64,000 nt of DNA from Candidatus Poribacteria bacterium (GTDB taxonomy: Bacteria; Poribacteria; WGA-4E; WGA-3G), in assembly GCA_003635315.1 (NCBI GenBank), contig PYJD01000017.1:1-64000 (forward strand), given 5' to 3'. Position numbers and translations under genes: made by a program. Each line of letters opens with the position of its first letter. Positions within the stretch are counted from its first letter, which is position 1. The notes beneath the pieces are model-generated. The model had not been told where the DNA came from and did not search any database. It saw only the letters and a list, made by a program, of their open reading frames with translations. Shown one piece after another: positions 1 to 64,000 of this stretch.

Positions 1-490
1 GCAGACTATTATCTTCTTCAGTCCCGGGACACATCAACCGGACTGCCAACGGAAAAAGACGCGTACCTTCTGGTGTATCGCAGAGCCACCCGATAGCACC
101 GAACTGGTGTCCGTGATGGAACTTGGATTGATTTTTATTGCGTTTGTTATACCGAGTGTTTATGAAAAAATGCGCGCCGAATTGACGATAACCCTCATTG
201 GTAGACTTCGTTTCATCATAAACATAAACACCTTTGCTGTAAACTTTCTGAACTTGTTGTGTCAGAACGGATGTGACTTTGTCAAGACACCATTTGCTAC
301 GAGATAGAAACTTCGCTAAAGCCCAATATGTTGTTGTAGGTCTTGTTGATTGATAAATCTGTGTCATCGTTCCACGATGCGGTGTATTGATCAAACCCAT
401 TACGACTGTTTGAAAATGTTTGAAGTTATTATACTTGAAGACCGACTGATATTCTGATAACATTTTATATATGTAGGAAAGAGGTTTCAT
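1..490 (-). CDS. Transposase, DDE type (5' part, cut by window edge)
   Basis: The minus strand is open from an ATG at 490 to the window edge (163 codons). It encodes a protein starting MKPLSYIYKML with a TTTYWALAKFLSRSKW segment and then a VYVYDETKSTNEGYRQFGA segment. The Asp of YDET followed by a small, G-rich loop fits the first catalytic Asp of IS701/IS4-like DDE transposases; the later catalytic residues lie outside the window. A Shine-Dalgarno-like AAAGGA is 9 bases before the ATG and is caught in a hairpin (see 473-544). The element ends near 544, just before the DUF6807 gene, so it was probably inserted upstream of that gene. Family assignment is by eye and the IS name is unknown. Confidence 0.75.
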   Translation of the reverse strand, partial: MKPLSYIYKMLSEYQSVFKYNNFKHFQTVVMGLINTPHRGTMTQIYQSTRPTTTYWALAKFLSRSKWCLDKVTSVLTQQVQKVYSKGVYVYDETKSTNEGYRQFGAHFFINTRYNKRNKNQSKFHHGHQFGAIGWLCDTPEGTRLFPLAVRLMCPGTEEDNSL

Positions 491-544
491 TGTTATATCC
501 TTTCGAAAAATTGTTATATTTTAAAAGGATAACCTCTTTCCTAC
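473..544. repeat. Insertion-sequence end with inverted repeat over the transposase start
   Basis: GTAGGAAAGAGGTT at 473-486 is repeated inverted and without mismatch at 531-544. Inside it, ATCCTTT (497-503) and AAAGGAT (524-530) form a second 7-bp inverted pair. In RNA transcribed from outside through this end, the two stems would pair codons 2-6 and the Shine-Dalgarno region of the transposase. The outer arm at 531-544 is probably the terminal repeat of the element. The far end of the element is not in the window, so this cannot be confirmed. Confidence 0.6.
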
Positions 545-600
545 GTTTTGTCTTTAAATATCTTAAAACTGTCCAAACTATAGTAATTAATATAGAGATT

Positions 601-1443
601 ATGTTTTCATTATCAAAAACACAACACAATTTATCAATATCTTGGAACGATCAACAGGTCTTGGGATACAATTTCCCAGAAGATGGTAATCGTCCATTTT
701 GTCATCCGTTGAATCTTCCCGGTGCTCCAGCACTCACAATGAACGAACCTGGGGATCACGTCCATCATCAAGGTTTATGGGTTGCATGGAAAAAGGTGAA
801 TGATGTGAACTTTTGGGAACAACCAACTCCCGGAAGCGATCCAACTGGCTTTGGTAAGATCGTTCACCAACGGATAGCATCCCTAAAAACCGATCAATCC
901 AGTGCAAGTATAGCATCAGAAAATGCTTGGGTTGATTGGCAAGGTGATACACATCTAACTGAACAGAGACATATTACCGTTCATACGCCGTCTGATAAAA
1001 CTATGCAGATTTCTGTGTCATTGTCACTTCATCCTAATGATCGTGAAGTTGTTCTTGATTTACGTCGAGGTGAACCCGGTGCGGATGGTAGATTTTATAG
1101 CGGTATGGCAATCCGATTTGACAATGTGATTACACCCGGTAATCTATTAGATGCTGACGGACGCACTGAACCGATGGACATTTTTGGTAAACAAAGTAAG
1201 TGGTGCAGCTTTACAACACAACATCCTGATGACAATGAAACCTATGGTGTGGCTATTGTTGACCACCCTGACAATCCTCGATACCCCACAACTTGGTGGG
1301 TACGCAACCGACAGAACTACTGTCTAATTCATCCTTCACCTGTATATTACGAACCTTTCCATCTTGCATCTGATGAATCTCTAAGGTTGCAATATCGTGT
1401 TGTCCTGTATCGTGGACAACCAGATCAAATGTATTTTGAGTAG
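601..1443 (+). CDS. PmoA-family (DUF6807) protein
   Basis: The 280-residue protein has the core of the DUF6807/PmoA family, with the signature EPGDHVHHQGLW near residue 50, FWEQ shortly after and a C-terminal QYRVVLYRGQ. The family was named after a methane-oxidation annotation, but most members lie near sugar-processing genes in Planctomycetes-like and Poribacteria-like bacteria and their reaction is unknown. There is no signal peptide. The frame is open back to 490, but those codons belong to the insertion-sequence end, so the ATG at 601 is preferred. The original promoter was probably displaced by the element. A sulfite-oxidase-like gene follows 50 bases downstream on the same strand. Confidence 0.8.
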   Translation: MFSLSKTQHNLSISWNDQQVLGYNFPEDGNRPFCHPLNLPGAPALTMNEPGDHVHHQGLWVAWKKVNDVNFWEQPTPGSDPTGFGKIVHQRIASLKTDQSSASIASENAWVDWQGDTHLTEQRHITVHTPSDKTMQISVSLSLHPNDREVVLDLRRGEPGADGRFYSGMAIRFDNVITPGNLLDADGRTEPMDIFGKQSKWCSFTTQHPDDNETYGVAIVDHPDNPRYPTTWWVRNRQNYCLIHPSPVYYEPFHLASDESLRLQYRVVLYRGQPDQMYFE

Positions 1444-1493
1444 TGATTACTTTGATCAAGTAATTATCCATTTCAGTTACGAATCCAACAATC

Positions 1494-2768
1494 ATGTCAG
1501 AAATTGACCTAATCCCTTCCCTTACTAAATGGGTAAATTCCAATCCAACTTCAAGACGAGAATTTATTTCCAAGCTTGGTAAAGGGGCATTCTTTGCCAG
1601 TTTTGGTATATTTGGTGCAGGATGTGAAGCAGTTAATCGTGGGTTGGTTGATCGGGGAATGCTCCCCATAATCTTTGATGAGCTGCAGACTGCTGGACTT
1701 CCAAAACCGGATATGCTTGTACATTCGGAGAGTCCATTTAATGGTGAAATACCACCTCACTTTCTGAATGATGATGTAACTCCGACCCATCGACATTTTG
1801 TGAGAAATAACAACCGAATTCCAGAAAGGGCAATCAAGAGTGATCTTAATGGTTGGAAATTAACTGTGGATGGAGAAGTGAATAAAGAACTGTCTTTGTC
1901 TATGGAAGATCTGCTTCGTTATCCACAGGTAACCATGGAGGTAGTCTTGGAATGTGCTGGAAATGGTAGGAATCTTTTTGAACCTAAGGTAGGTGGCACC
2001 CCATGGAGACGTGGTGCTGTTGCATGCAGTGAATGGGCTGGAGTACGATTACGCGATATATTAGAAACAGCAGGTCTTAAAACTTCCGCTGTTTATACAG
2101 GGAACTATGGTGATGATTTACCCAATAATGGAGGTGAACCATTTTCACGGGGTATACCGATTGAAAAAGCAATGGATGAACATACGCTCATTGCCTTGAA
2201 AATGAATGGTGAAGTATTACCAGCAGCTCACGGATTTCCTGCAAGATTAATTGTACCCGGGTGGATTGGTAGTTCCATGCAAAAATGGCTTAGACGTATC
2301 TGGGTGAGAGATCGAGTTCACGATTCAGAAAAAATGAGCGGATATTCCTATCGTATACCTGCGTATCCAGTAGACCCCGGAGAAATCCCACCTGTTGAGG
2401 ATATGCGTATTGCGACTTCATTAAGGGTTAAGTCCCTCATCACTCAACCCATGTCAAATCAGGATTTCGGGATAGGTAAACCTATAAGAATACGTGGACA
2501 TGCTTGGGCAGGAGAAAATCTAATTGATAGTGTCCTTGTGTCTACAGATTTCGGTGTTCAATGGAAGGAAACAGAATTAATTCATTCATCATATAAATAT
2601 GCATGGTATCATTGGGAAACAGAGATCGCTTTTTCCAACAAAGGATACTATGAAATTTGGGCACGCGCGTATGATGATAAAGGTAATGTACAACCTTTCA
2701 ACCAACCGTGGAATCCAAAAGGATACCTCGGAAATATGGTTCATAGGGTTGCAGTTGCCATTGAATAA
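1494..2768 (+). CDS. Sulfite-oxidase-like molybdopterin oxidoreductase, Tat-exported
   Basis: This 424-residue protein has a twin-arginine signal: SRREFISKLGKG at 20-31 followed by a hydrophobic stretch to about 44. The oxidoreductase molybdopterin domain follows, with MEVVLECAGNGR (Cys154 is the expected molybdenum ligand), GGTPWRRGAV and GFPARLIVPGW. The C-terminal 130 residues (RVKSLITQPMS to VAVAIE) form the Mo-cofactor dimerisation domain. No heme or cytochrome domain is fused, as in SoxC or plant sulfite oxidase. By family it oxidises sulfite or a similar sulfur compound in the periplasm. The electron acceptor is not encoded nearby. The phosphodiesterase gene starts 14 bases downstream, so the two may be co-transcribed. 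Confidence 0.88.
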   Translation: MSEIDLIPSLTKWVNSNPTSRREFISKLGKGAFFASFGIFGAGCEAVNRGLVDRGMLPIIFDELQTAGLPKPDMLVHSESPFNGEIPPHFLNDDVTPTHRHFVRNNNRIPERAIKSDLNGWKLTVDGEVNKELSLSMEDLLRYPQVTMEVVLECAGNGRNLFEPKVGGTPWRRGAVACSEWAGVRLRDILETAGLKTSAVYTGNYGDDLPNNGGEPFSRGIPIEKAMDEHTLIALKMNGEVLPAAHGFPARLIVPGWIGSSMQKWLRRIWVRDRVHDSEKMSGYSYRIPAYPVDPGEIPPVEDMRIATSLRVKSLITQPMSNQDFGIGKPIRIRGHAWAGENLIDSVLVSTDFGVQWKETELIHSSYKYAWYHWETEIAFSNKGYYEIWARAYDDKGNVQPFNQPWNPKGYLGNMVHRVAVAIE

Positions 2769-2782
2769 TAGAGGATTAAGAT

Positions 2783-3265
2783 ATGAAACTTGGTGTTATG
2801 TCGGATAGTCATGACAATATTCCAAATATTAAAATTGCTGTGGATATTTTCAATAAAAACGGTGTAGATCTGGTTGTGCATGCTGGTGATTTTATTGCTC
2901 CATTTGCAATTGATCCGTTAGCAGATTTAGATTGTCGTGTTGTGGGCGTTTTTGGTAATAATGATGGCGAACGTATTGTTCTGGCGAAGAAGTTTGAACC
3001 GATAGGTGAAGTATACCCGAATCTTGCAAGTGCAACATTGGGTGATAAGAATATCGCTGTGATGCATTATCCTGAACTTGCAATACCAATCGCTAAAAGT
3101 GGAGATTACGATATAGTTGTGTATGGACATACACATAAAATAGATATTAAAAAAGAAAAATCTCTATTACTGAATCCTGGGGAAACGGGAGGCTGGACAA
3201 CTGGAAAGGCAACAGTTGCAATTGTAGAAACAGATAGTCTTGATGCAACAATCTACGAATTATAG
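2783..3265 (+). CDS. YfcE/MJ0936-type metallophosphoesterase
   Basis: This small (160-residue) single-domain calcineurin-like phosphoesterase has the full metal-binding set: D8 and H10 in SDSH, D36 in HAGD, N59 in GNND, a His in VMHYP and the two His in YGHTH. Family members are cytoplasmic, metal-dependent phosphodiesterases, usually active on small phosphodiesters in vitro and with uncertain physiological substrates. AGAGGAT lies 9 bases before the ATG. The gene follows the molybdoenzyme closely and ends 20 bases before the convergent sulfatase-like gene. Confidence 0.85.
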   Translation: MKLGVMSDSHDNIPNIKIAVDIFNKNGVDLVVHAGDFIAPFAIDPLADLDCRVVGVFGNNDGERIVLAKKFEPIGEVYPNLASATLGDKNIAVMHYPELAIPIAKSGDYDIVVYGHTHKIDIKKEKSLLLNPGETGGWTTGKATVAIVETDSLDATIYEL

Positions 3266-3295
3266 ATATAGAGTCGTATATGTACTACTCTATAT
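3266..3295. terminator. Possible bidirectional terminator between convergent genes
   Basis: ATATAGAGT (3266-3274) and ACTCTATAT (3287-3295) form a 9-bp perfect inverted repeat with a 12-base loop, exactly where the phosphoesterase gene and the convergent sulfatase-like gene meet. It is AT-rich and has no clear T-run, so termination activity is only a possibility. Confidence 0.35.
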
Positions 3296-4550
3296 AACCT
3301 AAATTGCGTAACCTACTCTCCAATATTTCACGTTCCTCTGGTGTTGAATCTTGCAATTGTAAATGTTGGTAGTTTGAGTTCATCAGGATATCGTCATACG
3401 CATCCCTGAACCGTTCTGGGTTGTCACATTCAACATCTTCACTCCGCATGATATGTCGATAGACGAACTCTCCTGTCTGCTCATTTTCACGGAATAGGTA
3501 TTCACCATCCGTCAACGACCATAACCGCACGCCATCAGTGTACCGTGAAATTTCTTCGTCATCAATACTTGTCCTGGAGGTTACACGGTGGTGTGGCATC
3601 TCAAGATTCTTCTGACTTAGGAAACCGATACCAAATAGACTATCCAGCTCTGATAATACCAACCGATCACTATCTATCTCTAATGGATGGAGTAGGTTTT
3701 TACCAAACCCATGGTAATCTGTTTCGATACCTGCAAGATCTGTAATTGTTGGAAACAGGTCAATTGCTGAGATAGGTGCATCTGGTAAATCCAAATTTTC
3801 CACACCGGGGATATGTGCTAATAAGGGGACATGCAATACATTCTGGTTTAGCGTACTTCCATGGTCAATTAATTCATCACAGATTCCCTCGCCATGGTCT
3901 CCGAAGATAAACACTACCCAATTCGGCAAATCAAGCTGTTTTAGTATTTCAACCAATTTAAACTCAAGAATATGCGTAGCAGCAGCATAGTAATAACGAA
4001 GAGCTTCATCTGTTTTCCCTTGATTTACCAACGATCCGAGACTTGGAGCACCAGGAATTCCACTCATCCCATACCCTCCATGTGTATACCAGAAATGAAG
4101 GAAACAGAATTGGGGTGTGTCAGAGGGTTGTTTTAGGTGTGTAATCATGTCTTCAAGTGAACCGAGTTGTTGTGCTTTGGCATTCGGATCTATTGGTGTA
4201 ATGAAAGGTTCATAATCAAGAAATCTAAATACATCTGCGCGTTCAGAACGACCGGTAATATGATAACCTTCATCAGCAAAAAGTTGAAAAAGGTTGGGAA
4301 TACCTTCAAACATTTTTAGGTATGTTTGTCCATAAAGACCATGTTCGAATGGATAAAGTCCGGTAAAATAGGATGTGTGTGATGGTCGTGTGGCAGGTGC
4401 AGTTACGAAGAATTTTTCTGCAAGTGTGAAGTTTTTAGTCAGTAGATCAAACTTCGGTGTATTGAATAACGGATTGGTACGACTGAGTGCATCATACCGC
4501 CAACAATCAATGGAGATGAGTAGGAACTTATTCACACTATTTTTTACCAT
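3285..4550 (-). CDS. Sulfatase-superfamily hydrolase lacking the formylglycine Cys
   Basis: This 421-residue protein of the alkaline-phosphatase superfamily, sulfatase branch, starts LLISIDCWRYDAL (metal-binding Asp15), has TSYFTGLYPFEHG, and later FIFGDHGEGI with the second metal-binding Asp-His pair. In sulfatases the nucleophile sits in C-x-P-x-R (Cys or Ser modified to formylglycine). Here the aligned segment is A-T-R-P-S-H, so Thr54 replaces Cys and His replaces Arg. The enzyme may therefore be a phosphodiesterase- or phosphatase-type member with a Thr nucleophile rather than a sulfatase. No signal peptide is seen. It lies 6 bases downstream of the FG-GAP gene and is probably in the same operon. 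Confidence 0.8.
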   Translation of the reverse strand: MVKNSVNKFLLISIDCWRYDALSRTNPLFNTPKFDLLTKNFTLAEKFFVTAPATRPSHTSYFTGLYPFEHGLYGQTYLKMFEGIPNLFQLFADEGYHITGRSERADVFRFLDYEPFITPIDPNAKAQQLGSLEDMITHLKQPSDTPQFCFLHFWYTHGGYGMSGIPGAPSLGSLVNQGKTDEALRYYYAAATHILEFKLVEILKQLDLPNWVVFIFGDHGEGICDELIDHGSTLNQNVLHVPLLAHIPGVENLDLPDAPISAIDLFPTITDLAGIETDYHGFGKNLLHPLEIDSDRLVLSELDSLFGIGFLSQKNLEMPHHRVTSRTSIDDEEISRYTDGVRLWSLTDGEYLFRENEQTGEFVYRHIMRSEDVECDNPERFRDAYDDILMNSNYQHLQLQDSTPEEREILESRLRNLGYIE

Positions 4551-4556
4551 ATTTTC

Positions 4557-5915
4557 TTAATCCATCAATCTTGCATTATATTGTCGTTTTGTATGTACAT
4601 ATCCAGCATATTGTTCAGGATGAAAAGGATGAGGGGTGTAGATATATACAGCATCCGTATAAGGATCATATAGTACTACCTCTTCACGAGCATCTCCACA
4701 AACATCCGCTGGGAAACAGTGATACCAACCCATTCTACCTCCAGTGGGTGGAGGTAATTCAGGGAACATAACGACTTTATTTCCTTCTCCATCATACAAT
4801 GCAGCGGGACTATATATCAGATCAGATTCGTCTGAACCGTTCCAACGAATTGTCTCTAATCCTGTGTTATTGGGTGTCTCATCGACAGTAAATTTACTAC
4901 GGATATTTCCATCATTGTCAACCACCATCAAGTCAGGATGATGTCCGTTATATCGTATCACCAGATTCGGGTGTGTCTCTTGTAGAAAGTTACCAGATCG
5001 GATTTCTTGTCCGTGGGGTACAACATCCATTCCGAGGGAGAAGATAGGATTTCCAGATGAATCAATTACCTGCCCACCTGCTGATAGGATTGACCGATAC
5101 TGTCCATCCCATTCCTCAACTAACACTGAATCCAAATTATCACCCAGGTATTTATTCCAAAGTACTGTTCCATCTGAAGCAAGTCCATAATTACCACCAT
5201 TCACTTCATCAAGACCATCACTGTTAAAATCCCCTACTGCAGGTATGTATGCGGAATGTCTTGGATACCGATACCATTTGTCCGTATATTTCCAAAGAAG
5301 GTCAAACTTGTGATTAAAAGCAAGTATATCAACACCCACTTTCACGATAAAGTCTTGTGCCTGCAAATTCCCACACAAATTGGCAATCATTAGCCGTTGA
5401 TGGACATAATTGGGAATATGAAGTTCATCCTCCACATAGGCACTGCATTTTTGTAGTTCTTTACAGACTGTAGATTGTTTGACATCACCAGTCGCACCAT
5501 CTAATATTAAAAGTCGGATTTCTGAGAGATTCCATTTACTCGCTTGTGTAACATCAGAGTCAATCCAAAAGCAGATTACCTCTGCCTTACCATCAGCGTC
5601 AATATCGTAAATTGCAACAGGACCAGGTCGGTCAGGAGAGTGTGTTGTCAGAAAGGAATTAGGTTCATCGGTATCAAGTACTTCAAGATGTTTATTTCCA
5701 AAAGACCATATCGGTTCACCATCAAGTGTAAACGCCCCAAGGAAACATGGATGGATACCACCGAGAGATTTATACACTAAAAAATCAACGAATCCGTTAC
5801 CTGTCAGATCCCCGATGCGAATATCACCACCCCAAGTATTTCCATCTGTTACATTCAGAAAATCTTCTGGAATTGCAACACGTTTGTATAGATGTGCCTC
5901 TTGTGGAGTATTCAC
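4557..5915 (-). CDS. FG-GAP/VCBS-repeat beta-propeller protein
   Basis: The 452-residue protein contains calcium-loop FG-GAP-type repeats: IRIGDLTGNGFVDFLVYK near 31, IYDIDADGKAEVICF near 103 and VGDFNSDGLDEVNGG near 227. This repeat pattern is shared with rhamnogalacturonan-lyase-like and integrin-like propellers. There is no recognisable signal peptide, which is unusual for such a calcium-binding propeller. Its start codon overlaps the stop of the upstream sugar-isomerase gene by 4 bases (ATGA), which indicates translational coupling. Together with that isomerase and the sulfatase-like gene it forms a three-gene minus-strand cluster, probably for carbohydrate or ester processing. The exact function is unknown. 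Confidence 0.75.
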   Translation of the reverse strand: MNTPQEAHLYKRVAIPEDFLNVTDGNTWGGDIRIGDLTGNGFVDFLVYKSLGGIHPCFLGAFTLDGEPIWSFGNKHLEVLDTDEPNSFLTTHSPDRPGPVAIYDIDADGKAEVICFWIDSDVTQASKWNLSEIRLLILDGATGDVKQSTVCKELQKCSAYVEDELHIPNYVHQRLMIANLCGNLQAQDFIVKVGVDILAFNHKFDLLWKYTDKWYRYPRHSAYIPAVGDFNSDGLDEVNGGNYGLASDGTVLWNKYLGDNLDSVLVEEWDGQYRSILSAGGQVIDSSGNPIFSLGMDVVPHGQEIRSGNFLQETHPNLVIRYNGHHPDLMVVDNDGNIRSKFTVDETPNNTGLETIRWNGSDESDLIYSPAALYDGEGNKVVMFPELPPPTGGRMGWYHCFPADVCGDAREEVVLYDPYTDAVYIYTPHPFHPEQYAGYVHTKRQYNARLMD

Positions 5916-6679
5916 TTTACAAACGCCTTAAAAAGTCCAACATATAGGGCGAGGACTTTATCTGGATCCGGACCAGTATATGCACATTCGTTTGAGATAT
6001 AACCAGAGAAGCCAATTCGGTTGAGCCATTCAAACATTTGTCGGTAGAGTTCAAAGGTTTCAAGGGTTTCAACTTTGTGTGTATGTACTGAAGTGATATG
6101 AGGTGCAACACGTGAGAATAAAGGTTCAATACTGCCTCCATCACATCCGATGAATTGGGAATTAAAGACAAAACCAACGTTTGGAAGATTTACACCTTCA
6201 ATAACCTCCATTGCAGAATCAGGATCGGTGAATGAGCCGTGCATCTCAATGGAGACGGTAATCCCTTTAGCACCGCCATAGTCACCAAGTGCTTTTAATC
6301 CGTTAATTACATATCCAACAACAGCGTCTCTATTTTGATCGCTATACCTGTCACCGAGAACACGAACATGGTCACAATCAAAGAAATCTGCCATGTCAAT
6401 TACACGGGAAACGCGTCGGACAGTTTCTTCACGATCAGCTGCAGCTTCTGAATGGAAGTTTTGACAACTTGTGAGGGATGAGACCACTACACCACTGTTA
6501 TCGATTTGTGCTTTTAATCCATCCCATTGATCTTCTGGTGTGTCCCATTCGAAGCCATGTTTCTGTTTGTAATCCATTAATAACTCAACACCGTGATAAC
6601 CTGTATTTTCTGCTGTATCCAGTATTCTTTGCAATTCCCAATCTTGACATGTCTGATAAGTATTTAATGACCATTTCAT
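5912..6679 (-). CDS. Sugar phosphate isomerase/epimerase-like TIM-barrel protein
   Basis: This 255-residue protein has the xylose-isomerase-like TIM-barrel pattern: GYHGVELLMDYK near 30, DCDHVRVLGDR, GITVSIEMHG (a metal-ligand Glu and His), a NVGFVFNSQF strand, TSVHTHKVE and a final GYISNEC. Members isomerise or epimerise sugars, or act in inositol and keto-sugar catabolism. The ATG at 6679 is preferred over a TTG four codons upstream. It heads the minus-strand cluster with the FG-GAP and sulfatase-like genes, with a 4-base overlap to the next gene. Substrate not predictable. Confidence 0.78.
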   Translation of the reverse strand: MKWSLNTYQTCQDWELQRILDTAENTGYHGVELLMDYKQKHGFEWDTPEDQWDGLKAQIDNSGVVVSSLTSCQNFHSEAAADREETVRRVSRVIDMADFFDCDHVRVLGDRYSDQNRDAVVGYVINGLKALGDYGGAKGITVSIEMHGSFTDPDSAMEVIEGVNLPNVGFVFNSQFIGCDGGSIEPLFSRVAPHITSVHTHKVETLETFELYRQMFEWLNRIGFSGYISNECAYTGPDPDKVLALYVGLFKAFVK

Positions 6680-6745
6680 ATTATTACCCAATAACTTAAT
6701 TTTATAACTATTAGATGATTAACCCGAATCGCATTTATTCTGATG

Positions 6746-7813
6746 TTACTCTTGTATAGGAATAGGAAACCAAAGTCCACCCGTCTTAGATGATAATGCT
6801 CGATGTGTCGTATGATTAATGCCAATAACATCAATAACAATTTGGTTTTCCCAACACCTGACTAATATATCCGATAGATTGTAAGATCCTTTACTTGCTT
6901 CATCTGTTACAAGGACAAAACGTCGTTTAGCATCCTCTCGAAAATTGACACGTCGTATTGCCTTTACAATGGCATTATGTGCCCTTTCATCACCAGCAGC
7001 CGCAACAACATGGGAAGTGAGTAATTCTTTGTATAATTCTACATTTCGGGTTAACTCATGATATATGGTATCATCTTCAATATACCTGAAGATAACAATC
7101 CCAAGTCTGAAGTCAACCCCTTTTTCTTCAAATATGGATACCATCTGGGTAAGTTGTCGTCCGACTGCGCGGATATTATCTATCATGCTACCACTGATGT
7201 CAAGCAGAAACACTAAATCGACAATACTCTCTCCTTCACTATCTGCAACACTTTCTGCTATTCCCTCTAAAGCTTCTCCCATCATACCGTCTCGGTCAAC
7301 TGGATCTGCTATGTAATCGGTTGGTTCTTGACGTGCTCCGGATGGATCTTCTTGATTTCTTGAAATTGGTGTAATTGTGGGTGCTTGGGTTTTAGGAACT
7401 GAGATCGGTTTCCAAACAGGAGTTTCATTGATGTTTTCATTCAAGTGAGTTTCTGATAAAGGTAATAATGCATCTGTCCCTATTCCGTATACTGATGTGT
7501 CAGTTGTCACAGAGGTTTGTGAATTCATCTGTTGTGCAGAATTCGTTGATACTTTAACCGCACTGGAAGCAACAATTCTTTTTGATGACATGGATCGTTT
7601 ACGATCACTGCTCATGTGAAAACGGCGTATTGAAGATACTTCAATTGAATCCTTAACCAAAGATTCCGATAAGTGCATAGGACGATACCAGCGGATATAA
7701 CTAAAACTCATGAGTCCTATTGCAATGGCGTGGAGTAGAATGGACAGAAGAAATGCCCTTCGAGTTTTCTGACGTTTTCTTTTTAGTTTTACTGAATAGT
7801 CATAAAAATGCAT
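6746..7813 (-). CDS. Membrane-anchored VWA-domain protein
   Basis: The 355-residue protein has a basic N-terminus (KLKRKRQKTRR), one membrane helix at about 21-41 (AFLLSILLHAIAIGLMSF), a low-complexity linker rich in Ser, Thr and Pro to about 190, and a C-terminal von Willebrand factor A domain. The metal-ion-dependent adhesion site is visible as VFLLDISGSMIDN near 201, with a later VTDEAS. Start-helix layout and length resemble VWA proteins of Planctomycetes-type genomes that follow a TonB-like anchor. The domain is expected to be outside the cytoplasm and to bind protein partners. It starts 20 bases after the PEP-synthase-like gene, so it is probably co-transcribed. Confidence 0.75.
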   Translation of the reverse strand: MHFYDYSVKLKRKRQKTRRAFLLSILLHAIAIGLMSFSYIRWYRPMHLSESLVKDSIEVSSIRRFHMSSDRKRSMSSKRIVASSAVKVSTNSAQQMNSQTSVTTDTSVYGIGTDALLPLSETHLNENINETPVWKPISVPKTQAPTITPISRNQEDPSGARQEPTDYIADPVDRDGMMGEALEGIAESVADSEGESIVDLVFLLDISGSMIDNIRAVGRQLTQMVSIFEEKGVDFRLGIVIFRYIEDDTIYHELTRNVELYKELLTSHVVAAAGDERAHNAIVKAIRRVNFREDAKRRFVLVTDEASKGSYNLSDILVRCWENQIVIDVIGINHTTHRALSSKTGGLWFPIPIQE

Positions 7814-7833
7814 GACATTATTCCTTAATATGT

Positions 7834-10371
7834 CTACTCGGACACAATAGCAACCTTCCCATTATTTCCATTGACTTCAATCATCTGTCCATCAGAAATG
7901 TTATGCGTTGCATTAGAGATATTCACAACTGCAGGTATACCATATTCTCTTGCTACCACAGCACCATGGGATAGCATACCCCCACGTTCCATTACTAAGC
8001 CAGAAGCATTTAGAAACAATGGTGTCCAAGCGGGGTCTGTTGAAGGGCATATGAGAATGTAGTTCCTGTCAGAAGGGTTTATCTCGGATGGTTGTGATAG
8101 CACCCGTGCATGTCCTATACCAATACCTGCCGAGACACCTAAACCTGAATAGGTCTTAGATTGTTCCCTTGTCTTAGATTTACCAATCTCATCAAGTGAA
8201 TCGCTGAATATGACGTCGGGTAGTTCTATCTGTAGTAATAATTCGCGTTCCAACTTTCGTTCACTAATTACTTGTCTTAGATTTTCACCACTAATCAGTC
8301 TTACTAATTCATCTGGTATCAGATAGAAGATACCCCCATCAAGTTCATACCGATTATCCAATTCGACCAGAGAACGTCGAATTTGTTCATAACCGAGCAT
8401 GAGATAGTATTTGGCAGTTTCTCTAAACGGCATATACCGTCTTGTATAATCTAACTCTGTCTCAATTTGTTTTTGCATTCCAGGTTTTTTCATTATAGCA
8501 TCTTTCAACTCTTTCTCTGCTATCTCTTTCAGTTCTTTTTGTTTTGAATCTGAGTATTCATCATTATGATTGTCAGGACTATCTTGATTGAGGGATTCTA
8601 TTATCTGTTCGAGGTATTTTGTATTTTCCCGCCACCGAGGTTCTGCCAGTTCAAATTCATCTACTGCACGATGTCCATATACCTTTAGAAACTCTGAAAG
8701 CGAAATTTGTTCGTTTGCCACTTGACGCAGTTTTTCATTTGTTTCAATAGTCATATTTCCTGATGGACCTGTTATCAAACAACTGACTAACTGTTTTACT
8801 TCTCCATCACTCATACATTTCTGAAGTGTATTTTCTAACCTCTGAAGCGAGAAACCCGCAAGAAGTGTAGCAATAAGTGCTTTTGGAGCAAAATCTTCTA
8901 ATGTATTTTGTATCCATTCATTTACTTTATCCATTAACTCTGCATCACTCAATTCTGAAAAATCTTTAGATTGTTCGATTTGTACAGTATTCTGGAATTC
9001 TGGAAATACTTCCATAGTTAATACTTGATCAAAATCAGACCTATATTTTCTTAATCGCATCTCGGCTTTGGTCATTCTGATTATATGTAGAGGAAGCTTT
9101 AACCAAAATGAAGCTTTGCTGTGTCGTATATCTGGTTTTGCTTGAGCATACATTGCTTGCTGTGGAACCAGTTTCAGTTCATAATAGTCATGAGCGAATG
9201 GAAATCCCGCAAAGAAAAGTTCAGTTTCTCGGTTCAAATTAACATAAATTCTACCACAAATAAGATCAAGAATCCCGATTCTATCAACTTTTTTACTCGG
9301 ATAGAAACCTAAATCACGGTAGGCTTTACCTAAACCCCCATTACCAGACATGAACTGTTTCATAATTTCCCAAGTCATGGGTAATGGAGCAGGCAGAACT
9401 TCAGCGAGATTGTGGTGACTCCAGATCGTATTTTCAATGGCTATTGTTCTAAGTATTTCTACTTCAGCTTGACGAAGTTTTTGTATTTCGTTATCTTTTT
9501 CAACACTTTGATTTTTACTTCCAACCTTTGTTGTAATTGGTCTTGCCTGTAACAGAAAGAAATCCTCACCTGTAAGTCCCCATTCAACATCCATTGGTTG
9601 TTTGTAAAGTCTCTCAATTTCTAATCCAAGTTTATATAGTTTCTGTAACTGTTCATTTGTTAGCGTAGGGGCATTCTGTTGATCTTCTGATATTTTTGTT
9701 ATACCGGTATCTGTAATCATCTCTTGTTTGGTTGCAATGGTTTTATTCACTACCTTCCCAGTATCTCGTGATAATTCATAACTATCAGGGGTAATCGAAC
9801 CTGAGACAACAGATTCCCCTAATCCCCAATTTGACTCAATGATACAGGATTGATTACTAAATGGACTTACCGTGAATAACACACCGGAGACATCAGCTTT
9901 ACACATTTCCTGAACAACTACAGCCATTGCTAAACCATCATTTGAAATACCTTGGTTTTTTCGATAGGATACTGCTCGAGTCGTCCAAAGCGATGTCCAA
10001 CAATTCTTTACAGCATCAATTATTTCATTCGATTTTACATTCAGAAAGGTGTCTTGTTGACCAGCAAAACTGGCATCCTCTAAATCTTCTGCTGTGGCAC
10101 TTGAACGAACAGCAACTGAATCAGTATGTAATTCCTGTCTCGCTCGTAGGATTTCTTCGACCAACTCAGGTTTTAGGGATATATCTCTTATGTTGTATTC
10201 ATTTTGTTCTGATAGATGTTCTACTGATGACCGGTATGCCTCAGTGGTAATGCAGAATCCATTTGGCACTGAAAAACCTGCATTGGTAAGTTTCCCCAGA
10301 TTCAGACCTTTTCCTCCAACAAGAAGTTGGTCATCAGTTGTTATCTCTGAAAAGTGTTTGATGAGTTGCAT
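7834..10371 (-). CDS. PEP synthase / rifampicin phosphotransferase-like protein
   Basis: The N-terminal ~300 residues are the ATP-grasp pyruvate/phosphate-dikinase domain (LVGGKGLNLGKLTNAGFSVP, AVRSSATAEDLEDASFAGQQ). A long middle region follows (SHHNLAEVLPAPLPMTW onward). The C-terminus is the mobile phospho-His domain with GGMLSHGAVVARE, where His is the expected phosphate carrier, followed by YGIPAVV. There is no PEP/pyruvate-binding TIM barrel as in true PEP synthase. The ATP-grasp/middle/His order and the 845-residue length match rifampicin phosphotransferase (Rph)-like enzymes, so phosphorylation of a small molecule using ATP is likely. The ATG at 10371 is chosen; the frame is open to a TTG at 10437, but the family motif starts only ~15 residues after the ATG. 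Confidence 0.8.
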   Translation of the reverse strand: MQLIKHFSEITTDDQLLVGGKGLNLGKLTNAGFSVPNGFCITTEAYRSSVEHLSEQNEYNIRDISLKPELVEEILRARQELHTDSVAVRSSATAEDLEDASFAGQQDTFLNVKSNEIIDAVKNCWTSLWTTRAVSYRKNQGISNDGLAMAVVVQEMCKADVSGVLFTVSPFSNQSCIIESNWGLGESVVSGSITPDSYELSRDTGKVVNKTIATKQEMITDTGITKISEDQQNAPTLTNEQLQKLYKLGLEIERLYKQPMDVEWGLTGEDFFLLQARPITTKVGSKNQSVEKDNEIQKLRQAEVEILRTIAIENTIWSHHNLAEVLPAPLPMTWEIMKQFMSGNGGLGKAYRDLGFYPSKKVDRIGILDLICGRIYVNLNRETELFFAGFPFAHDYYELKLVPQQAMYAQAKPDIRHSKASFWLKLPLHIIRMTKAEMRLRKYRSDFDQVLTMEVFPEFQNTVQIEQSKDFSELSDAELMDKVNEWIQNTLEDFAPKALIATLLAGFSLQRLENTLQKCMSDGEVKQLVSCLITGPSGNMTIETNEKLRQVANEQISLSEFLKVYGHRAVDEFELAEPRWRENTKYLEQIIESLNQDSPDNHNDEYSDSKQKELKEIAEKELKDAIMKKPGMQKQIETELDYTRRYMPFRETAKYYLMLGYEQIRRSLVELDNRYELDGGIFYLIPDELVRLISGENLRQVISERKLERELLLQIELPDVIFSDSLDEIGKSKTREQSKTYSGLGVSAGIGIGHARVLSQPSEINPSDRNYILICPSTDPAWTPLFLNASGLVMERGGMLSHGAVVAREYGIPAVVNISNATHNISDGQMIEVNGNNGKVAIVSE

Positions 10372-10461
10372 TTGAAGAGTGTATTCGTAGTATGAAGCAG
10401 TGGAATTAGTATAACAATATACTACTCTCCTTAGCAAGAAAGATGTAAGGATAATAGTAGT

Positions 10462-10501
10462 AAAACAAGAAGGCTGGTATGTAAACCAGCCTTCTTGTTT
10501 T
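10462..10501 (-). terminator. Rho-independent terminator
   Basis: AAAACAAGAAGGCTGGT (10462-10478) pairs perfectly, over 17 bp, with ACCAGCCTTCTTGTTTT (10485-10501), leaving a 6-base loop. Read on the minus strand it ends in TTTTA. It lies just downstream of the cytochrome-like lipoprotein gene and separates it from the PEP-synthase-like gene. Confidence 0.85.
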
Positions 10502-10528
10502 GGATCTCAGTGTCCAGTATTGGTTTGT

Positions 10529-11068
10529 TTATTCATCATGTTCGGCTTGATCCTTGTTGTCATCATGATCGTCAGCATCGTGTTCATCCTCTTTATTCCC
10601 ACCATGATCTTCTTCATCGTCATGGTGGTCATCATGAGTGACATTAGTGTCTTGTGATGGTTGCATATTGATCCAGTCCTTAATTGTTCTTATTTCCATA
10701 TATGGTAATTGATCACCACCCTTAGGCATATTACCACTTACAATTTCTTCGACAATTTCACTCGCATCAGCATTTCCAGGTACAAATATGGGACCGTGAT
10801 CTCCTCCTGCTATAAAAGTCTCGTATGATGTCAAATCAACACCATGTGCGTCTTTTCCTCCATCCACATGACATCCAGAAAGGGCACATTTTTCGGTTAG
10901 AATCGGTTGTACATTCTGTTCAAAAGTCATCTTCGGGTCAGGAACATGTTCATCCATTGATGAAAATCCGGAATCTGATAAGTACTCTACCGATTCTCGA
11001 GTACATCCGATAATGCAAAAAAGTAATAAGGTGGTTATAATAAGATACTTTTGAGTTTTGAAAATCAT
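10529..11068 (-). CDS. Cytochrome-c-like lipoprotein with acidic, His-rich tail
   Basis: This 179-residue protein begins with a lipoprotein signal (hydrophobic 9-21, lipobox CIIGC with Cys22). Residues ~48-135 resemble the cytochrome-c-like domain common in Planctomycetes-type proteins (TFEQNVQPILTEKC, MPKGG, IKDWI). The heme-attachment motif is unusual: C61-ALSG-C66-H67, a CX4CH rather than CXXCH. The last ~37 residues are almost only Asp, Glu, His, Asn and Lys (DDHHDDEEDHGG and so on), which suggests metal binding. The expected location is anchored to a membrane facing the periplasm. A strong AAAGGAGT ribosome site precedes the ATG. Confidence 0.72.
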   Translation of the reverse strand: MIFKTQKYLIITTLLLFCIIGCTRESVEYLSDSGFSSMDEHVPDPKMTFEQNVQPILTEKCALSGCHVDGGKDAHGVDLTSYETFIAGGDHGPIFVPGNADASEIVEEIVSGNMPKGGDQLPYMEIRTIKDWINMQPSQDTNVTHDDHHDDEEDHGGNKEDEHDADDHDDNKDQAEHDE

Positions 11069-11111
11069 CGGTACTCCTTTCTAATAATTAGATGAGTAGA
11101 ATTATTCTGAA

Positions 11112-12458
11112 TTAATTTCTTCTATAGTATAATCGGATTGGTGTTCCATTAAAACCGAAAGCACTCCGAAGATTGTTAATCAAGTAGGAGGTATAAGGTG
11201 GTCGTACTCTATGAGTATTACGACCAAAAATCAAAAAAGTCGGCGGTTGTGTTTCAACTTGAGTTATGTATTTCAATGCTGGACGTGTCCCCTTCACTCT
11301 GGGAGGTGGATGTGCAGTTCGTAATTCCATCAATAATTCATTCAATGCAGGGGTTGGGATACGTGTACAGTATTCCCTATGTACTTCAAGAGCAACATCA
11401 AGGATTTTCGATACACGTTGTCCTGTTAGAGCTGAGACGAAGATTTTTGGAACATAATCTAATTGTGGCACTTGACGTGTAATCATGTCAATGTATTCAT
11501 CAAATGTCTTGTCATCTTTTTCGATAAGATCCCATTTATTAAGCACTAAGACAGAAGCTTTACCGTTCCGTTCAATAAAACTTGCTATTGTCTTATCTTG
11601 TTGTGCTAATTCTTGGGTGATATCTAATACTAATGCAGCAATATCACTTTGTCGGATACTGTTAATGGCACTTCGCACTGTGGCGGTTTCTAAATCGTCC
11701 TTTATAGACGATTTTCTACGCATTCCTGCAGTATCCACAAGTTCAAATGGGACGTTATCGTAGACAAATTGGATATTCACAGCATCTCTTGTTGTACCAG
11801 GTCGGTTGTCTACTATCATTCGCTCTTCACCGAGAAGCGAATTTAGTATAGAGGATTTACCAACATTTGGACGACCAACAATTGAGATTTTGATAGGTTT
11901 CTTAGAGTCTTCAACCGGATCAGAGATCGTAGGAAGTAATTCCGCTACCATATCTAAAAGTTGATGTATGCCTAAGTTCTGTACACAGGAGGTTAATACC
12001 GGGGTTTCTAATCCGAGGGCATAGAATTCGGCTGTGTCCATTTCAATTGATGGACTATCTGCTTTGTTTGCTACAAGGATTATGGGTTTTCCTGCTGCCC
12101 GAAGTTTATCTGCAACCATAGTGTCATGTGGCAAAATACCTTCTCTCGAATCAACGACAAAGAGGATAAGTTCCGCCTCAGCTAATGCTTCGTCGACTTG
12201 CATCTGGACATTGTCAATAAGAGGATCGTCAGGATCAACATCCATTCCACCCGTGTCTACAATAGTAAATGACGTACTGTTCCATTTTACATTTGCATAA
12301 TTTCTATCTCTTGTAACACCGGGTTGGTCATTAACAACCGCAATTTGTTTTGGATGTTCGGTACTTGGTCGTGCATCTGCTGCAATTCGATTGAAGATAG
12401 ATGATTTACCCACATTAGGTCTACCGACGATGGCAACTATCGGAAGTTGATGTTCCAT
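11112..12458 (-). CDS. der: Ribosome-assembly GTPase Der (EngA)
   Basis: The 448-residue protein has the two tandem GTPase domains unique to Der: a first [14 protein letters not shown] at 13-26 with DTGG and NKAD, and a second [16 protein letters not shown] near 194 with DTAGMRR and NKWD, then the C-terminal KH-like domain. It acts in 50S ribosomal subunit maturation. Length and order match the family. AGGAGA precedes the ATG by about 6 bases. The AI-2E-family transporter gene ends 18 bases upstream on the same strand, so the two may be co-transcribed. Confidence 0.96.
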
Positions 12459-12476
12459 TATTTGTCTCCTGTTATA

Positions 12477-14696
12477 TTACGCATCTGCCTCGGTAATCCC
12501 TGATTTAGAAACAGAAACAATAGATTTAATGACAACAATTATTGGGATAGCGAGCAGAACACCCCAGAAACCAAGTATTGAAGCTCCGACTATAACAGAG
12601 AACATAATCAATAATGGATCAACATCAACAGCAGTGCTCATGACTTTTGGAGAGATAACGGAATTGTCTAACGCTTGAATCCCAAGAATTGCCCCTACTA
12701 CAAATAAAGATCTCAGGAGGAAATCAATTCCAGTAAATTCACCTGCTGCTAACCCCATTAACATCGCGATTAATGCAAAACCACCACCAATAAATGGACC
12801 GAATGTTGGGATCGCATTACAGAGACCCGCTAATATCCCAATGAGAAGCGCGAATGGCACCCCAATAATACGATAGATAATACAGGAGATAATGGATACA
12901 ATCACGATTACAGTGAATTGTCCCTTTAAAAACTGCTGCATATTATTATCAATTTCCAGTAAGTAGGTTCTGATGGTATTCCGATGTTTTTCTGGTACTA
13001 TATTAATCAGACTGTTGAAGTAGTGATCTAATCCTTGGCTTGCATACGCAAAAACGATCAGGGCAAGGAAAAATGTAGCTATAAAGCCACCAAACTGAAA
13101 TGCAATCGAACCTGCCAATCCTGACAACCATTTTATTAATGCACCCCCACTTGCGGTCCATCCAGGAATCCTCTCTGTCAGATATTCTTGTATCTCTTTG
13201 ACAATGGGTTGATCTCTATAGATGAGGATACCAGGTTTTTTCTTAATGAGTGATTTCCATGAATTGGAGCTTATGTTTCTATAATGAATAGCATTTTCAT
13301 CGCCAGCATATAATCCAACTGGTGTTGAAGTAAACAGATGAATTGATTCTGGCAGACGATTCGAGCCATCTGAGAGAATCCAGTTAGGTATTTTTATATT
13401 TTGTGTCTTATATAAACCTTTAGTCGTACCAGCATAAAGTTCAGCATTATCTTTATCTGTCGCAACCAGTATTTGTATCTGTGGTAATGCTGTTTCCGGC
13501 GTATTCACCCGTGTCCAAGGCATCGGAAATTCTGATAACTTCCAAAAGACATTATTGGTTTCAGTTTTGGGGTTTTCCGTATCATCAGTTTGTTGCTGAG
13601 TGTTGTTAGTACATGTTAAATAGAGAACTCTTTCTTTTCTGTTCTGTTCATATTTCTCAATAGATGTGATACTTGTTATAGACGAATCTTCTGAACCATC
13701 TATTTCAACGTTCTGCCATTTCTCTCCGGCATCTTCACTTTTGTATAGTCCTCTTTCTGTACCAACATATATCAACGAGGGATTCCATGCTGGGGCGTTA
13801 ATTGTTTGAATGAGACGTGTCCCCATTTGTGTGGTATCAATTTCAGTCCATAACAATTCTTCGGATGGTGCGATTAAAGACTCTTTTATTTTTCCAGTGG
13901 CTGCTTTAACAATATTCTTACTACATCTGTAGAGCGAGGACATGGTGGCAGCATATATGTATTTATCATTTACAGCAATGGTTTGTATATCTTTGCCAAC
14001 AAGTTCACCGTTTGTAATACCCTTCCTTTTTGGTTTATTTTCTTTTTCGTTAGCTCTATTCTGATTGGCATTCTCTCCCTTAGTATCTCTATCAATAGGT
14101 ATAATGTAGACGCCATGGTCTGTTCCAAGGAATAAGGTTTCAACTCCATTTTCAGTGTCAATAGTAATGGTTCTATATTCTTCGCCAACAACAGCAGGTA
14201 ACAATGCTTCGTGATAAAATTTTTGCAGACCTTTTGCCATCTGCCCAATTTGAAAGCCAACTCCAATGCATGTAAAGATTAACACACTGGTACATACAAC
14301 GATAATGAGAACAGTACTAATGCTGCGTTGATAACTCTTCTCGAATGGAAGTGCTTTCCAAAGGAACCTGAATAGATACGCAAATCCGAAACCCAAAATG
14401 AAAGGCATCAATACCCCTAATAGTCGAATGAACAACCAAAAACAGATCATGATGATCTCAAGGTATACGATAAACTTGATACCGACCCATCTATGGATAC
14501 GTATGAGAAGGGCAATAAGGCATATTGGAACAAGCGGATGTAATAGCATGATCTTATGTCCATCTGCATCAGTCTGGTTGCCTTTATAGTATGCAAAGGC
14601 AATCCAGAGAGCACCGAGAGCCACACTAATTATGGCTAAGACAGTCTCACCTGTTATCCAAGGATTATGTGGAGTTGTGTTGTTTTGGGAGTTCAT
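12477..14696 (-). CDS. AI-2E family transporter with inserted beta-propeller
   Basis: This 739-residue membrane protein is about twice the usual ~350 residues of the AI-2E (PF01594) family. Residues 1-165 carry N-terminal membrane helices and 500-739 the rest of the permease, including GLCNAIPTFGPFIGG and GFWGVLLAIPI, both typical. Between them, roughly 180-490, sits a soluble domain with repeated blades of the kind LFLGTDHGVYIIP, IYVGTERGLYKSEDAG and LYAGTTKGLYKTQ, a BNR/Asp-box or Ycf48-like propeller pattern. The insertion falls in the long loop of the family. Substrate unknown; AI-2 export is only one possibility. It precedes der on the minus strand. Confidence 0.85.
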   Translation of the reverse strand: MNSQNNTTPHNPWITGETVLAIISVALGALWIAFAYYKGNQTDADGHKIMLLHPLVPICLIALLIRIHRWVGIKFIVYLEIIMICFWLFIRLLGVLMPFILGFGFAYLFRFLWKALPFEKSYQRSISTVLIIVVCTSVLIFTCIGVGFQIGQMAKGLQKFYHEALLPAVVGEEYRTITIDTENGVETLFLGTDHGVYIIPIDRDTKGENANQNRANEKENKPKRKGITNGELVGKDIQTIAVNDKYIYAATMSSLYRCSKNIVKAATGKIKESLIAPSEELLWTEIDTTQMGTRLIQTINAPAWNPSLIYVGTERGLYKSEDAGEKWQNVEIDGSEDSSITSITSIEKYEQNRKERVLYLTCTNNTQQQTDDTENPKTETNNVFWKLSEFPMPWTRVNTPETALPQIQILVATDKDNAELYAGTTKGLYKTQNIKIPNWILSDGSNRLPESIHLFTSTPVGLYAGDENAIHYRNISSNSWKSLIKKKPGILIYRDQPIVKEIQEYLTERIPGWTASGGALIKWLSGLAGSIAFQFGGFIATFFLALIVFAYASQGLDHYFNSLINIVPEKHRNTIRTYLLEIDNNMQQFLKGQFTVIVIVSIISCIIYRIIGVPFALLIGILAGLCNAIPTFGPFIGGGFALIAMLMGLAAGEFTGIDFLLRSLFVVGAILGIQALDNSVISPKVMSTAVDVDPLLIMFSVIVGASILGFWGVLLAIPIIVVIKSIVSVSKSGITEADA

Positions 14697-14711
14697 TCTT
14701 GCGTAGAAATA

Positions 14712-14780
14712 TTAATATCTTCCATAGTAGGTTAGCAGGTAATAGAGATTATACAAACAATATACTATGGAAGATATTAA
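14712..14780. repeat. 18-bp perfect inverted repeat in intergenic gap
   Basis: TTAATATCTTCCATAGTA at 14712-14729 recurs inverted without mismatch at 14763-14780, with 33 bases between. It lies between the end of the symporter gene and the start of the AI-2E-family gene. A CGGGGTTTTT follows on the plus strand, but no plus-strand gene ends here, so a terminator role is unclear. It may be a small mobile-repeat remnant or a regulatory hairpin in the leader of the transporter-der unit. Confidence 0.6.
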
Positions 14781-14821
14781 CGGGGTTTTTGCTAATTTAG
14801 TGACGTATTTCTATGGATCAA

Positions 14822-16405
14822 CTAAGTTGCTGGAACTTCAGTGGAATCACGGGATTCATAAGTTTCGATGATACCAGCACCGACACTGTCACCCCAAACA
14901 TTGACTGTAGTACGGAATCTGTCAAGTAGCCAGTCAATTGATAGAATCAATGCTACACCTTCGATCGGTAAGCCAACAGCATTTAGTACTATAACCATAG
15001 TAACGAGTCCAGCTTCAGGTATTCCTGCAGCCCCGATAGCTGCGAGAGTCGCTGTCAAGACAATTATAATCTGTTCTGCGGGTCCCATAGTAATACCGTA
15101 TACTTGTGCAATAAACATAACTGCGACAGCTTCATAGAGGGCTGTACCATCCATGTTTATAGTTGCGCCTAAAGGTAGAACAAAACTTGCAGTCCTGTTT
15201 GAAATGCCATTTTGTTCTTCAACCCCCTGCATAGTCAGAGGTAATGTCGCGCTCGAACTTGCTGTAGAGAAAGCATTAAGTAATGCTGTTCCCATACCCC
15301 TTACGTAACCGAGAGGGTTTCTCCGTCCTAAAATCATTAAGAGGATTGGTAGGATAACAACACCGTGGATACCGAGACCTAATAAGACAGTTATACTATA
15401 TTTACCTACTGCTACTAATTCGGGCCAGAAGCCAGCAAACCCATCTGCCTTCCCTATTCTGCCTGCAATTAATCCGAATATTCCTACTGGTGCAGTATAC
15501 ATAATCCAGTGAACAATCTTCATGACAGCTTCATTAAATCCGTTAAAAATTGCAATAACAGGGTGCCCTGTATCTCCAATTGTAGATAACGCTGCACCGA
15601 TGAGAAGTGAGAAGAAGATGAGTGGTAGAATATCCATGTTCGCCATTGCTTTGAAGACATTGGTTGGTATCATACCCTGTTTCCCAGTGGTCTTGTTCCC
15701 CAAGAATACCTCAATGATAGTAGCAGTCATACTACGGTTTTCTTTGCCTTTTACTCTTGAGGCAATGGGTAGTGAAATCTTGACACCTGTACCAGAGTTT
15801 CTGAGGGTCATGTCAATCAGTTGATTGTCACTCACCATTAACAACTTTCCACTTTCAGCCACAAGATATTCTACATCATCCGATAAAAGCTGCCATCCAC
15901 CCACAGTAATAGTATTGCCATCTATAGTATCAATATTTCCCATGACATTTTGATCTGTGAGGGTAACGACATACTTATTTGTATAGTCCCCAGTGACATT
16001 TCCATCAGTTAATGTAACCGTCAGATTATCTGTACCGCCCAATGTATAATTGGAGTTTGTGAGTTCCTCCTCACCAGATAGACCTGAACCCGGAGAAATA
16101 AGGTTGACGAGAATCATCCCAATGACAACCGAGATACCCGTCGTAGCCATATAGTAGAGTACTGTACGTCCACCGATAGATCCCAAGTTGCGAATATCAC
16201 CTAAGTTGGTTATACCTACAACCATTGAGAATATGACAAGTGGAACTACAATCATTTTTAATAAGGTGAGGAAGATATCACCCAAGATGTGTGTGCTTTC
16301 GGCAAAATCGGGTGCTAATCCACCGATAAGTCCACCAAGAATGATAGCGATAATTATACCGTAGAGTAGTCCAAGATTTCCCTTCGTGTTTCCATTTTCA
16401 TTCAT
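14822..16405 (-). CDS. Dicarboxylate/amino acid:cation symporter (DAACS family)
   Basis: The 527-residue protein has the glutamate-transporter fold: early helices with LKMIVVPLVIFSMVVGI, re-entrant-loop Ser-rich FSTASSSATLPLTM, helix 7 GATINMDGTALYEAVAV and the second re-entrant loop AAIGAAGIPEAG. It should import a dicarboxylate or acidic amino acid with Na+ or H+. The family is usually 400-440 residues; the excess is an insertion at about 108-228 (after NLISPG), in the loop between the third and fourth helices, with a twice-repeated VTLTD-N-V-G pattern. AAGGAAGC precedes the ATG. Confidence 0.9.
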   Translation of the reverse strand: MNENGNTKGNLGLLYGIIIAIILGGLIGGLAPDFAESTHILGDIFLTLLKMIVVPLVIFSMVVGITNLGDIRNLGSIGGRTVLYYMATTGISVVIGMILVNLISPGSGLSGEEELTNSNYTLGGTDNLTVTLTDGNVTGDYTNKYVVTLTDQNVMGNIDTIDGNTITVGGWQLLSDDVEYLVAESGKLLMVSDNQLIDMTLRNSGTGVKISLPIASRVKGKENRSMTATIIEVFLGNKTTGKQGMIPTNVFKAMANMDILPLIFFSLLIGAALSTIGDTGHPVIAIFNGFNEAVMKIVHWIMYTAPVGIFGLIAGRIGKADGFAGFWPELVAVGKYSITVLLGLGIHGVVILPILLMILGRRNPLGYVRGMGTALLNAFSTASSSATLPLTMQGVEEQNGISNRTASFVLPLGATINMDGTALYEAVAVMFIAQVYGITMGPAEQIIIVLTATLAAIGAAGIPEAGLVTMVIVLNAVGLPIEGVALILSIDWLLDRFRTTVNVWGDSVGAGIIETYESRDSTEVPAT

Positions 16406-16793
16406 ATTTTGCTTCCTTTGGTTGGTGGAGTTTTATCTCCGATATTAATGTTATACCATTTCTATTAATTCTTGTCTCATTACCTATTGTTAGAAATGAA
16501 GCGTAATGTAATACAAACTAACAGTTTATACTATAAAAAGAGACATTATATATCTGAAATGGTATTATACAGGATTGATGAAGTCTACATTTCTTATGTT
16601 TATGTAATTCTTTAACACTTGAACAACAAGTGAAATTCGATACTACCTCAATGCAGAATATACTTGCATGAGGAACTTCATTTACCTGATCACTTGAAGG
16701 CAGTCCCAGTGACAGCCTTATGAGAGCAGTCAAGTTCTTAATTTATCAAACCGGATTATGGAATAGTAGTGCCAAAACTGATACTGTATCGCT
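16406..16793. other. Intergenic region, 388 bases
   Basis: AT-rich gap between the end of aspS and the start of the symporter gene, both on the minus strand. It should hold the symporter promoter. The only ORF (16518-16733, minus) has no ribosome site or recognisable features, and no strong hairpin or RNA gene is seen. Confidence 0.4.
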
Positions 16794-18806
16794 TTACTCA
16801 GCTGCATCAACTCGAATAGATAATTCATCAAGTTGTTCTTCTGTTACCGTAGAGGGAGCGTGTGTCAATGGGCAAAGACCTTGTTGAGATTTGGGAAACG
16901 CGATAACCTCACGGATATTTTCTTCATTTCGCATCAACATGACTATGCGGTCAAGTCCGGGAGCAATTCCAGCGTGTGGTGGCGTTCCATATTCAAGGGC
17001 ATCAGTAAAATATCCGAACCTATTTTTGATATCTTCTGGCGTGATATTTAGAATATTGAAGATCTTTTGTTGTATTTCCCATTGATGTATCCTCACACTA
17101 CCGCTACAAATTTCTGAACCGTTACATACCAGATCGTAATGTTGACTCTGAACTTTACTTGGATCTGTGTCCAAAAAATGTAACGTTTCTTGAGTCGCTC
17201 CAGTAAAAAGATGGTGGTGTGGTTCAAACCTGTTCTCTTCTTCGTTCCATTCAAACAACGGATAGTCTACAATCCACAAGAAGTTGTATAGACTTTCATC
17301 GATTAAATTAAGTTTGTGTCCAAGGTGTAGTCGTAGGTTTCCAAGAGCATCTGCCACAACCTTTGGTTTATCTGCGACAAAGAACATTATATCCCCAGGT
17401 TGTGCACCCATCCTTTCCTGTGCTGTTTCAAGCTGTTCAGGTTTGAAGAATTTAACAATACCTGATGAGAATCCTTCTGATGTTATTTTGACCCATGCCA
17501 ATCCCTTTGCTCGGTAAGTGGCAACGAATTCTGTTAAGTCGTCTATGTCTTTCCTTGAAAAGGCTTCACCACCTGGGACAGCAATTCCTTTTACCTGTCC
17601 TCCAGAAGCAAGGGCACGGGAGAATACCTGAAAATCACAATCTGCCATTACATCAGATAGGTCCGTTAACTCCATACCGAAGCGTGTATCTGGTTTGTCA
17701 TTACCGAACCGTGCCATTGATTCGTGGTATGGTAAACGAAGGAAAGGTGTTTCAACAGGAATTCCGCCAGCATCTTTGAATATCTTCTTCATCAAACCTT
17801 CGGTTACTTCAAGCACATCATTCACTTCAGCAAATGACATTTCAATATCAATCTGTGTAAATTCAAGTTGTCTATCAGCGCGGGTATCTTCATCTCGAAA
17901 ACAACGTGCGATCTGAAAATAACGGTCAACACCACTCATCATGAGAATCTGTTTGAATTGTTGGGGAGATTGTGGGAGTGCGTAGAATTTTCCAGGATAA
18001 TATCGACTCGGTACAAGAACGTCACGTGCTCCTTCTGGTGTACTATTCATCAATATAGGTGTTTCGATTTCAAGGAAACCCTGTTCGCTCATATAGTTGC
18101 GTGCTGCGAGAGCTGCTTTGTGTCGCATTTCAAGTGTCTTTTGCATTTCAGGACGTCGCAAGTCGATGAACCGATATTTCATTCGGATATCTTCTGCTAC
18201 TTCAATCTCATCTTCAACAGGAAATGGAGGTGTCTTGGCAGTATTCAGGATATTCAAAGTATCAATAGCAACTTCTATCTCACCTGTTGGGAGTTCAGGG
18301 TTAACCGTCCCTTGATAGATACTGAGACCATCGGCATCTACCAGTATGTCATAAGTTCTATTATTATCTACATCTGTTAGTAGCCAATGTTTATCAGTTT
18401 CACGCACATTTATTTCAATATTATTGGACAACGTGTATTTTGTATCTAAATCTGTAAACAGTGTTTTAAATTCAGCAGATAATCCGTTGTTTCCTGAGAG
18501 TTCAGATTGAAATGTGTTGTTAGCCGTGAAAAGATAATCTCCAGGTTCACGTTCACGAACTGTACCGCTGACGTTGAGAACATACTCACTTCTAACAGAA
18601 TCTGCGAGAGTGTGTGCGTTTTCATCAATTTGAGGATCGAAGACAATCTGGGTAATTCCAGTTCGATCTCGTAAATCAATAAAGATTACACCACCATGGT
18701 CACGTCGTCGTCTTACCCAACCATTTAGTTGAGCAGTATTACCAGCATCAGCTAATCGTAACTCACCACAATAGTGCGTACGTTTTAGGGAAGGTCCTTG
18801 AGACAT
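16794..18806 (-). CDS. aspS: Aspartyl-tRNA synthetase with in-frame insertion
   Basis: This bacterial-type AspRS has an OB anticodon-binding domain (LNGWVRRRRDHGGVIFIDLRD, 28-47), class II motif 2 (RYFQIARCFRDEDTRADRQ), the bacterial insertion domain, and motif 3 (GIAPGLDRIVMLM). At 670 residues it is ~80 longer than usual (~590). The excess lies at about 88-165, in the anticodon-binding domain between GTVRERE and GTVNPELPTGEIEV, which are adjacent in ordinary AspRS. The insert includes TDKHWLLTDVDNN and SIYQ. Both flanks stay in frame and the catalytic core is intact, so the enzyme should charge tRNA-Asp (or tRNA-Asn as well, if non-discriminating). The MFS/spermidine-synthase-like gene ends 23 bases upstream. 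Confidence 0.95.
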   Translation of the reverse strand: MSQGPSLKRTHYCGELRLADAGNTAQLNGWVRRRRDHGGVIFIDLRDRTGITQIVFDPQIDENAHTLADSVRSEYVLNVSGTVREREPGDYLFTANNTFQSELSGNNGLSAEFKTLFTDLDTKYTLSNNIEINVRETDKHWLLTDVDNNRTYDILVDADGLSIYQGTVNPELPTGEIEVAIDTLNILNTAKTPPFPVEDEIEVAEDIRMKYRFIDLRRPEMQKTLEMRHKAALAARNYMSEQGFLEIETPILMNSTPEGARDVLVPSRYYPGKFYALPQSPQQFKQILMMSGVDRYFQIARCFRDEDTRADRQLEFTQIDIEMSFAEVNDVLEVTEGLMKKIFKDAGGIPVETPFLRLPYHESMARFGNDKPDTRFGMELTDLSDVMADCDFQVFSRALASGGQVKGIAVPGGEAFSRKDIDDLTEFVATYRAKGLAWVKITSEGFSSGIVKFFKPEQLETAQERMGAQPGDIMFFVADKPKVVADALGNLRLHLGHKLNLIDESLYNFLWIVDYPLFEWNEEENRFEPHHHLFTGATQETLHFLDTDPSKVQSQHYDLVCNGSEICSGSVRIHQWEIQQKIFNILNITPEDIKNRFGYFTDALEYGTPPHAGIAPGLDRIVMLMRNEENIREVIAFPKSQQGLCPLTHAPSTVTEEQLDELSIRVDAAE

Positions 18807-18829
18807 AATTGGTCTGTATTCTCCTCCTG

Positions 18830-21800
18830 TTATTTTATTTCTTCCAATTCTTTTTGAATTTCTTCTTTAAAGGTTAGTAAATCACTTGGATCAGAGGCAT
18901 TGGTTATAGCCTCATCAATAACTTTCAAAGCACTCTCGAAATGTTCATTCTGTTTATTCGTCTGATTCATAGAATGATAAACTTTACCGAGTATATAGTG
19001 TGAACGCCAAGAATTTGCATCAGCATTCAATCCTTTCTGAGAATATTCTTTCGCTTCTTCAACGTTTTTTAATTCCCAGTGAAGTTGTGCCATTGCTACA
19101 TAAATTGGTGCGGGTAGTTCTCCTTCGGTTTCCAAGAGTTCTAATCGTTCATAGGTACGAAGTGCTTCACTAAAACGTCCTTGGCGTTCATATAATGGTC
19201 CTAATAGAATATAGATATCAGGTCTACTTGAATCCCGTTTTAGGTATTCCTCTAATTCTTTAGAAGCCTTTGATAGATGTTCATTTGCCTTTTCAAATTC
19301 ACCCTTTCTCTCGAACTCTCTTGCCAATCCTTCGTAAACAGTGAATAGATAAATGTGTCCACGAGAATCTTCAGGGTTTTCTACCATAGTCTGTTTTACA
19401 CTTTGCTCTATTTTTCTGAGTTCTTCATGTTCATCTTCACGAATTAAACCGCTGACGACACCAAAATTATAACGTATTGTGTCATCACGCGGATTAATTC
19501 TAACTCCCTCATTTATTTGCATACTGGCAGTTTCGAGAAATGAGTTATATTTATCCACCTGTCCATGAGTATAGGCTGTTTGTGCATTTGCATATGCGAT
19601 TTGCCCAAGAATCAGTTTTTGTGTTGCTTTATAGTAGGTGTTAATCTTTTCTCGTACCAGTTTTTGTTCTTCCAAGGTTGTTCCATAATTCCTTAGATAT
19701 GGTATAACACTTTCTCGATATTCATGCATTCCTTTTATATTACTTACTGTTGAGTTTGCTAAATCTTTTCCTTTAAAGAATTCTAAACGTGGTCGGTCAT
19801 CTGTATGGATAGGTCCAACTCCTGCATATTCTTTTACTGCCTTTGGTCCCATCATAAATGAGTCGAGTAGAGACATCCCATCAAGATCGTCTGCTGCTAA
19901 ACCTTCCTGTATACTCCTTATTTTACTGCGTGCGATGAAGTTCTCATAGTTTATAGAGAGTGGTTTTGACGTACCGATGAGAATTACAAAATCTGGAGTA
20001 TATTTGTACCAGAGTGTAGTTTCAGGAAACACATCTATGAAAGTCCTAACAATCATCTTGTAATGTGGCTCTGGTAGACGATGTAGTGGTACCCACTGAC
20101 ACATAACTCCATCTTCAGATAGAATTCTACGGCATAGACGATAGAAGTCCTTGGTATATATATTGGAACTTCCGGCACTAACGAGTGGGTGTATAATACC
20201 CGTTGAAATCATATCATATTTTGTCTTGGTCATAAGAATATGGTTTCGACCGTCGTTGATTTGATACTTAAACAACCTATTTTTGAAGATATTTCTATTG
20301 ATATGTACGAAATACTCTCGTGCTGCCGATATTACACCTTTAGACAATTCAATAGCATCGACTTTTACACCGTGCTGGGTAATGGAATGTGATGTTAACC
20401 CCATCCCGAAACCAACAACAAGTGCGCGTTTAGGGTTCGGGTGGAGGAGTAAAGGTAGATGTGCGATGACACGGTGTGAAGGTGAATCCCATCGTGAAGC
20501 ATCGGCTGCTTGGTTGGCATCTACATATAAACGGTAAACACCTTCATCGTCTTTTAAGGTAGTAACAGTTGCATCAACTTCTTCTTGATAATCGACGACT
20601 TGATCACCGGGACGTTGGGTCTTATAGATTGTACTTTTTAGGAAAATGGGTTGGTTGAGTGAGAACAGTAGAACTGCTGCTAAACCGAGTGTGATTATGG
20701 GAATCCCTATCCCTAACCCTTGTGAGAAGGCTTTTGCGACTTTTGGTTCATTTTGTTCTATCTCGGTATTTTCTTCTATACCTGTAGCTGATCGCCATCC
20801 CGTTAGAACAAGTAGACAACCAATTCCGGTGTTTAATGCGACCATTAGAATTATGCTTGGTCGTATGTTTAATAGAGGAATTAGAATAAATCCTGCACAG
20901 AATGCGCCTAAGATGCTGCCTACTGTGTTAACCGCGTATACATTCCCGATACTTCTGCCAAGTTGTTGCTCGTTTCCTGTATAGATTTTTGTCACAAGTG
21001 GGAAGCTTGCCCCCATTAAAAACGTTGGGAGTGACATGACGAGAAAGCATGAGAAAAATGCCCAAAATCTGCTTGCCCCAAAGGTTGACTGAAGTGCACT
21101 ACTCACACCATACAATTCTTCAAATGCTGGCATAAGAATGACAGCGAAGAATCCGATTCCAAGTTGAATTAAACCGAAGGTTATTACAGGTTGTTTGATT
21201 CTGTCCACCCATCGTGCTAAGATCATACTTCCTAATGCAATTCCGAATAGAAATGCTGCAAGCATCGTGGCAAATGCGTAGGTTGTGCTTCCAAGAAAGA
21301 ATACTAATATGCGGGTCCAAAGTACTTCGTAGGACAATGCACTAAATCCGGATATACCTATTGCGATTAATACAATATTACGGAGTGGGAGACGTGATTT
21401 TCCGAAGTGAATTTCCGGTTCTGTATCTTGTTCGGCTGTTTCTTTTATCTGTTTTCTACTGGCGTCTTCAGCGTTTTCTGATTTTTGGGAAATCTGATCT
21501 AAAAGCAATGCGATTAATGCGACACCAAGATTAATTGCAATTGCAACCCCGAGTGTCCATTTTATACCGAGCGCTTGTATTAAGAAGAAACCTGCAGCGA
21601 CAGTTCCAATGACTGCCCCGAATGTATTTAAGGCATATAGTATACCGATGTTGGTTCCGAGTTGTTCTAATCTTTTGACAAAGAAACGGGTTAGAACAGG
21701 TAACGTCCCTCCCATGAGTGTTGATGGAATGAGGAGTATGCCGAAGGTGAGTATGAAACGTATGAGTGAAAGGGTGTAGAATTCAGATGTTATGTGTCGG

Positions 21801-22108
21801 AAAATAAGTACATAAAGTGCACTAAGGATTGCTAATAGTATGTGCCATATTATACAGAAACCACCGATTCCAGCTTCCAGGAATGCATAGAGTTTAAGTG
21901 GGGATATCTTGCTTTCATCTATCTTTCTGCCAAAATAGTAGCTTCCCAGAGCAAGTCCTGCCATGAATGCGGTTAGTACGGTACTGGTTGCAAAGACAGT
22001 ACTACCGAAAACAAGTGTGAGTTGCCGCATCCATATTACTTCATAGATGAGTGCACTTGCACCAGATAGAATAAAGATGATCCAAACAAGGAGTTTTATG
22101 TGCCGCAT
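18830..22108 (-). CDS. Membrane-fused spermidine-synthase-like protein with TPR tail
   Basis: The 1092-residue protein has three parts. The N-terminal ~490 residues are hydrophobic with two similar halves: each has an (A/S)AL-YEV-W-R motif and an FGS/LGST and GLALGS/GIALGS pattern, i.e. an internally duplicated MFS-like membrane domain. Residues ~510-770 are a spermidine-synthase-like Rossmann domain (VVGFGMGLTSHSI, VDAIELSKGVI, NDGRNHIL). The C-terminal ~230 residues are TPR repeats. Such fused MFS/spermidine-synthase proteins are frequent in environmental bacteria; the aminopropyl acceptor is not established. TTG-free ATG start at 22108 gives the first helix at once. Confidence 0.85.
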   Translation of the reverse strand: MRHIKLLVWIIFILSGASALIYEVIWMRQLTLVFGSTVFATSTVLTAFMAGLALGSYYFGRKIDESKISPLKLYAFLEAGIGGFCIIWHILLAILSALYVLIFRHITSEFYTLSLIRFILTFGILLIPSTLMGGTLPVLTRFFVKRLEQLGTNIGILYALNTFGAVIGTVAAGFFLIQALGIKWTLGVAIAINLGVALIALLLDQISQKSENAEDASRKQIKETAEQDTEPEIHFGKSRLPLRNIVLIAIGISGFSALSYEVLWTRILVFFLGSTTYAFATMLAAFLFGIALGSMILARWVDRIKQPVITFGLIQLGIGFFAVILMPAFEELYGVSSALQSTFGASRFWAFFSCFLVMSLPTFLMGASFPLVTKIYTGNEQQLGRSIGNVYAVNTVGSILGAFCAGFILIPLLNIRPSIILMVALNTGIGCLLVLTGWRSATGIEENTEIEQNEPKVAKAFSQGLGIGIPIITLGLAAVLLFSLNQPIFLKSTIYKTQRPGDQVVDYQEEVDATVTTLKDDEGVYRLYVDANQAADASRWDSPSHRVIAHLPLLLHPNPKRALVVGFGMGLTSHSITQHGVKVDAIELSKGVISAAREYFVHINRNIFKNRLFKYQINDGRNHILMTKTKYDMISTGIIHPLVSAGSSNIYTKDFYRLCRRILSEDGVMCQWVPLHRLPEPHYKMIVRTFIDVFPETTLWYKYTPDFVILIGTSKPLSINYENFIARSKIRSIQEGLAADDLDGMSLLDSFMMGPKAVKEYAGVGPIHTDDRPRLEFFKGKDLANSTVSNIKGMHEYRESVIPYLRNYGTTLEEQKLVREKINTYYKATQKLILGQIAYANAQTAYTHGQVDKYNSFLETASMQINEGVRINPRDDTIRYNFGVVSGLIREDEHEELRKIEQSVKQTMVENPEDSRGHIYLFTVYEGLAREFERKGEFEKANEHLSKASKELEEYLKRDSSRPDIYILLGPLYERQGRFSEALRTYERLELLETEGELPAPIYVAMAQLHWELKNVEEAKEYSQKGLNADANSWRSHYILGKVYHSMNQTNKQNEHFESALKVIDEAITNASDPSDLLTFKEEIQKELEEIK

Positions 22109-22175
22109 TTAATTTTCTCTAATATGTTGAGATACTGGAATTATGTATATATAGTACGACAGTAGCCCCAAAATA

Positions 22176-23000
22176 TCAAGTGGAATCTTCTATTCTCTGC
22201 TCTAAACGGAGTATGTGTCGATAGGTAGTAGAGAAGATCATGTCGAGAGTTGCAATATCTCGTTCCTCAAGTGGCGCGCGGGAGAAGACACGACGAAGAG
22301 ATTTTAGATAGGTTTCCCATTCCTGATTATACGGAGACATACCAACCTTATCTAATAGACGAGTGACCCGTCCATAGAAGTCTTCCAGTGCGTTTACTTC
22401 TGCATAGTCTATTTCTACAAGGGCATGGTCTTCTCCTAAACTCGCAACGAATACTTCATAGGCAAATATTTGGACAGCCTGTGCCAAATTGAGTGAGGGG
22501 TTCTTGGTTGCCATGGGAACACTGGCTGTCAGTTGGCAGAGACTCATCTGGTCGGTTGATAATCCGAAGTCCTCTCGTCCAAACAGAAGAGCGACACTTT
22601 TATCTTGTGAAACTGAAGCGATTGTATTCGCGGCATCTCTCGCTGAGACCGGTTGAGGCAAACGGACATCACGTCGACGATGTGTTGTTCCTACAAGGTA
22701 TTGTATTCCGTTAAGTGCATCCTTGAGTTCAGGAACGACTTTACATTGTTTTAGTATATCTCTTGCACCATGTGCCATATTCCATGCTGCGTCTTCATTC
22801 CTAAAAGGAACTGGGTTAACGAGATAGAGTTGGGTTAACCCCATTCCTTTTACAACTCTTGCGACGGATCCGATGTTTCCCGGTTCCCGTGGTTCGAAAA
22901 GGATAATTCGTATGTTGGAAAGATTCTTCGGAACATCTACAGGTAATGCGCGGAAACTCTCTGTCGGTTGTTTCGGTTTTTGTTTGGGTTCTGTTGACAT
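22176..23000 (-). CDS. TrmJ-like tRNA/rRNA ribose methyltransferase (SPOUT family)
   Basis: The 274-residue SPOUT methyltransferase has motif 1 RIILFEPREPGNIGSVARVV (31-50), motif 2 VALLFGREDFGLS and motif 3 NPSLNLAQAVQIFAYE, the latter forming the knotted SAM-binding site. These match the TrmH-family group 1 (TrmJ) that 2'-O-methylates position 32 of tRNAs. Length agrees with TrmJ. The first ~28 residues are a Pro/Lys/Gln-rich extension. It is a minus-strand gene 67 bases upstream of the spermidine-synthase-like gene. Confidence 0.87.
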   Translation of the reverse strand: MSTEPKQKPKQPTESFRALPVDVPKNLSNIRIILFEPREPGNIGSVARVVKGMGLTQLYLVNPVPFRNEDAAWNMAHGARDILKQCKVVPELKDALNGIQYLVGTTHRRRDVRLPQPVSARDAANTIASVSQDKSVALLFGREDFGLSTDQMSLCQLTASVPMATKNPSLNLAQAVQIFAYEVFVASLGEDHALVEIDYAEVNALEDFYGRVTRLLDKVGMSPYNQEWETYLKSLRRVFSRAPLEERDIATLDMIFSTTYRHILRLEQRIEDST

Positions 23001-23096
23001 AACATGTAAAGTAAAGGATATATCTCAAAATGTCAAGAGAATTGGCGAAGATATTGGGTATCAGATTAAGGTTTAGGTTGGTATTGAATCTTATCT

Positions 23097-23136
23097 GAAT
23101 CGTGGATTACACGGATTACACAGAGTCACGGAAGAA
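23097..23136. repeat. Short direct repeat in intergenic gap
   Basis: Within the 171-base gap between the sigma/WD40 gene and the methyltransferase gene, GGATTACAC occurs as a direct repeat (GGATTACACGGATTACACA), flanked by ATCGTG and GAGTCACGG. It looks like a small dispersed intergenic repeat. No gene is seen. Confidence 0.4.
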
Positions 23137-23171
23137 TTGGTAGGATATATGATATAAGAATGAGAATACTT

Positions 23172-25862
23172 TTAAAGGAAAGACTGTAAATCCCAGAGCA
23201 ATATAGTACCATTGCCACATCCACCTGCGAGAACTCTACCGTTCGGAGAGAACGATAGAAATTGTACTATTGAAGTATGTCCCTGTAATGTTGCTACTTG
23301 TTCGGTAGTCTCTACATTCCAAATACGTACCAGCAAATTCTCATTCCCCTTATCCCACCATGTCGCACCTGCAAGATACCGACCACAGTCAGAAAACGCG
23401 AGTGGATATGTACGTCTATAGGGATTAGGTTGCTTAATTGAACGTAATGTTGTGAATTGGTCTGCACTCCAGAAACGGATTTCTGTTTCCAAATCACAAA
23501 CGATTATATCCCCACAAGGAGAGTAGGTTAGTCCAAACGGTAGACAAGGTTTTTCCATTGGCAACTTGTCTATTTCGGTTGCTGATTCTACATCCCATAT
23601 ACGGACAGTTTCATCCTCAGCACCACTCACCAATTGTTTTCCGTTATGAGAAAATGTAAACGTCCTAATATTGTCTGTATGTCCTGTAAGCACAGATGTA
23701 TTCTCAGGATTTTCGAGATTCCAGAGATAGATATTTCCTTCTCTACTTCCAGATGCCATCCAATCCCCTGATGGTGCAAACTCTATTTTCCCTACCCATT
23801 CCCTGATTGGTTCTGGTACGGGAAACTCCGCGATCTGTTCATTCAATGAACAGGCAACTAATGTTTTTCCTTCATTCGTAAAGTATGAACACAACAACTT
23901 ACCGGAAGGTAAAACTGTGATGGAATTAATCCACTCATCCTGATATAGGGTATCTACAATGCTTTTCTTATTTACATCCCATAAGGTTAAATCCCGCTGA
24001 GTAAGACAAGCGATGGTCTGATTGTCCATCCAGGTAACCTGTGGTGCAGGCCAAGGAAATTGTATTTCATGTATAATCTCGTATTTTGGAATATCATTAT
24101 TTAAATGTTCTCTTGTGTCTGTTGTAGTCAGTTCGTGTGTATATGCAATTGCTAAACTTTTTGAGAAACCGAAACCGCCAATACCTGATGTAATATTAAG
24201 TATAGGTTTCTGTTTTTCAACGTTCCACACTTCTAAGGTATCAGATGCGATTGCAAATAATTCTCCATTTTCTGCATAGAAAGGATCGCTGTAATCGGGA
24301 TAAACCTTCTGTTCTGAACTTGTTGCAATATCCCAGACTCGTAGAATTCCGTCACTTGATGCAATATATTTTCCACAAGGTGAGAAGGTTATATCATATA
24401 CCCAATCACTATGTTCTGTGAAGAGGGCAATCTGTTCACCTGACGATATATCCCATACAGAAACGTTGCTATCTATCCGTTTAGAATCTGTTAAGGTTTC
24501 ATCTGGGGAAGAACCCGCAACCAAACAACTATCCGATGAAAGGACGAATTCGTTCCCCGCAAACTTGATGAGAGCTTCTCCAGTTTCTGGATTCCATACA
24601 TAGATTTGACTTCCTTCTGTATCGGGATTCACACATACATTGTAGTTCTCTTTGTCCCCGAAATAGAGTTTAGGATTGCCTGGATTTGCGGCAAGTAATG
24701 TGCCATCTGGCGTAAATGTCAGGTCATGTATATCATTTGATTTCCATTTGTGTTCACCACGATCCATCTGAGCGATATGGTCCCCAGTATTAATATCCAA
24801 CACATTTACTTGTCCTTGCATATCAGAAATTGCGATCCATTTGCCATTTGAGGAACATGTGAGTCCTCCATACCCATTTTGTTCGTCTATTTGAATAACA
24901 CAATCACCGGTCTCTACATCCAAGACCTTGATAGCATCCACGGTATCAATGACAATCCATTTCCCGTCATGCGAAAAATCTATTTTAAAGACAGGACCTT
25001 CTGGTATCTCCCATAACGAGATCGGTAACATTGATTCAACATCATACCACCATAATCCGATACCAGTTGCGACTGCAAAATATGTTCCGTCTGGTGAAAG
25101 TTTTACATCATTGACATTTCCTTTCCCGAATCTGGCGATAATTCCTTTTGGAATTGCCCAACTATCCCCTGTTGGATCGTTGACATCAACATTTAATAGT
25201 GCGGGTCTTCTGTTAATTGTGGATTTATCTGTGTGAGTATATGTGGTTGTGTTATTCGGTTGAACTATTTTTGATGTCATAGTTGCTCCTTTTATGGGTT
25301 CGGCATCAAATTCCTTTCGTAAGAGTGTCCGGATTTCCTTTAATTTTGTCTTAACAGTACCAATAGGTAAATTACACTCAACAGCAATTTCCTTGATGTG
25401 CCACGATTGTAAGTAAAACAGTTCAGCTACTGAACGTACCTTTTGTGGTAGATGTTGTACTGCTTCAATAATATCAGCCATAAGTTGTTTCTCTCTATAT
25501 CGTGCTGCAGCCTGTTGTTCAATCTGTTCAACAATCACAGAATATTCATGTGGGATTTCATTTCGATATTGCTTTGTTAATGTGTAATATCGTTTGCATG
25601 CGTTGTAGGCGATCCGATGTAGCCATGCCCCGAAACTCTCCATATTTCTGAGGTGAATTATATTTTGCCATACAGCAACCCAGATATCCGTGTGTATTTC
25701 TTCAGCATCAAGTCTTTGTCTCGAATTCGAGGCAATTACACCTTTTATCCGTGGTGTCCATCGTGTAATGAGTTCAGAGAATGCATCCTGATCTCTATTT
25801 TGGACATGTCGAATCAATTCTTCATCTGTGAGTTTACTCATAGCAACAATATTCTTCCGCAT
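23172..25862 (-). CDS. ECF sigma factor fused to WD40 propellers
   Basis: Residues ~10-180 of this ~896-residue protein are an extracytoplasmic-function sigma-70 factor: sigma2 with DAFSELITRWTPRIKGVI and SFGAWLHRIAYNACKRYY, then sigma4 with LPQKVRSVAELFYLQ, IAVECNLPIGTVKTKLKEIR and LLRKEF. A linker to ~210 leads into WD40 repeats to the end (for example FSPCGKYIASSDGILRVWD, SHNGKQLVSGAEDETVRIWD, FSPNGRVLAGGCGNGTILLWD). Sigma/WD40 fusions of this kind are known from Planctomycetes and Poribacteria; the propeller is thought to sense or scaffold. No anti-sigma gene is adjacent. The ATG at 25862 is preferred over GTG one codon earlier; an ATG seven codons downstream (MSKLTDEELI) is also possible. 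Confidence 0.88.
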   Translation of the reverse strand: MRKNIVAMSKLTDEELIRHVQNRDQDAFSELITRWTPRIKGVIASNSRQRLDAEEIHTDIWVAVWQNIIHLRNMESFGAWLHRIAYNACKRYYTLTKQYRNEIPHEYSVIVEQIEQQAAARYREKQLMADIIEAVQHLPQKVRSVAELFYLQSWHIKEIAVECNLPIGTVKTKLKEIRTLLRKEFDAEPIKGATMTSKIVQPNNTTTYTHTDKSTINRRPALLNVDVNDPTGDSWAIPKGIIARFGKGNVNDVKLSPDGTYFAVATGIGLWWYDVESMLPISLWEIPEGPVFKIDFSHDGKWIVIDTVDAIKVLDVETGDCVIQIDEQNGYGGLTCSSNGKWIAISDMQGQVNVLDINTGDHIAQMDRGEHKWKSNDIHDLTFTPDGTLLAANPGNPKLYFGDKENYNVCVNPDTEGSQIYVWNPETGEALIKFAGNEFVLSSDSCLVAGSSPDETLTDSKRIDSNVSVWDISSGEQIALFTEHSDWVYDITFSPCGKYIASSDGILRVWDIATSSEQKVYPDYSDPFYAENGELFAIASDTLEVWNVEKQKPILNITSGIGGFGFSKSLAIAYTHELTTTDTREHLNNDIPKYEIIHEIQFPWPAPQVTWMDNQTIACLTQRDLTLWDVNKKSIVDTLYQDEWINSITVLPSGKLLCSYFTNEGKTLVACSLNEQIAEFPVPEPIREWVGKIEFAPSGDWMASGSREGNIYLWNLENPENTSVLTGHTDNIRTFTFSHNGKQLVSGAEDETVRIWDVESATEIDKLPMEKPCLPFGLTYSPCGDIIVCDLETEIRFWSADQFTTLRSIKQPNPYRRTYPLAFSDCGRYLAGATWWDKGNENLLVRIWNVETTEQVATLQGHTSIVQFLSFSPNGRVLAGGCGNGTILLWDLQSFL

Positions 25863-26043
25863 CACAAGAATCCTGAGTTGGTTTTAATATATAGAGTATG
25901 ATATATGTGAAAAAGGTTTAAAAATCTGTAGTTTCAATTTAAATAGCTCAAGTTGTTACCAATAAATGGTAATGAAATAGAATAAGTTCGGGTATTCACC
26001 ATAGGCGTCAATTTAGTGATTACATGTCCTCGTAGGGAATCAA

Positions 26044-26070
26044 CGCAGCATGCGCGTATGGCATGCTGCG
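26044..26070. repeat. Palindromic hairpin element
   Basis: CGCAGCATGC (26044-26053) and GCATGCTGCG (26061-26070) pair perfectly over 10 bp with a 7-base loop. It sits in a GGAATCAACG context similar to the dispersed repeat family that follows at 26138. Confidence 0.6.
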
Positions 26071-26137
26071 GGTCGAATCGTAGGAGAAATCCAACATTTC
26101 CAGTATATCAAAGTGTCTCATGTCCAAATCAACGCCG

Positions 26138-26206
26138 AATCGACTTACTAAAATCAACGAAGAATGCGCGGAATCAAGGAATCAAGGAATCAACACCGAA
26201 TGTCAT
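26138..26206. repeat. GGAATCAA-type dispersed repeat
   Basis: The units AATCAACGAAGAATGCGCG and GGAATCAAGGAATCAA, followed by GGAATCAACACCGAATGTC, repeat a GAATCAA core in tandem. Related copies occur at 37205, 46521 and 53549 in other gaps. Confidence 0.5.
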
Positions 26207-26347
26207 ATGAAGATTAATTGATTCATTCAGTAATATACGGGAGGGACTTTTTTATATATAATTTACCCGCCCCTACGATGCTTTTATGGTCTGTATTACC
26301 GAAAGATTTATTTATATAAACTATTGAATTAATGGAACATTTTGAGA

Positions 26348-26413
26348 TGTAGGAGGGACCTCCGAATCCCAACTATCACTGAGTTAAATCGCGATTTGGG
26401 GATCGCTCCTACA
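26348..26413. repeat. Palindrome-ended repeat, possible REP-like element
   Basis: TGTAGGAG (26348-26355) and CTCCTACA (26406-26413) are inverted copies enclosing 50 bases that contain partly complementary GAATCCCAA and TTTGGGGATC stretches and the palindrome ATCGCGAT. It looks like a compact foldable intergenic repeat. Confidence 0.45.
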
Positions 26414-26555
26414 GGGATTTTGTGTAATTATTTTCAATGTTTACTATAAACTTCATAAGACATTCCTGCCCCTTATCAAAGTGACTCTTAAGAAACACTC
26501 GTAAAGGAAACTAATTAAATAGAATTCGCATAACAATTTTTCAAATTTTATAGGT

Positions 26556-27128
26556 TTATTGTGTTTCACATATGTTATATAATATATCTATATAGTTAAA
26601 AATGTTACACTTTTTGACACATTCTGTGTCATTTGTAAAACGGCTGTCCGCCCTGTCACAGTCTGCGTTCAACGGTGTTTTTTTTAGAATAGTAAAAATT
26701 CTTAAATTGTGTGATTTTGTGTCCTTCTTCTTTTTTTGGAGAATATCCGATACAGACATTTGTAATGCATTTTCTAAATGATAATATCTGATTATTGTAA
26801 CATAACCTTTTAAGGTGTATCCTATTAGATGAGGTGTCCATAAACCATCCATGCAGCTATTTTTCTTAGAAATGGTATAAGTTATGTTGTTTCTGTTTTT
26901 AAGATTATTATGAATGTATTGGATAGTCATTTGATAGTTTCCTGTCTTTATGTAAAAAGTTACGAAATCGTAACTTTTTTCTGTCACCCCAAATTTATTG
27001 TAGTCGCTGTTAGGTCTGTCCTTATCTATGTTTACAGCCAATTTACGTTTTTCTGTAAAAAAGTAAAAAAGTACTCTTGATAGATTTCTTAATACTTTAT
27101 TTTCCAATAAGATGTGTGACATTGACAT
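26556..27128 (-). CDS. Weak ORF, possibly decayed regulator
   Basis: A 190-residue frame in very AT-rich DNA. The segment YYHLENALQMSVSDILQKK resembles the last helices of XRE-type helix-turn-helix domains, which often end L-ALgvsvsdLL, but the rest matches nothing I recognise and no ribosome site is clear. The DNA around 26801-26875 is similar to non-coding DNA at 37893-37968, and a 29-base stretch at its 3' end recurs inverted at 37677-37705. This suggests a repeated, decaying gene. Coding status is doubtful. Confidence 0.25.
   Translation of the reverse strand: MSMSHILLENKVLRNLSRVLFYFFTEKRKLAVNIDKDRPNSDYNKFGVTEKSYDFVTFYIKTGNYQMTIQYIHNNLKNRNNITYTISKKNSCMDGLWTPHLIGYTLKGYVTIIRYYHLENALQMSVSDILQKKKKDTKSHNLRIFTILKKTPLNADCDRADSRFTNDTECVKKCNIFNYIDILYNICETQ
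26604..26632. repeat. 29-bp repeat with GACACA/TGTGTC palindrome
   Basis: The 29 bases are identical to 37677-37705 in reverse orientation. The core GACACA-TTC-TGTGTC (26616-26630) is a perfect 6-bp inverted pair and resembles the palindrome in a promoter at 48098. It could be an operator for a shared regulator. Confidence 0.5.
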
Positions 27129-27508
27129 TTGTATAACTGTGTATATTTTTTCTAATCCTATTGATTTATCCTATATTTTGTATTAGTATAAGTATAATAA
27201 TTATTCTCTATTTGTTATTGTAACGTTTATTTACACTTGTGTCAAACTATTTTCGTATATGTGATATCTGTTTTTTAGAATTTCTTCAATTTATTTTTTT
27301 ATCTACGAAGAAATTATAATGTCAATCTTTAGAATGATCAATATCGTATAATAGCTTAATCTTCATGAAACATCGCCAAAGAACAGGACGTTTTTGTTTG
27401 ATTTTCGGTTGTTCTTATGATATATTATTTTTATATTACTTGCTCGTGGGGATGTAGTGAAAAGCATAATCTTAATTAATCTGAACGCTCAGTATTGAGG
27501 AAATATTT

Positions 27509-27745
27509 ATGACGAATTACACACCGATACCACGCGAAGACCATTGGAGCCGTCCAGTGGCAATGGCACCCAACGGGCAATGGATCTCTTTACGGGAAGT
27601 GGTGGAAAATGAACCCGCACGGTTTTCATTCATTCAATTGACACCTGAACAACAGTCAAAGTTGGTTGCGGAGCGTATTCGACAACGACCCGAATATGAT
27701 ATGGGTATTCTTGGCTTAGGATTACTGGACAAAAAAACGCGCTAA
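27509..27745 (+). CDS. Small protein of unknown function
   Basis: A 78-residue frame with GAGGAAATA 6 bases before the ATG. The protein (PREDHWSRPVAMAPNGQW, QLTPEQQSKLVAERIRQRP) is balanced in composition, which supports real coding, but I do not recognise a family. It ends 63 bases before a truncated gene start at 27808. Both may be remnants of a gene set disturbed upstream of leuC. Confidence 0.5.
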   Translation: MTNYTPIPREDHWSRPVAMAPNGQWISLREVVENEPARFSFIQLTPEQQSKLVAERIRQRPEYDMGILGLGLLDKKTR

Positions 27746-27807
27746 TGAAAGAGAGTTATAACACCAGAAACTGAATACGCTATCCCGCTAAAAAACGAAG
27801 CATTGAC

Positions 27808-27969
27808 TTGAAAATCCTTGCTATTGATTCCAGTTACGATCAAATCACAAAAGCCTCCTACGACTATCGAAATCGCCATGTTTATCCCTATTTAGAAGCA
27901 AAAGGGTTTGAAATTATCCGTTGTCAGGGGAGATCTGCTCGTTATTTAAAGGTAAAAGAAATATTATGA
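27808..27969 (+). pseudogene. Truncated gene start, unknown family
   Basis: From a TTG at 27808 the frame encodes KILAIDSSYDQITKASY and [17 protein letters not shown], then [13 protein letters not shown], and runs out at a TGA overlapping the leuC start. The text reads like the N-terminal strand-helix-strand of an alpha/beta enzyme that stops after ~50 residues. I infer a truncated gene whose 3' part was replaced when the leu operon came to lie next to it. The family is not recognised. Confidence 0.45.
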
Positions 27970-29366
27970 AAAAAACAATGTACGAAAAAATATGGGATTC
28001 ACATCTCGTACGCGCATCCGAAGACGAAGTCCCCATACTCTATATCGACACACACCTTGTACACGAGGTCACATCCCCACAAGCATTTGAAGGGTTACGG
28101 ATCAACAACAGAAAAGTACGCAGACCAGAGCTAACCTTCGCAACGATGGATCATAACGTGCCAACAACGGATCGAAGTCTACCCATAAAAGACCAGATTG
28201 CTGCCAAGCAGATGGAGACACTCTCACAAAACTGCCAAGAGTTTGACATTCCTCTCTACGACATCAACAGTCCCGATCAAGGAATCGTCCACGTCATCGG
28301 ACCTGAACTCGGCATCACACAACCCGGCATGACAATTGTATGCGGTGATAGCCACACCTCAACACATGGTGCCTTAGGGGCACTCGCATTCGGTATCGGC
28401 ACAAGTGAAATTGAACATGTACTCGCTACACAATGCTTGCTACAACAGAAATCCGAAACCTTTGAAATCCGTGTTGACGGAACTCTCCCTTACGGTGTAA
28501 CAGCAAAAGACATTATCCTCTCTATTATAGGTCATATCGGAATTGATGGTGGTAACGGTGCTGTAGTAGAATACACAGGTTCCACTATACGATCCCTTAG
28601 CATTGAAGAACGGATGACTGTATGTAATATGTCAATTGAAGCAGGTGCTCGCGCAGGGATGATTGCACCAGATGACACGACCTATGAATACCTTGCCGGA
28701 AAACGTTTCGCTCCTAAAGACGAAGCATTTGATGCTGCAGTTGAACGATGGAAACAACTCCCAACAGATGACGGGGCAACCTATGATAGAACCCTTATTC
28801 TTGATGCTGCCGATATAGCACCCCAAATCACTTGGGGCACAAATCCGGGTATGGTCACCGATGTTACTGGACAGGTACCAGATCCCGCTAAAATGGCATC
28901 ACAAGATGAAAAACAGGCAACTGAACACGCCTTAGAATACATGGATTTAAAACCCGGTACACCGATGACTGACATACCCGTAGATAGAGTTTTTATTGGT
29001 AGTTGTACCAACTCCCGTATTAGTGACTTACGGGCAGCAGCGGAGGTGGCAAAAGGTAGAAAGGTCGCAGACACTATCAGCGCAATGGTTGTACCTGGTT
29101 CACAAGCAGTTAAACGTCAAGCTGAAGCCGAAGGACTCGATGAGATTTTCCGTACAGCAGGTTTCGAATGGAGAGAAGCAGGATGTAGTATGTGCCTTGG
29201 AATGAATCCAGATACGTTGACACCCGGACAAAGGTGTGCAAGCACATCTAACAGAAACTTTGAGGGTAGACAAGGTAAAGGTGGAAGGACACACCTTGTA
29301 AGTCCACAAATGGCTGCAGCAACTGCTGTAACAGGACATTTTGTGGACATACGAACGTTTGGATAA
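27966..29366 (+). CDS. leuC: 3-isopropylmalate dehydratase large subunit
   Basis: The 466-residue aconitase-family enzyme isomerises 2- to 3-isopropylmalate in leucine synthesis, with LeuD. The 4Fe-4S ligands are visible as Cys in [12 protein letters not shown] and the two Cys in [25 protein letters not shown] and [10 protein letters not shown] are typical of LeuC. The ATG at 27966 ([15 protein letters not shown]) fits the family start; a longer frame to 27921 runs into the upstream gene remnant. leuD follows, but a toxin-antitoxin-like pair has been inserted between them. leuA and leuB are not in the window. Confidence 0.97.
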
Positions 29367-29424
29367 GCCAAAGGCTTGCTTAAGATACCTGTGTCCACTC
29401 TACCATGAAAATACGGAGACAACA

Positions 29425-29628
29425 ATGGAATCTATCATTGAAAAAATTAGAGAACTTCCTCCGGAACTCCAAGAAGAAGTCATTCACTTCATTGATTCAC
29501 TACATACAAAAAAGAGTTCAAAACGGAAGAAAAAACCAAACTTGGAATGGATTGGCGGATTAAAAGCGTATCGAGATCAGTTTACTGCCCTCGAACTTCA
29601 GAAAAAAGCCTCAGATTGGAGGGAATAG
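29425..29628 (+). CDS. DUF2281-like antitoxin
   Basis: A 67-residue protein starting MESIIEKIRELPPELQEEVI, the pattern of DUF2281/VapB-type antitoxins (a helix with LP-E-Q-EV-F), followed by basic KKSSKRKKKP and a C-terminal half that would wrap the toxin. ACGGAGA lies 8 bases upstream. Its TAG stop shares the G with the GTG start of the following PIN gene, so the two are translationally coupled. It lies 58 bases after leuC, in the leu operon. Confidence 0.78.
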   Translation: MESIIEKIRELPPELQEEVIHFIDSLHTKKSSKRKKKPNLEWIGGLKAYRDQFTALELQKKASDWRE

Positions 29629-30020
29629 TGTACCTCGCGGATACTAACATCTTCCTTGAAGCTTTGTTGGGGCAAGACAAAAAGGATGATGTCCAATCAT
29701 TCTTACAAATTAACGACTTGAGCACAATCTACATAACGGATCTGTCCCTACATTCTATAGGGATTATTCTGTTTCGATTGAAATATTTTACGCTTTTTAA
29801 TTCGTTTCTTGAGGATATAATTGTTGACGGAGTTGGCATCCTATCATTATCCCCAGAAGATCTTAAAACGTTGGAACGCATAGCAGATAAATTCAATCTT
29901 GACTTTGACGATGCATACCAATACGCTGTCGCTGCGAAATATGAGATGCAACTCATTAGTTTCGATACAGACTTCGATCAAACTGAAAGGAAACGAAAAG
30001 AACCCATTGAGGTGTTATAA
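29628..30020 (+). CDS. PIN-domain toxin (VapC-like)
   Basis: A 130-residue PIN-domain protein. It begins [15 protein letters not shown] (first catalytic Asp), and ends with [19 protein letters not shown] and LISFDTDFD (later acidic residues), the arrangement of a metal-dependent ribonuclease. The start is GTG at 29628, overlapping the antitoxin stop by one base, which is a typical antitoxin-toxin coupling. Its TAA stop shares an A with the leuD ATG at 30020. By family it should cleave RNA when the antitoxin is lost. A longer frame starting at 29547 lies inside the antitoxin gene and is rejected. Confidence 0.82.
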
Positions 30021-30601
30021 TGGAAGCATTTAAAGAACATGTTGGATTCGTCGTACCGCTTGACCGAATTAATGTTGATACCGATCAGATTATCCCGAAA
30101 CAATTCCTAAAACGAATTGAACGTACAGGATTCGGTGAATTTCTCTTTTACGACTGGCGTTATCTTGAAAACGGTGATCCAAATCCAGATTTTATATTAA
30201 ACCAACCCCAGTATGCTGATGCAAGTATTCTCATTGCTGGGATTAACTTCGGTTGTGGTAGTTCTCGTGAACATGCCCCCTGGGCACTTCAGCAGTACGG
30301 TTTTAAAGCCATCCTCGCACCCTCCTTTGCAGACATCTTCCGCAACAATTGCTATAAGAATGGCATCCTACCTGTCTCATTACCAGCAGATATCATCTCA
30401 GAACTTAGCAAAGCAGCACACGACACAGAAGGCTATCAATTGATGATTGACCTCGAAGTACAATCAGTCATTTGTCCAGATGGAACTACCCACACATTTG
30501 AGATAGGCAACTTTGAAAAGTACTGTCTACTAAACGGACTCGACGAAATCGGTTGGACACTTCAATACGAAGCAGACATTACAACGTATGAAAACCGATA
30601 G
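30020..30601 (+). CDS. leuD: 3-isopropylmalate dehydratase small subunit
   Basis: A 193-residue LeuD with [31 protein letters not shown] (the signature swivel-domain loop) and [16 protein letters not shown]. It forms the isopropylmalate isomerase with LeuC. Its ATG overlaps the stop of the PIN-toxin gene by one base, so leuD translation is likely coupled to the toxin gene. Confidence 0.96.
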
Positions 30602-30845
30602 ATTTGCCATTCGAAGAACATTAGGTTCGTAGTTATTTACAGATTATTTGCTTAGGTTTGCATAGGCAACAAGGGTTTCTTTATTATCAACAGATATAAT
30701 CTTGGGGATGCTTGTGGTTCTTAGTAGTGCAATTTATTGCGCTTTGCGTAAGTCCTATCGTTTTTAAGTTTCAAATTGGCATCCATTTTGGGAATATGAT
30801 TGAATAATGTCTTGATATTTTAGGTACATTGAATACAATATTTGT

Positions 30846-32312
30846 ATGAAAAAAGAAAAAACAGACAATACCCAAAAGTCCCAATTAGAAATAACGGATG
30901 CTATTTGGGATCAAATACAGACTTTTCTCGCTAAGTGTCCGAAGGTTCGCGTTGGGAGTCCAGAAAAATGTCGTTTGTTCCTCTCTGCTGTTTTGTGGTT
31001 AGCGAAAGAGGGTGTTCCCTGGAGTGGTTTGCCAATATGTTATGGAAACTGGAGAGCAGTTTACCGACGATTTAATAGATGGTGTGAGATAGGAGTTTTT
31101 GAATTACTAAAATCACATTTTCATGAAGATATCGAAATATCATCTATACTTGACGATTTCTATACCAGTCATATTTATGCCAAATCGTTAAAACTCCGTA
31201 TTAAAAAGTCATTGAAATTTCAAGGTTTTATAGTAACAGGTAATGAAATAAGTTTACCAGAAAACCTTGATAAAGAAAAAATTAGAGAATTACACGCGCT
31301 GGCTGTTCAACATAGAATAGAAGAACGTAAAAAAGGTCTTGTCAAGCATGAACAAATGTTGTTACAAAACCTTGCTTCAGGAAAGGAAATAGATCCAGAA
31401 AGAATCTATCCTAAACTGATAGAAATACATTCAGGTACAAAAGAAGAATTACTTTTTAGGTATGCATGTTTACATTGGAGTATTCCGGTTTCTTCAGGAT
31501 ATGGACGAAGATTAAGGTTCCTTGTAATTGATCAACACACCAATAAACTAATGGGTTTATTTGGCTTAGGAGATCCAGTCTTTAGTTTGGGACATCGTGA
31601 CCAATGGATAGGTTGGAATAAAGAAGATCGACTTGATAGACTTCATCATGTTGTGGATGCATTCCTTTTAGGAGCAGTACCTCCTTATTCATATTTGTTA
31701 GGAGGAAAACTAATTGCTTTACTGGCCATTAGCAGTGAAGTACACAATACATTTAAGGAAAAATATAAGGGAAGAACCTCTGTAATCCGTAAACGTAAGA
31801 ATCCTGGGGAAATAGCATTAATTACGACTACTTCTGCACTTGAAAAATCATCACTATATAATCGACTCAAATATAAGAAACACCTTGCTTATGAACGCGT
31901 TGGACATACACAAGGTTATGGTGAATTTCATTTTTCAAATGGAATATACAATTCACTTACAGAATTTGCCAAGTCAAATTCTAATGCTACTGCTAGTCAT
32001 GAATCTTGGGGATCAGGATTCAGAAATAGACAAGAAGTGGTACAAAAAACAATAGGTGCATTAGGGTTACCTAAGAATTGGCTAAATCATGGTATAAAAC
32101 GAGAAATATACGTTGCACAATTGGCAGATAATACTCGTGCTTTTCTTCGAGGAGAGGTAGACAAGTTGAATTATTATGTAAGACCGAAAAATAAATTATT
32201 TAGATGGTTTCGTAAGAGATGGTTGCTTCCACGTAGTATGAGAGATTTACGATATAGAGAATGGGAACCAGAAGAATGGAAATTATGGATCAACGGAGTT
32301 AGTAATGAATGA
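30846..32312 (+). CDS. IS5-type N-terminal domain fused to DUF4338 (DruA-like)
   Basis: Residues ~15-95 match the IS5-type N-terminal domain (DUF4096): VLWLAKEGVPWSGLP, GNWRAVYRRFNRWCEIGVFE. No DDE catalytic domain follows. Instead ~120-420 is a DUF4338 domain, the DruA component of Druantia defence systems: YACLHWSIPVSSGYGRRLRF, LMGLFGLGDPVFSLGHRDQW, IGWNKEDRLDRLHHVVDAF, LLGGKLIALLAISSEV. Its stop overlaps the NurA start by 8 bases, and HerA and a PIN gene follow, so it probably works with them. DUF4338 proteins are also met near mobile elements, so a mobile-element role remains possible. The start has no clear ribosome site. Confidence 0.82.
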   Translation: MKKEKTDNTQKSQLEITDAIWDQIQTFLAKCPKVRVGSPEKCRLFLSAVLWLAKEGVPWSGLPICYGNWRAVYRRFNRWCEIGVFELLKSHFHEDIEISSILDDFYTSHIYAKSLKLRIKKSLKFQGFIVTGNEISLPENLDKEKIRELHALAVQHRIEERKKGLVKHEQMLLQNLASGKEIDPERIYPKLIEIHSGTKEELLFRYACLHWSIPVSSGYGRRLRFLVIDQHTNKLMGLFGLGDPVFSLGHRDQWIGWNKEDRLDRLHHVVDAFLLGAVPPYSYLLGGKLIALLAISSEVHNTFKEKYKGRTSVIRKRKNPGEIALITTTSALEKSSLYNRLKYKKHLAYERVGHTQGYGEFHFSNGIYNSLTEFAKSNSNATASHESWGSGFRNRQEVVQKTIGALGLPKNWLNHGIKREIYVAQLADNTRAFLRGEVDKLNYYVRPKNKLFRWFRKRWLLPRSMRDLRYREWEPEEWKLWINGVSNE

Positions 32313-33459
32313 AACTGTAGATTTCGGCGAGTTACCAAAATCACTAGTTGACGATGTTCTCAAACGAACCGAAGGAATAGGACAAGAGTTATTAAAATCT
32401 TTTGAAGAGTTGCGAAATAAAAGAGAAGTGTGGCGTAAGCAACTCATTGATTCTTCTACGGTAATGCATGATTCCAGTTTACCAGTAACTCAAAGTCCAA
32501 CTACTTGTGGTGTTGACGGATCCTACGCTGTTGAGAGACTTTTAGCTACAGATCTGGTAGTAGCTGGCGCAGTCGCAGTTGAAGGTTTGACCCCTCCATC
32601 GGAAAAGCGTTTCTGGCCAGAACCTAATCATTTTGTCCATGTTGAAACTGAAACCCATAATCCCGATACGAGTACTATCTTACGGGCGGGGATGATTGGA
32701 ATGGAGTTAATTTTAGCCCAACAAGCTCCGCATGATCTTGTTCTTTTAGATGGATCTTTAACCACTCCTGTTATTTACTTTAATCAAGGTTTCAGCAAAG
32801 CCAAGGAATACCTTCATCTCAAAACAGTTAAAGAATATCTGGTTAAGGAAATCAGGCCTTTCCTGGAGGCGTATTACTGCCTTTTAGATCCTCCACGTAA
32901 TGACCGTCAATGGGTAGCTATACCCAAATACACCTCTCGTAGGGAAATAGGTGAAAAATTGGGATGGCCCGATTCTCATGATGATCGAGGATTGCTAAGT
33001 TCTATTTTAGAACCGGGTGAGTATACATCTCCTGCTTTACTTTCTACCTATTCTTGGCATCTCGGTACTTCAGTGGTTAACGAATTCACTGATGTTGTTA
33101 TACAAAACGAGATAGATCAAATCGTTGAACAGATTTTACAATTCTTGAATAGGGTCCATTTTCTTTATTATCGACCTCATGCTTATATGCCTGCTTTACG
33201 TCTGGAGATGAGTCAAACTATTGCTAAAAATCGCCCGAGATTAGGTATCGTTTTACAAGGTATCAAGGACCAGTGTAGCACAGCTGCTATTATGGAGCCA
33301 TATCCCCTTTATCTGGCAGACAGAATGGTCAAGCATTTACCAAGGGCCGTTCCTGCTTTTCGCCAGATAACCAGTCAACATCTTGCAGAAGATTATCAAG
33401 GAAATATTGATGATGTATTCGTTGGTCTTCACAGTTATCGCACAGAATCAGGGAGGTAA
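32305..33459 (+). CDS. nurA: NurA-domain nuclease
   Basis: The 384-residue protein has the RNase-H-like NurA domain: CGVDGSYAVERL (Asp71) and LVLLDGSLTTPVIY (Asp149) carry the metal-binding residues, and TIAKNRPRLGIVLQG and ADRMVKHLPRAVPAFR lie in the C-terminal half. NurA is a 5'-3' nuclease that is threaded through a HerA hexamer, known from archaeal double-strand-break resection and from bacterial defence operons. It overlaps the upstream DruA-like gene by 8 bases and is 2 bases from the HerA gene. Confidence 0.88.
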   Translation: MNETVDFGELPKSLVDDVLKRTEGIGQELLKSFEELRNKREVWRKQLIDSSTVMHDSSLPVTQSPTTCGVDGSYAVERLLATDLVVAGAVAVEGLTPPSEKRFWPEPNHFVHVETETHNPDTSTILRAGMIGMELILAQQAPHDLVLLDGSLTTPVIYFNQGFSKAKEYLHLKTVKEYLVKEIRPFLEAYYCLLDPPRNDRQWVAIPKYTSRREIGEKLGWPDSHDDRGLLSSILEPGEYTSPALLSTYSWHLGTSVVNEFTDVVIQNEIDQIVEQILQFLNRVHFLYYRPHAYMPALRLEMSQTIAKNRPRLGIVLQGIKDQCSTAAIMEPYPLYLADRMVKHLPRAVPAFRQITSQHLAEDYQGNIDDVFVGLHSYRTESGR

Positions 33460-33461
33460 AA

Positions 33462-35384
33462 ATGTCCAATCAAAAATTAAGTCAATTAGTTGATCAATCC
33501 GAAAGAATTGGTGTCATTGGTTCCCCATCTTCCACAACAGAACTTGCTTTGGATATTTTGGCTACTGCTGTTGACAAAAAGTTAGTCGGTGAATTAGCTA
33601 TTTTCGACTATATACAAGACGGTCTTGACCATTACGCGTTGGGACAGATCACTGAAATCGCCCTGAAAAATATTTGGCACGAAGACCCTACGATGCGGAG
33701 TTTGATTCGGCAACGTGGCAAAGTTGATGCAGTTAGTGAACGGCAGGACACACATCAGGGAGAAATGATTGTCAGTGCTGTCTTTTCCGGTGAAAACGGA
33801 AATTACCGTCCAAGCAGTTTGGGGACGGTTCCAGCTACAGGAACTCCTATTCAACAAGTGAATAACGATGTTCTGGATGTCTTACTCAATCCATATAAGG
33901 AACAGATTTTCTATTTGGGGCACGTCTATGGTTCAAAACCCAAATTACCTCTATGGTTCAAACATTTTGATACTGGTGAAGATGGAGCAGGTGAGGCATA
34001 TCACTTGGGAATATTTGGTAAGACCGGTTCTGGTAAATCAGTCTTGGCAAAAATGATCATGTTGGCTTACGCTCGCCATGAAGAAATGGGTATTTTGGTG
34101 ATTGACCCGCAGGGAGAGTTTTCGCTAGATGCATCGGGAAAAGGGGTTTTGGGAAGCTTTCAAATTCCTCTAAAAGATGTTCTGAAAGATTTAAACAAAA
34201 CCACACAAATCATCAGTGTACAAGATCTGGTTTTAGACAGATGGGAACTATTTTCTGAGATACTCTACGAATCTACCTTTTTTGAACACCTCAGCATTCC
34301 AAAAGGCGAAAATCGGGAAATAGCCTCCAAAATCCTAATCGACAATCTTCCAAAAAAGAAAGTAAAACTAGCAGATTTACATAAACATGAAGCTTTTAGT
34401 CAAGCATGGTCCCTTCTTGGACAAGATGATATTCAAAAGATCTTCTATCGTACCGCTTCATCTCGTGACCGTTTTAATTCCGTGTATCAAGATGCCAACT
34501 CAGACGAATTTTATAACAATGTTTGGGCACCTATTGCTCGATTGTTTGATGCTAATCGTGACGATGCTCAAACTGTAGAGAATATCTTATCTAACTTATT
34601 CGACAATCAGAACAAACCTTTGATTATTGTGGATTTGACAATTAATGATGAAACAGATCTATTTTGGAATGACACTATTCAGGCACTAGTAATAAAAAGA
34701 CTTTTAGAAGGTATCCGCCTATCTGCCGAACGTGCCTATTCTGAAAAACAAAACCTTAACACTTTGGTTTTAATGGACGAAGCTCATCGTTTAGCTCCGG
34801 CTGAAAGTCCTGATAATGATACGATGAAGCAAGTTCGCAATATTTTTATTGATTCAGTAAGAACAACTCGCAAGTATGGTGTAGGTTGGATGTTTATATC
34901 CCAGACTTTATCTAGTCTCCACCGTGAAATTGCCCAACAGCTGCGCATCTACTTCTTTGGCTTCGGGTTGTCAATGGGAACAGAATTCCAAGCGTTGAGG
35001 AATCTTGTTGGTGGACGTAGCAAAGCCCTAGATCTCTACCAACTCTTCCGGGACCCACAGTCTTCGTTTGATATTGCTTCGCGTGAGTATGCTTTTATGA
35101 CCATTGGTCCTGTTTCACCTCTTTCATTTGCTGGCACTCCGCTTTTCTTAAATGCCTTTACAACTCCCGATGATTTTTTGAAAGAGAATCAAATTTCCCA
35201 ACAACAACAAAGTAAAAATGAATCCAAAGCGATTCCTTCTGCCACTTCTGAACTTTCTCACGACGAAAAGAAAGAATTGATTCGGGAAATGCGTGGCTCA
35301 ATGAAAGGCACATGGGGAAGTACAGTTGAAGAAATTGATGCTTATCTTGCGTCAGAGAGGGAAGCATGGAACAGAAAGTTTTAG
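33462..35384 (+). CDS. herA: HerA-type DNA-translocating ATPase
   Basis: A 640-residue FtsK/HerA-type ATPase. Walker A is GKTGSGKS at 186-193 (IFGKTGSGKSVLAKMIM), Walker B is LVLMDEAHRLAP with Asp439 and Glu440, followed by VRTTRKYGVGWMFISQ, the HerA sensor/arginine region, and a C-terminal FFGFGLSMGTEFQALRNLVG. An N-terminal HAS-barrel-like region precedes the motor. GGGAGGT is 5 bases before the ATG. It should form the hexameric motor for NurA. The PIN gene starts within its last 19 bases. Confidence 0.92.
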   Translation: MSNQKLSQLVDQSERIGVIGSPSSTTELALDILATAVDKKLVGELAIFDYIQDGLDHYALGQITEIALKNIWHEDPTMRSLIRQRGKVDAVSERQDTHQGEMIVSAVFSGENGNYRPSSLGTVPATGTPIQQVNNDVLDVLLNPYKEQIFYLGHVYGSKPKLPLWFKHFDTGEDGAGEAYHLGIFGKTGSGKSVLAKMIMLAYARHEEMGILVIDPQGEFSLDASGKGVLGSFQIPLKDVLKDLNKTTQIISVQDLVLDRWELFSEILYESTFFEHLSIPKGENREIASKILIDNLPKKKVKLADLHKHEAFSQAWSLLGQDDIQKIFYRTASSRDRFNSVYQDANSDEFYNNVWAPIARLFDANRDDAQTVENILSNLFDNQNKPLIIVDLTINDETDLFWNDTIQALVIKRLLEGIRLSAERAYSEKQNLNTLVLMDEAHRLAPAESPDNDTMKQVRNIFIDSVRTTRKYGVGWMFISQTLSSLHREIAQQLRIYFFGFGLSMGTEFQALRNLVGGRSKALDLYQLFRDPQSSFDIASREYAFMTIGPVSPLSFAGTPLFLNAFTTPDDFLKENQISQQQQSKNESKAIPSATSELSHDEKKELIREMRGSMKGTWGSTVEEIDAYLASEREAWNRKF

Positions 35385-35833
35385 ATATTCACTCATCTGG
35401 TTCCGAAACCACGTCAGTGTTCTTGGATACCTCAGTTCTTATATATTACCTTGAAGATATTGAACCGTATTATATTTTAGCAGAGGAAATATTCAATGAA
35501 ATTAATGATGACAGAATTAGAGGTTTTCTCTCAGCAATATCAGTGACAGAATTTGTAACTAAGCCGTTTGCAGATGGAAAGGTAACAGATGTTGAACGTT
35601 TCAAACGGTTTCTCTCCACATTATCAATTCAAGTGCTTACAGTTACCTATGAAATTGCGGAACGAGCGGGGAAACTTCGTGCACGATACCCAAGTATCCG
35701 AACCCCTGATGCTTTAATTGTTGCTACGGCTTTAGAAAGTGGTTGTAATATATTTGTTACCAACGACAAAAATCTGAAGAAACTGGAAGATTGTGGATTA
35801 ACCGTAATTATACTTAAGGATTTCGTTGAGTGA
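35366..35833 (+). CDS. PIN-domain protein at the end of the HerA-NurA module
   Basis: A 155-residue PIN protein. The core begins TSVFLDTSVLIYYL (Asp21), with ISVTEFVTKPF (Glu), RTPDALIVATALESG (Asp) and IFVTNDKNLKKLE. These are the metal-binding residues of VapC-type RNases. No antitoxin gene is adjacent. Its ATG lies 19 bases inside the herA end, which points to joint translation with HerA rather than a separate toxin-antitoxin unit. Confidence 0.82.
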   Translation: MEQKVLDIHSSGSETTSVFLDTSVLIYYLEDIEPYYILAEEIFNEINDDRIRGFLSAISVTEFVTKPFADGKVTDVERFKRFLSTLSIQVLTVTYEIAERAGKLRARYPSIRTPDALIVATALESGCNIFVTNDKNLKKLEDCGLTVIILKDFVE

Positions 35834-35952
35834 GGAAATTTGATGCATATAGGTTTCAATAAACGTAATGACAATTTGACCGACTTTTCCTCTATAAGAA
35901 TAAGGGATCAGGTTTTGTTTATCTACTGTACCCGTGGTATAAAGGTACAAGG

Positions 35953-36180
35953 ATGATCTACAAAGCCATTATATTCGATAATTGCAACCTGCATATCCCA
36001 TCTGCATTTTTTAATCTTAGTTCACTCAATTCATTAACGTTCCTTTTTTCCTTATGAAGAACGAATTAAGAAACCATCGCAGCACATCTACCTGATAGCC
36101 TGTGAAAGGCTGAAGATCAAACCACAAGAGTGTATTTACGTTGTAGATGAATCGGTGTATCTCATAAATACCAATCGTTC
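35953..36180 (+). pseudogene. Decayed HAD-phosphatase copy
   Basis: ATGATCTACAAAGCC at 35953 encodes IYKAIIFDN, like the intact gene's QYKAIIFDLYG. From 36053, YEERIKKPSQHIYLIACERL and KIKPQECIYVVDES match the intact gene's CEEHIKKPSPHIYEIACERL and NVKPEECIYVGDGS. The middle of the gene is missing, and the catalytic-loop Asp of GDG is altered. It is a relic duplicate of the gene at 36302. Confidence 0.8.
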
Positions 36181-36301
36181 AAACCGAAATAATTCATCTG
36201 CGTAACGGGGTGTCTATCCACCCATTATTTCAAAAATATAGGACAGTGAAAAAACAAAGAACATTAAATATCCAATCTATGAGGTATGATCTAAAAGAAT
36301 A

Positions 36302-37003
36302 ATGCAATATAAAGCCATCATATTCGACCTATACGGAACTTTAGTACCAATTTTCAGTCGGAAAATATATGACTCCGTATTGGTTAACATAGCAGAAATC
36401 CTTGATGTTCCGTATCAGACGTTTTGGAAGATAAAGGCAGAAACCATCAATGATAGATCTATAGGAAAACTGTCTGCGGAAGAACACATCAGAGAAATAG
36501 GACGTCGGCTAAATGTTTCAGTCAATAAGACACAAATAGAAGAAATATCTACAATCAATAATGATTTTACAAGGAATTCCCTAATCCCAAAATCAGAGGT
36601 GCTACAAGGGTTAAAACAACTAAAATATAAAGGGTATCTTCTCGGATTAATCACTAATTGCAACAATACCGTTCCCATGCTCTATCCAAATTCTCCCTTA
36701 GCACAATACATTGACACCCCCATATTTTCCTGTGAAGAACACATCAAGAAACCATCCCCTCACATATATGAAATAGCCTGTGAACGACTGAACGTAAAAC
36801 CTGAAGAATGTATCTATGTCGGGGATGGGAGTAGCGAAGAACTTACCGGTGCATCAACTGTTGGTATGCTACCAATTCTCATTCGCACAGACTTATCAGA
36901 TGCCTATGACCCACATCGAACAGATGTGGAAAATTGGAACGGTACCACTATCGATGAAATCTCTGAACTCTGCAACATTATCCCTGATTCCCTTCTATCA
37001 TAA
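36302..37003 (+). CDS. HAD-superfamily phosphatase
   Basis: A 233-residue HAD hydrolase. Motif I is YKAIIFDLYGTLVP (Asp nucleophile), motif II is LITNCNNT (Asn in place of Ser/Thr is tolerated), motif III Lys is in HIKKPSPHIY and motif IV is YVGDGSSEEL. The cap type I helical insert follows motif I. Likely cytoplasmic phosphatase of small phosphorylated compounds; substrate unknown. A broken copy lies just upstream. There is no clear ribosome site. Confidence 0.82.
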   Translation: MQYKAIIFDLYGTLVPIFSRKIYDSVLVNIAEILDVPYQTFWKIKAETINDRSIGKLSAEEHIREIGRRLNVSVNKTQIEEISTINNDFTRNSLIPKSEVLQGLKQLKYKGYLLGLITNCNNTVPMLYPNSPLAQYIDTPIFSCEEHIKKPSPHIYEIACERLNVKPEECIYVGDGSSEELTGASTVGMLPILIRTDLSDAYDPHRTDVENWNGTTIDEISELCNIIPDSLLS

Positions 37004-37204
37004 TTTCTAATGGTATCATCTTGAAAGATAGTAAAATAATTGCTATTAGTGTAAACCCCACCAAATGATGATTTTACCCATTTTTCTAAAAAATTGAATA
37101 TAAAATGAAGAAAATATCTATACCTAACAACTAACATTACCAAAAGCTATTTTCTTAGCACAAACATCCCGTTTGTACCTCTTTTTGACACAAACTAAGA
37201 GTGA

Positions 37205-37228
37205 AATCAAGGAATCAACGGTATGAAT
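37205..37228. repeat. Dispersed repeat copy (plus orientation)
   Basis: AATCAAGGAATCAACGGTATGAAT; close inverted copies lie at 46521-46543 and 53549-53572, and related units at 26138-26206. All four lie in intergenic gaps. Confidence 0.55.
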
Positions 37229-37676
37229 ACCTTAATGGCATTCCCGTGCTACAGAATATTGGAAAACGACCAGCATATTTCATGAAAGATAACGTTTCCC
37301 TGTATTAAAAACTATTTGGTGGCAAATTAGGTTAACATAAATATCAGGACTTACCCTGAAAGCAAATATTCGGATGAAGGTAGGGAAGGATGAAATCCAC
37401 CATCCACAGTTCCACCCTTCAAATCTTCCAATTCCGTACATTTATGGGAAGTAAATAATAAGAGAATTAATGATGACTATCTATAAAAACGATCCTAAAT
37501 ACAAAATTATCTTTATGTCAAAAAATCTGCTATATTATACTGGTTGGAATTGTCAAAATTCACATGGACAACAAAAACACAAAATCACACTTTTTGCAAA
37601 TTCTTATAAAGTCAATTCAAAGTGGAGTGAAGTCAGTCTACGACAGTGGTTAGAGGGGTAATTTACACCAATTTCA

Positions 37677-37705
37677 ATGACACAGAATGTGTCAAAAAGT
37701 GTAAC
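37677..37705. repeat. 29-bp repeat with GACACA/TGTGTC palindrome, inverted copy
   Basis: The sequence is the exact inverse of 26604-26632. It contains GACACA-GAA-TGTGTC (37679-37693), a perfect 6-bp inverted pair, and may be a regulator site. Confidence 0.5.
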
Positions 37706-38088
37706 TTTTTTCATTTTTTTGACACTTTTCGACACATGGAAAAATTCAACATTTACGCGAATTATTATCAGAGAATTTAGGATTAAAGGTCTGTTTTTGC
37801 ACCTTATTAGTTGTCTGGATATTAGGATTAAAAGTTATATTTTCGACTATTAATACTTTTGGCATTCTAAATAAAAATGTCTCTTTTTAAAGCATAACCT
37901 TTAGGGTGTGCAGTATAAGATGACATACCAAATAAACCTGAAATGCATCATCATTTCTTAGAATTTGGATGACTTCCAAAGAAACACAAAGTGCATCCAA
38001 AAATGTGTATAAGAGGAATTATTATAGTATCTCGGTTGAATGAATCTCCCTAACTCATACAAATTCGAAATAAGATAAGTGAAACAAA

Positions 38089-39750
38089 ATGAACACACAT
38101 ACAAATAAAATCAACCTTAACCTTAGCGATAACGCAGAAATCACTGTAAATGCATTTATAGAACCAATTCAGCATACTGCAGGAAATTTTCACGAAAAAT
38201 GGGATGCATTAGCAAATCTACAAGCTGCAGAACCAAAAAGTCAGTATTCTCATTCCGATTTTCGTGAGTTTCTCCCATCCGATGCAGTCTCGGTTGGGGA
38301 ATGTTGGGAAATTAAACAGACAACTGTTAAGAACTTACTAAAACAACTCCATCCCAATCCTTCTCTCGAAATGCGAGTGGAAATGTACGGTATAGAGGAA
38401 GCAAAAGGTCTACGCGCATGTTTACGAGCATACAACAATCAACTCACCCATATCGTATTTCGCATTCATGCCGAATTCGCTCTCACGGATGGTTGGTTTA
38501 CACCTTCACAATTTGCTGGACACCTTATAATTGACCGTACAACAGAATCAATCATTTACTTTCAAATGGGTGTACCGGAAGGCACATTAAACTTCGATGT
38601 TCATTGGGAAACAATATTAGAAGGTTGGGATAAACCACGGTGGATCACTGATTGTGGTTACTGCTCGAAAATGGAACTCTGGGCAGGTTCTGAAGATATA
38701 CTAAAAGGTATTCAATACACCCAAGCCATTACACAAGAGCAAGCAGAGCACAACCTAATTCTGCAATTCTATGATTCACAAAAGATTAACTGGGTTTCGT
38801 TAAAAGAAGCACTTGAATTAGCACCAAAGCAACAGAAACCTGTTCATGCTATTTCACTTGATGGACCACTTACCGATGAAGCATGCTGAGGGAGCGGAAA
38901 AGACTTGAGGGCAGGTGTCCTCGGAAATGAACGGGTCATTAAGTTCCTGAACGATAACTTCATCAACACATGGGTTTCCAATTTTGAATCTGGACGGAAA
39001 CCGAGTTACCGGGAATACATCGCTAAAAGATATGATGGCAATGCAAAATCGTTTGATACGAATAATGCCTTAGCACAAGCAATCAAAGAGGGTTGGCATG
39101 AAAGTTCACCTGTTGATTGCTTTGTTATATCACCTGATTTTGAAATGATAGGCAAACTACCCTTAAACAAATATCTTTACGATGGACATGATTGGGATGG
39201 TGGTAGAACAAGAGCAGAAAACTACCGACTCTTTCTCATTGAGTCTATAGAAAGAAAATATCCAGGATTTAATACTGATAATTCATTCGCTTACCTGATA
39301 GAAGACGGGGAAGATACACAGGAACAAGAAAATTCATTAAATCCTTACATAACTGGTTTAAACGTAGTGCTCAATTCCCAGCAATCCACATTAGATGTAG
39401 TAGATGTTGTAAGAACTCACAAGGCAGGTTTTCAGCAATCCACTATAATAAATATAGATACCACCGCATTCGAAAATGGTGGTACACTCACAATTGATAT
39501 ACGATTTGGCAGTGCAGAATTCTTCACTTCATGCTATTTATACGAAGGAGACATCCAATTCCCACAAGAACGTGGACAACGGTACGATCAATCCATCGCA
39601 AATGCAACTGATATTCCGCAAAATGGAACAGCGAAAATTTCATACCCATTCTACCATAGCCAACATTTCAGGCTTGCATTAGCAGTCTCGGAAATAATGG
39701 AGAGCAAAGATTCTGTCAATGCATTTCAAGCAAGGATATCTGTGGAATAA
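38089..39750 (+). CDS. Selenoprotein N-like protein, copy 1 (TGA at 38887 = Sec267)
   Basis: Read through TGA at 38887 as selenocysteine, this encodes 553 residues. The N-terminal ~230 residues include FLPSDAVSVGECW, RIHAEFALTDGWFTPSQFAG and VPEGTLNFDVHW, which parallel HAEF, FTPAQFTG and LNVDMEW of vertebrate selenoprotein N. A Trx-like domain follows: INWVSLKEALELAP, KPVHAISLDGP, then C266-U267-G-S-G-K and FINTWV, as in the SCUGSGR and FISTW of SelN. The C-terminal ~100 residues (AFENGGTLTIDI to ISVE) are a beta-rich domain shared by all copies. There is no signal peptide or EF-hand. It is the first of five tandem genes. Confidence 0.9.
38907..38922 (+). promoter_or_regulatory. SECIS-like hairpin of copy 1
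   Basis: GAGGGC-AGGU-GUCCUC forms a 6-bp stem (one G-U pair) with a GU-containing tetraloop. The AGGU loop starts 23 bases after the TGA, within the normal bacterial range. The GC-AGGU portion equals the apical part of the E. coli fdhF element. Confidence 0.8.
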
Positions 39751-39827
39751 ACAAGGTGCCGCATACAAATAGATATTTTTGATCGGTAAATCCCAAATCA
39801 AAACTGCAAAAAAAATAGAGAATATTG

Positions 39828-41357
39828 ATGAACACAATATCTGATAAAATTACACTCACACTTAACAACGATACGAAAGTATCCTTAAAAGGTTATATTG
39901 CTCCAATAGAATACACACAATACAACTTCCATGTTGAATGGGATGTATTATCAAATCTACGAGTAGCTGAACCGGTAAAACAGTATCCCACATCTGTGTT
40001 CATGGTATTTCTTCCTTCGAAATCCATTTCGGTCGGTGAATGTTGGCAAATCAAGGACGGAGTTGTAGATATACTAAGACAACTCCACACCAACCCTACC
40101 TTGAATTTAGACTGCAATAATGGGGATTCACTCGGTCTGTGGGCATGTCTACGCGCATATAATGATGAGTATGCTGATATCGTGTTTCGAATTCATGCAG
40201 AATTCACACTAAAGGGCGGGAGATTTACTCCCTCACAATTTACTGGTCACCTGGTTATAAACCGCTCCAAAAAAAGCATTGCATCCTTTAATATGTATGT
40301 GCCTAACGGTACACTTAACTTTGATGCTTATCAGAATGACGTTGGAAGCGAAATTGGATATTGTCCAAAAATAGAACTCCGTTCTGATATCCCCTTTCAG
40401 GATACTGAATACACTACTTCAATCACCCAAGAAGAAGCCGAACGTATATTGATATTACGATTCTACAATTTTGTAAAAATTAACTGGGTTTCACTGGAGG
40501 AAGCACATGAAATGGCAATTGCTCAACACAAACCCATCCATGCTGTCGCATTAGATGGACCACTTACTGACGAATCGTGCTGAGCCAGTGGAAAAGGCTT
40601 GAGGGCAGGTGTCCTATCTAAAAACACAATTATTGAATTATTGAATAATAATTTTATCAATACTTGGGTACCCAATTCTGAATTAGGACGTGTACGTAGA
40701 TTACGAGTACCGATCGCTAAAAAACGCGAACGGGAAGGAAATCCATTCGACGCAACACATCCATTAGTACAAGCAATCCTTAAAGGCACTAAAACTGGAT
40801 CAAGAAAAGGCTCCCCAGTAGACTCCTATATCCTATCACCTGAGCTTGTGTTGTTAGGAAAAAAACAGATAATGGAACTCGAAGTCAACGCGGGACCGGG
40901 TATACCTACAAGTATTGAAAATTACCAAAAGTTTCTAATGGATGCATTGGAGGGAAAAGAACCAGGATTAGGGAATATCATACTTACCCCTGAGCACTCT
41001 TCAGAGGAGGTGTTGGACGTTATTAGAACACCTACTGTAGCTTATTTAGATTATACTGTCATCGTAATTGATGTAACATCTTTTGAGAATGGAGGTACAC
41101 TCACAATTGATATTAAAATCGGTAGAGAAAAAGGTGATGGGGAGTTTTATCTATTTGATGAAGACGGTAGACTATCCACTGATGAAGAAGAGCCGAGTGA
41201 TGCACTTGCTGAAACTTGGGGTGAACCAGATGATGAATTACAGATTAAACACAAATTTGACCGTGGTCAGGTCTTTAAATTAGGTGCGTCAGGTTACTGG
41301 TACGAAGGTGAATTCTGTACCAACGCTTTTCTGGCAAAAATATCTGTAGAGGAATAA
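39828..41357 (+). CDS. Selenoprotein N-like protein, copy 2 (TGA at 40581 = Sec252)
   Basis: 509 residues, with the same domain order as copy 1: FIAP-type start (NDTKVSLKGYIAPIEY), CLRAYNDEYADIVFRIHAEF, FTPSQFTGHL, INWVSLEEAHEMA, KPIHAVALDGP, then C251-U252-A-S-G-K. Here Ala replaces the usual Gly after Sec. The beta-rich end is VIDVTSFENGGTLTIDI to ISVEE. The ATG at 39828 is preferred over a TTG one codon before; both are preceded only by a weak AGAG. It is separated from copy 1 by 77 bases and from copy 3 by 2. Confidence 0.9.
40601..40616 (+). promoter_or_regulatory. SECIS-like hairpin of copy 2
   Basis: The same GAGGGC-AGGU-GUCCU hairpin, starting 17 bases after the TGA at 40581. The outermost pair is lost (G opposite A), leaving a 5-bp stem. 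Confidence 0.75.
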
Positions 41358-41359
41358 CA

Positions 41360-42946
41360 ATGAAGACTTCTCAAAATAAAATATCTCTAACTCTTCGTAC
41401 TGACACAGAAGTATCTATAAATGGGTACATCGCACCAATTGAATACTCACAATACGATTTTCACCTAAAATGGGACGAATTGAAAAACTTGCATGCCGTT
41501 CAACCCAAACAAAAATATAATACCTCTATATTCAACGATTTTCTACCAGAACAATCCGTTTCTGTTGGCGATACATGGGAAGTCCAACATGATGGTGTGG
41601 TAGAACTCCTCAAACAACTCCACCCTCAACCAAACTTGGATATGCACATTAATTCAGGAGATTCTAACGGTTTGTGGGCATGTCTACGCGCATATAATGA
41701 TGAGTATGCTGATATTGTGTTTCGAATTCATGCAGAATTCAAATTGAAAGAAGGATGGTTCACACCATCCCAATTTACAGGACATCTCATCATGGATCGA
41801 CACAGCGAAACGATAGCATACTTTCGGATGTACGTCCCCAAAGGTGTACTCAACTTTGATATTAATTGGGACAGAACAAATGATGACGGCTCGGTTTATC
41901 ACATTACAGATATTGGTTATTGTCCTAAAATAGAATTAGAAGCTGGAAATAAAGATATCCTTCAAAAGGTGGAATCAATAGACGGTATTTCAAAAGATGA
42001 AACTGCCAAGAAACTAATACAGCATTTCTATAAATCACAACACATCAATTGGGTATCATTGGAAGAGGCGTTAGAAATGGCACCAGTAAAACAAAAACCT
42101 ATACACGCCATTTCAATTGACGGACCACTTGCTGACGAATCCTGCTGAGGGAGCGGAAAAAGCTTGAGGGCAGGTGTCCTCTCTAAAAATGAAATTATCA
42201 ATTTTTTGAATAACAACTTTATCAATACATGGGTACCAAACTCTGAATTGGGTCGTATTGATAGTCTAATCAACCCAATCGCAAAAAGACGCGAAAGAGA
42301 AGGAATTACTTTCGACACAAGTCATCCTTTAGCACAAACAATCATAGAAGGCTGGAATACTGGATCAAAGAAGGGATCACCTGTTGATTGCTTGATAATC
42401 TCTCACGATTTTAACCTATTAGGTCGACAACCTGTCAATGAATTACGTGAGGACAGTGAAAATAGAGGGATGAATAGACAGGAGTTCTATCTTACATTCC
42501 TAAAAGAGGCTATGGAAGGGAAATACCCCGGATTGGGAAACATCAGACTCAGTCCTAAATACCCCTCACAAGAAGTATTGGACATTTTTCGAGATCCCAA
42601 TAACGGCTATCAAGAATATAATGTTGTGATAATTGATACAAGAGAATTTGATAACGGAGGAACACTAACATTCGATATTCAAGTTGGAAGAAGTGACGCC
42701 GTTGGATTCTTCTATCTGCTCAACGAAGATAGCGAACCTCCCACAGATGAACGTGTTCCTGAAGACAAACTCGCATCTATCTGGATATCACCAGGAGATA
42801 AACGACAACTTACCTATTCTTTCGAGCAAGGACAGATCTTTAAAATGGGTGCTACAGGATCATCGTGGAAAAACAAAGGAACTGTAAATGCCTTTCATGC
42901 CAAAATCTCGGTAGCGGAAAAGCAAATTGAAAAAACCACAAAATAA
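41360..42946 (+). CDS. Selenoprotein N-like protein, copy 3 (TGA at 42146 = Sec263)
   Basis: 528 residues. Shared motifs: TEVSINGYIAPIEY, FLPEQSVSVGDTWEV, GLWACLRAYNDEYADIVF, RIHAEFKLKEGWFTPSQF, TDIGYCPKIELEAG (very like DIGYIPQMELEATG of vertebrate SelN), INWVSLEEALEMAP, KPIHAISIDGP and C262-U263-G-S-G-K. The end domain is IIDTREFDNGGTLTFDI to KISVAE. GAGGAATAACA precedes the ATG, and the stop of copy 2 is only 2 bases upstream, so it is in the same operon. Its last 20 bases overlap copy 4. Confidence 0.92.
42166..42181 (+). promoter_or_regulatory. SECIS-like hairpin of copy 3
   Basis: GAGGGC-AGGU-GUCCUC, identical to copy 1, starting 17 bases after the TGA at 42146. Confidence 0.8.
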
Positions 42947-44471
42947 AATTACACTTCAACTTAACAATGAAACTGTAGTATCTGTCACAGGTGTTATCGC
43001 TCCGATTGAGCACATGAATCCCAACTTCCATGAAGAATGGGATGCGTTGGCAAATCTGCGCGTTGCTGAACCAGAAAAGATGTATCCTACTTCGGTTTTC
43101 AGTGCGTTCCTTCCAGATAGACCTGTCTCCGTTGGAGACTACTGGCAGATTGATAACCAAGGGGCACTTACCTTGCTGAGGCAATTTCATCCCAAACCGA
43201 ATCTGGATATGCACATTAACGTGGGAGATTCACGCGGTTTATGGGCATGTCTCCGCGCTTACAACGACCAACTCGCCGATATCACCTTCCGCATCCATGC
43301 GGAATTTGCATTAGATGACGGTTGGTTCACGCCTTCACAGTTTGCCGGACATCTGGTGATCAATCGCATTAACAAGAGTGTAACATTTTTCCAGATGCGG
43401 GTTCCTGAAGGGACATTGTTCGATGTTAATTGGAAAAAATATAAAGACGATTCTGACTTCAATTATAGTACTGGTGGTGGAATTTGTCCGCAAATTGAGC
43501 TTCGTGCAGAAATGTGTTATGTCCCTCAAGAAACAGCATTCACAACTTCAATCACCTGTGAAGAGGCTGAAAATACGCTAATACAACGCTTCTATAAGTC
43601 GCAGCAAATCAACTGGGTGTCATTTGAAGAAGCATTAAAAATATCACAAGAACAACAGAAACCTATCCATGCCATTTCAATTGATGGTCCCCTCGCAGAC
43701 GAAGCATGCTGAGGAAGCGGCAAAAACTTGAGGGCAGGTGTCCTCTCCGATGACCGAATCATCAATTTCCTTAACGAATATTTCATCAGCACATGGGTGC
43801 GTAATACCGATTTGAGACACATGCGGGACACCAAGGGATTTAGTGGAATGTCTCCGTTGGCACGCACAATCGTTAGTAATAAATGGTGGACAGGTCCAGT
43901 AGATACCTGGGTTATATCTCCTGAACTTGAAGCGATAGGACATGTTGCCGTCAATGATTACCTTGGGGAAAATCGACGGGAAGACGGCACTTTGGAAAGC
44001 CAGAATTACCTCTTGATTCTCAAGGATGCTTTAGAAGGAAAACTCCCGGGATTCGGTAACACTGTTATTACACCTGAGCAGCCTTCACAACAAATACTCG
44101 AAGCTTTTCGCACCGCGGAATATGGACATCAAGATTACACTGTTATTATACTTGATGTCACAGCGTTCGAAAGCGGCGGTACACTCATTATCGACTTTGA
44201 GGTAGGTAGCGGAAAGGCACACGGACAATTCCATCTGCTTGATGCCGACACTAAACTCATTTTTGATGCTGAACACAAATATCCGACAAAACCACTTTTT
44301 GACAGATCCATCAACACGGTTTGGGGTGATCCCTGTGAAACCATGCAAATCATCCATCCTTTTGAAAGAGGACAACTGTTTAAATTAGTTGCCTTAGTTG
44401 CTACAGGATGGACCTCCGATGAGATGGGGAGCATTAACGCTTTTCAAGCAAAAATCTCTGTAAGCGTTTGA
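42927..44471 (+). CDS. Selenoprotein N-like protein, copy 4 (TGA at 43710 = Sec262)
   Basis: 514 residues, starting with TTG at 42927 (KKPQNKITLQLN), which overlaps the end of copy 3 by 20 bases and aligns with the ATG starts of the other copies. Motifs: FLPDRPVSVGDYWQI, GLWACLRAYNDQLADITF, RIHAEFALDDGWFTPSQF, INWVSFEEALKIS, C261-U262-G-S-G-K, and an end domain VTAFESGGTLIIDF to KISVSV. It is visibly richer in G and C than copies 1-3. Its 3' end has been rearranged: a second end-domain copy follows out of frame (see 44464-44745). Confidence 0.9.
43730..43745 (+). promoter_or_regulatory. SECIS-like hairpin of copy 4
   Basis: GAGGGC-AGGU-GUCCUC starting 17 bases after the TGA at 43710; the intervening bases differ from copy 1, but the hairpin is unchanged. 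Confidence 0.8.
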
Positions 44472-44745
44472 AGAGGGTGGCACACTTAGTATCTACGTCA
44501 AGGTCGGGAGTGGAGACGCGTCCGGTTCGTTTGACCTATTTGATAGCGACGCGGAACTCCCAACAGAAGGGATGCCTGAGGGAACCCTCGTCTCGTTCTG
44601 GGGACTTGAACCCAATACAGCCACAACAATCAGACATTCTTTTGAGCGAGGCGAAGTTTTTAAACTCGGTGTCACCGGTGATCAGTCGAGTAAAATAGGA
44701 GAGATAAACGCCTTCTACCTAAAGATTTCTGTAGAGGAAAATTGA
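44464..44745 (+). pseudogene. Remnant end domain of a sixth selenoprotein N-like copy
   Basis: From 44464 the frame encodes AFEEGGTLSIYVKVGSGDA, GSFDLFDSDAELPTEG, RHSFERGEVFKLGVTGD and INAFYLKISVEEN, ending at 44745. This is the beta-rich C-terminal domain of the family without its N-terminal and Trx-like parts. It overlaps the end of copy 4 in another frame, so it is not fused to it. It is best explained by unequal recombination that deleted most of a sixth gene. Confidence 0.85.
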
Positions 44746-44746
44746 A

Positions 44747-46375
44747 ATGAAAACCTTAGGAAACAAAATCACACTTAATCTTAGCGACGATGCAGAAGTC
44801 ATCGTCAAAGGCTTCATAGCGCCGATCGAATATACACAATACAACTTCCATGTGGACTGGGATGAGTTGGCGAACTTTCGGGTCGCTGAACCAAAGAAGC
44901 AATATCCCACATCCGTTTTTCAAGCGTTTCTTCCATCGGAACCGGTTTCAGTCAGTGAACCTTGGGAGATTCAAGAAGAGGGTACGCTAACATTACTAAA
45001 GCAACTTCATCCCAATCCACGTCTGAAACTAACCATTGATTCGGGAGATTCGCGTGGTTTGTGGGGGTGCTTACGCGCTTACAATGACGAACTCGCTGAA
45101 ATTGTGTTCCGTATCCATGCGGAATTCATCATGAAAAGCGGCAAGTTTACGCCCTCCCAATTTGCAGGGCACCTTCTTATTGACCGACACCAAGAGAGTG
45201 TCGTTTCCTTCAAGATATATGTGCCTCCAACGACAATTAACTTCGATGCCGGTTGGACACGAGACGAGGGAACAGCTGTGGAGATTGGTTTTTGTCCGAA
45301 AATAGAACTCTCTGCTGGCACTCCAACCCATGATGTCGAGTTCACCGCATCAATCACGGAAGAAGAAGCCGGACGCGCACTGTCCTCACATTTCTACGAG
45401 TTTCAGAAAATTAACTGGGTATCGCTGGAGGAAGCGTTGGAGATGGCACCCACACAAGGGAAACCGATCCATGTAATCTCCGTAGATGGACCGCTCTTCG
45501 ACGAGGCGTGCTGAGGGAGTGGTAAAATCCTGAGAGCAGTTGAGCTCTCTGAAAATCGAATCATAGAATTCTTGAACGAAAACTTCATCAACACGTGGAT
45601 CCCCAACGCGGAGTTAGGACGAACACCGAGTTTGCGAGAACCGATTGCAATACGACGTGAACGAGAAGGTAAAACCTTCGACATAAGTCATCCCTTAGCA
45701 CAAACAATTATAAAAACATGGAAAAAGGGGTCACCAGTGGATTGTTTGGTTATCTCACCAGAGTTTGAAGCGATGGGTGGTATAGACTACAATATATTTC
45801 TTGACAACATGACCGAACCCGAACACGCGGATTACATGTTCCTTGACAAACTGACGGAGTCTGATGACCATGCCGAACCTTACCTAATATTTCTAAGGGA
45901 ATCTTTGGAAGGAAAACGTCCCGGACTGGGGGATCTCATCCTTACACCAGAGCAACCCTCAAAAGAAGTCGTAGATACTTTTTGTACCCCGAGGCTTGCA
46001 CATCAGGACTATACTGTTGTCTATATTGATGCCACGGCGTTTGAAGGTGGTGGCACACTCACTGCCAACATCCAAGTCGGTAGGGACAACGCAATAGGTA
46101 TATTCCATCTACTCGACGGTGATAAAAAACTTCCAACGGAAATACCACCTGATGGTATTGATACTGAAGAATGGAACGACCAAGAAAGCGATGAATATAA
46201 GAAAGCACTTGGTGCACTTACCAGAGTCTGGGGAATATTCCCCGGTGAATCTGGACAAATTACCTATGAATTCGATCGTGGACAACGTTTCAAATTTTGT
46301 GCAACTGGAGATCAATGGGGTGGAATAGGTGATATAAACGCTTTTCATGCTAAAGTTTCTATAGAAGTAAACTAA
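44747..46375 (+). CDS. Selenoprotein N-like protein, copy 5 (TGA at 45512 = Sec256)
   Basis: 542 residues. Motifs: AEVIVKGFIAPIEY, FLPSEPVSVSEPWEI, GLWGCLRAYNDELAEIVF, RIHAEFIMKSGKFTPSQF, INWVSLEEALEMAP, KPIHVISVDGP and C255-U256-G-S-G-K, then FINTWIPNAELGR. The linker before the end domain is longer than in other copies (ATAFEGGGTLTANI to KVSIEV). GAGGAAAATTGAA precedes the ATG. The base composition resembles copy 4 (G+C-rich) in its first half. Confidence 0.9.
45532..45549 (+). promoter_or_regulatory. SECIS-like hairpin of copy 5, covarying stem
   Basis: GAGAGC-AGUUGA-GCUCUC gives a 6-bp perfect stem with a GU-containing hexaloop, 17 bases after the TGA at 45512. The stem bases differ from copies 1-4 on both strands, yet pairing is kept; this supports a real hairpin. 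Confidence 0.8.
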
Positions 46376-46520
46376 TCGTAGTAAGTACGCTCCTAATAGA
46401 AAGGTTCACAACCATGCCCTAATATCTATTTAACAACTCAAGGTTTGCATGTTAAAGCCTTCCTAATAACCCACCAATTCCGCAGAATTAGATAGAAATC
46501 CTATATATAGTCAATATAGC

Positions 46521-46543
46521 ATTCATACCGTTGATACCTTGAT
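46521..46543. repeat. Dispersed repeat copy (minus orientation)
   Basis: ATTCATACCGTTGATACCTTGAT is the inverse of the 37205 copy with minor differences. Confidence 0.55.
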
Positions 46544-46602
46544 CCACCACACTCGTGTTGAATGTCGAAATAATTATTGAAACCACTATAATAAGAAACA
46601 TT

Positions 46603-46631
46603 TTGACTTTTGCAGTAATTTGTGGTATTTT
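46603..46631 (+). promoter_or_regulatory. Likely sigma-70 promoter of the first HEAT lipoprotein gene
   Basis: TTGACT at 46603-46608 and TATTTT at 46626-46631 are separated by 17 bases, about 160 bases before the ATG. Confidence 0.45.
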
Positions 46632-46789
46632 TATATTGAATTTATCCAAACCACAATTATAATAAATTTGTTAAAGATAGTGACTGGTATGGATTTGGTT
46701 AGTAGGGCTACATCTCTACATCAGTTGCAGCGAGACCGCATTGAGTAAATACGGTCTGATTTTATGTTAAGGGAGAAATATAGGGCATT

Positions 46790-47995
46790 ATGAAGAACTA
46801 TAAAATTCTTTCACTGATTCTTATTCTATTTACCATCGTTGGTTGTAATACAAAACCAAAAGGTCCCAGTCATCTATCAGTAGGAAGAAGTAAACTCATT
46901 AAGAGTGGTCTCGCATTAGATTCAATTCCACATCTAAAAGAAGCAGAAAAAATTGCTGAGGATCAGTCAGAAGCACGCGCGCTATTAGTGATTGCATATT
47001 CTCAAGGACTTGCTACAAAAGCAGCAAAAAGTTTTGGACGCGAAGCTGAATTTAAACAAGAAAGAACAAAGAGAATTGCTGCAATGAATGAGGAAGAGAT
47101 AAGCAAATTGATTGAAATACTGAGTGTACAATCTCAAATACGAAAAAATGGATTAAATGCTTTAGCTGAAAAGGGAACCGATGCTGCAGTTCTTATTGTT
47201 GACAACATAGCTAAAAACGCATATCCAGATGCAAACACAAACCTGTTATCTGTGTTAGTTCAGATTGGATCTGATGCAGTTGATCCTATTCTAAATGGAC
47301 TTAATGATACCGATGTAAATCCTTCAGCAAAAATAAAACTCATCAGAGTCATCGGCGATATAGGGGATAACAAAGCACTTGAGAAATTAGATGCTATTGA
47401 TAGAGAAAGTATGGATGACGCTCTAAGGATGGAAATCCTTACAACGCTATATAAACTTGGAGATAAAAAGCATAAAGCTGAAATTACAAAAGGGTTAACA
47501 TCCGATGATGTAGGCGTTCGTCGCGCATCTGCCAAAGCAATGAAAGATTTCGCTAATGTTAATGAGAACATATTAATATCCGCATTAAATGATAGTGATA
47601 CTCTGGTGGTTTCTAATATTGCAAAAGCATTATCTGTACATAAGACAAAAAATGCAGTAAAACCGTTGGTAGATATACTGAAGAGTCAACATGACAAGGC
47701 AACAAAACAAACAGCAATTAATACGCTTACCGATTATACCAATGCTGGAGCAGGTCTTTCAAAAGGCTTAGCAAAACATCTCGCTGAAATGTTAATCAAT
47801 CAAGAAGTAGACAGTGCTGAAGACCGTGTCCGAGTTGTACAACTTCTCAAAAATGACGCTTTGGTAAAACAACTTAACGCTCTCAGACTTGTTGATGATA
47901 TAGACAGTAAACTCTATGATTACTCTCAAAAATATGAGGATAGTTCATTTGTTAAGACTGAACTGAATGATCTTTTTGAACAGATACGAAAATAG
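46790..47995 (+). CDS. HEAT-repeat lipoprotein, copy A
   Basis: The 401-residue protein starts with a lipoprotein signal (hydrophobic SLILILFTIVGC, Cys19). The mature part is alpha-helical with HEAT-like repeats, for example DAVDPILNGLNDTDVNPSAK, ALRMEILTTLYKLGDKK, DVGVRRASAKAMKDFANVN and LVVSNIAKALSVHKTKNAV. It is likely a membrane-anchored scaffold. It is 200 bases from a paralogue (48227-49432) with the same layout; no partner is known. Confidence 0.82.
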   Translation: MKNYKILSLILILFTIVGCNTKPKGPSHLSVGRSKLIKSGLALDSIPHLKEAEKIAEDQSEARALLVIAYSQGLATKAAKSFGREAEFKQERTKRIAAMNEEEISKLIEILSVQSQIRKNGLNALAEKGTDAAVLIVDNIAKNAYPDANTNLLSVLVQIGSDAVDPILNGLNDTDVNPSAKIKLIRVIGDIGDNKALEKLDAIDRESMDDALRMEILTTLYKLGDKKHKAEITKGLTSDDVGVRRASAKAMKDFANVNENILISALNDSDTLVVSNIAKALSVHKTKNAVKPLVDILKSQHDKATKQTAINTLTDYTNAGAGLSKGLAKHLAEMLINQEVDSAEDRVRVVQLLKNDALVKQLNALRLVDDIDSKLYDYSQKYEDSSFVKTELNDLFEQIRK

Positions 47996-48095
47996 ATTCT
48001 TAGTTTGTATTTTCAATAATATTTTCATAAACCATATCTTAGTTTCCACTATAACAAATGTAACATGGTAGAATCTATATACATATAAAAAATAC

Positions 48096-48124
48096 TTGAC
48101 ACAAATATGTGTCTGATTTATTAT
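48096..48124 (+). promoter_or_regulatory. Sigma-70 promoter overlapping a GACACA/TGTGTC palindrome
   Basis: TTGACA (48096-48101), 17 bases, TATTAT (48119-48124): a near-ideal promoter ~100 bases before the second HEAT lipoprotein gene. The palindrome GACACA-AATA-TGTGTC (48098-48113) covers the -35 and the spacer, as a repressor operator would. Confidence 0.6.
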
Positions 48125-48226
48125 AGTAAAATTGGGATTTACTCTGTTTAATCATAAAGAACTCATTATTAACAATCCCTATTTATTGCTCTTACGCTGA
48201 TGTTAGAAGGAGAAAACGAACGTAAC

Positions 48227-49432
48227 ATGAAAAAATTTTTAACGATATGCCTTATCTTAGCATGGGTTGTGTCGTTGGGTTGTAAACAAGAACAGATCAT
48301 TCCTGAAATCTCACCAGGCAGAACAAAGTTGTTAGGAGCTGGTCTTGCCCTTGAAGCTGTTGAACACCTCAAACGCGCAGAGATCGAAGAAGAAAACAAA
48401 GTTGAAGCCCAAGCTCTTTTGCTCATTGCTTATAGTTACGCACTTTCACAAGAAGCCACTTTATTGAAAAAACGTAATTTGCAGACAGAATATCAGAACG
48501 AACGCACGAAACGACTGGCTGAATTAAACGACTCTCATATAAAAAAGTTATTCCTAATCCTGAGAGAAAAACACAGGGTTCAAAATGATGTAATACAAAT
48601 TCTCGCAGATAAAGGTTTAGACGTCATACCTCTAATATTACAGGATTTCGTTGATCAAAAATATAGACAAGCACACGGGGACTTTCTCAGTGTATTAAGA
48701 AAAATCGGTATAAACGGTTTTGATTTAATATTCACTGCTATTGAGAATCCTGATATTTCCCTCGCAGCAAAGGTTAATTTAATCCAAATTATCGGTGAAA
48801 AAGGTGACGTATCCACACAAGGACGGTTAGAATCTACTAAGAACAAAATAACCGATAAAGGGCTAAAAATGGAAATAAATGCTGCACTTTATCGACTTGG
48901 AAAGAAAGAATACAGTAAACAAATTGAAGCAGGATTGACGGATAAACACGTTGGTGTAAGACAAGCCGCTGCAAGATCTATAAAACTACTTAACAAACCA
49001 TCCACCTCAAATTTGATTACGGCACTCAAGGATACTGATGATAGTGTACGCCAGCACATTGTTATCGCATTACAAGAGCACATTGACATTAATGCCGTAG
49101 ATAATCTCTTTGATTTACTTACTAATAATGATTCAAGCGATAACACTAAACAAGCTACTGTAAATACACTGGACTATTATGCCAAGAACGGCTTAGCTTC
49201 CGGATTAGCTCATCGTTTAATCACTCTCTTGACAAAATCAAATATTGAGAACCACAGAGACAGAATACGTATAACGCAACTTCTTGGAAGACCCGCACTG
49301 ATAAAGCAAATAACAAATGCCGATCCTTACGATAATCTACCATCAAAAATCTATGATTACTTTGATACTCAAGAAGATAATAACTTAGTTAAAGCAGAGC
49401 TTAACAAAATACTACTTATACTCGAAAAGTAA
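48227..49432 (+). CDS. HEAT-repeat lipoprotein, copy B
   Basis: A 401-residue paralogue of copy A. The signal is KKFLTICLILAWVVSLGC (Cys19). The repeats are similar (INGFDLIFTAIENPDISLAAK, KGLKMEINAALYRLGKKE, HVGVRQAAARSIKLL, DDSVRQHIVIALQEHID) and both start their mature parts with a SxGRxKLxxxGLALxxxxHLK pattern. The ATG at 48227 is preferred; AGAAGGAG lies 12 bases before it. Confidence 0.82.
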   Translation: MKKFLTICLILAWVVSLGCKQEQIIPEISPGRTKLLGAGLALEAVEHLKRAEIEEENKVEAQALLLIAYSYALSQEATLLKKRNLQTEYQNERTKRLAELNDSHIKKLFLILREKHRVQNDVIQILADKGLDVIPLILQDFVDQKYRQAHGDFLSVLRKIGINGFDLIFTAIENPDISLAAKVNLIQIIGEKGDVSTQGRLESTKNKITDKGLKMEINAALYRLGKKEYSKQIEAGLTDKHVGVRQAAARSIKLLNKPSTSNLITALKDTDDSVRQHIVIALQEHIDINAVDNLFDLLTNNDSSDNTKQATVNTLDYYAKNGLASGLAHRLITLLTKSNIENHRDRIRITQLLGRPALIKQITNADPYDNLPSKIYDYFDTQEDNNLVKAELNKILLILEK

Positions 49433-49543
49433 TCAAAGTCTTATAGCAATTACCAATTAACTCAATGGATCTCCACTGGTAGAATCTCAATAAGTCATTA
49501 TATACCTCCAATGAATATATTGGTTTCATTATAGAAGATTGAC

Positions 49544-50707
49544 ATGCCTAACTATCCATCTGATATCACCATAACTAAGATTGAACAAGTAACCATTGAA
49601 ATTGACCAACCAGCCATCGGTTGTAACTCTGGTGCAAAAGAAATTAAACAACCTGATCCAAATGGTAAATGGCATGAACGGATTGCACGAATTCATACGA
49701 ATAACGGAATAATCGGATGGGGAGCCATCAGTTGGGGAACAACTGCAGAAGATGCTAAAAGGGCATTAAACGAGAATCCTTTCGATCTACTGAATCCAGA
49801 AGATGGAGTCGTTGAACAATACCGTGGACTCGAAAACGCTTTATGGGACACGATCGCAAAAATCCTAAACAAGCCTGCATATCAACTCATGGGCACTGAA
49901 TCCTATGGAAATGGTCTACCAGCTTATGACAGCACTATATACTTTAACGATCTTTTATATGATACAAAAGCAGATGGACTTAAACGGATTGAGAATGATG
50001 TCAAGAAGAGTTTAGCTGATGGTTTTACCGCATGTAAGATGAAAATGGGACGTGGTAATCATCTCATGGAACGAAAGGCTGGACTACAACGAGATATTGA
50101 AGTCGTACAACTTGCACGTGCCACCGCTGGAGAAGGGTTCAACATTCTTGTTGATGCAAACAACGCATACACCTATGATGAAGTGATAACATTTCTAAAT
50201 GAGACAAGCAATTGTGATGTATTCTGGATCGAAGAAATGTTTGAAGAGGACGTTGAATTATATCGCAACCTGAAAAAATATATAAATGATAAAGGATTGA
50301 ATACATTAATTGCTGATGGAGAAACCCGTACACGAGAACCACTTGAATTTTATGACCCCTTCTTTAACGCAGGTGTTATTGATGTCATCCAACACGACAT
50401 GAAAGGGTTAGGTGTTACAGGTTGGAGAAAACTTTCAAAAATGGCTTCTGAGCATGATGTAAAATGTGCCCCACATAACTGGGGGTCACTGCTCGGGTTT
50501 TTCCTGAGTCTACAATTTGCCAAGACAATCCCACATTTTCTATACGGTGAAGTCGCAACCCTTACCAGTGATGTAATAGATACTTCTGCTTATAGTTTCA
50601 CTGACGGGACATTTACTGTACCTGAAAACCCAGGACTCGGTTTAGAACTCAATCAGGATGTATACCAGGCACGATATGCTGGTAATGAGGATTGGGAAAT
50701 CTCGTAA
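49544..50707 (+). CDS. Enolase-superfamily (mandelate racemase-like) protein
   Basis: 387 residues with the enolase-superfamily barrel: FTACKMKMGRGNHL (KxK catalytic motif), LVDANNAYTYDEVI (first Asp ligand), DVFWIEEMFEEDVELY (second ligand) and LIADGETRTREPLEF. The expected barrel-end His is in KCAPHNWGSLLG. These features fit the mandelate racemase/muconate-lactonising subgroup, which dehydrates or epimerises acid sugars or dipeptides. The exact reaction cannot be read. The mnmA start lies 41 bases after its stop. Confidence 0.82.
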   Translation: MPNYPSDITITKIEQVTIEIDQPAIGCNSGAKEIKQPDPNGKWHERIARIHTNNGIIGWGAISWGTTAEDAKRALNENPFDLLNPEDGVVEQYRGLENALWDTIAKILNKPAYQLMGTESYGNGLPAYDSTIYFNDLLYDTKADGLKRIENDVKKSLADGFTACKMKMGRGNHLMERKAGLQRDIEVVQLARATAGEGFNILVDANNAYTYDEVITFLNETSNCDVFWIEEMFEEDVELYRNLKKYINDKGLNTLIADGETRTREPLEFYDPFFNAGVIDVIQHDMKGLGVTGWRKLSKMASEHDVKCAPHNWGSLLGFFLSLQFAKTIPHFLYGEVATLTSDVIDTSAYSFTDGTFTVPENPGLGLELNQDVYQARYAGNEDWEIS

Positions 50708-50748
50708 TTATCGATACACACCATGTGTCGTTATCCCAATATAATTCC

Positions 50749-51837
50749 ATGAAAAAAGTACTCGTCGCAATGAGCGGTGGCGTAGATAGTTCCGTTACTG
50801 CTGCCATGATGGTTGATGCTGGTTATGATGTTACCGGTATTACTATGCGTCTTGGTGCCCCTGATACAATTGAAGTTGATCCAGAAAGACCCAATTGCTG
50901 TTCACTGGAAGGTATTGAAGATGCACGACGGGTTGCTACACAACTCGGTATCCCTTTTTACGGCGTAAACTACGAAGATATATTTAAAGAAGAAATAATT
51001 GATTACTTCGTTGAAGAATATCTCGTAGGGAGAACACCCAGTCCTTGCATGGTATGTAACCGAGAACTAAAATTTGGAAAATTACTTGATCTCGCCAAGT
51101 CATTAGAATGTGAAGCTATTGCAACTGGACATTATGCACGGATAGAACAACATCCAGAAACAGGTCGATTTCTACTACGAAAATCACTCGATCAAAGTAA
51201 AGATCAATCCTACTTCCTTGCCGCTCTCACACAAGACCAATTACGATGCGCCATGATGCCACTCGGTGAATTCTCAAAAACACAAGTAAGGGATCTCGCA
51301 CGTCAGTATGATTTACGTACTGCAGAAAAAATCGAAAGCCAAGAACTCTGTTTTGTTGCAGATACAAACTATAGGAGATTTCTTCAAGACAGAATTCCTG
51401 AGAAAATTGAAAGTGGTGACATTATTGACAAGCACGGGAATATCCTCGGTAGACATCAAGGTGTACCTTTTTATACCGTAGGACAACGACGCGGTTTAGG
51501 GATTTCAGTTGGGAAACCACTCTATGTAACCCAATTAAATGCAGATGAAAAAACTGTTGTTGTTGGTGAATCGGAAGATCTTCTTGAAGACACCATGCAC
51601 GTAGAACGGATAAATCTTATCTCAATTGAAGAATTAACAGAACCAATACGCGCACATGTTAAAATCAGATCTCGTGACGATGGTGGTATCGCAACAATTT
51701 CTCCAACCGGTGAATCGGAAGCAATTGTAAAATTCGACGAACAACGACGAGCAATCACACCAGGTCAAGCCACGGTCTTTTACGATGGTGAATACGTCAT
51801 CGGCGGAGGTTGGATTGTAGGAACTGATACCACATAA
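50749..51837 (+). CDS. mnmA: tRNA 2-thiouridylase
   Basis: The 362-residue protein has the PP-loop ATP-binding VAMSGGVDSSVTAAMM, PSPCMVCNRELKFG with the first catalytic Cys, ATGHYARI, DQSYFLAAL and ESQELCFVAD with the second Cys. It inserts sulfur at wobble uridine 34 of tRNAs for Lys, Glu and Gln. The ATG at 50749 starts at the conserved KKVLVAMSGG; longer frames overlap the upstream gene. No AAGGAG is seen. Confidence 0.96.
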   Translation: MKKVLVAMSGGVDSSVTAAMMVDAGYDVTGITMRLGAPDTIEVDPERPNCCSLEGIEDARRVATQLGIPFYGVNYEDIFKEEIIDYFVEEYLVGRTPSPCMVCNRELKFGKLLDLAKSLECEAIATGHYARIEQHPETGRFLLRKSLDQSKDQSYFLAALTQDQLRCAMMPLGEFSKTQVRDLARQYDLRTAEKIESQELCFVADTNYRRFLQDRIPEKIESGDIIDKHGNILGRHQGVPFYTVGQRRGLGISVGKPLYVTQLNADEKTVVVGESEDLLEDTMHVERINLISIEELTEPIRAHVKIRSRDDGGIATISPTGESEAIVKFDEQRRAITPGQATVFYDGEYVIGGGWIVGTDTT

Positions 51838-51883
51838 TCTGAAATGTTAAATCTTAACCTGTACTCCATAAGCAACAATTATA

Positions 51884-52408
51884 ATGGAAGAAACTTTCTC
51901 ACCTGAACAATTTGTAAAAAAGTTTAAACAGAAAATGTTAATTGGAATTATAGTTTATGGAGTATACATTACCATCATCTCTATCATTGTTACCTGTATA
52001 CAATTTCACAATTGGGATTTTGCGCGGTGGCTCATCTCACTTAGTTTAGATACTGGTGCAGTTTACAATGGACGCACCCTCGATTATGGATGGATTGAAT
52101 TGGGTATATTTATTATCGGGATAAGCGTAACTGGTATAAACACTATCGGTGTGATCTCCGTAGGCATTAACGCTATTGGTGTGGTAGCCATCGGGGTCAA
52201 CGCATGTGGTTTTATTGCTATTGGTGTCAATGCTGTTGGTATTGTATCTATTGGGGCATGGACTTTCGGTCTATACGGACTCACATACTCAGGAAAAAGT
52301 AAGAGTAGATATTTAATAGCACCACACCGTCAAGACCCTAAAGCCATTTCATTGTTTGGCTTTTGGTTACCCAGTTTGTCTAAATTAGGACTTAACTCTA
52401 ATTGTTGA
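51884..52408 (+). CDS. Small membrane protein with Ile-Gly repeat
   Basis: A 174-residue protein. A membrane helix at about 18-42 (MLIGIIVYGVYITIISIIV) is followed by a region of near-regular six-residue repeats: IGVISVGINAIGVVAIGV, NACGFIAIGVNAVGIVSIG. This resembles a short beta-helix or left-handed helix turns. The C-terminus is basic and Pro-rich. The function is unknown; it lies between mnmA and miaA and may be co-transcribed. Confidence 0.65.
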   Translation: MEETFSPEQFVKKFKQKMLIGIIVYGVYITIISIIVTCIQFHNWDFARWLISLSLDTGAVYNGRTLDYGWIELGIFIIGISVTGINTIGVISVGINAIGVVAIGVNACGFIAIGVNAVGIVSIGAWTFGLYGLTYSGKSKSRYLIAPHRQDPKAISLFGFWLPSLSKLGLNSNC

Positions 52409-52421
52409 TAGCATTTAACAG

Positions 52422-53363
52422 ATGAAATCACAACTCCTTTGTATACTCGGTCCTACAGCAGTTGGGAAAACTGAGATTGCGATTGATCTCGCACAACGAC
52501 TCAATGCCGAAATCGTCTCCGTTGATTCACGACAAATCTATCAACAAATGGACATCGGTACCGCGAAACCTACCTACCAAGAGCAACAGGCAGCACCCCA
52601 TCACCTAATAGATTGTGTAGAAATTTCACAATCTTTCACTGTAGCTGACTATAAAACACTTGCAGATACCGCAATTTTGGACATTCAGAAGAGAAATAAG
52701 CAGGTAATACTTGCAGGTGGGGCAGGTTTGTATTTTAGGGCTATCGTAGACGGTTTATTTGAGGGACCGGGGGCTGATGTCAAATTACGAAATAAACTTC
52801 AACTTGAAGCAGAGGAATTTGGTGTTGAAAAACTTCACAACCGTTTACGCAAATGTGATCCAATTTCTGCTGACCGAATTCACCCGAATAATCTTATCAG
52901 AGTCATACGTGCCCTTGAAGTATACGAACTAACTGGTATTCCTATATCCGAACATCAACAACAGTGGCAATACAAAGCACAACGATACTCTTTCACTGCC
53001 TTTGGTATAACTATGTCTCGACCACTGCTTAATGATCGTATCAATCAACGCGTAGATGTTATGCTTGGAAACGGCTTGGTTAAGGAAGTAGAATCCATAT
53101 TAGCAACAGGACATTCTCGTAATTCCTTTGCACTACAGAGTTTTGGCTATAAGGAGTTAGTAGCATATCTCGATCGACAATGTACTTATGTTGAGGCTGT
53201 AGAACAGCTAAAACAGAACACACGCAAATTCGCAAAAAGACAAATGACATGGTTCAAAACTGATAAACGAATTGAATGGTTAGAGAGAAATACTACAACA
53301 AATAACCTTGAAACAATTGTGGAAAAGATTATTGATTCTACACAAAACAGCACAAATACGTAA
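52422..53363 (+). CDS. miaA: tRNA dimethylallyltransferase
   Basis: A 313-residue MiaA: P-loop LGPTAVGKTEIAIDLA, substrate motif SVDSRQIYQQMDIGTAKP, LIDCVEISQSFTVADY, VILAGGAGLYFRAIVDGL, IRVIRALEVYELTG and a C-terminal RKFAKRQMTWFKTD. It prenylates A37 of tRNAs reading UNN codons. The length is typical. Together with mnmA it makes a tRNA-modification pair. Confidence 0.96.
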   Translation: MKSQLLCILGPTAVGKTEIAIDLAQRLNAEIVSVDSRQIYQQMDIGTAKPTYQEQQAAPHHLIDCVEISQSFTVADYKTLADTAILDIQKRNKQVILAGGAGLYFRAIVDGLFEGPGADVKLRNKLQLEAEEFGVEKLHNRLRKCDPISADRIHPNNLIRVIRALEVYELTGIPISEHQQQWQYKAQRYSFTAFGITMSRPLLNDRINQRVDVMLGNGLVKEVESILATGHSRNSFALQSFGYKELVAYLDRQCTYVEAVEQLKQNTRKFAKRQMTWFKTDKRIEWLERNTTTNNLETIVEKIIDSTQNSTNT

Positions 53364-53548
53364 ACACCATATCAAACGTTCAAAATTAGGTGTTAGAGAC
53401 AAATACGGAACTATTATATTACACTTTACTACAGAATTGACATGAGAACGAGATACAGAAAATATAACTATAATTCCATATATTCTTCTGATACACCCAA
53501 GGTAGGTACAGTTTTCAACCCGAAGAATTCCGGAAATGTCTTAATGAT

Positions 53549-53596
53549 ATTCATACCGTTGATTTCTTGATTCCGCGGATTCGGCGTTGATTTGGA
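53549..53596. repeat. Dispersed repeat copy (minus orientation)
   Basis: ATTCATACCGTTGATTTCTTGATT, followed by CCGCGGATTCGGCGTTGATTTGG, is a member of the family at 37205 and 26138. It lies in the 268-base gap between the convergent miaA and lectin-domain gene; nothing else is seen there. Confidence 0.5.
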
Positions 53597-53631
53597 GAAA
53601 CGCTTACAAACGTTCATAACTCACATTACAA

Positions 53632-54942
53632 TTATCTATTTTCTCCTGTCGCACCAAAATTTAGTTTATCCTTCTCAAGAATTGCCCACTTGGTAACGTT
53701 CCAGAATAGATCATCGGATGCAATCGCATGCCATTCTCCTTCCACAAACGTCATAACAGCAGCCGTTTTCCCACTTCCAGTTATATACTCGGGTTGAAAC
53801 CTTTCTTTAGGTCCCCAGTTGTTATATGTCAGTGAATCTCCGTTACTCCATTGCCATTCGGTATCCTCTTCAGTCTTCTGGAGTCCAATCCAGTATAATT
53901 CATTACCAAATACACCTGATAGCCATTTCTGCTCCGATTCATCGTTAATTGCCACAAGATATGCTCCTTCTGTTGCAGCTTGTGCTCTTGCCGCTTCAAT
54001 ACTTTCACATATAATTCTTACATAGGCATGTCCATTTTCGGGATTGATAATCCACTCTTCAGGTGTGGTTTCGCTTGGTAACGGTAACATACCGGGAAAT
54101 GGTGGTTGTTGAGTCTGTGCTGGTTTTTCAGGTATATCACTACTATTACCATTGAGAGTTAATTCTAAACCTTTGTGTTGAGAACCTCCATGTATTAGAA
54201 ATTCTTTGGATGTAGTTGTCAATCCTTGATATTCTACTGATACCTTATAATACTTAGACTGATCATGGTAGAACAAGTCAAATCTGAAATTACCTTTCTT
54301 ATCAGTCGTATGGAATTGATCATTATATTTTGATCGACCTTTCTTATCTGTCAGGCGCGATTGAACTTTGAATAATACATCAGCATCACCTAACGGTTTT
54401 TTGTTAGCAAACCTAATCTTGCCTTCTATCCACATATTCGCACGGGCAGTAATGATTACGTCCTTAATAATTTTCTCAGTTTGCAAAGAGAAAGTTGTAA
54501 GTCCCGAACCCCCACGACTCTTATTGATGGTTATTGGACCGATTTTGACAGACAGAAGTTCATATTCCATTCTATAAGTAGAATCTTGCAACTCACCTTT
54601 CAGAATATTTTTCAGTAGTTTTGAAGGGATTAGTCCCATACGTTTCATACCTGATTTAATAGGACCTTTAAAAGTGAATTCACCGTTGTTATCTGTTTTT
54701 GCTGTCAGGAAATCTGGTGATGCTGCAATATTCATTATCGGTAGATAAATTGCAGATCCATTTTCACTCATCTCAATAGGGTATAATGTAACAATGTGAC
54801 CAGGAATCGGATTCCAATTCTCGTCAACGAGTTTACCTGAAAATGTTACTGTATTGTTTTGGGTATTGCATGCAGTGTATATGAGAGTGAAAATTACCAA
54901 CAATATATAGATTACAAATTGGCTGATTTTAGAATTATTCAT
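53632..54942 (-). CDS. Lipoprotein with Ig-like and C-type lectin domains, copy A
   Basis: The 436-residue protein has a lipoprotein signal (FTLIYTAC; Cys25). A carboxypeptidase-regulatory-like domain follows (FSGKLVDENWNPIPGHIV), then a second, similar beta-rich segment (WIEGKIRFANKKPLGDADVL), a Pro-rich linker at ~275-290, and a C-type lectin-like domain: NGHAYVRIICESIEAARAQA, GAYLVAINDESEQKWLSGVF, YWIGLQKTEEDTEWQWSNGD and YNNWGP. It should bind sugars or proteins at the cell surface. It is 33 bases downstream of a paralogue. Confidence 0.85.
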   Translation of the reverse strand: MNNSKISQFVIYILLVIFTLIYTACNTQNNTVTFSGKLVDENWNPIPGHIVTLYPIEMSENGSAIYLPIMNIAASPDFLTAKTDNNGEFTFKGPIKSGMKRMGLIPSKLLKNILKGELQDSTYRMEYELLSVKIGPITINKSRGGSGLTTFSLQTEKIIKDVIITARANMWIEGKIRFANKKPLGDADVLFKVQSRLTDKKGRSKYNDQFHTTDKKGNFRFDLFYHDQSKYYKVSVEYQGLTTTSKEFLIHGGSQHKGLELTLNGNSSDIPEKPAQTQQPPFPGMLPLPSETTPEEWIINPENGHAYVRIICESIEAARAQAATEGAYLVAINDESEQKWLSGVFGNELYWIGLQKTEEDTEWQWSNGDSLTYNNWGPKERFQPEYITGSGKTAAVMTFVEGEWHAIASDDLFWNVTKWAILEKDKLNFGATGENR

Positions 54943-54975
54943 AAAGGATACCTATTAATTGATCTAATAAACACT

Positions 54976-56238
54976 TTAATGTGCCTTACGGACATCCATT
55001 TCCTTTTCAAGAATTGTTCTTTCTTTAATAGGTTTACGAGTATCAGAATTATGTACTTCCTGCGTCTTATCAGACGCGTGCCAACCCCATCCAAAATAAC
55101 CTGTCATGACATAATCTTTAGTTTCAGTATTCCCACCTTCCGATTCATAGGCTCCCCAATTAGTATATTTAACAAGCTCTCCACTGAACCATTTCCATGT
55201 TCCTTCCTCTTCAACATCACTCAGTCCTATCCAATAGCGACTATTTCCGTAAATACTACTAAGCCATTTCTCTTCTGCTTTATCGTTTATTGAAACAACA
55301 TAAGCATCTTCAGATAAAGCTTGTGCTATTGCTTCTTCAATAGTTTGTCTATATGTAAGTTTGTACGCATGGTTGTTCGTAGGGTTTACAATCCAAGATG
55401 CTGATGGTTCACCGTATCTTCTTAATGCTAAAAACCGTTCACTTTGATCTGATAGTTGTGGATTTATAGATTCTGAATTGCCATTCAATGTCAACACGAT
55501 ATCATTCTCACGCTTTAAAATAAAAGGAACTGCTTTTGCGTATAAACCTTGATGACTAACAACCATTCTAATATAGTATTGTGGATGTTGTGTTGCTGTC
55601 ACGTATTGAACGAAATAACCTTCAGCATCTGTTTTCTCTGGAGATTCACTGTAACCTGATCCTCTTCCAATAAATTCATGCATTGTCCTATACACATAAA
55701 CCCGGGTATTTGCCACAGGAGTGCCATCTGAGTAAACAACGCGCGTTCGTATTTGAGATTGCTTTTCGTAGTCTGCTGTGAGGATCACATCTTCCATTTT
55801 TGTACCAGATTCTAAGTCAAAAGTCAGAGTTGATCCCCATTCTCTAAATGGGTAAAGAGATATGTCACCAAATTCGACGGTTAGGACTCTGACTCTATGA
55901 CTTCTGTTTAAAGAATAGATATATAACTTAATTGACTTATAGTTAATGCCCGAAAATGCAAAGCGGCCTTTTGAATCAGTTCTTGTCTGTATAGTATTAT
56001 CAAATTTACTTCTATCCTCAGTATTACGACTCATCTGAACCGTAATGTCAGGTATTGGTTTACCCCTTGTGTCAATAAGACGCCCAGATAATGTTGTGTC
56101 TTCCTGTGCTAAGCTGGAAGTAGATATACATAACAAAACTAAGAGTATGAGCAGCGAAACTAACGATGCTATGCAATATAAATATCTATATCGAAATTTA
56201 TCAATACAAGTGATTTTCTGTTTTAAAAATCTAACCAT
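54976..56238 (-). CDS. Ig-like and C-type lectin domain protein, copy B
   Basis: 420 residues, with a hydrophobic N-terminal segment at ~21-45 (YCIASLVSLLILLVLLCIST, signal peptide or anchor; no clear lipobox), LSGRLIDTRGKPIPDITVQM, a second beta-rich part (IRTRVVYSDGTPVANTRVYV) and a C-type lectin-like domain (NHAYKLTYRQTIEEAIAQAL, DAYVVSINDKAEEKWLSSI, YWIGLSDVEEEGTWKWFSGE, YTNWGAYES). GAGGGGAAT precedes the ATG. It is a paralogue of the adjacent copy A. Confidence 0.83.
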   Translation of the reverse strand: MVRFLKQKITCIDKFRYRYLYCIASLVSLLILLVLLCISTSSLAQEDTTLSGRLIDTRGKPIPDITVQMSRNTEDRSKFDNTIQTRTDSKGRFAFSGINYKSIKLYIYSLNRSHRVRVLTVEFGDISLYPFREWGSTLTFDLESGTKMEDVILTADYEKQSQIRTRVVYSDGTPVANTRVYVYRTMHEFIGRGSGYSESPEKTDAEGYFVQYVTATQHPQYYIRMVVSHQGLYAKAVPFILKRENDIVLTLNGNSESINPQLSDQSERFLALRRYGEPSASWIVNPTNNHAYKLTYRQTIEEAIAQALSEDAYVVSINDKAEEKWLSSIYGNSRYWIGLSDVEEEGTWKWFSGELVKYTNWGAYESEGGNTETKDYVMTGYFGWGWHASDKTQEVHNSDTRKPIKERTILEKEMDVRKAH

Positions 56239-56304
56239 ATTCCCCTCTGTTTACAGAGATTAAGCACTCCTTAATTTCTTACTTATGTATCACTCAAAAC
56301 TAAT

Positions 56305-58947
56305 CTATTTGCCTTTAACATCTGTATTGATGTCATCCCATAAGATTACAATTCCATCGTGGCTGGAACTTACAAGCATTTCTCCATTTGGGCTAAAGTT
56401 AACACTTGAGATGCTGTTTGTGTGTCCATACAAGGTGTTGAGAACTTTCCCTGTTTTTATGTCCCAAAGACGGATGGAGTTGTAAACATTGTCCCCTGAA
56501 AAAACACTACCTGCTGCAAGTATTTTTCCATCAGCACTTAGGGCAAGACAAGATATTGTGACCCATTCAATAGTTTTTCTATACTCACCAGTATCTGCAT
56601 CCCAGAACCGAATAGTGTAGTCCCAACTTCCGCTGATTAGTGTTTTCCCATCAGGTGTAAACAAAACATCAGAAACATAATGTGTATGTTCCTTAATAAC
56701 TTTCTTAAGTCTACCAGTTGGGATATCCCAAAGATGAAGCGAATGGTTCCGTTCACCACTCGCAAGTGTGTTTCCATCCGGACTAAATGCCACACTATAC
56801 ACATCAGAATTATGCCCTTTTAGTGTGTGAATCTTTTGCTCTGTTGAGAGATCGAAAATATGGATATCCCTGTTCCGTGTTCCACCAGCCAGCCTTTTTC
56901 CATCAGAACTATAGGATAGGCATGTGATATCATCTATAGTATCTTTGTATATTACCTTTTGACCACCACTTTGTGTATCCAAAAGCCTAATTCCTCCATC
57001 CCAACTACCACTTGCCAAAGTTTCCCCATTTGGACTATACACAATACTTGAAATATAACCTGTATTTTCTAAGAATGAATCTATATATTCTCCTGTAAGT
57101 ACATTCCATCTACGGATCTCACCCCTTCCCCCACCAAACGCTACAATTTTACCATCAGGACTAAAAATACTGGCTGAGATTTGCTCTTTATTAAAACCTG
57201 AAAGTTCTTTTATCTGTTGTCCGGTAGCGAGATCCCAAATTTTAATCACCCCTGTTTCACTCTGACTCACTAAAGTATTGGCACCGGAATTAAACGAAAG
57301 GTATATTATAGTCTTTACATGCCTATCGTGATATGGAATATCCTCGTTTTCTGAAGTCTCAATATTCCATGTCTTGATTAATTGTCCAGTGCCTAAATCC
57401 CATATTTGTATTGTGCCAAATAGATGTCCACTTGCCAAGATGCTTTCATCTACATTAATAGCAAGAGATCGTACACCATTGTTAGATTCAGAAAGTGTAT
57501 TTAAGTGCTCTCCCGTTAGTACATTCCATATTGTCACTGTTCCGTTTCCATGTCCATAAACCAGTTTAGAACCGTCAGAACTAAACAATACCATTGAAAC
57601 AGAATCTTGCTGTTGCAGCTGGGTAAAGTGTTTTTCCCTCCACGTATGTGTATCCCATAGACGAACACGACCATTAGTATAATGAGTTGCCAGAATTGAA
57701 CCATCAGGACTGAATTGGATAGTATTAAATTCGTTTTCCTCTCCAGAGAAGGTATGTGTCTTTTGTCCAGTGAGAGTATCCCATAACTCAAGTGTACTCC
57801 CATGTGCTGTCGCAAAAATGTCACCACCTGGACTAAAAGATACAGAAATTCCATCAGGTGTATTCGTAAAGAATGTATGTAAATGGTTACCAGTGCTTAC
57901 ATCCCATAGCCGCGTGTTTTTGTTCCGTTTAACACTTGCCAGCAGCCTACCATCTGAACTGAAAAGAAGTTTATCAGCATAACCTTCTTTTATACGCATT
58001 ATTAGTTTGCCAGTGTCTGCACTCCACAAACGGATACCAGATCTTCCGCTAACAGTTGCCAATGTTTTTCCATCAGGACTGAATACAAATGTATAGAGTG
58101 CTCCTACCTCCCCCGGCACAGCATATTCTTCACCACTATCTGTATTAAATATCCATAATCCTATAGATGTCGTAACTGCCAATCGTTTCCCATCCGGTGA
58201 AGTTTGAACATTGGATATTCCTCCCCTACCTAAACGGTATTTTGCTCCTTTTGGCAAAACTAACTTGTCGTCTTTTTGAGCATTACCACATAGAACAAAA
58301 ACTGGTTTTTCGGTATCTTCTATATTGCTATTATCAGTAGAAATCTCACTCTCTGCTTGTAATAGACTTACCGATTTTATAACTTTACCGTTTTCGTATG
58401 TAATTTCGCTTGATTTCTCACCGTCGGGATTCCATGTCGTCCACAATCCATCTCGTCTACCGTTGTTGTATATACCTTCACTCTCTTTTTGTCCAATTGG
58501 ATCCCATACTATCCATAGACCATCAGGAAGTCCTTTATTGTAATTTCCCTGAATTGCTCTTTGCCAATTCCCGTACCAAGTAATGTATATCCCATGCTTT
58601 TTACCGTTCTGAACTTGTTGCAGTTTTCGAATATCCTTTACCCACCCGGTATAAGGAGATCCTTTAGGATTCACATAGTATATTTTCTCGCCAGATGTAT
58701 TTAGAAGTAATTCTAAGTCTGTTTCCTGAATCGCGCCTTCAAATACCTTTTCTCTAATTTTCGAGTCATCTAAGTCTGATATAGTAGTAACATTAGATGG
58801 AGGATCTGAACTTGGTGTATGACATCCAGTCAGAAGAATGAATCCTGTAAAAAAGAGGTACAGTAAATTCACACAATACTCTACAAAGGTATTATGTCTT
58901 TTGTAATTGTAAATCACGTTTTGCATAACTACATTGACATTATTCAT
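56305..58947 (-). CDS. Lipoprotein with MORN-type repeats and WD40 propellers
   Basis: 880 residues: a lipoprotein signal (LYLFFTGFILLTGCHT; Cys42 in the long frame), then MORN-type repeats at ~95-190 (IQGNYNKGLPDGLWIVWDPI, YNNGRRDGLWTTWNPDGEKS), then WD40 repeats from ~230 to the end (VFSPDGKTLATVSGRSGIRL, AFSPDGNTLASGERNHSLHL). The first blade starts KYRLGRGGISNVQTSPDGKR, like the sigma/WD40 and 59009 proteins. It is likely surface-located; its partner is unknown. A shorter start is possible. Confidence 0.82.
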   Translation of the reverse strand: MNNVNVVMQNVIYNYKRHNTFVEYCVNLLYLFFTGFILLTGCHTPSSDPPSNVTTISDLDDSKIREKVFEGAIQETDLELLLNTSGEKIYYVNPKGSPYTGWVKDIRKLQQVQNGKKHGIYITWYGNWQRAIQGNYNKGLPDGLWIVWDPIGQKESEGIYNNGRRDGLWTTWNPDGEKSSEITYENGKVIKSVSLLQAESEISTDNSNIEDTEKPVFVLCGNAQKDDKLVLPKGAKYRLGRGGISNVQTSPDGKRLAVTTSIGLWIFNTDSGEEYAVPGEVGALYTFVFSPDGKTLATVSGRSGIRLWSADTGKLIMRIKEGYADKLLFSSDGRLLASVKRNKNTRLWDVSTGNHLHTFFTNTPDGISVSFSPGGDIFATAHGSTLELWDTLTGQKTHTFSGEENEFNTIQFSPDGSILATHYTNGRVRLWDTHTWREKHFTQLQQQDSVSMVLFSSDGSKLVYGHGNGTVTIWNVLTGEHLNTLSESNNGVRSLAINVDESILASGHLFGTIQIWDLGTGQLIKTWNIETSENEDIPYHDRHVKTIIYLSFNSGANTLVSQSETGVIKIWDLATGQQIKELSGFNKEQISASIFSPDGKIVAFGGGRGEIRRWNVLTGEYIDSFLENTGYISSIVYSPNGETLASGSWDGGIRLLDTQSGGQKVIYKDTIDDITCLSYSSDGKRLAGGTRNRDIHIFDLSTEQKIHTLKGHNSDVYSVAFSPDGNTLASGERNHSLHLWDIPTGRLKKVIKEHTHYVSDVLFTPDGKTLISGSWDYTIRFWDADTGEYRKTIEWVTISCLALSADGKILAAGSVFSGDNVYNSIRLWDIKTGKVLNTLYGHTNSISSVNFSPNGEMLVSSSHDGIVILWDDINTDVKGK

Positions 58948-59008
58948 AACTTTTCAATATTACCTAATCCTTTAAATTACTCCAAGTCTATCTGAATAGA
59001 GAAGAATA

Positions 59009-60967
59009 TTAATGTATTGGTGCAATTTCATCCCAATCCCAAAGCAGAACTGATCCAGAACTCTCTACACTCATGAGTGTCTTTCCATCAGCAGAGAATT
59101 TCAGTGTATTGGTCGAACCAAAATGTAGGTTTGAAATAAGACCTGAAAGCGTATCGTACAAATTAATTCCATCTGATCCACCCATTATTATTATATTACC
59201 ATCTGGAGAATATAGCAGTGAATCAATATCAATTTTCCTATCACTCGGAATACTTTTAAGTTCAATACCTTTCTTAACATCCCATAAATATAATTTTTCA
59301 CTTCCGCTTGCCAAGGTTTTTCCATCTGAGGCGAATGCCAAAGTATCCACACGATATTCATGTCCGGTAAGTGTAAAAAGTAGATTACCATCCGGCACAT
59401 TCCATAATTGTATGATCTTGTCTCTACCACCTGTTGCTAAAGTTTTTCCATCAGGTGAGAATGCTAATGTCCTAATAAATTCTGAATGACCGTTTACTCT
59501 AAACATAAGCTGCATCTTTTTGAAACCTGAAGATAATCTGCCTATAAAGGATTGCTTTTTATCATTAATTTTCCATACATGAACACTCCCATCTTCACCA
59601 CCCGCAGCCAGCATTGTACTATCTTGCGAGAAAGCAAATCTAACATTTAAACATGATTTTGGAACGCCTTCTAATGTAAAGTTGGAGATAATATCAAACG
59701 AATCCTTTTCAATATTTCGTAAAACACATTTACCACCAGTATTGTGTACAGCAAGTAATTTGTCATTTTGGGACATTCCGAACGTTGTTCCCATAATTCC
59801 TTTCATAAAATCAGTCGAAACCAATCTCCCTGTTTCTGTATCCCATGTTCGTCGTTGAAACACTCCAAAAGGATTAAATGGACGATTAAATGTAGTGAGA
59901 GTATCATCAGTTTTAGATAGTACGAGACCATTAATTCCATGAATATGTTCTTTACATACAAAGCGTTCTTCTCCTGTAGTGGTATCCCAGGCACGTATTG
60001 TACCATCTTTACTTGCAGAGAGAAGAGAATCTTCATCAGGAGAAAACGCAAACTTATAGACATAATCTCGGTGATTAATTATATAATGAGATTGACGATA
60101 ATTCCCGATTATTTCATCATCTTTTTCGGGTTTATCACTTTTTCTCCATAATTTTATACCATGAAAATGTCCACTTGCCAAAAACTGACCATTCCGATAA
60201 AAACTAAGCGATAAAGTAGAAGTTCTCCTTTGCCAATGCAGTTCTGATACTGATTTTCCTGTTTCCGTATTCCATAATCGGAGCGTCTCAAATTCATCAC
60301 CACTGATTAATAACTTACTATCAGGTGAAAAAGCTATGGAATTTATGTTCATTGTATGCCACGTAAATGAACGTATCAACTTACCATTAACCGCATCATA
60401 AAGATAAATTGGAAAATACTTGTGTTTCCAATCTGGTTTAGTTATAGCTAAGAAACGCATATCAGGAGAAAGTTCCGCTAATTGTGACTGACCCCAACTT
60501 TCTATCTGTTCTAATTGAACTTTCCTAATGACTTCAGGTTTTAGTGTATTACTTATATTCCATATTCCAACACGTCCATAATTACCCGTTGAAGCAAGTT
60601 GCGTGCCATCATCTGAGAAAAATAGAGTGGTTATTCCTTGTTGTGCTTCTATATTTGTAAGGAGCTTTTGGGTATTTACATCCCAAAACTGAATTTTTCC
60701 TTCCAACCTATTGCTTGACGCAGCAGCGATAATCTTACTATTTGGTGAAAATGCTATTGCACTAATATCATGACCAGGATTTTGCAATAGAGACAGTTCT
60801 TTCCCTGTTTTAGCATCATATATCCATATACCTGTAGAGGTTGCAACAGCAAACTGTGATCCATCATCAGAAAATTCAATATCGTTTGTCCTACCCTTTC
60901 CAAGTCGTAATTTTGAAAACTCTGGTAATCCCCAGCGACTGTAATTGCTTTGACTATCGTTATTCAT
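59009..60967 (-). CDS. WD40-repeat protein
   Basis: 652 residues of WD40 repeats (FSDDGSQFAVATSTGIWIYD, FSPDSKLLISGDEFETLRLW, FSPDGKTLATGGRDKIIQLW). The blade that opens it, LRLGKGRTNDIEFSDDG, closely resembles the first blade of the sigma/WD40 protein (ARFGKGNVNDVKLSPDG). GGAGGAAGT 0-8 bases before the ATG at 60967 supports this start, but the frame stays open upstream to a GTG at 61045 and codes for LQERGLESFLQKRNHEN. The upstream codons may be leftovers of a longer ancestor. No signal peptide is seen. Confidence 0.8.
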   Translation of the reverse strand: MNNDSQSNYSRWGLPEFSKLRLGKGRTNDIEFSDDGSQFAVATSTGIWIYDAKTGKELSLLQNPGHDISAIAFSPNSKIIAAASSNRLEGKIQFWDVNTQKLLTNIEAQQGITTLFFSDDGTQLASTGNYGRVGIWNISNTLKPEVIRKVQLEQIESWGQSQLAELSPDMRFLAITKPDWKHKYFPIYLYDAVNGKLIRSFTWHTMNINSIAFSPDSKLLISGDEFETLRLWNTETGKSVSELHWQRRTSTLSLSFYRNGQFLASGHFHGIKLWRKSDKPEKDDEIIGNYRQSHYIINHRDYVYKFAFSPDEDSLLSASKDGTIRAWDTTTGEERFVCKEHIHGINGLVLSKTDDTLTTFNRPFNPFGVFQRRTWDTETGRLVSTDFMKGIMGTTFGMSQNDKLLAVHNTGGKCVLRNIEKDSFDIISNFTLEGVPKSCLNVRFAFSQDSTMLAAGGEDGSVHVWKINDKKQSFIGRLSSGFKKMQLMFRVNGHSEFIRTLAFSPDGKTLATGGRDKIIQLWNVPDGNLLFTLTGHEYRVDTLAFASDGKTLASGSEKLYLWDVKKGIELKSIPSDRKIDIDSLLYSPDGNIIIMGGSDGINLYDTLSGLISNLHFGSTNTLKFSADGKTLMSVESSGSVLLWDWDEIAPIH

Positions 60968-61208
60968 ACTTCCTCCATTTCCATTTTCGTGATTTCTTTT
61001 CTGTAAGAAGGATTCCAATCCCCGTTCCTGCAAGTTCCTGTTCACTCCCCTTAGTAGAATCGGGATGTAACTTTGGGAATGTTCCGTTGATGAGCCGCAT
61101 CGAATACAAAAATCTGATTTATCAAATTCACGTTATAATTAATGACACAAAGATCTTGAAAAAGGGACATACCGATGATTTTTTATACCTATAAGACAAA
61201 TAGACCTG

Positions 61209-62540
61209 TCAATAAGATAACTTTTCCAATTTCGCCTTTTCCTCATTTACAAAAGCGAGAAGAATAAATCCAAGGATAAAGAATACCATTAATGAGATAA
61301 TCGCCAACCGCGCTGTCCCTGTTATCTGACGGATTATGGCGAATGTATACGGTCCCCATATAGCAGAAAACTTACTGAAAACTGAATAGAATCCATAAAA
61401 CTCCGCACTTGCCTTTTCCGGTATCATCGCACCATAGAAGGATCGACTGAGGGCTTGTGTACCCCCAAGGACAAAACCAACAGTTATTCCTAAGATAAAA
61501 AATTCTGTAGCAGTATGTATAAAATATCCATAAATTACAACTGCACTCCACAGGACTAATGAGACCATTACAGAACGTCTCGCACCTATTTTATTAGCAA
61601 TTCTGCCGAATATCAACGCACCAATAAATGCAACAACCTGGATGAGTAAGAGTGTAACCATCAGGTGTGTATTTGTTAACCCCAATTCCTCTTTACCATA
61701 GATTGTACCCATACTGGTGACAGTGTGAATTCCATCATTATAAACCATATATGCAATCAAAAATAGGGTCAGGTTTCTAAATTTACCTACTTTTCTTGCT
61801 GTTGTGAGTGTACGACTGAAACCAAGTGAAATATAACCCAAGACTTTGGGTAGATGACGATATTGTTCGGGTAATTCATGCTGGTTATTTTGTTCTTTAA
61901 GATATTTTATGGTTAGCAATGTCCAACCTGCCCACCATAAACCCGACATACCCATAGCAATACGGACAGCTAAAGTTTGATCCTGAATACCGAAAGTCCT
62001 ATGCATAGACACAAGGACAAGGGCTATACCAAATTGTATGGATCCCCCAATATAACCATAGGCAAATCCTTTTGCTGATACGGTATCAAGTTTATCCTCT
62101 GAGGTAAGTAATGGTAAAAAAGCATCATAAAATACATTACCACCAATAAAACAAATTTGTGTACAGATATATAGCACAATTGCTAACCAAACATCTCCTG
62201 GACCAGTAGCAGTCCGAGGACTACAAAAGACAAGGAGGATAGCAAACAGACTACCAGAGTAAGCAAAAAATATTAGAAACCGTTTCTTGGCTGAAGAAAA
62301 ATCCGCTATTGAACCGAGCATCGGCGCAAAAAGAAATACGACTAAGGCAGCAGTACCAAGCATAAAACCCCATAAGACTGTAGCACCAAATGTCTGCCCA
62401 AGAATCTCTACTCCATCTTCCCCGACAATTCCTTCTGCGAAATAGATAGGTAATAAGGCAACACCAACCGTTGTAATATATGCTGAATTTGCCCAGTCAT
62501 ACATACACCAACCGAAAATTGATCTTTTATCGTCTTTCAT
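61209..62540 (-). CDS. UMF1-type MFS transporter
   Basis: The protein has 12 predicted membrane helices and starts KRSIFGWCMYDWANSAY, the signature of the UMF1/Atg22-like MFS family, with GVALLPIYFAEG, GFAYGYIGGSIQF and SRSFYGAMIPEKASAEFYGF (family-typical). It should be a permease of unknown substrate. ATGs at 62546, 62558 and 62597 are in frame; the ATG at 62540 has an AGGA at proper spacing and starts closest to the conserved motif. Confidence 0.85.
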   Translation of the reverse strand: MKDDKRSIFGWCMYDWANSAYITTVGVALLPIYFAEGIVGEDGVEILGQTFGATVLWGFMLGTAALVVFLFAPMLGSIADFSSAKKRFLIFFAYSGSLFAILLVFCSPRTATGPGDVWLAIVLYICTQICFIGGNVFYDAFLPLLTSEDKLDTVSAKGFAYGYIGGSIQFGIALVLVSMHRTFGIQDQTLAVRIAMGMSGLWWAGWTLLTIKYLKEQNNQHELPEQYRHLPKVLGYISLGFSRTLTTARKVGKFRNLTLFLIAYMVYNDGIHTVTSMGTIYGKEELGLTNTHLMVTLLLIQVVAFIGALIFGRIANKIGARRSVMVSLVLWSAVVIYGYFIHTATEFFILGITVGFVLGGTQALSRSFYGAMIPEKASAEFYGFYSVFSKFSAIWGPYTFAIIRQITGTARLAIISLMVFFILGFILLAFVNEEKAKLEKLSY

Positions 62541-62672
62541 ATTCATCCTAATATCCATATTTGTTTCTATTTTCACACATAACATAAGGATTATCAATCA
62601 GATTATGAACAAATATATTAAACTCACATTGGCATTTCTTCGTGTCAGTTGGAAAACACGGAAGTTTTAATG

Positions 62673-62705
62673 TATAATTTCAATAGATTCGGTATAATGA
62701 AATTA
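62673..62705. promoter_or_regulatory. Promoter and possible operator between divergent genes
   Basis: The gap between the divergent MFS and dehydratase genes has TATAAT at 62673-62678 and 62693-62698. TAATTTCA (62675-62682) and TGAAATTA (62698-62705) form an 8-bp inverted repeat around them, as an operator could. Confidence 0.4.
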
Positions 62706-62740
62706 TATTGAATCTGTCCACTGTTCCATAGGAGTTAACC

Positions 62741-63859
62741 ATGAAGATTGTTGATGTTAAAACGTACATGGTGGATGTACCACCACCTCACTGGGGTGGG
62801 AGACATTGGATTTTTGTAAAACTAATAACCGACGAAGGAATCGAAGGTTTTGGGGAGTGTACATATCATACAAGACTGAACCATGTTGTTATTGAATTAA
62901 TCAAAGATTGGGGTGAACGTTTTCTTAAAGGAACAGACCCCTTCCGTATAGAAAAAATATGGTCTACACTTTACGAAGGTCCGTGTGTAAGACATCCTGG
63001 TCCGCTTGCCACCCCTGCCATGAGCGCAATTGAGATGGCGTGTTGGGATATTGTCGGAAAAGCTGTTAACCAACCAATTTATAATCTATTGGGAGGTATG
63101 TTCCATGAGAAATTAAGAGCATACTCCTACTTATTACACTGGAGACATGGAGACTCACCTGAAAAAACAGGTGAAGTTGCACTCTCTTATGTAGAAAAAG
63201 GGTTTACTGCAGTCAAATTTGATCCTGTCAGTCCAAGTACCGCAGATAGATTGGAGACTCTTGACTATGCAGAGAGTGTTATCCGTGGAATACGCGATGC
63301 TGTAGGTGATAAATGTGATATACTCATTGGTACACATGGACAATTCAACACGAATAGTGCCATACGATTTGCTAAACGAGTTGAACAGTACGATCCGTTA
63401 TGGTTTGAGGAACCTATACCTCCTGAAAATATAAAGGAAATGGCACGTGTCGCACAATCCACCAGCATCCCAATTGCTACTGGTGAACGATTATTGACTA
63501 AGTATGAGTTTGCAGATCTATTGGAACAACAAGCAGCATCTATACTACAAATGGATTTAACAATTTCTGGTGGAATCCTTGAATCGAAGAAAATTGCATC
63601 TATGGGGGAAGCACATTATGCACAGATCGCACCACACATGTACGGTGGACCCATAGGCGGTGCAGCGAATATACAACTGGATGTTTGTAGTCCTAACTTC
63701 CTTATTCAAGAGGGAATCCACATGTGGGATGGTTTTCACGCTGATTTACTCAAAGAACCGATCCGATGGGAAAACGGATACATCATTCCACCAACTAAAC
63801 CTGGACTTGGTATTGAAATTAACGAAGAGATTTTAGATAAACATTCGATTACTGTGTAG
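62741..63859 (+). CDS. Enolase-superfamily dehydratase (galactonate-dehydratase-like)
   Basis: The 372-residue protein is a mandelate racemase/muconate-lactonising enzyme: GFGECTYHTR, KGTDPFRIEKIWSTLY, AMSAIEMACWDIVGKA, FTAVKFDPVSP, LIGTHGQFNTNSAIRFAKRV, WFEEPIPPENI, PIATGERLLTKYEF and QIAPHMYGGP near the end. The layout, with the last catalytic His, resembles acid-sugar dehydratases such as galactonate dehydratase. The substrate is not proven. AGGAGTTAACC precedes the ATG. It is divergent from the MFS transporter. Confidence 0.85.
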   Translation: MKIVDVKTYMVDVPPPHWGGRHWIFVKLITDEGIEGFGECTYHTRLNHVVIELIKDWGERFLKGTDPFRIEKIWSTLYEGPCVRHPGPLATPAMSAIEMACWDIVGKAVNQPIYNLLGGMFHEKLRAYSYLLHWRHGDSPEKTGEVALSYVEKGFTAVKFDPVSPSTADRLETLDYAESVIRGIRDAVGDKCDILIGTHGQFNTNSAIRFAKRVEQYDPLWFEEPIPPENIKEMARVAQSTSIPIATGERLLTKYEFADLLEQQAASILQMDLTISGGILESKKIASMGEAHYAQIAPHMYGGPIGGAANIQLDVCSPNFLIQEGIHMWDGFHADLLKEPIRWENGYIIPPTKPGLGIEINEEILDKHSITV

Positions 63860-64000
63860 ACTATTGGACTAAATTATTTTCTTGGTAGGTGCCATCTTCA
63901 ATTATACTATAAACGGTTATTTACATATTTTTCATAAATACGAACCATTTGTACTGAAGTAGTTCCTCATCGTAGAATCAGGGTCTCCTCTCCCGTTATT

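Follow-up and report, generated by a model that had tools for sequence, protein, structure and literature searches.

Five tandem selenoprotein N-like genes in a poribacterial genome carry in-frame TGA codons that are very likely read as selenocysteine

The 64,000-nucleotide stretch of DNA analysed here (hereafter referred to as the window; Candidatus Poribacteria bacterium, contig PYJD01000017.1) contains, at positions 38089-46375 of its plus strand, ten listed open reading frames (ORFs) that pair into five frames, each staying open through a single TGA. The question raised by this locus is whether the five TGA codons are stops or encode selenocysteine (Sec, U) and, if the latter, what kind of proteins are made. 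The region contains five tandem genes resembling that of selenoprotein N (SelN), with one in-frame TGA each, and the following features.

38089..39750, plus strand: SelN-like gene 1, 553 aa, deduced Sec at residue 267
38887..38889, plus strand: putative Sec TGA of gene 1
38907..38922, plus strand: bSECIS-like hairpin of gene 1, 6 bp, loop AGGU
39828..41357, plus strand: SelN-like gene 2, 509 aa counted from the ATG at 39828
40581..40583, plus strand: putative Sec TGA of gene 2
40601..40616, plus strand: bSECIS-like hairpin of gene 2, 5 of 6 pairs
41360..42946, plus strand: SelN-like gene 3, 528 aa, deduced Sec at residue 263, structure predicted
41978..42538, plus strand: predicted thioredoxin-like Sec domain of gene 3, modelled alone
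42146..42148, plus strand: putative Sec TGA of gene 3
42166..42181, plus strand: bSECIS-like hairpin of gene 3
42927..44471, plus strand: SelN-like gene 4, 514 aa, TTG start, terminal TGA
43710..43712, plus strand: putative Sec TGA of gene 4
43730..43745, plus strand: bSECIS-like hairpin of gene 4
44461..44739, plus strand: sixth-unit remnant, limited to the final ~94 residues of the C-terminal domain, in a frame different from that of gene 4
44747..46375, plus strand: SelN-like gene 5, 542 aa, deduced Sec at residue 256
45512..45514, plus strand: putative Sec TGA of gene 5
45532..45549, plus strand: bSECIS-like hairpin of gene 5, shifted register GAGAGC-AGUUGA-GCUCUC

Gene 2 could also start at a TTG at 39825. 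Genes 3 and 4 overlap by 20 bases, and gene 4 is terminated by an ordinary TGA in addition to its Sec TGA. The sixth-unit remnant gave no match when compared with phages.

The TGA lies within the motif DE(A/S)C-U-(G/A)-S-G-K-x-L-R in all five genes. Among the family sequences covering that column, the codon at the Sec site was TGA in 262 of 263, Ser in one (L095) and Cys in none; the 263 include some differently cut pieces of one gene. The recurrence of TGA at one site in 262 sequences excludes chance. The residue pair is a vicinal CU, not CxxC or UxxC, in 262/263, and two family sequences (L031 and L065) have a second internal TGA each.

The genome that carries the array also encodes the means of Sec insertion. 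The gene for tRNA-Sec, called tRNA-Sec(tca) by ARAGORN, adjoins selB, and selA and selD are present as well, all of them scoring above the curated cut-offs (tRNA-Sec 76.5 bits, selB 368.5, selA 599.1 and selD 365.5). The machinery criterion for a bacterial selenoprotein, namely the presence of selA, selB, selD and tRNA-Sec in the genome, is met. Two further copies of the family lie elsewhere in this genome, outside the five-gene array. Among the 64 genomes bearing the family, selB was absent in five and a tRNA-Sec over the cut-off in seven; the three without both are 73-83% complete. SelD of the array's genome, which has an in-frame TGA of its own at CAGUASK, gives further support to the Sec reading.

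These results bear on the possibility that TGA is decoded as Cys or Trp through general reassignment or suppression, which would also leave the frames open. Against it, 6 of the 37 other long ORFs of the window end in TGA, with the frame closing again within 0-40 codons; the full Sec machinery is present; and a Cys or Trp sense codon occupies the site in none of the 263 family sequences. We regard this explanation as all but excluded.

A hairpin follows each TGA, its loop beginning 23 nt past the codon. When the better of two registers was scored, six pairs were formed in 177 of 185 distinct regions and five pairs in the remaining 8, as against a mean of 4.0 pairs for synonymous re-encodings scored in the same way. 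The minimum free energy (MFE) over 39 nt was -12.0 kcal/mol, compared with -8.0 kcal/mol for the re-encodings. The energy signal per gene is only moderate, because the MFE beats 99% of a region's own synonymous encodings in only 17% of regions, and 95% of them in 42%. Codon usage is strongly biased: Arg at +7 is AGG or AGA in 186/186 regions versus 27% elsewhere in the genes, and Leu at +11 is CTC in 179/186 versus 18% of Leu codons elsewhere. The two pairing synonymous third positions covary (131/14 with AGG, 0/14 with AGA); on the tree, the same covariation comprised 8 independent pairs with 3-5 same-way changes, and the sign test was not significant. The published bSECIS model requires an upper stem of 4-16 bp, a loop of 3-9 nt with G within its first two positions, a distance of 16-37 nt from the TGA and an MFE of -7.5 or lower (PMC13188914). 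The hairpins of the array meet this model, with a stem of 6 bp (5 bp in gene 2), a loop of AGGU or AGUUGA and a spacing of 23 nt; the MFE of the 45-nt regions was -9.2 to -12.3, some pairs outside the hairpin included. An Rfam scan of 38000-46400 at E <= 5 returned one chance match and no SECIS family.

To establish the kinship of the proteins, we compared them with human SelN. The family profile matched it with an E-value of 3.9e-44 (set for 1e6 sequences), no match being reported for 200 shuffles, and BLAST with the five window proteins gave 27-30% identity (E 3e-32 to 7e-31). The human query was a reconstructed sequence, not a database entry; it agrees with ten published residue numbers, one of which fits when an isoform shift is applied. 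With this proviso, the homology is clear, and Sec aligns on Sec.

Modelling predicts three parts in each protein: beta-rich structure at the N terminus, then a thioredoxin-like domain, and at the C terminus a domain made of strands alone, which is probably a beta-sandwich. Most copies carry this added strand-rich domain, which has been lost or gained in several; the short forms without it keep the CU. Whole-chain Foldseek matches were weak (TM-score on the query <= 0.18). Because they were uninformative for the Sec domain, we modelled that domain alone. In the model, CU lies past the first strand and ahead of the helices. All six PDB chains found by fold search at E <= 0.001 were thioredoxin-fold entries. 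Both the thioredoxin-like assignment and the placement of the redox pair beyond the first strand rest on a predicted model only. A viral fold library gave no match at E <= 0.001. Scans of the five window proteins against Pfam, NCBIfam and PHROGs gave none above the cut-off, a 41-member alignment matched profile libraries only weakly and in a scattered way, and the Sec domains had weak Thioredox_DsbH matches in Pfam (15 of 41, best E 0.0018). No family match was found by sequence searches of the PDB (2026 copy).

Purifying selection acts on both halves of the genes. Over five gene pairs, dN/dS was 0.09-0.27 before the TGA and 0.08-0.23 after it. In several pairs dS is near or beyond saturation; for gene 3, the ratio before the TGA is pN/pS, because dS was not computable. 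We considered the alternative that the TGA is an ordinary stop, with each pair representing a ~260-residue N-terminal protein and a second protein started at a nearby TTG. In its favour, ten ORFs are listed and a TTG start follows each TGA. However, the stretch from TGA to TTG is conserved as protein (G/A-S-G-K) and aligns with human SelN, dN/dS is alike on both sides, the hairpin and codon bias follow the TGA, and the TGA falls within the modelled thioredoxin-like domain. An ordinary stop is therefore very unlikely. Our preferred reading, selenocysteine, has strong support and is very likely correct, although insertion in the living cell is inferred, without protein or RNA data.

The preliminary description of this region had claimed five tandem genes with an unshifted in-frame TGA in CU(G/A)SGK, which held in 5/5, and at least one more decayed paralogue, which held as the C-terminal fragment at 44461-44739. 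Its view that both halves are conserved, and the genes not pseudogenes, held by the low dN/dS before and after the TGA. Its Sec reading is supported by the sel genes and tRNA-Sec, the hairpin, and purifying selection either side of the TGA. Of the checks it proposed, the look-up of selA, selB, selC and selD found selA, selB, selD and tRNA-Sec, and alignment with SELENON plus structure prediction gave clear homology (to the reconstructed human query) and, in the model, a thioredoxin-like Sec domain.

The paralogues of the array are old, with identities of 46-56%. The family is present in 64 of 84 genomes of the phylum, a group that includes sponge symbionts, and similar arrays recur across Poribacteria, including one-contig genomes (e.g. 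G081 and G083). With two N-terminal peptide patterns as queries, a contig scan yielded 127 confirmed relatives; the best 80 of these represent 71 loci, all labelled as Poribacteria. We do not claim restriction to this phylum, as the scan did not target named phyla outside it. Searches of plasmids, phages and viral contigs revealed no relatives. The remnant unit inside the array and the overlap of genes 3 and 4 might suggest that the array was misassembled or consists of pseudogenes. Arrays in one-contig genomes and purifying selection on both halves argue against this, and the paralogue identity is too low for duplicated assembly of one copy; we consider it very unlikely. The five-paralogue array, which had looked new beforehand, is not unique to this genome. 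SelN-like proteins had also been said to be already described in Poribacteria; the open-access literature searched does not support this, nor is it refuted, subscription papers being mostly outside the search. SelN is not listed in the 2026 inventory of 119 prokaryotic selenoprotein families (PMC13188914, Table 1).

What the sequence establishes is the set of genes, the machinery for Sec, the conservation of the hairpin and the homology; the fold is predicted and the function is inferred. We propose, as the likely overall explanation, an array of soluble Sec-dependent thiol reductases, homologues of the SelN core, with diversified clients. The five genes are probably co-transcribed. SelB would bind the hairpin after each TGA and deliver Sec-tRNA-Sec, each message yielding a full-length product, 509-553 residues long, in which Cys and Sec are neighbours. 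This pair would cycle between selenol/thiol and selenenylsulfide and so act on oxidised cysteines of cellular client proteins, reducing them; the old paralogues may serve different clients, with the N- and C-terminal domains determining the choice. In the absence of activity data, a role as disulfide or sulfenic-acid reductases is favoured by a modest margin. A cytosolic location is also the slightly better inference, no signal peptide being apparent by eye (no predictor was used). Client specialisation as the reason for the multiple copies is more tentative, at slightly below even odds. It remains possible that Sec is real and the proteins are not protein-thiol reductases, acting instead in peroxide removal, selenium holding or partner binding via the C-terminal domain. 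The vicinal CU unlike the usual CxxC/UxxC, the lack of activity data and the strand-only C-terminal domain, lost or gained in several copies, speak for this; it is opposed by the modelled thioredoxin-like fold, in which CU comes after the first strand and before the helices, and by the short forms, which retain CU without having that domain. Five near-closed genomes have 5-15 Sec copies each, and none of the family sequences examined is a Cys form, which makes it testable why Sec is kept.

Compared with known systems, the family resembles those of the 2026 inventory in its in-frame TGA, downstream bSECIS-like hairpin and selABCD machinery; the inventory entries with a CU motif are other families (PMC13188914). 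With DsbH/DUF255, AGR2/AGR3 and ERp18-like proteins the Sec domain, as modelled, has the thioredoxin fold in common. Those families have CxxC, whereas a vicinal Cys-Sec replaces it here, without a Pfam match above the cut-off.

Animal SELENON, whose loss in humans causes muscle disease, has a homologous core. The likeness claimed beforehand held over human residues ~152-588, most of the luminal part, with FRIHAEF, QFTGH and SCUGSG(R/K)xLR common to both and U aligned with U462. The calcium-binding EF-hand and the N-terminal membrane segment of SELENON, an ER protein with a part in the redox control of SERCA and calcium, are unmatched in the bacterial alignment, and no EF-hand was among the Pfam matches at E <= 1; lacking counterparts of both, the family is SelN-like rather than SELENON proper. 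It also differs in its bacterial-type hairpin after the TGA, its many copies per genome and its often added C-terminal domain. In 2020, SEPN1 was described as having no solved three-dimensional structure (PMC7474598), and we found no PDB match; the soluble-looking, anchor-free bacterial relatives would therefore offer a route to its structure and chemistry. SELENON mRNA has a hairpin, the SRE, directly after the Sec TGA, and the disease changes at G463, R466 and R469 fall inside it (PMC3541580, PMC8704476). These sites correspond to +1, +4 and +7, which are conserved in the bacteria and lie just before or within the bacterial hairpin. Unlike the latter, the SRE is eukaryotic and a helper to a 3' UTR SECIS; the sequences of the two were not compared. 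A bolder joint reading, which we consider unlikely, is that SelN is a bacterial-type selenoenzyme common to animals and sponge-associated bacteria via gene transfer, and that the animal SRE is what is left of a bacterial SECIS that occupied the same codons. A bacterial hairpin placed, like the human SRE, just past the TGA makes such an evolutionary link testable.

The preliminary description had paired ten ORFs of the array into five genes, and this held: each of the five frames is read through one TGA, yielding SelN-like proteins of 509–553 residues. One of them, P0001, shares 46–48% identity with the other four. Across the entire genome (4.33 Mb, 50 contigs, 90.2% complete), we found seven SelN-like genes: the five of the array plus single copies on contigs C18 and C21. 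All have a single TGA at the Sec site (the stop count for gene 1 also takes in its terminal TAA). The claim of at least one further decayed unit held as well, in the form of a fragment:

44461–44739, + strand, remnant of a further (sixth) unit, covering just the final ~94 residues of the C-terminal domain

This remnant adjoins the 3' end of gene 4 in a different reading frame, which suggests recombination between copies. Immediately before the array lie ~1.1 kb without a long ORF (37004–38088), a possible regulatory region, and immediately after it two adjacent HEAT-repeat genes (46790–49432) with N-termini that, judged by eye, are lipoprotein-like. Also nearby, the stretch 29547–35833 has genes for a DruA/DUF4096 protein, a HerA-like ATPase and two PIN-domain proteins.

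To characterize the residue at the TGA site, we collected 307 domain matches longer than 200 profile positions, representing 267 different sequences, some of which are pieces of one gene cut differently; four fall short of the Sec site. Among the 263 sequences covering it, the site is TGA in 262, Ser in one and Cys in none, and the preceding residue is always Cys (263/263). The single sense codon observed, at locus L095 (5645, +), encodes the Ser of CSESGK in a long open frame. Five sequences contain two TGAs: three represent gene 4 of the window, with its terminal TGA included, and loci L031 and L065 have a second internal one. Comparison of the five window genes with a close relative gave dN/dS values of 0.09–0.27 before the TGA and 0.08–0.23 after it. 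These values support the claim that both halves are conserved, with the caveat that dS approaches or exceeds saturation in several comparisons. TGA also serves as a normal stop in the window, because 6 of the 37 other long ORFs end in it and their frames close soon beyond.

The genome contains all of selA, selB, selD and tRNA-Sec. The tRNA-Sec gene (76.5 bits) adjoins selB (368.5 bits), and selA (599.1 bits) and selD (365.5 bits) are located elsewhere, all above the curated cut-offs; ARAGORN also read the tRNA as tRNA-Sec, with the anticodon tca. Fourteen weaker matches to the tRNA-Sec model were all under the cut-off. In 14 control genomes, selB exceeded its cut-off in 2 and the tRNA-Sec model in 5, so the latter is not perfectly specific. 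The selD gene (locus L027) is itself a Sec gene, having an in-frame TGA in VKCAGUASK.

We compared the 45 bases following the TGA across 261 genes, which gave 185 distinct regions once a truncated one had been left out. They form a hairpin, GAGGGC-AGGU-GUCCUC or, in another register, GAGAGC-AGUUGA-GCUCUC, whose loop begins 23 nt after the TGA and which satisfies the bSECIS model of PMC13188914. All six pairs are formed in 177 regions and five in 8, as compared with a mean of 4.0 pairs in identically scored synonymous re-encodings with the family codon use. Codon choice is strongly biased: Arg at codon +7 is AGR in 186/186 regions (27% elsewhere in the same genes), codon +11 is CTC in 179/186 (18% of Leu elsewhere), and AGC or AGT occupies codon +2 in 159/186, the remainder being mostly Thr and Asn codons. 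Covariation is seen between the third positions of codons +7 and +10, which are synonymous and pair with each other: AGG occurs with 131 C and 14 T, AGA with 0 C and 14 T (Fisher p 1e-12, not corrected for descent). On a tree, 8 independent pairs showed 3–5 changes in the same direction and none in the opposite one, which alone is not significant.

Family matches were found in 64 of the 84 genomes of the phylum. All 58 genomes of the taxonomic family of the source genome had them (1–18 each, median 9 by hand count), as did 2/2 and 4/9 genomes of two other families; none was found in the 3 genomes of a fourth family or the 12 further out. Because fragments and split domains are counted too, match counts exceed gene counts, and at most 17 candidates were scored in many genomes. 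We hand-counted five genomes of 1–3 contigs searched without this limit; matches with a Sec-site TGA numbered 15 of 21 (G080), 12 of 15 (G081), 9 of 10 (G083), 8 of 11 (G082) and 5 of 10 (G079), and those without it stop short of the site. G079 additionally has one decayed copy with six stops. In G080, a split copy (C1:3785456–3786972) consists of two abutting matches, the first half (profile 1–252) and the Sec half (253–517), as though a frameshift close to the Sec site had disrupted it. Across the phylum, selB is above the cut-off in 75/84 genomes and tRNA-Sec in 74/84; of the 64 family-bearing genomes, 59 have selB, 57 have tRNA-Sec and three (73–83% complete) have neither. Gaps of 0–2 or −4 bases are common in the arrays, suggesting co-transcription. 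The window proteins are 65–89% identical to the nearest compared protein outside the genome and only 46–56% to the best paralogue within it, indicating that the copies arose before these species diverged; for four focus rows, a quick tree bears this out.

An AlphaFold2 model of the gene 3 protein, built with 41 family sequences, had a mean pLDDT of 87.6 and pTM of 0.72, and the Sec domain modelled alone had values of 89.9 and 0.86. The latter model matched six PDB chains at E ≤ 0.001, with TM-scores on the query of 0.38–0.47: 7tkv (two chains, Thioredox_DsbH protein), 2ju5 (DsbH), 3ira (an M. mazei domain), 3ph9 (AGR3) and 1sen, annotated as ER protein Rp19, which we take to be ERp18. Cys-Sec is predicted at residues 56–57 of this model, between strand 42–47 and helix 61–69. 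In the N-terminal part, Cys108 is invariant (41/41) and aligned with a Cys of the human SelN sequence used below; that it partners the Cys-Sec pair is a possibility, guessed without distance data. The C-terminal domain (residues ~403–520) is modelled as strands only. Whole-chain fold matches were weak and mostly to beta-sandwich proteins, the output not stating the domain matched. Some members lack the C-terminal domain; they come from other families of the phylum and from part of the family f1 genomes. Such short forms in another family of the order (loci L133, L134, L138, L139, L141, L142 and L144) also stand in tandem, three in genome G013 and four in G014. The long forms, of ~650–680 residues, may have the C-terminal domain twice, because C-terminal-only matches adjoin them in frames of 390–470 residues.

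Taken together, the genes likely encode an apparently soluble, Sec-dependent SelN-like core in many diverged copies, with Sec itself not shown in protein. Without activity data, we infer that the likeliest work of the Cys-Sec pair would be to reduce oxidised protein thiols and that the flanking domains may select client proteins. The preliminary description's statement that SelN-like proteins had already been described in Poribacteria was neither supported nor refuted: no paper containing both 'Poribacteria' and 'selenoprotein' was found in the open-access literature searched. A 2026 inventory (PMC13188914), which states coverage of 119 families and subfamilies and cites 57 and 63 genes for the largest bacterial selenoproteomes, lacks selenoprotein N in its table; the sought terms do not occur in deep-Sep (PMC12013277), and PMC9312934 does not mention selenoprotein N, SelN or Poribacteria. 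Bacterial SelN may nonetheless have been reported.

For comparison with human SelN, we used a sequence that was not taken from a database and compared it with published residues. It matches 9/9 residues in PMC8967691 (R5, Q8, R27, H52, S78, R291, H389, U462 and R466). N204 (PMC8584023) mismatches at 204 and fits at 238; the numbering of human SelN isoforms differs by 34 residues. H293, G315, N340 and W453 fit as well, by numbers not drawn from the cited papers. A five-sequence profile matched this human protein at E 3.9e-44 (set for 1e6 sequences), the match comprising two segments, residues 252–374 and 398–500; none of 200 shuffles gave a match at E ≤ 10. By BLAST, the five window proteins are 27–30% identical to the human protein, and 231/231 distinct family proteins match it at E ≤ 1e-5. 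Homology to SELENON thus held, over human ~152–588. Human residues 1–150, with the membrane segment and EF-hand, have no bacterial counterpart beyond a few residues, and the bacterial C-terminal domain starts where human SelN ends. As in the bacterial genes, a hairpin follows the TGA in the human mRNA, the SRE, within which G463V, R466Q and R469W/Q cause disease (PMC3541580; PMC8704476). This common position could reflect either shared ancestry or two independent answers to one requirement.
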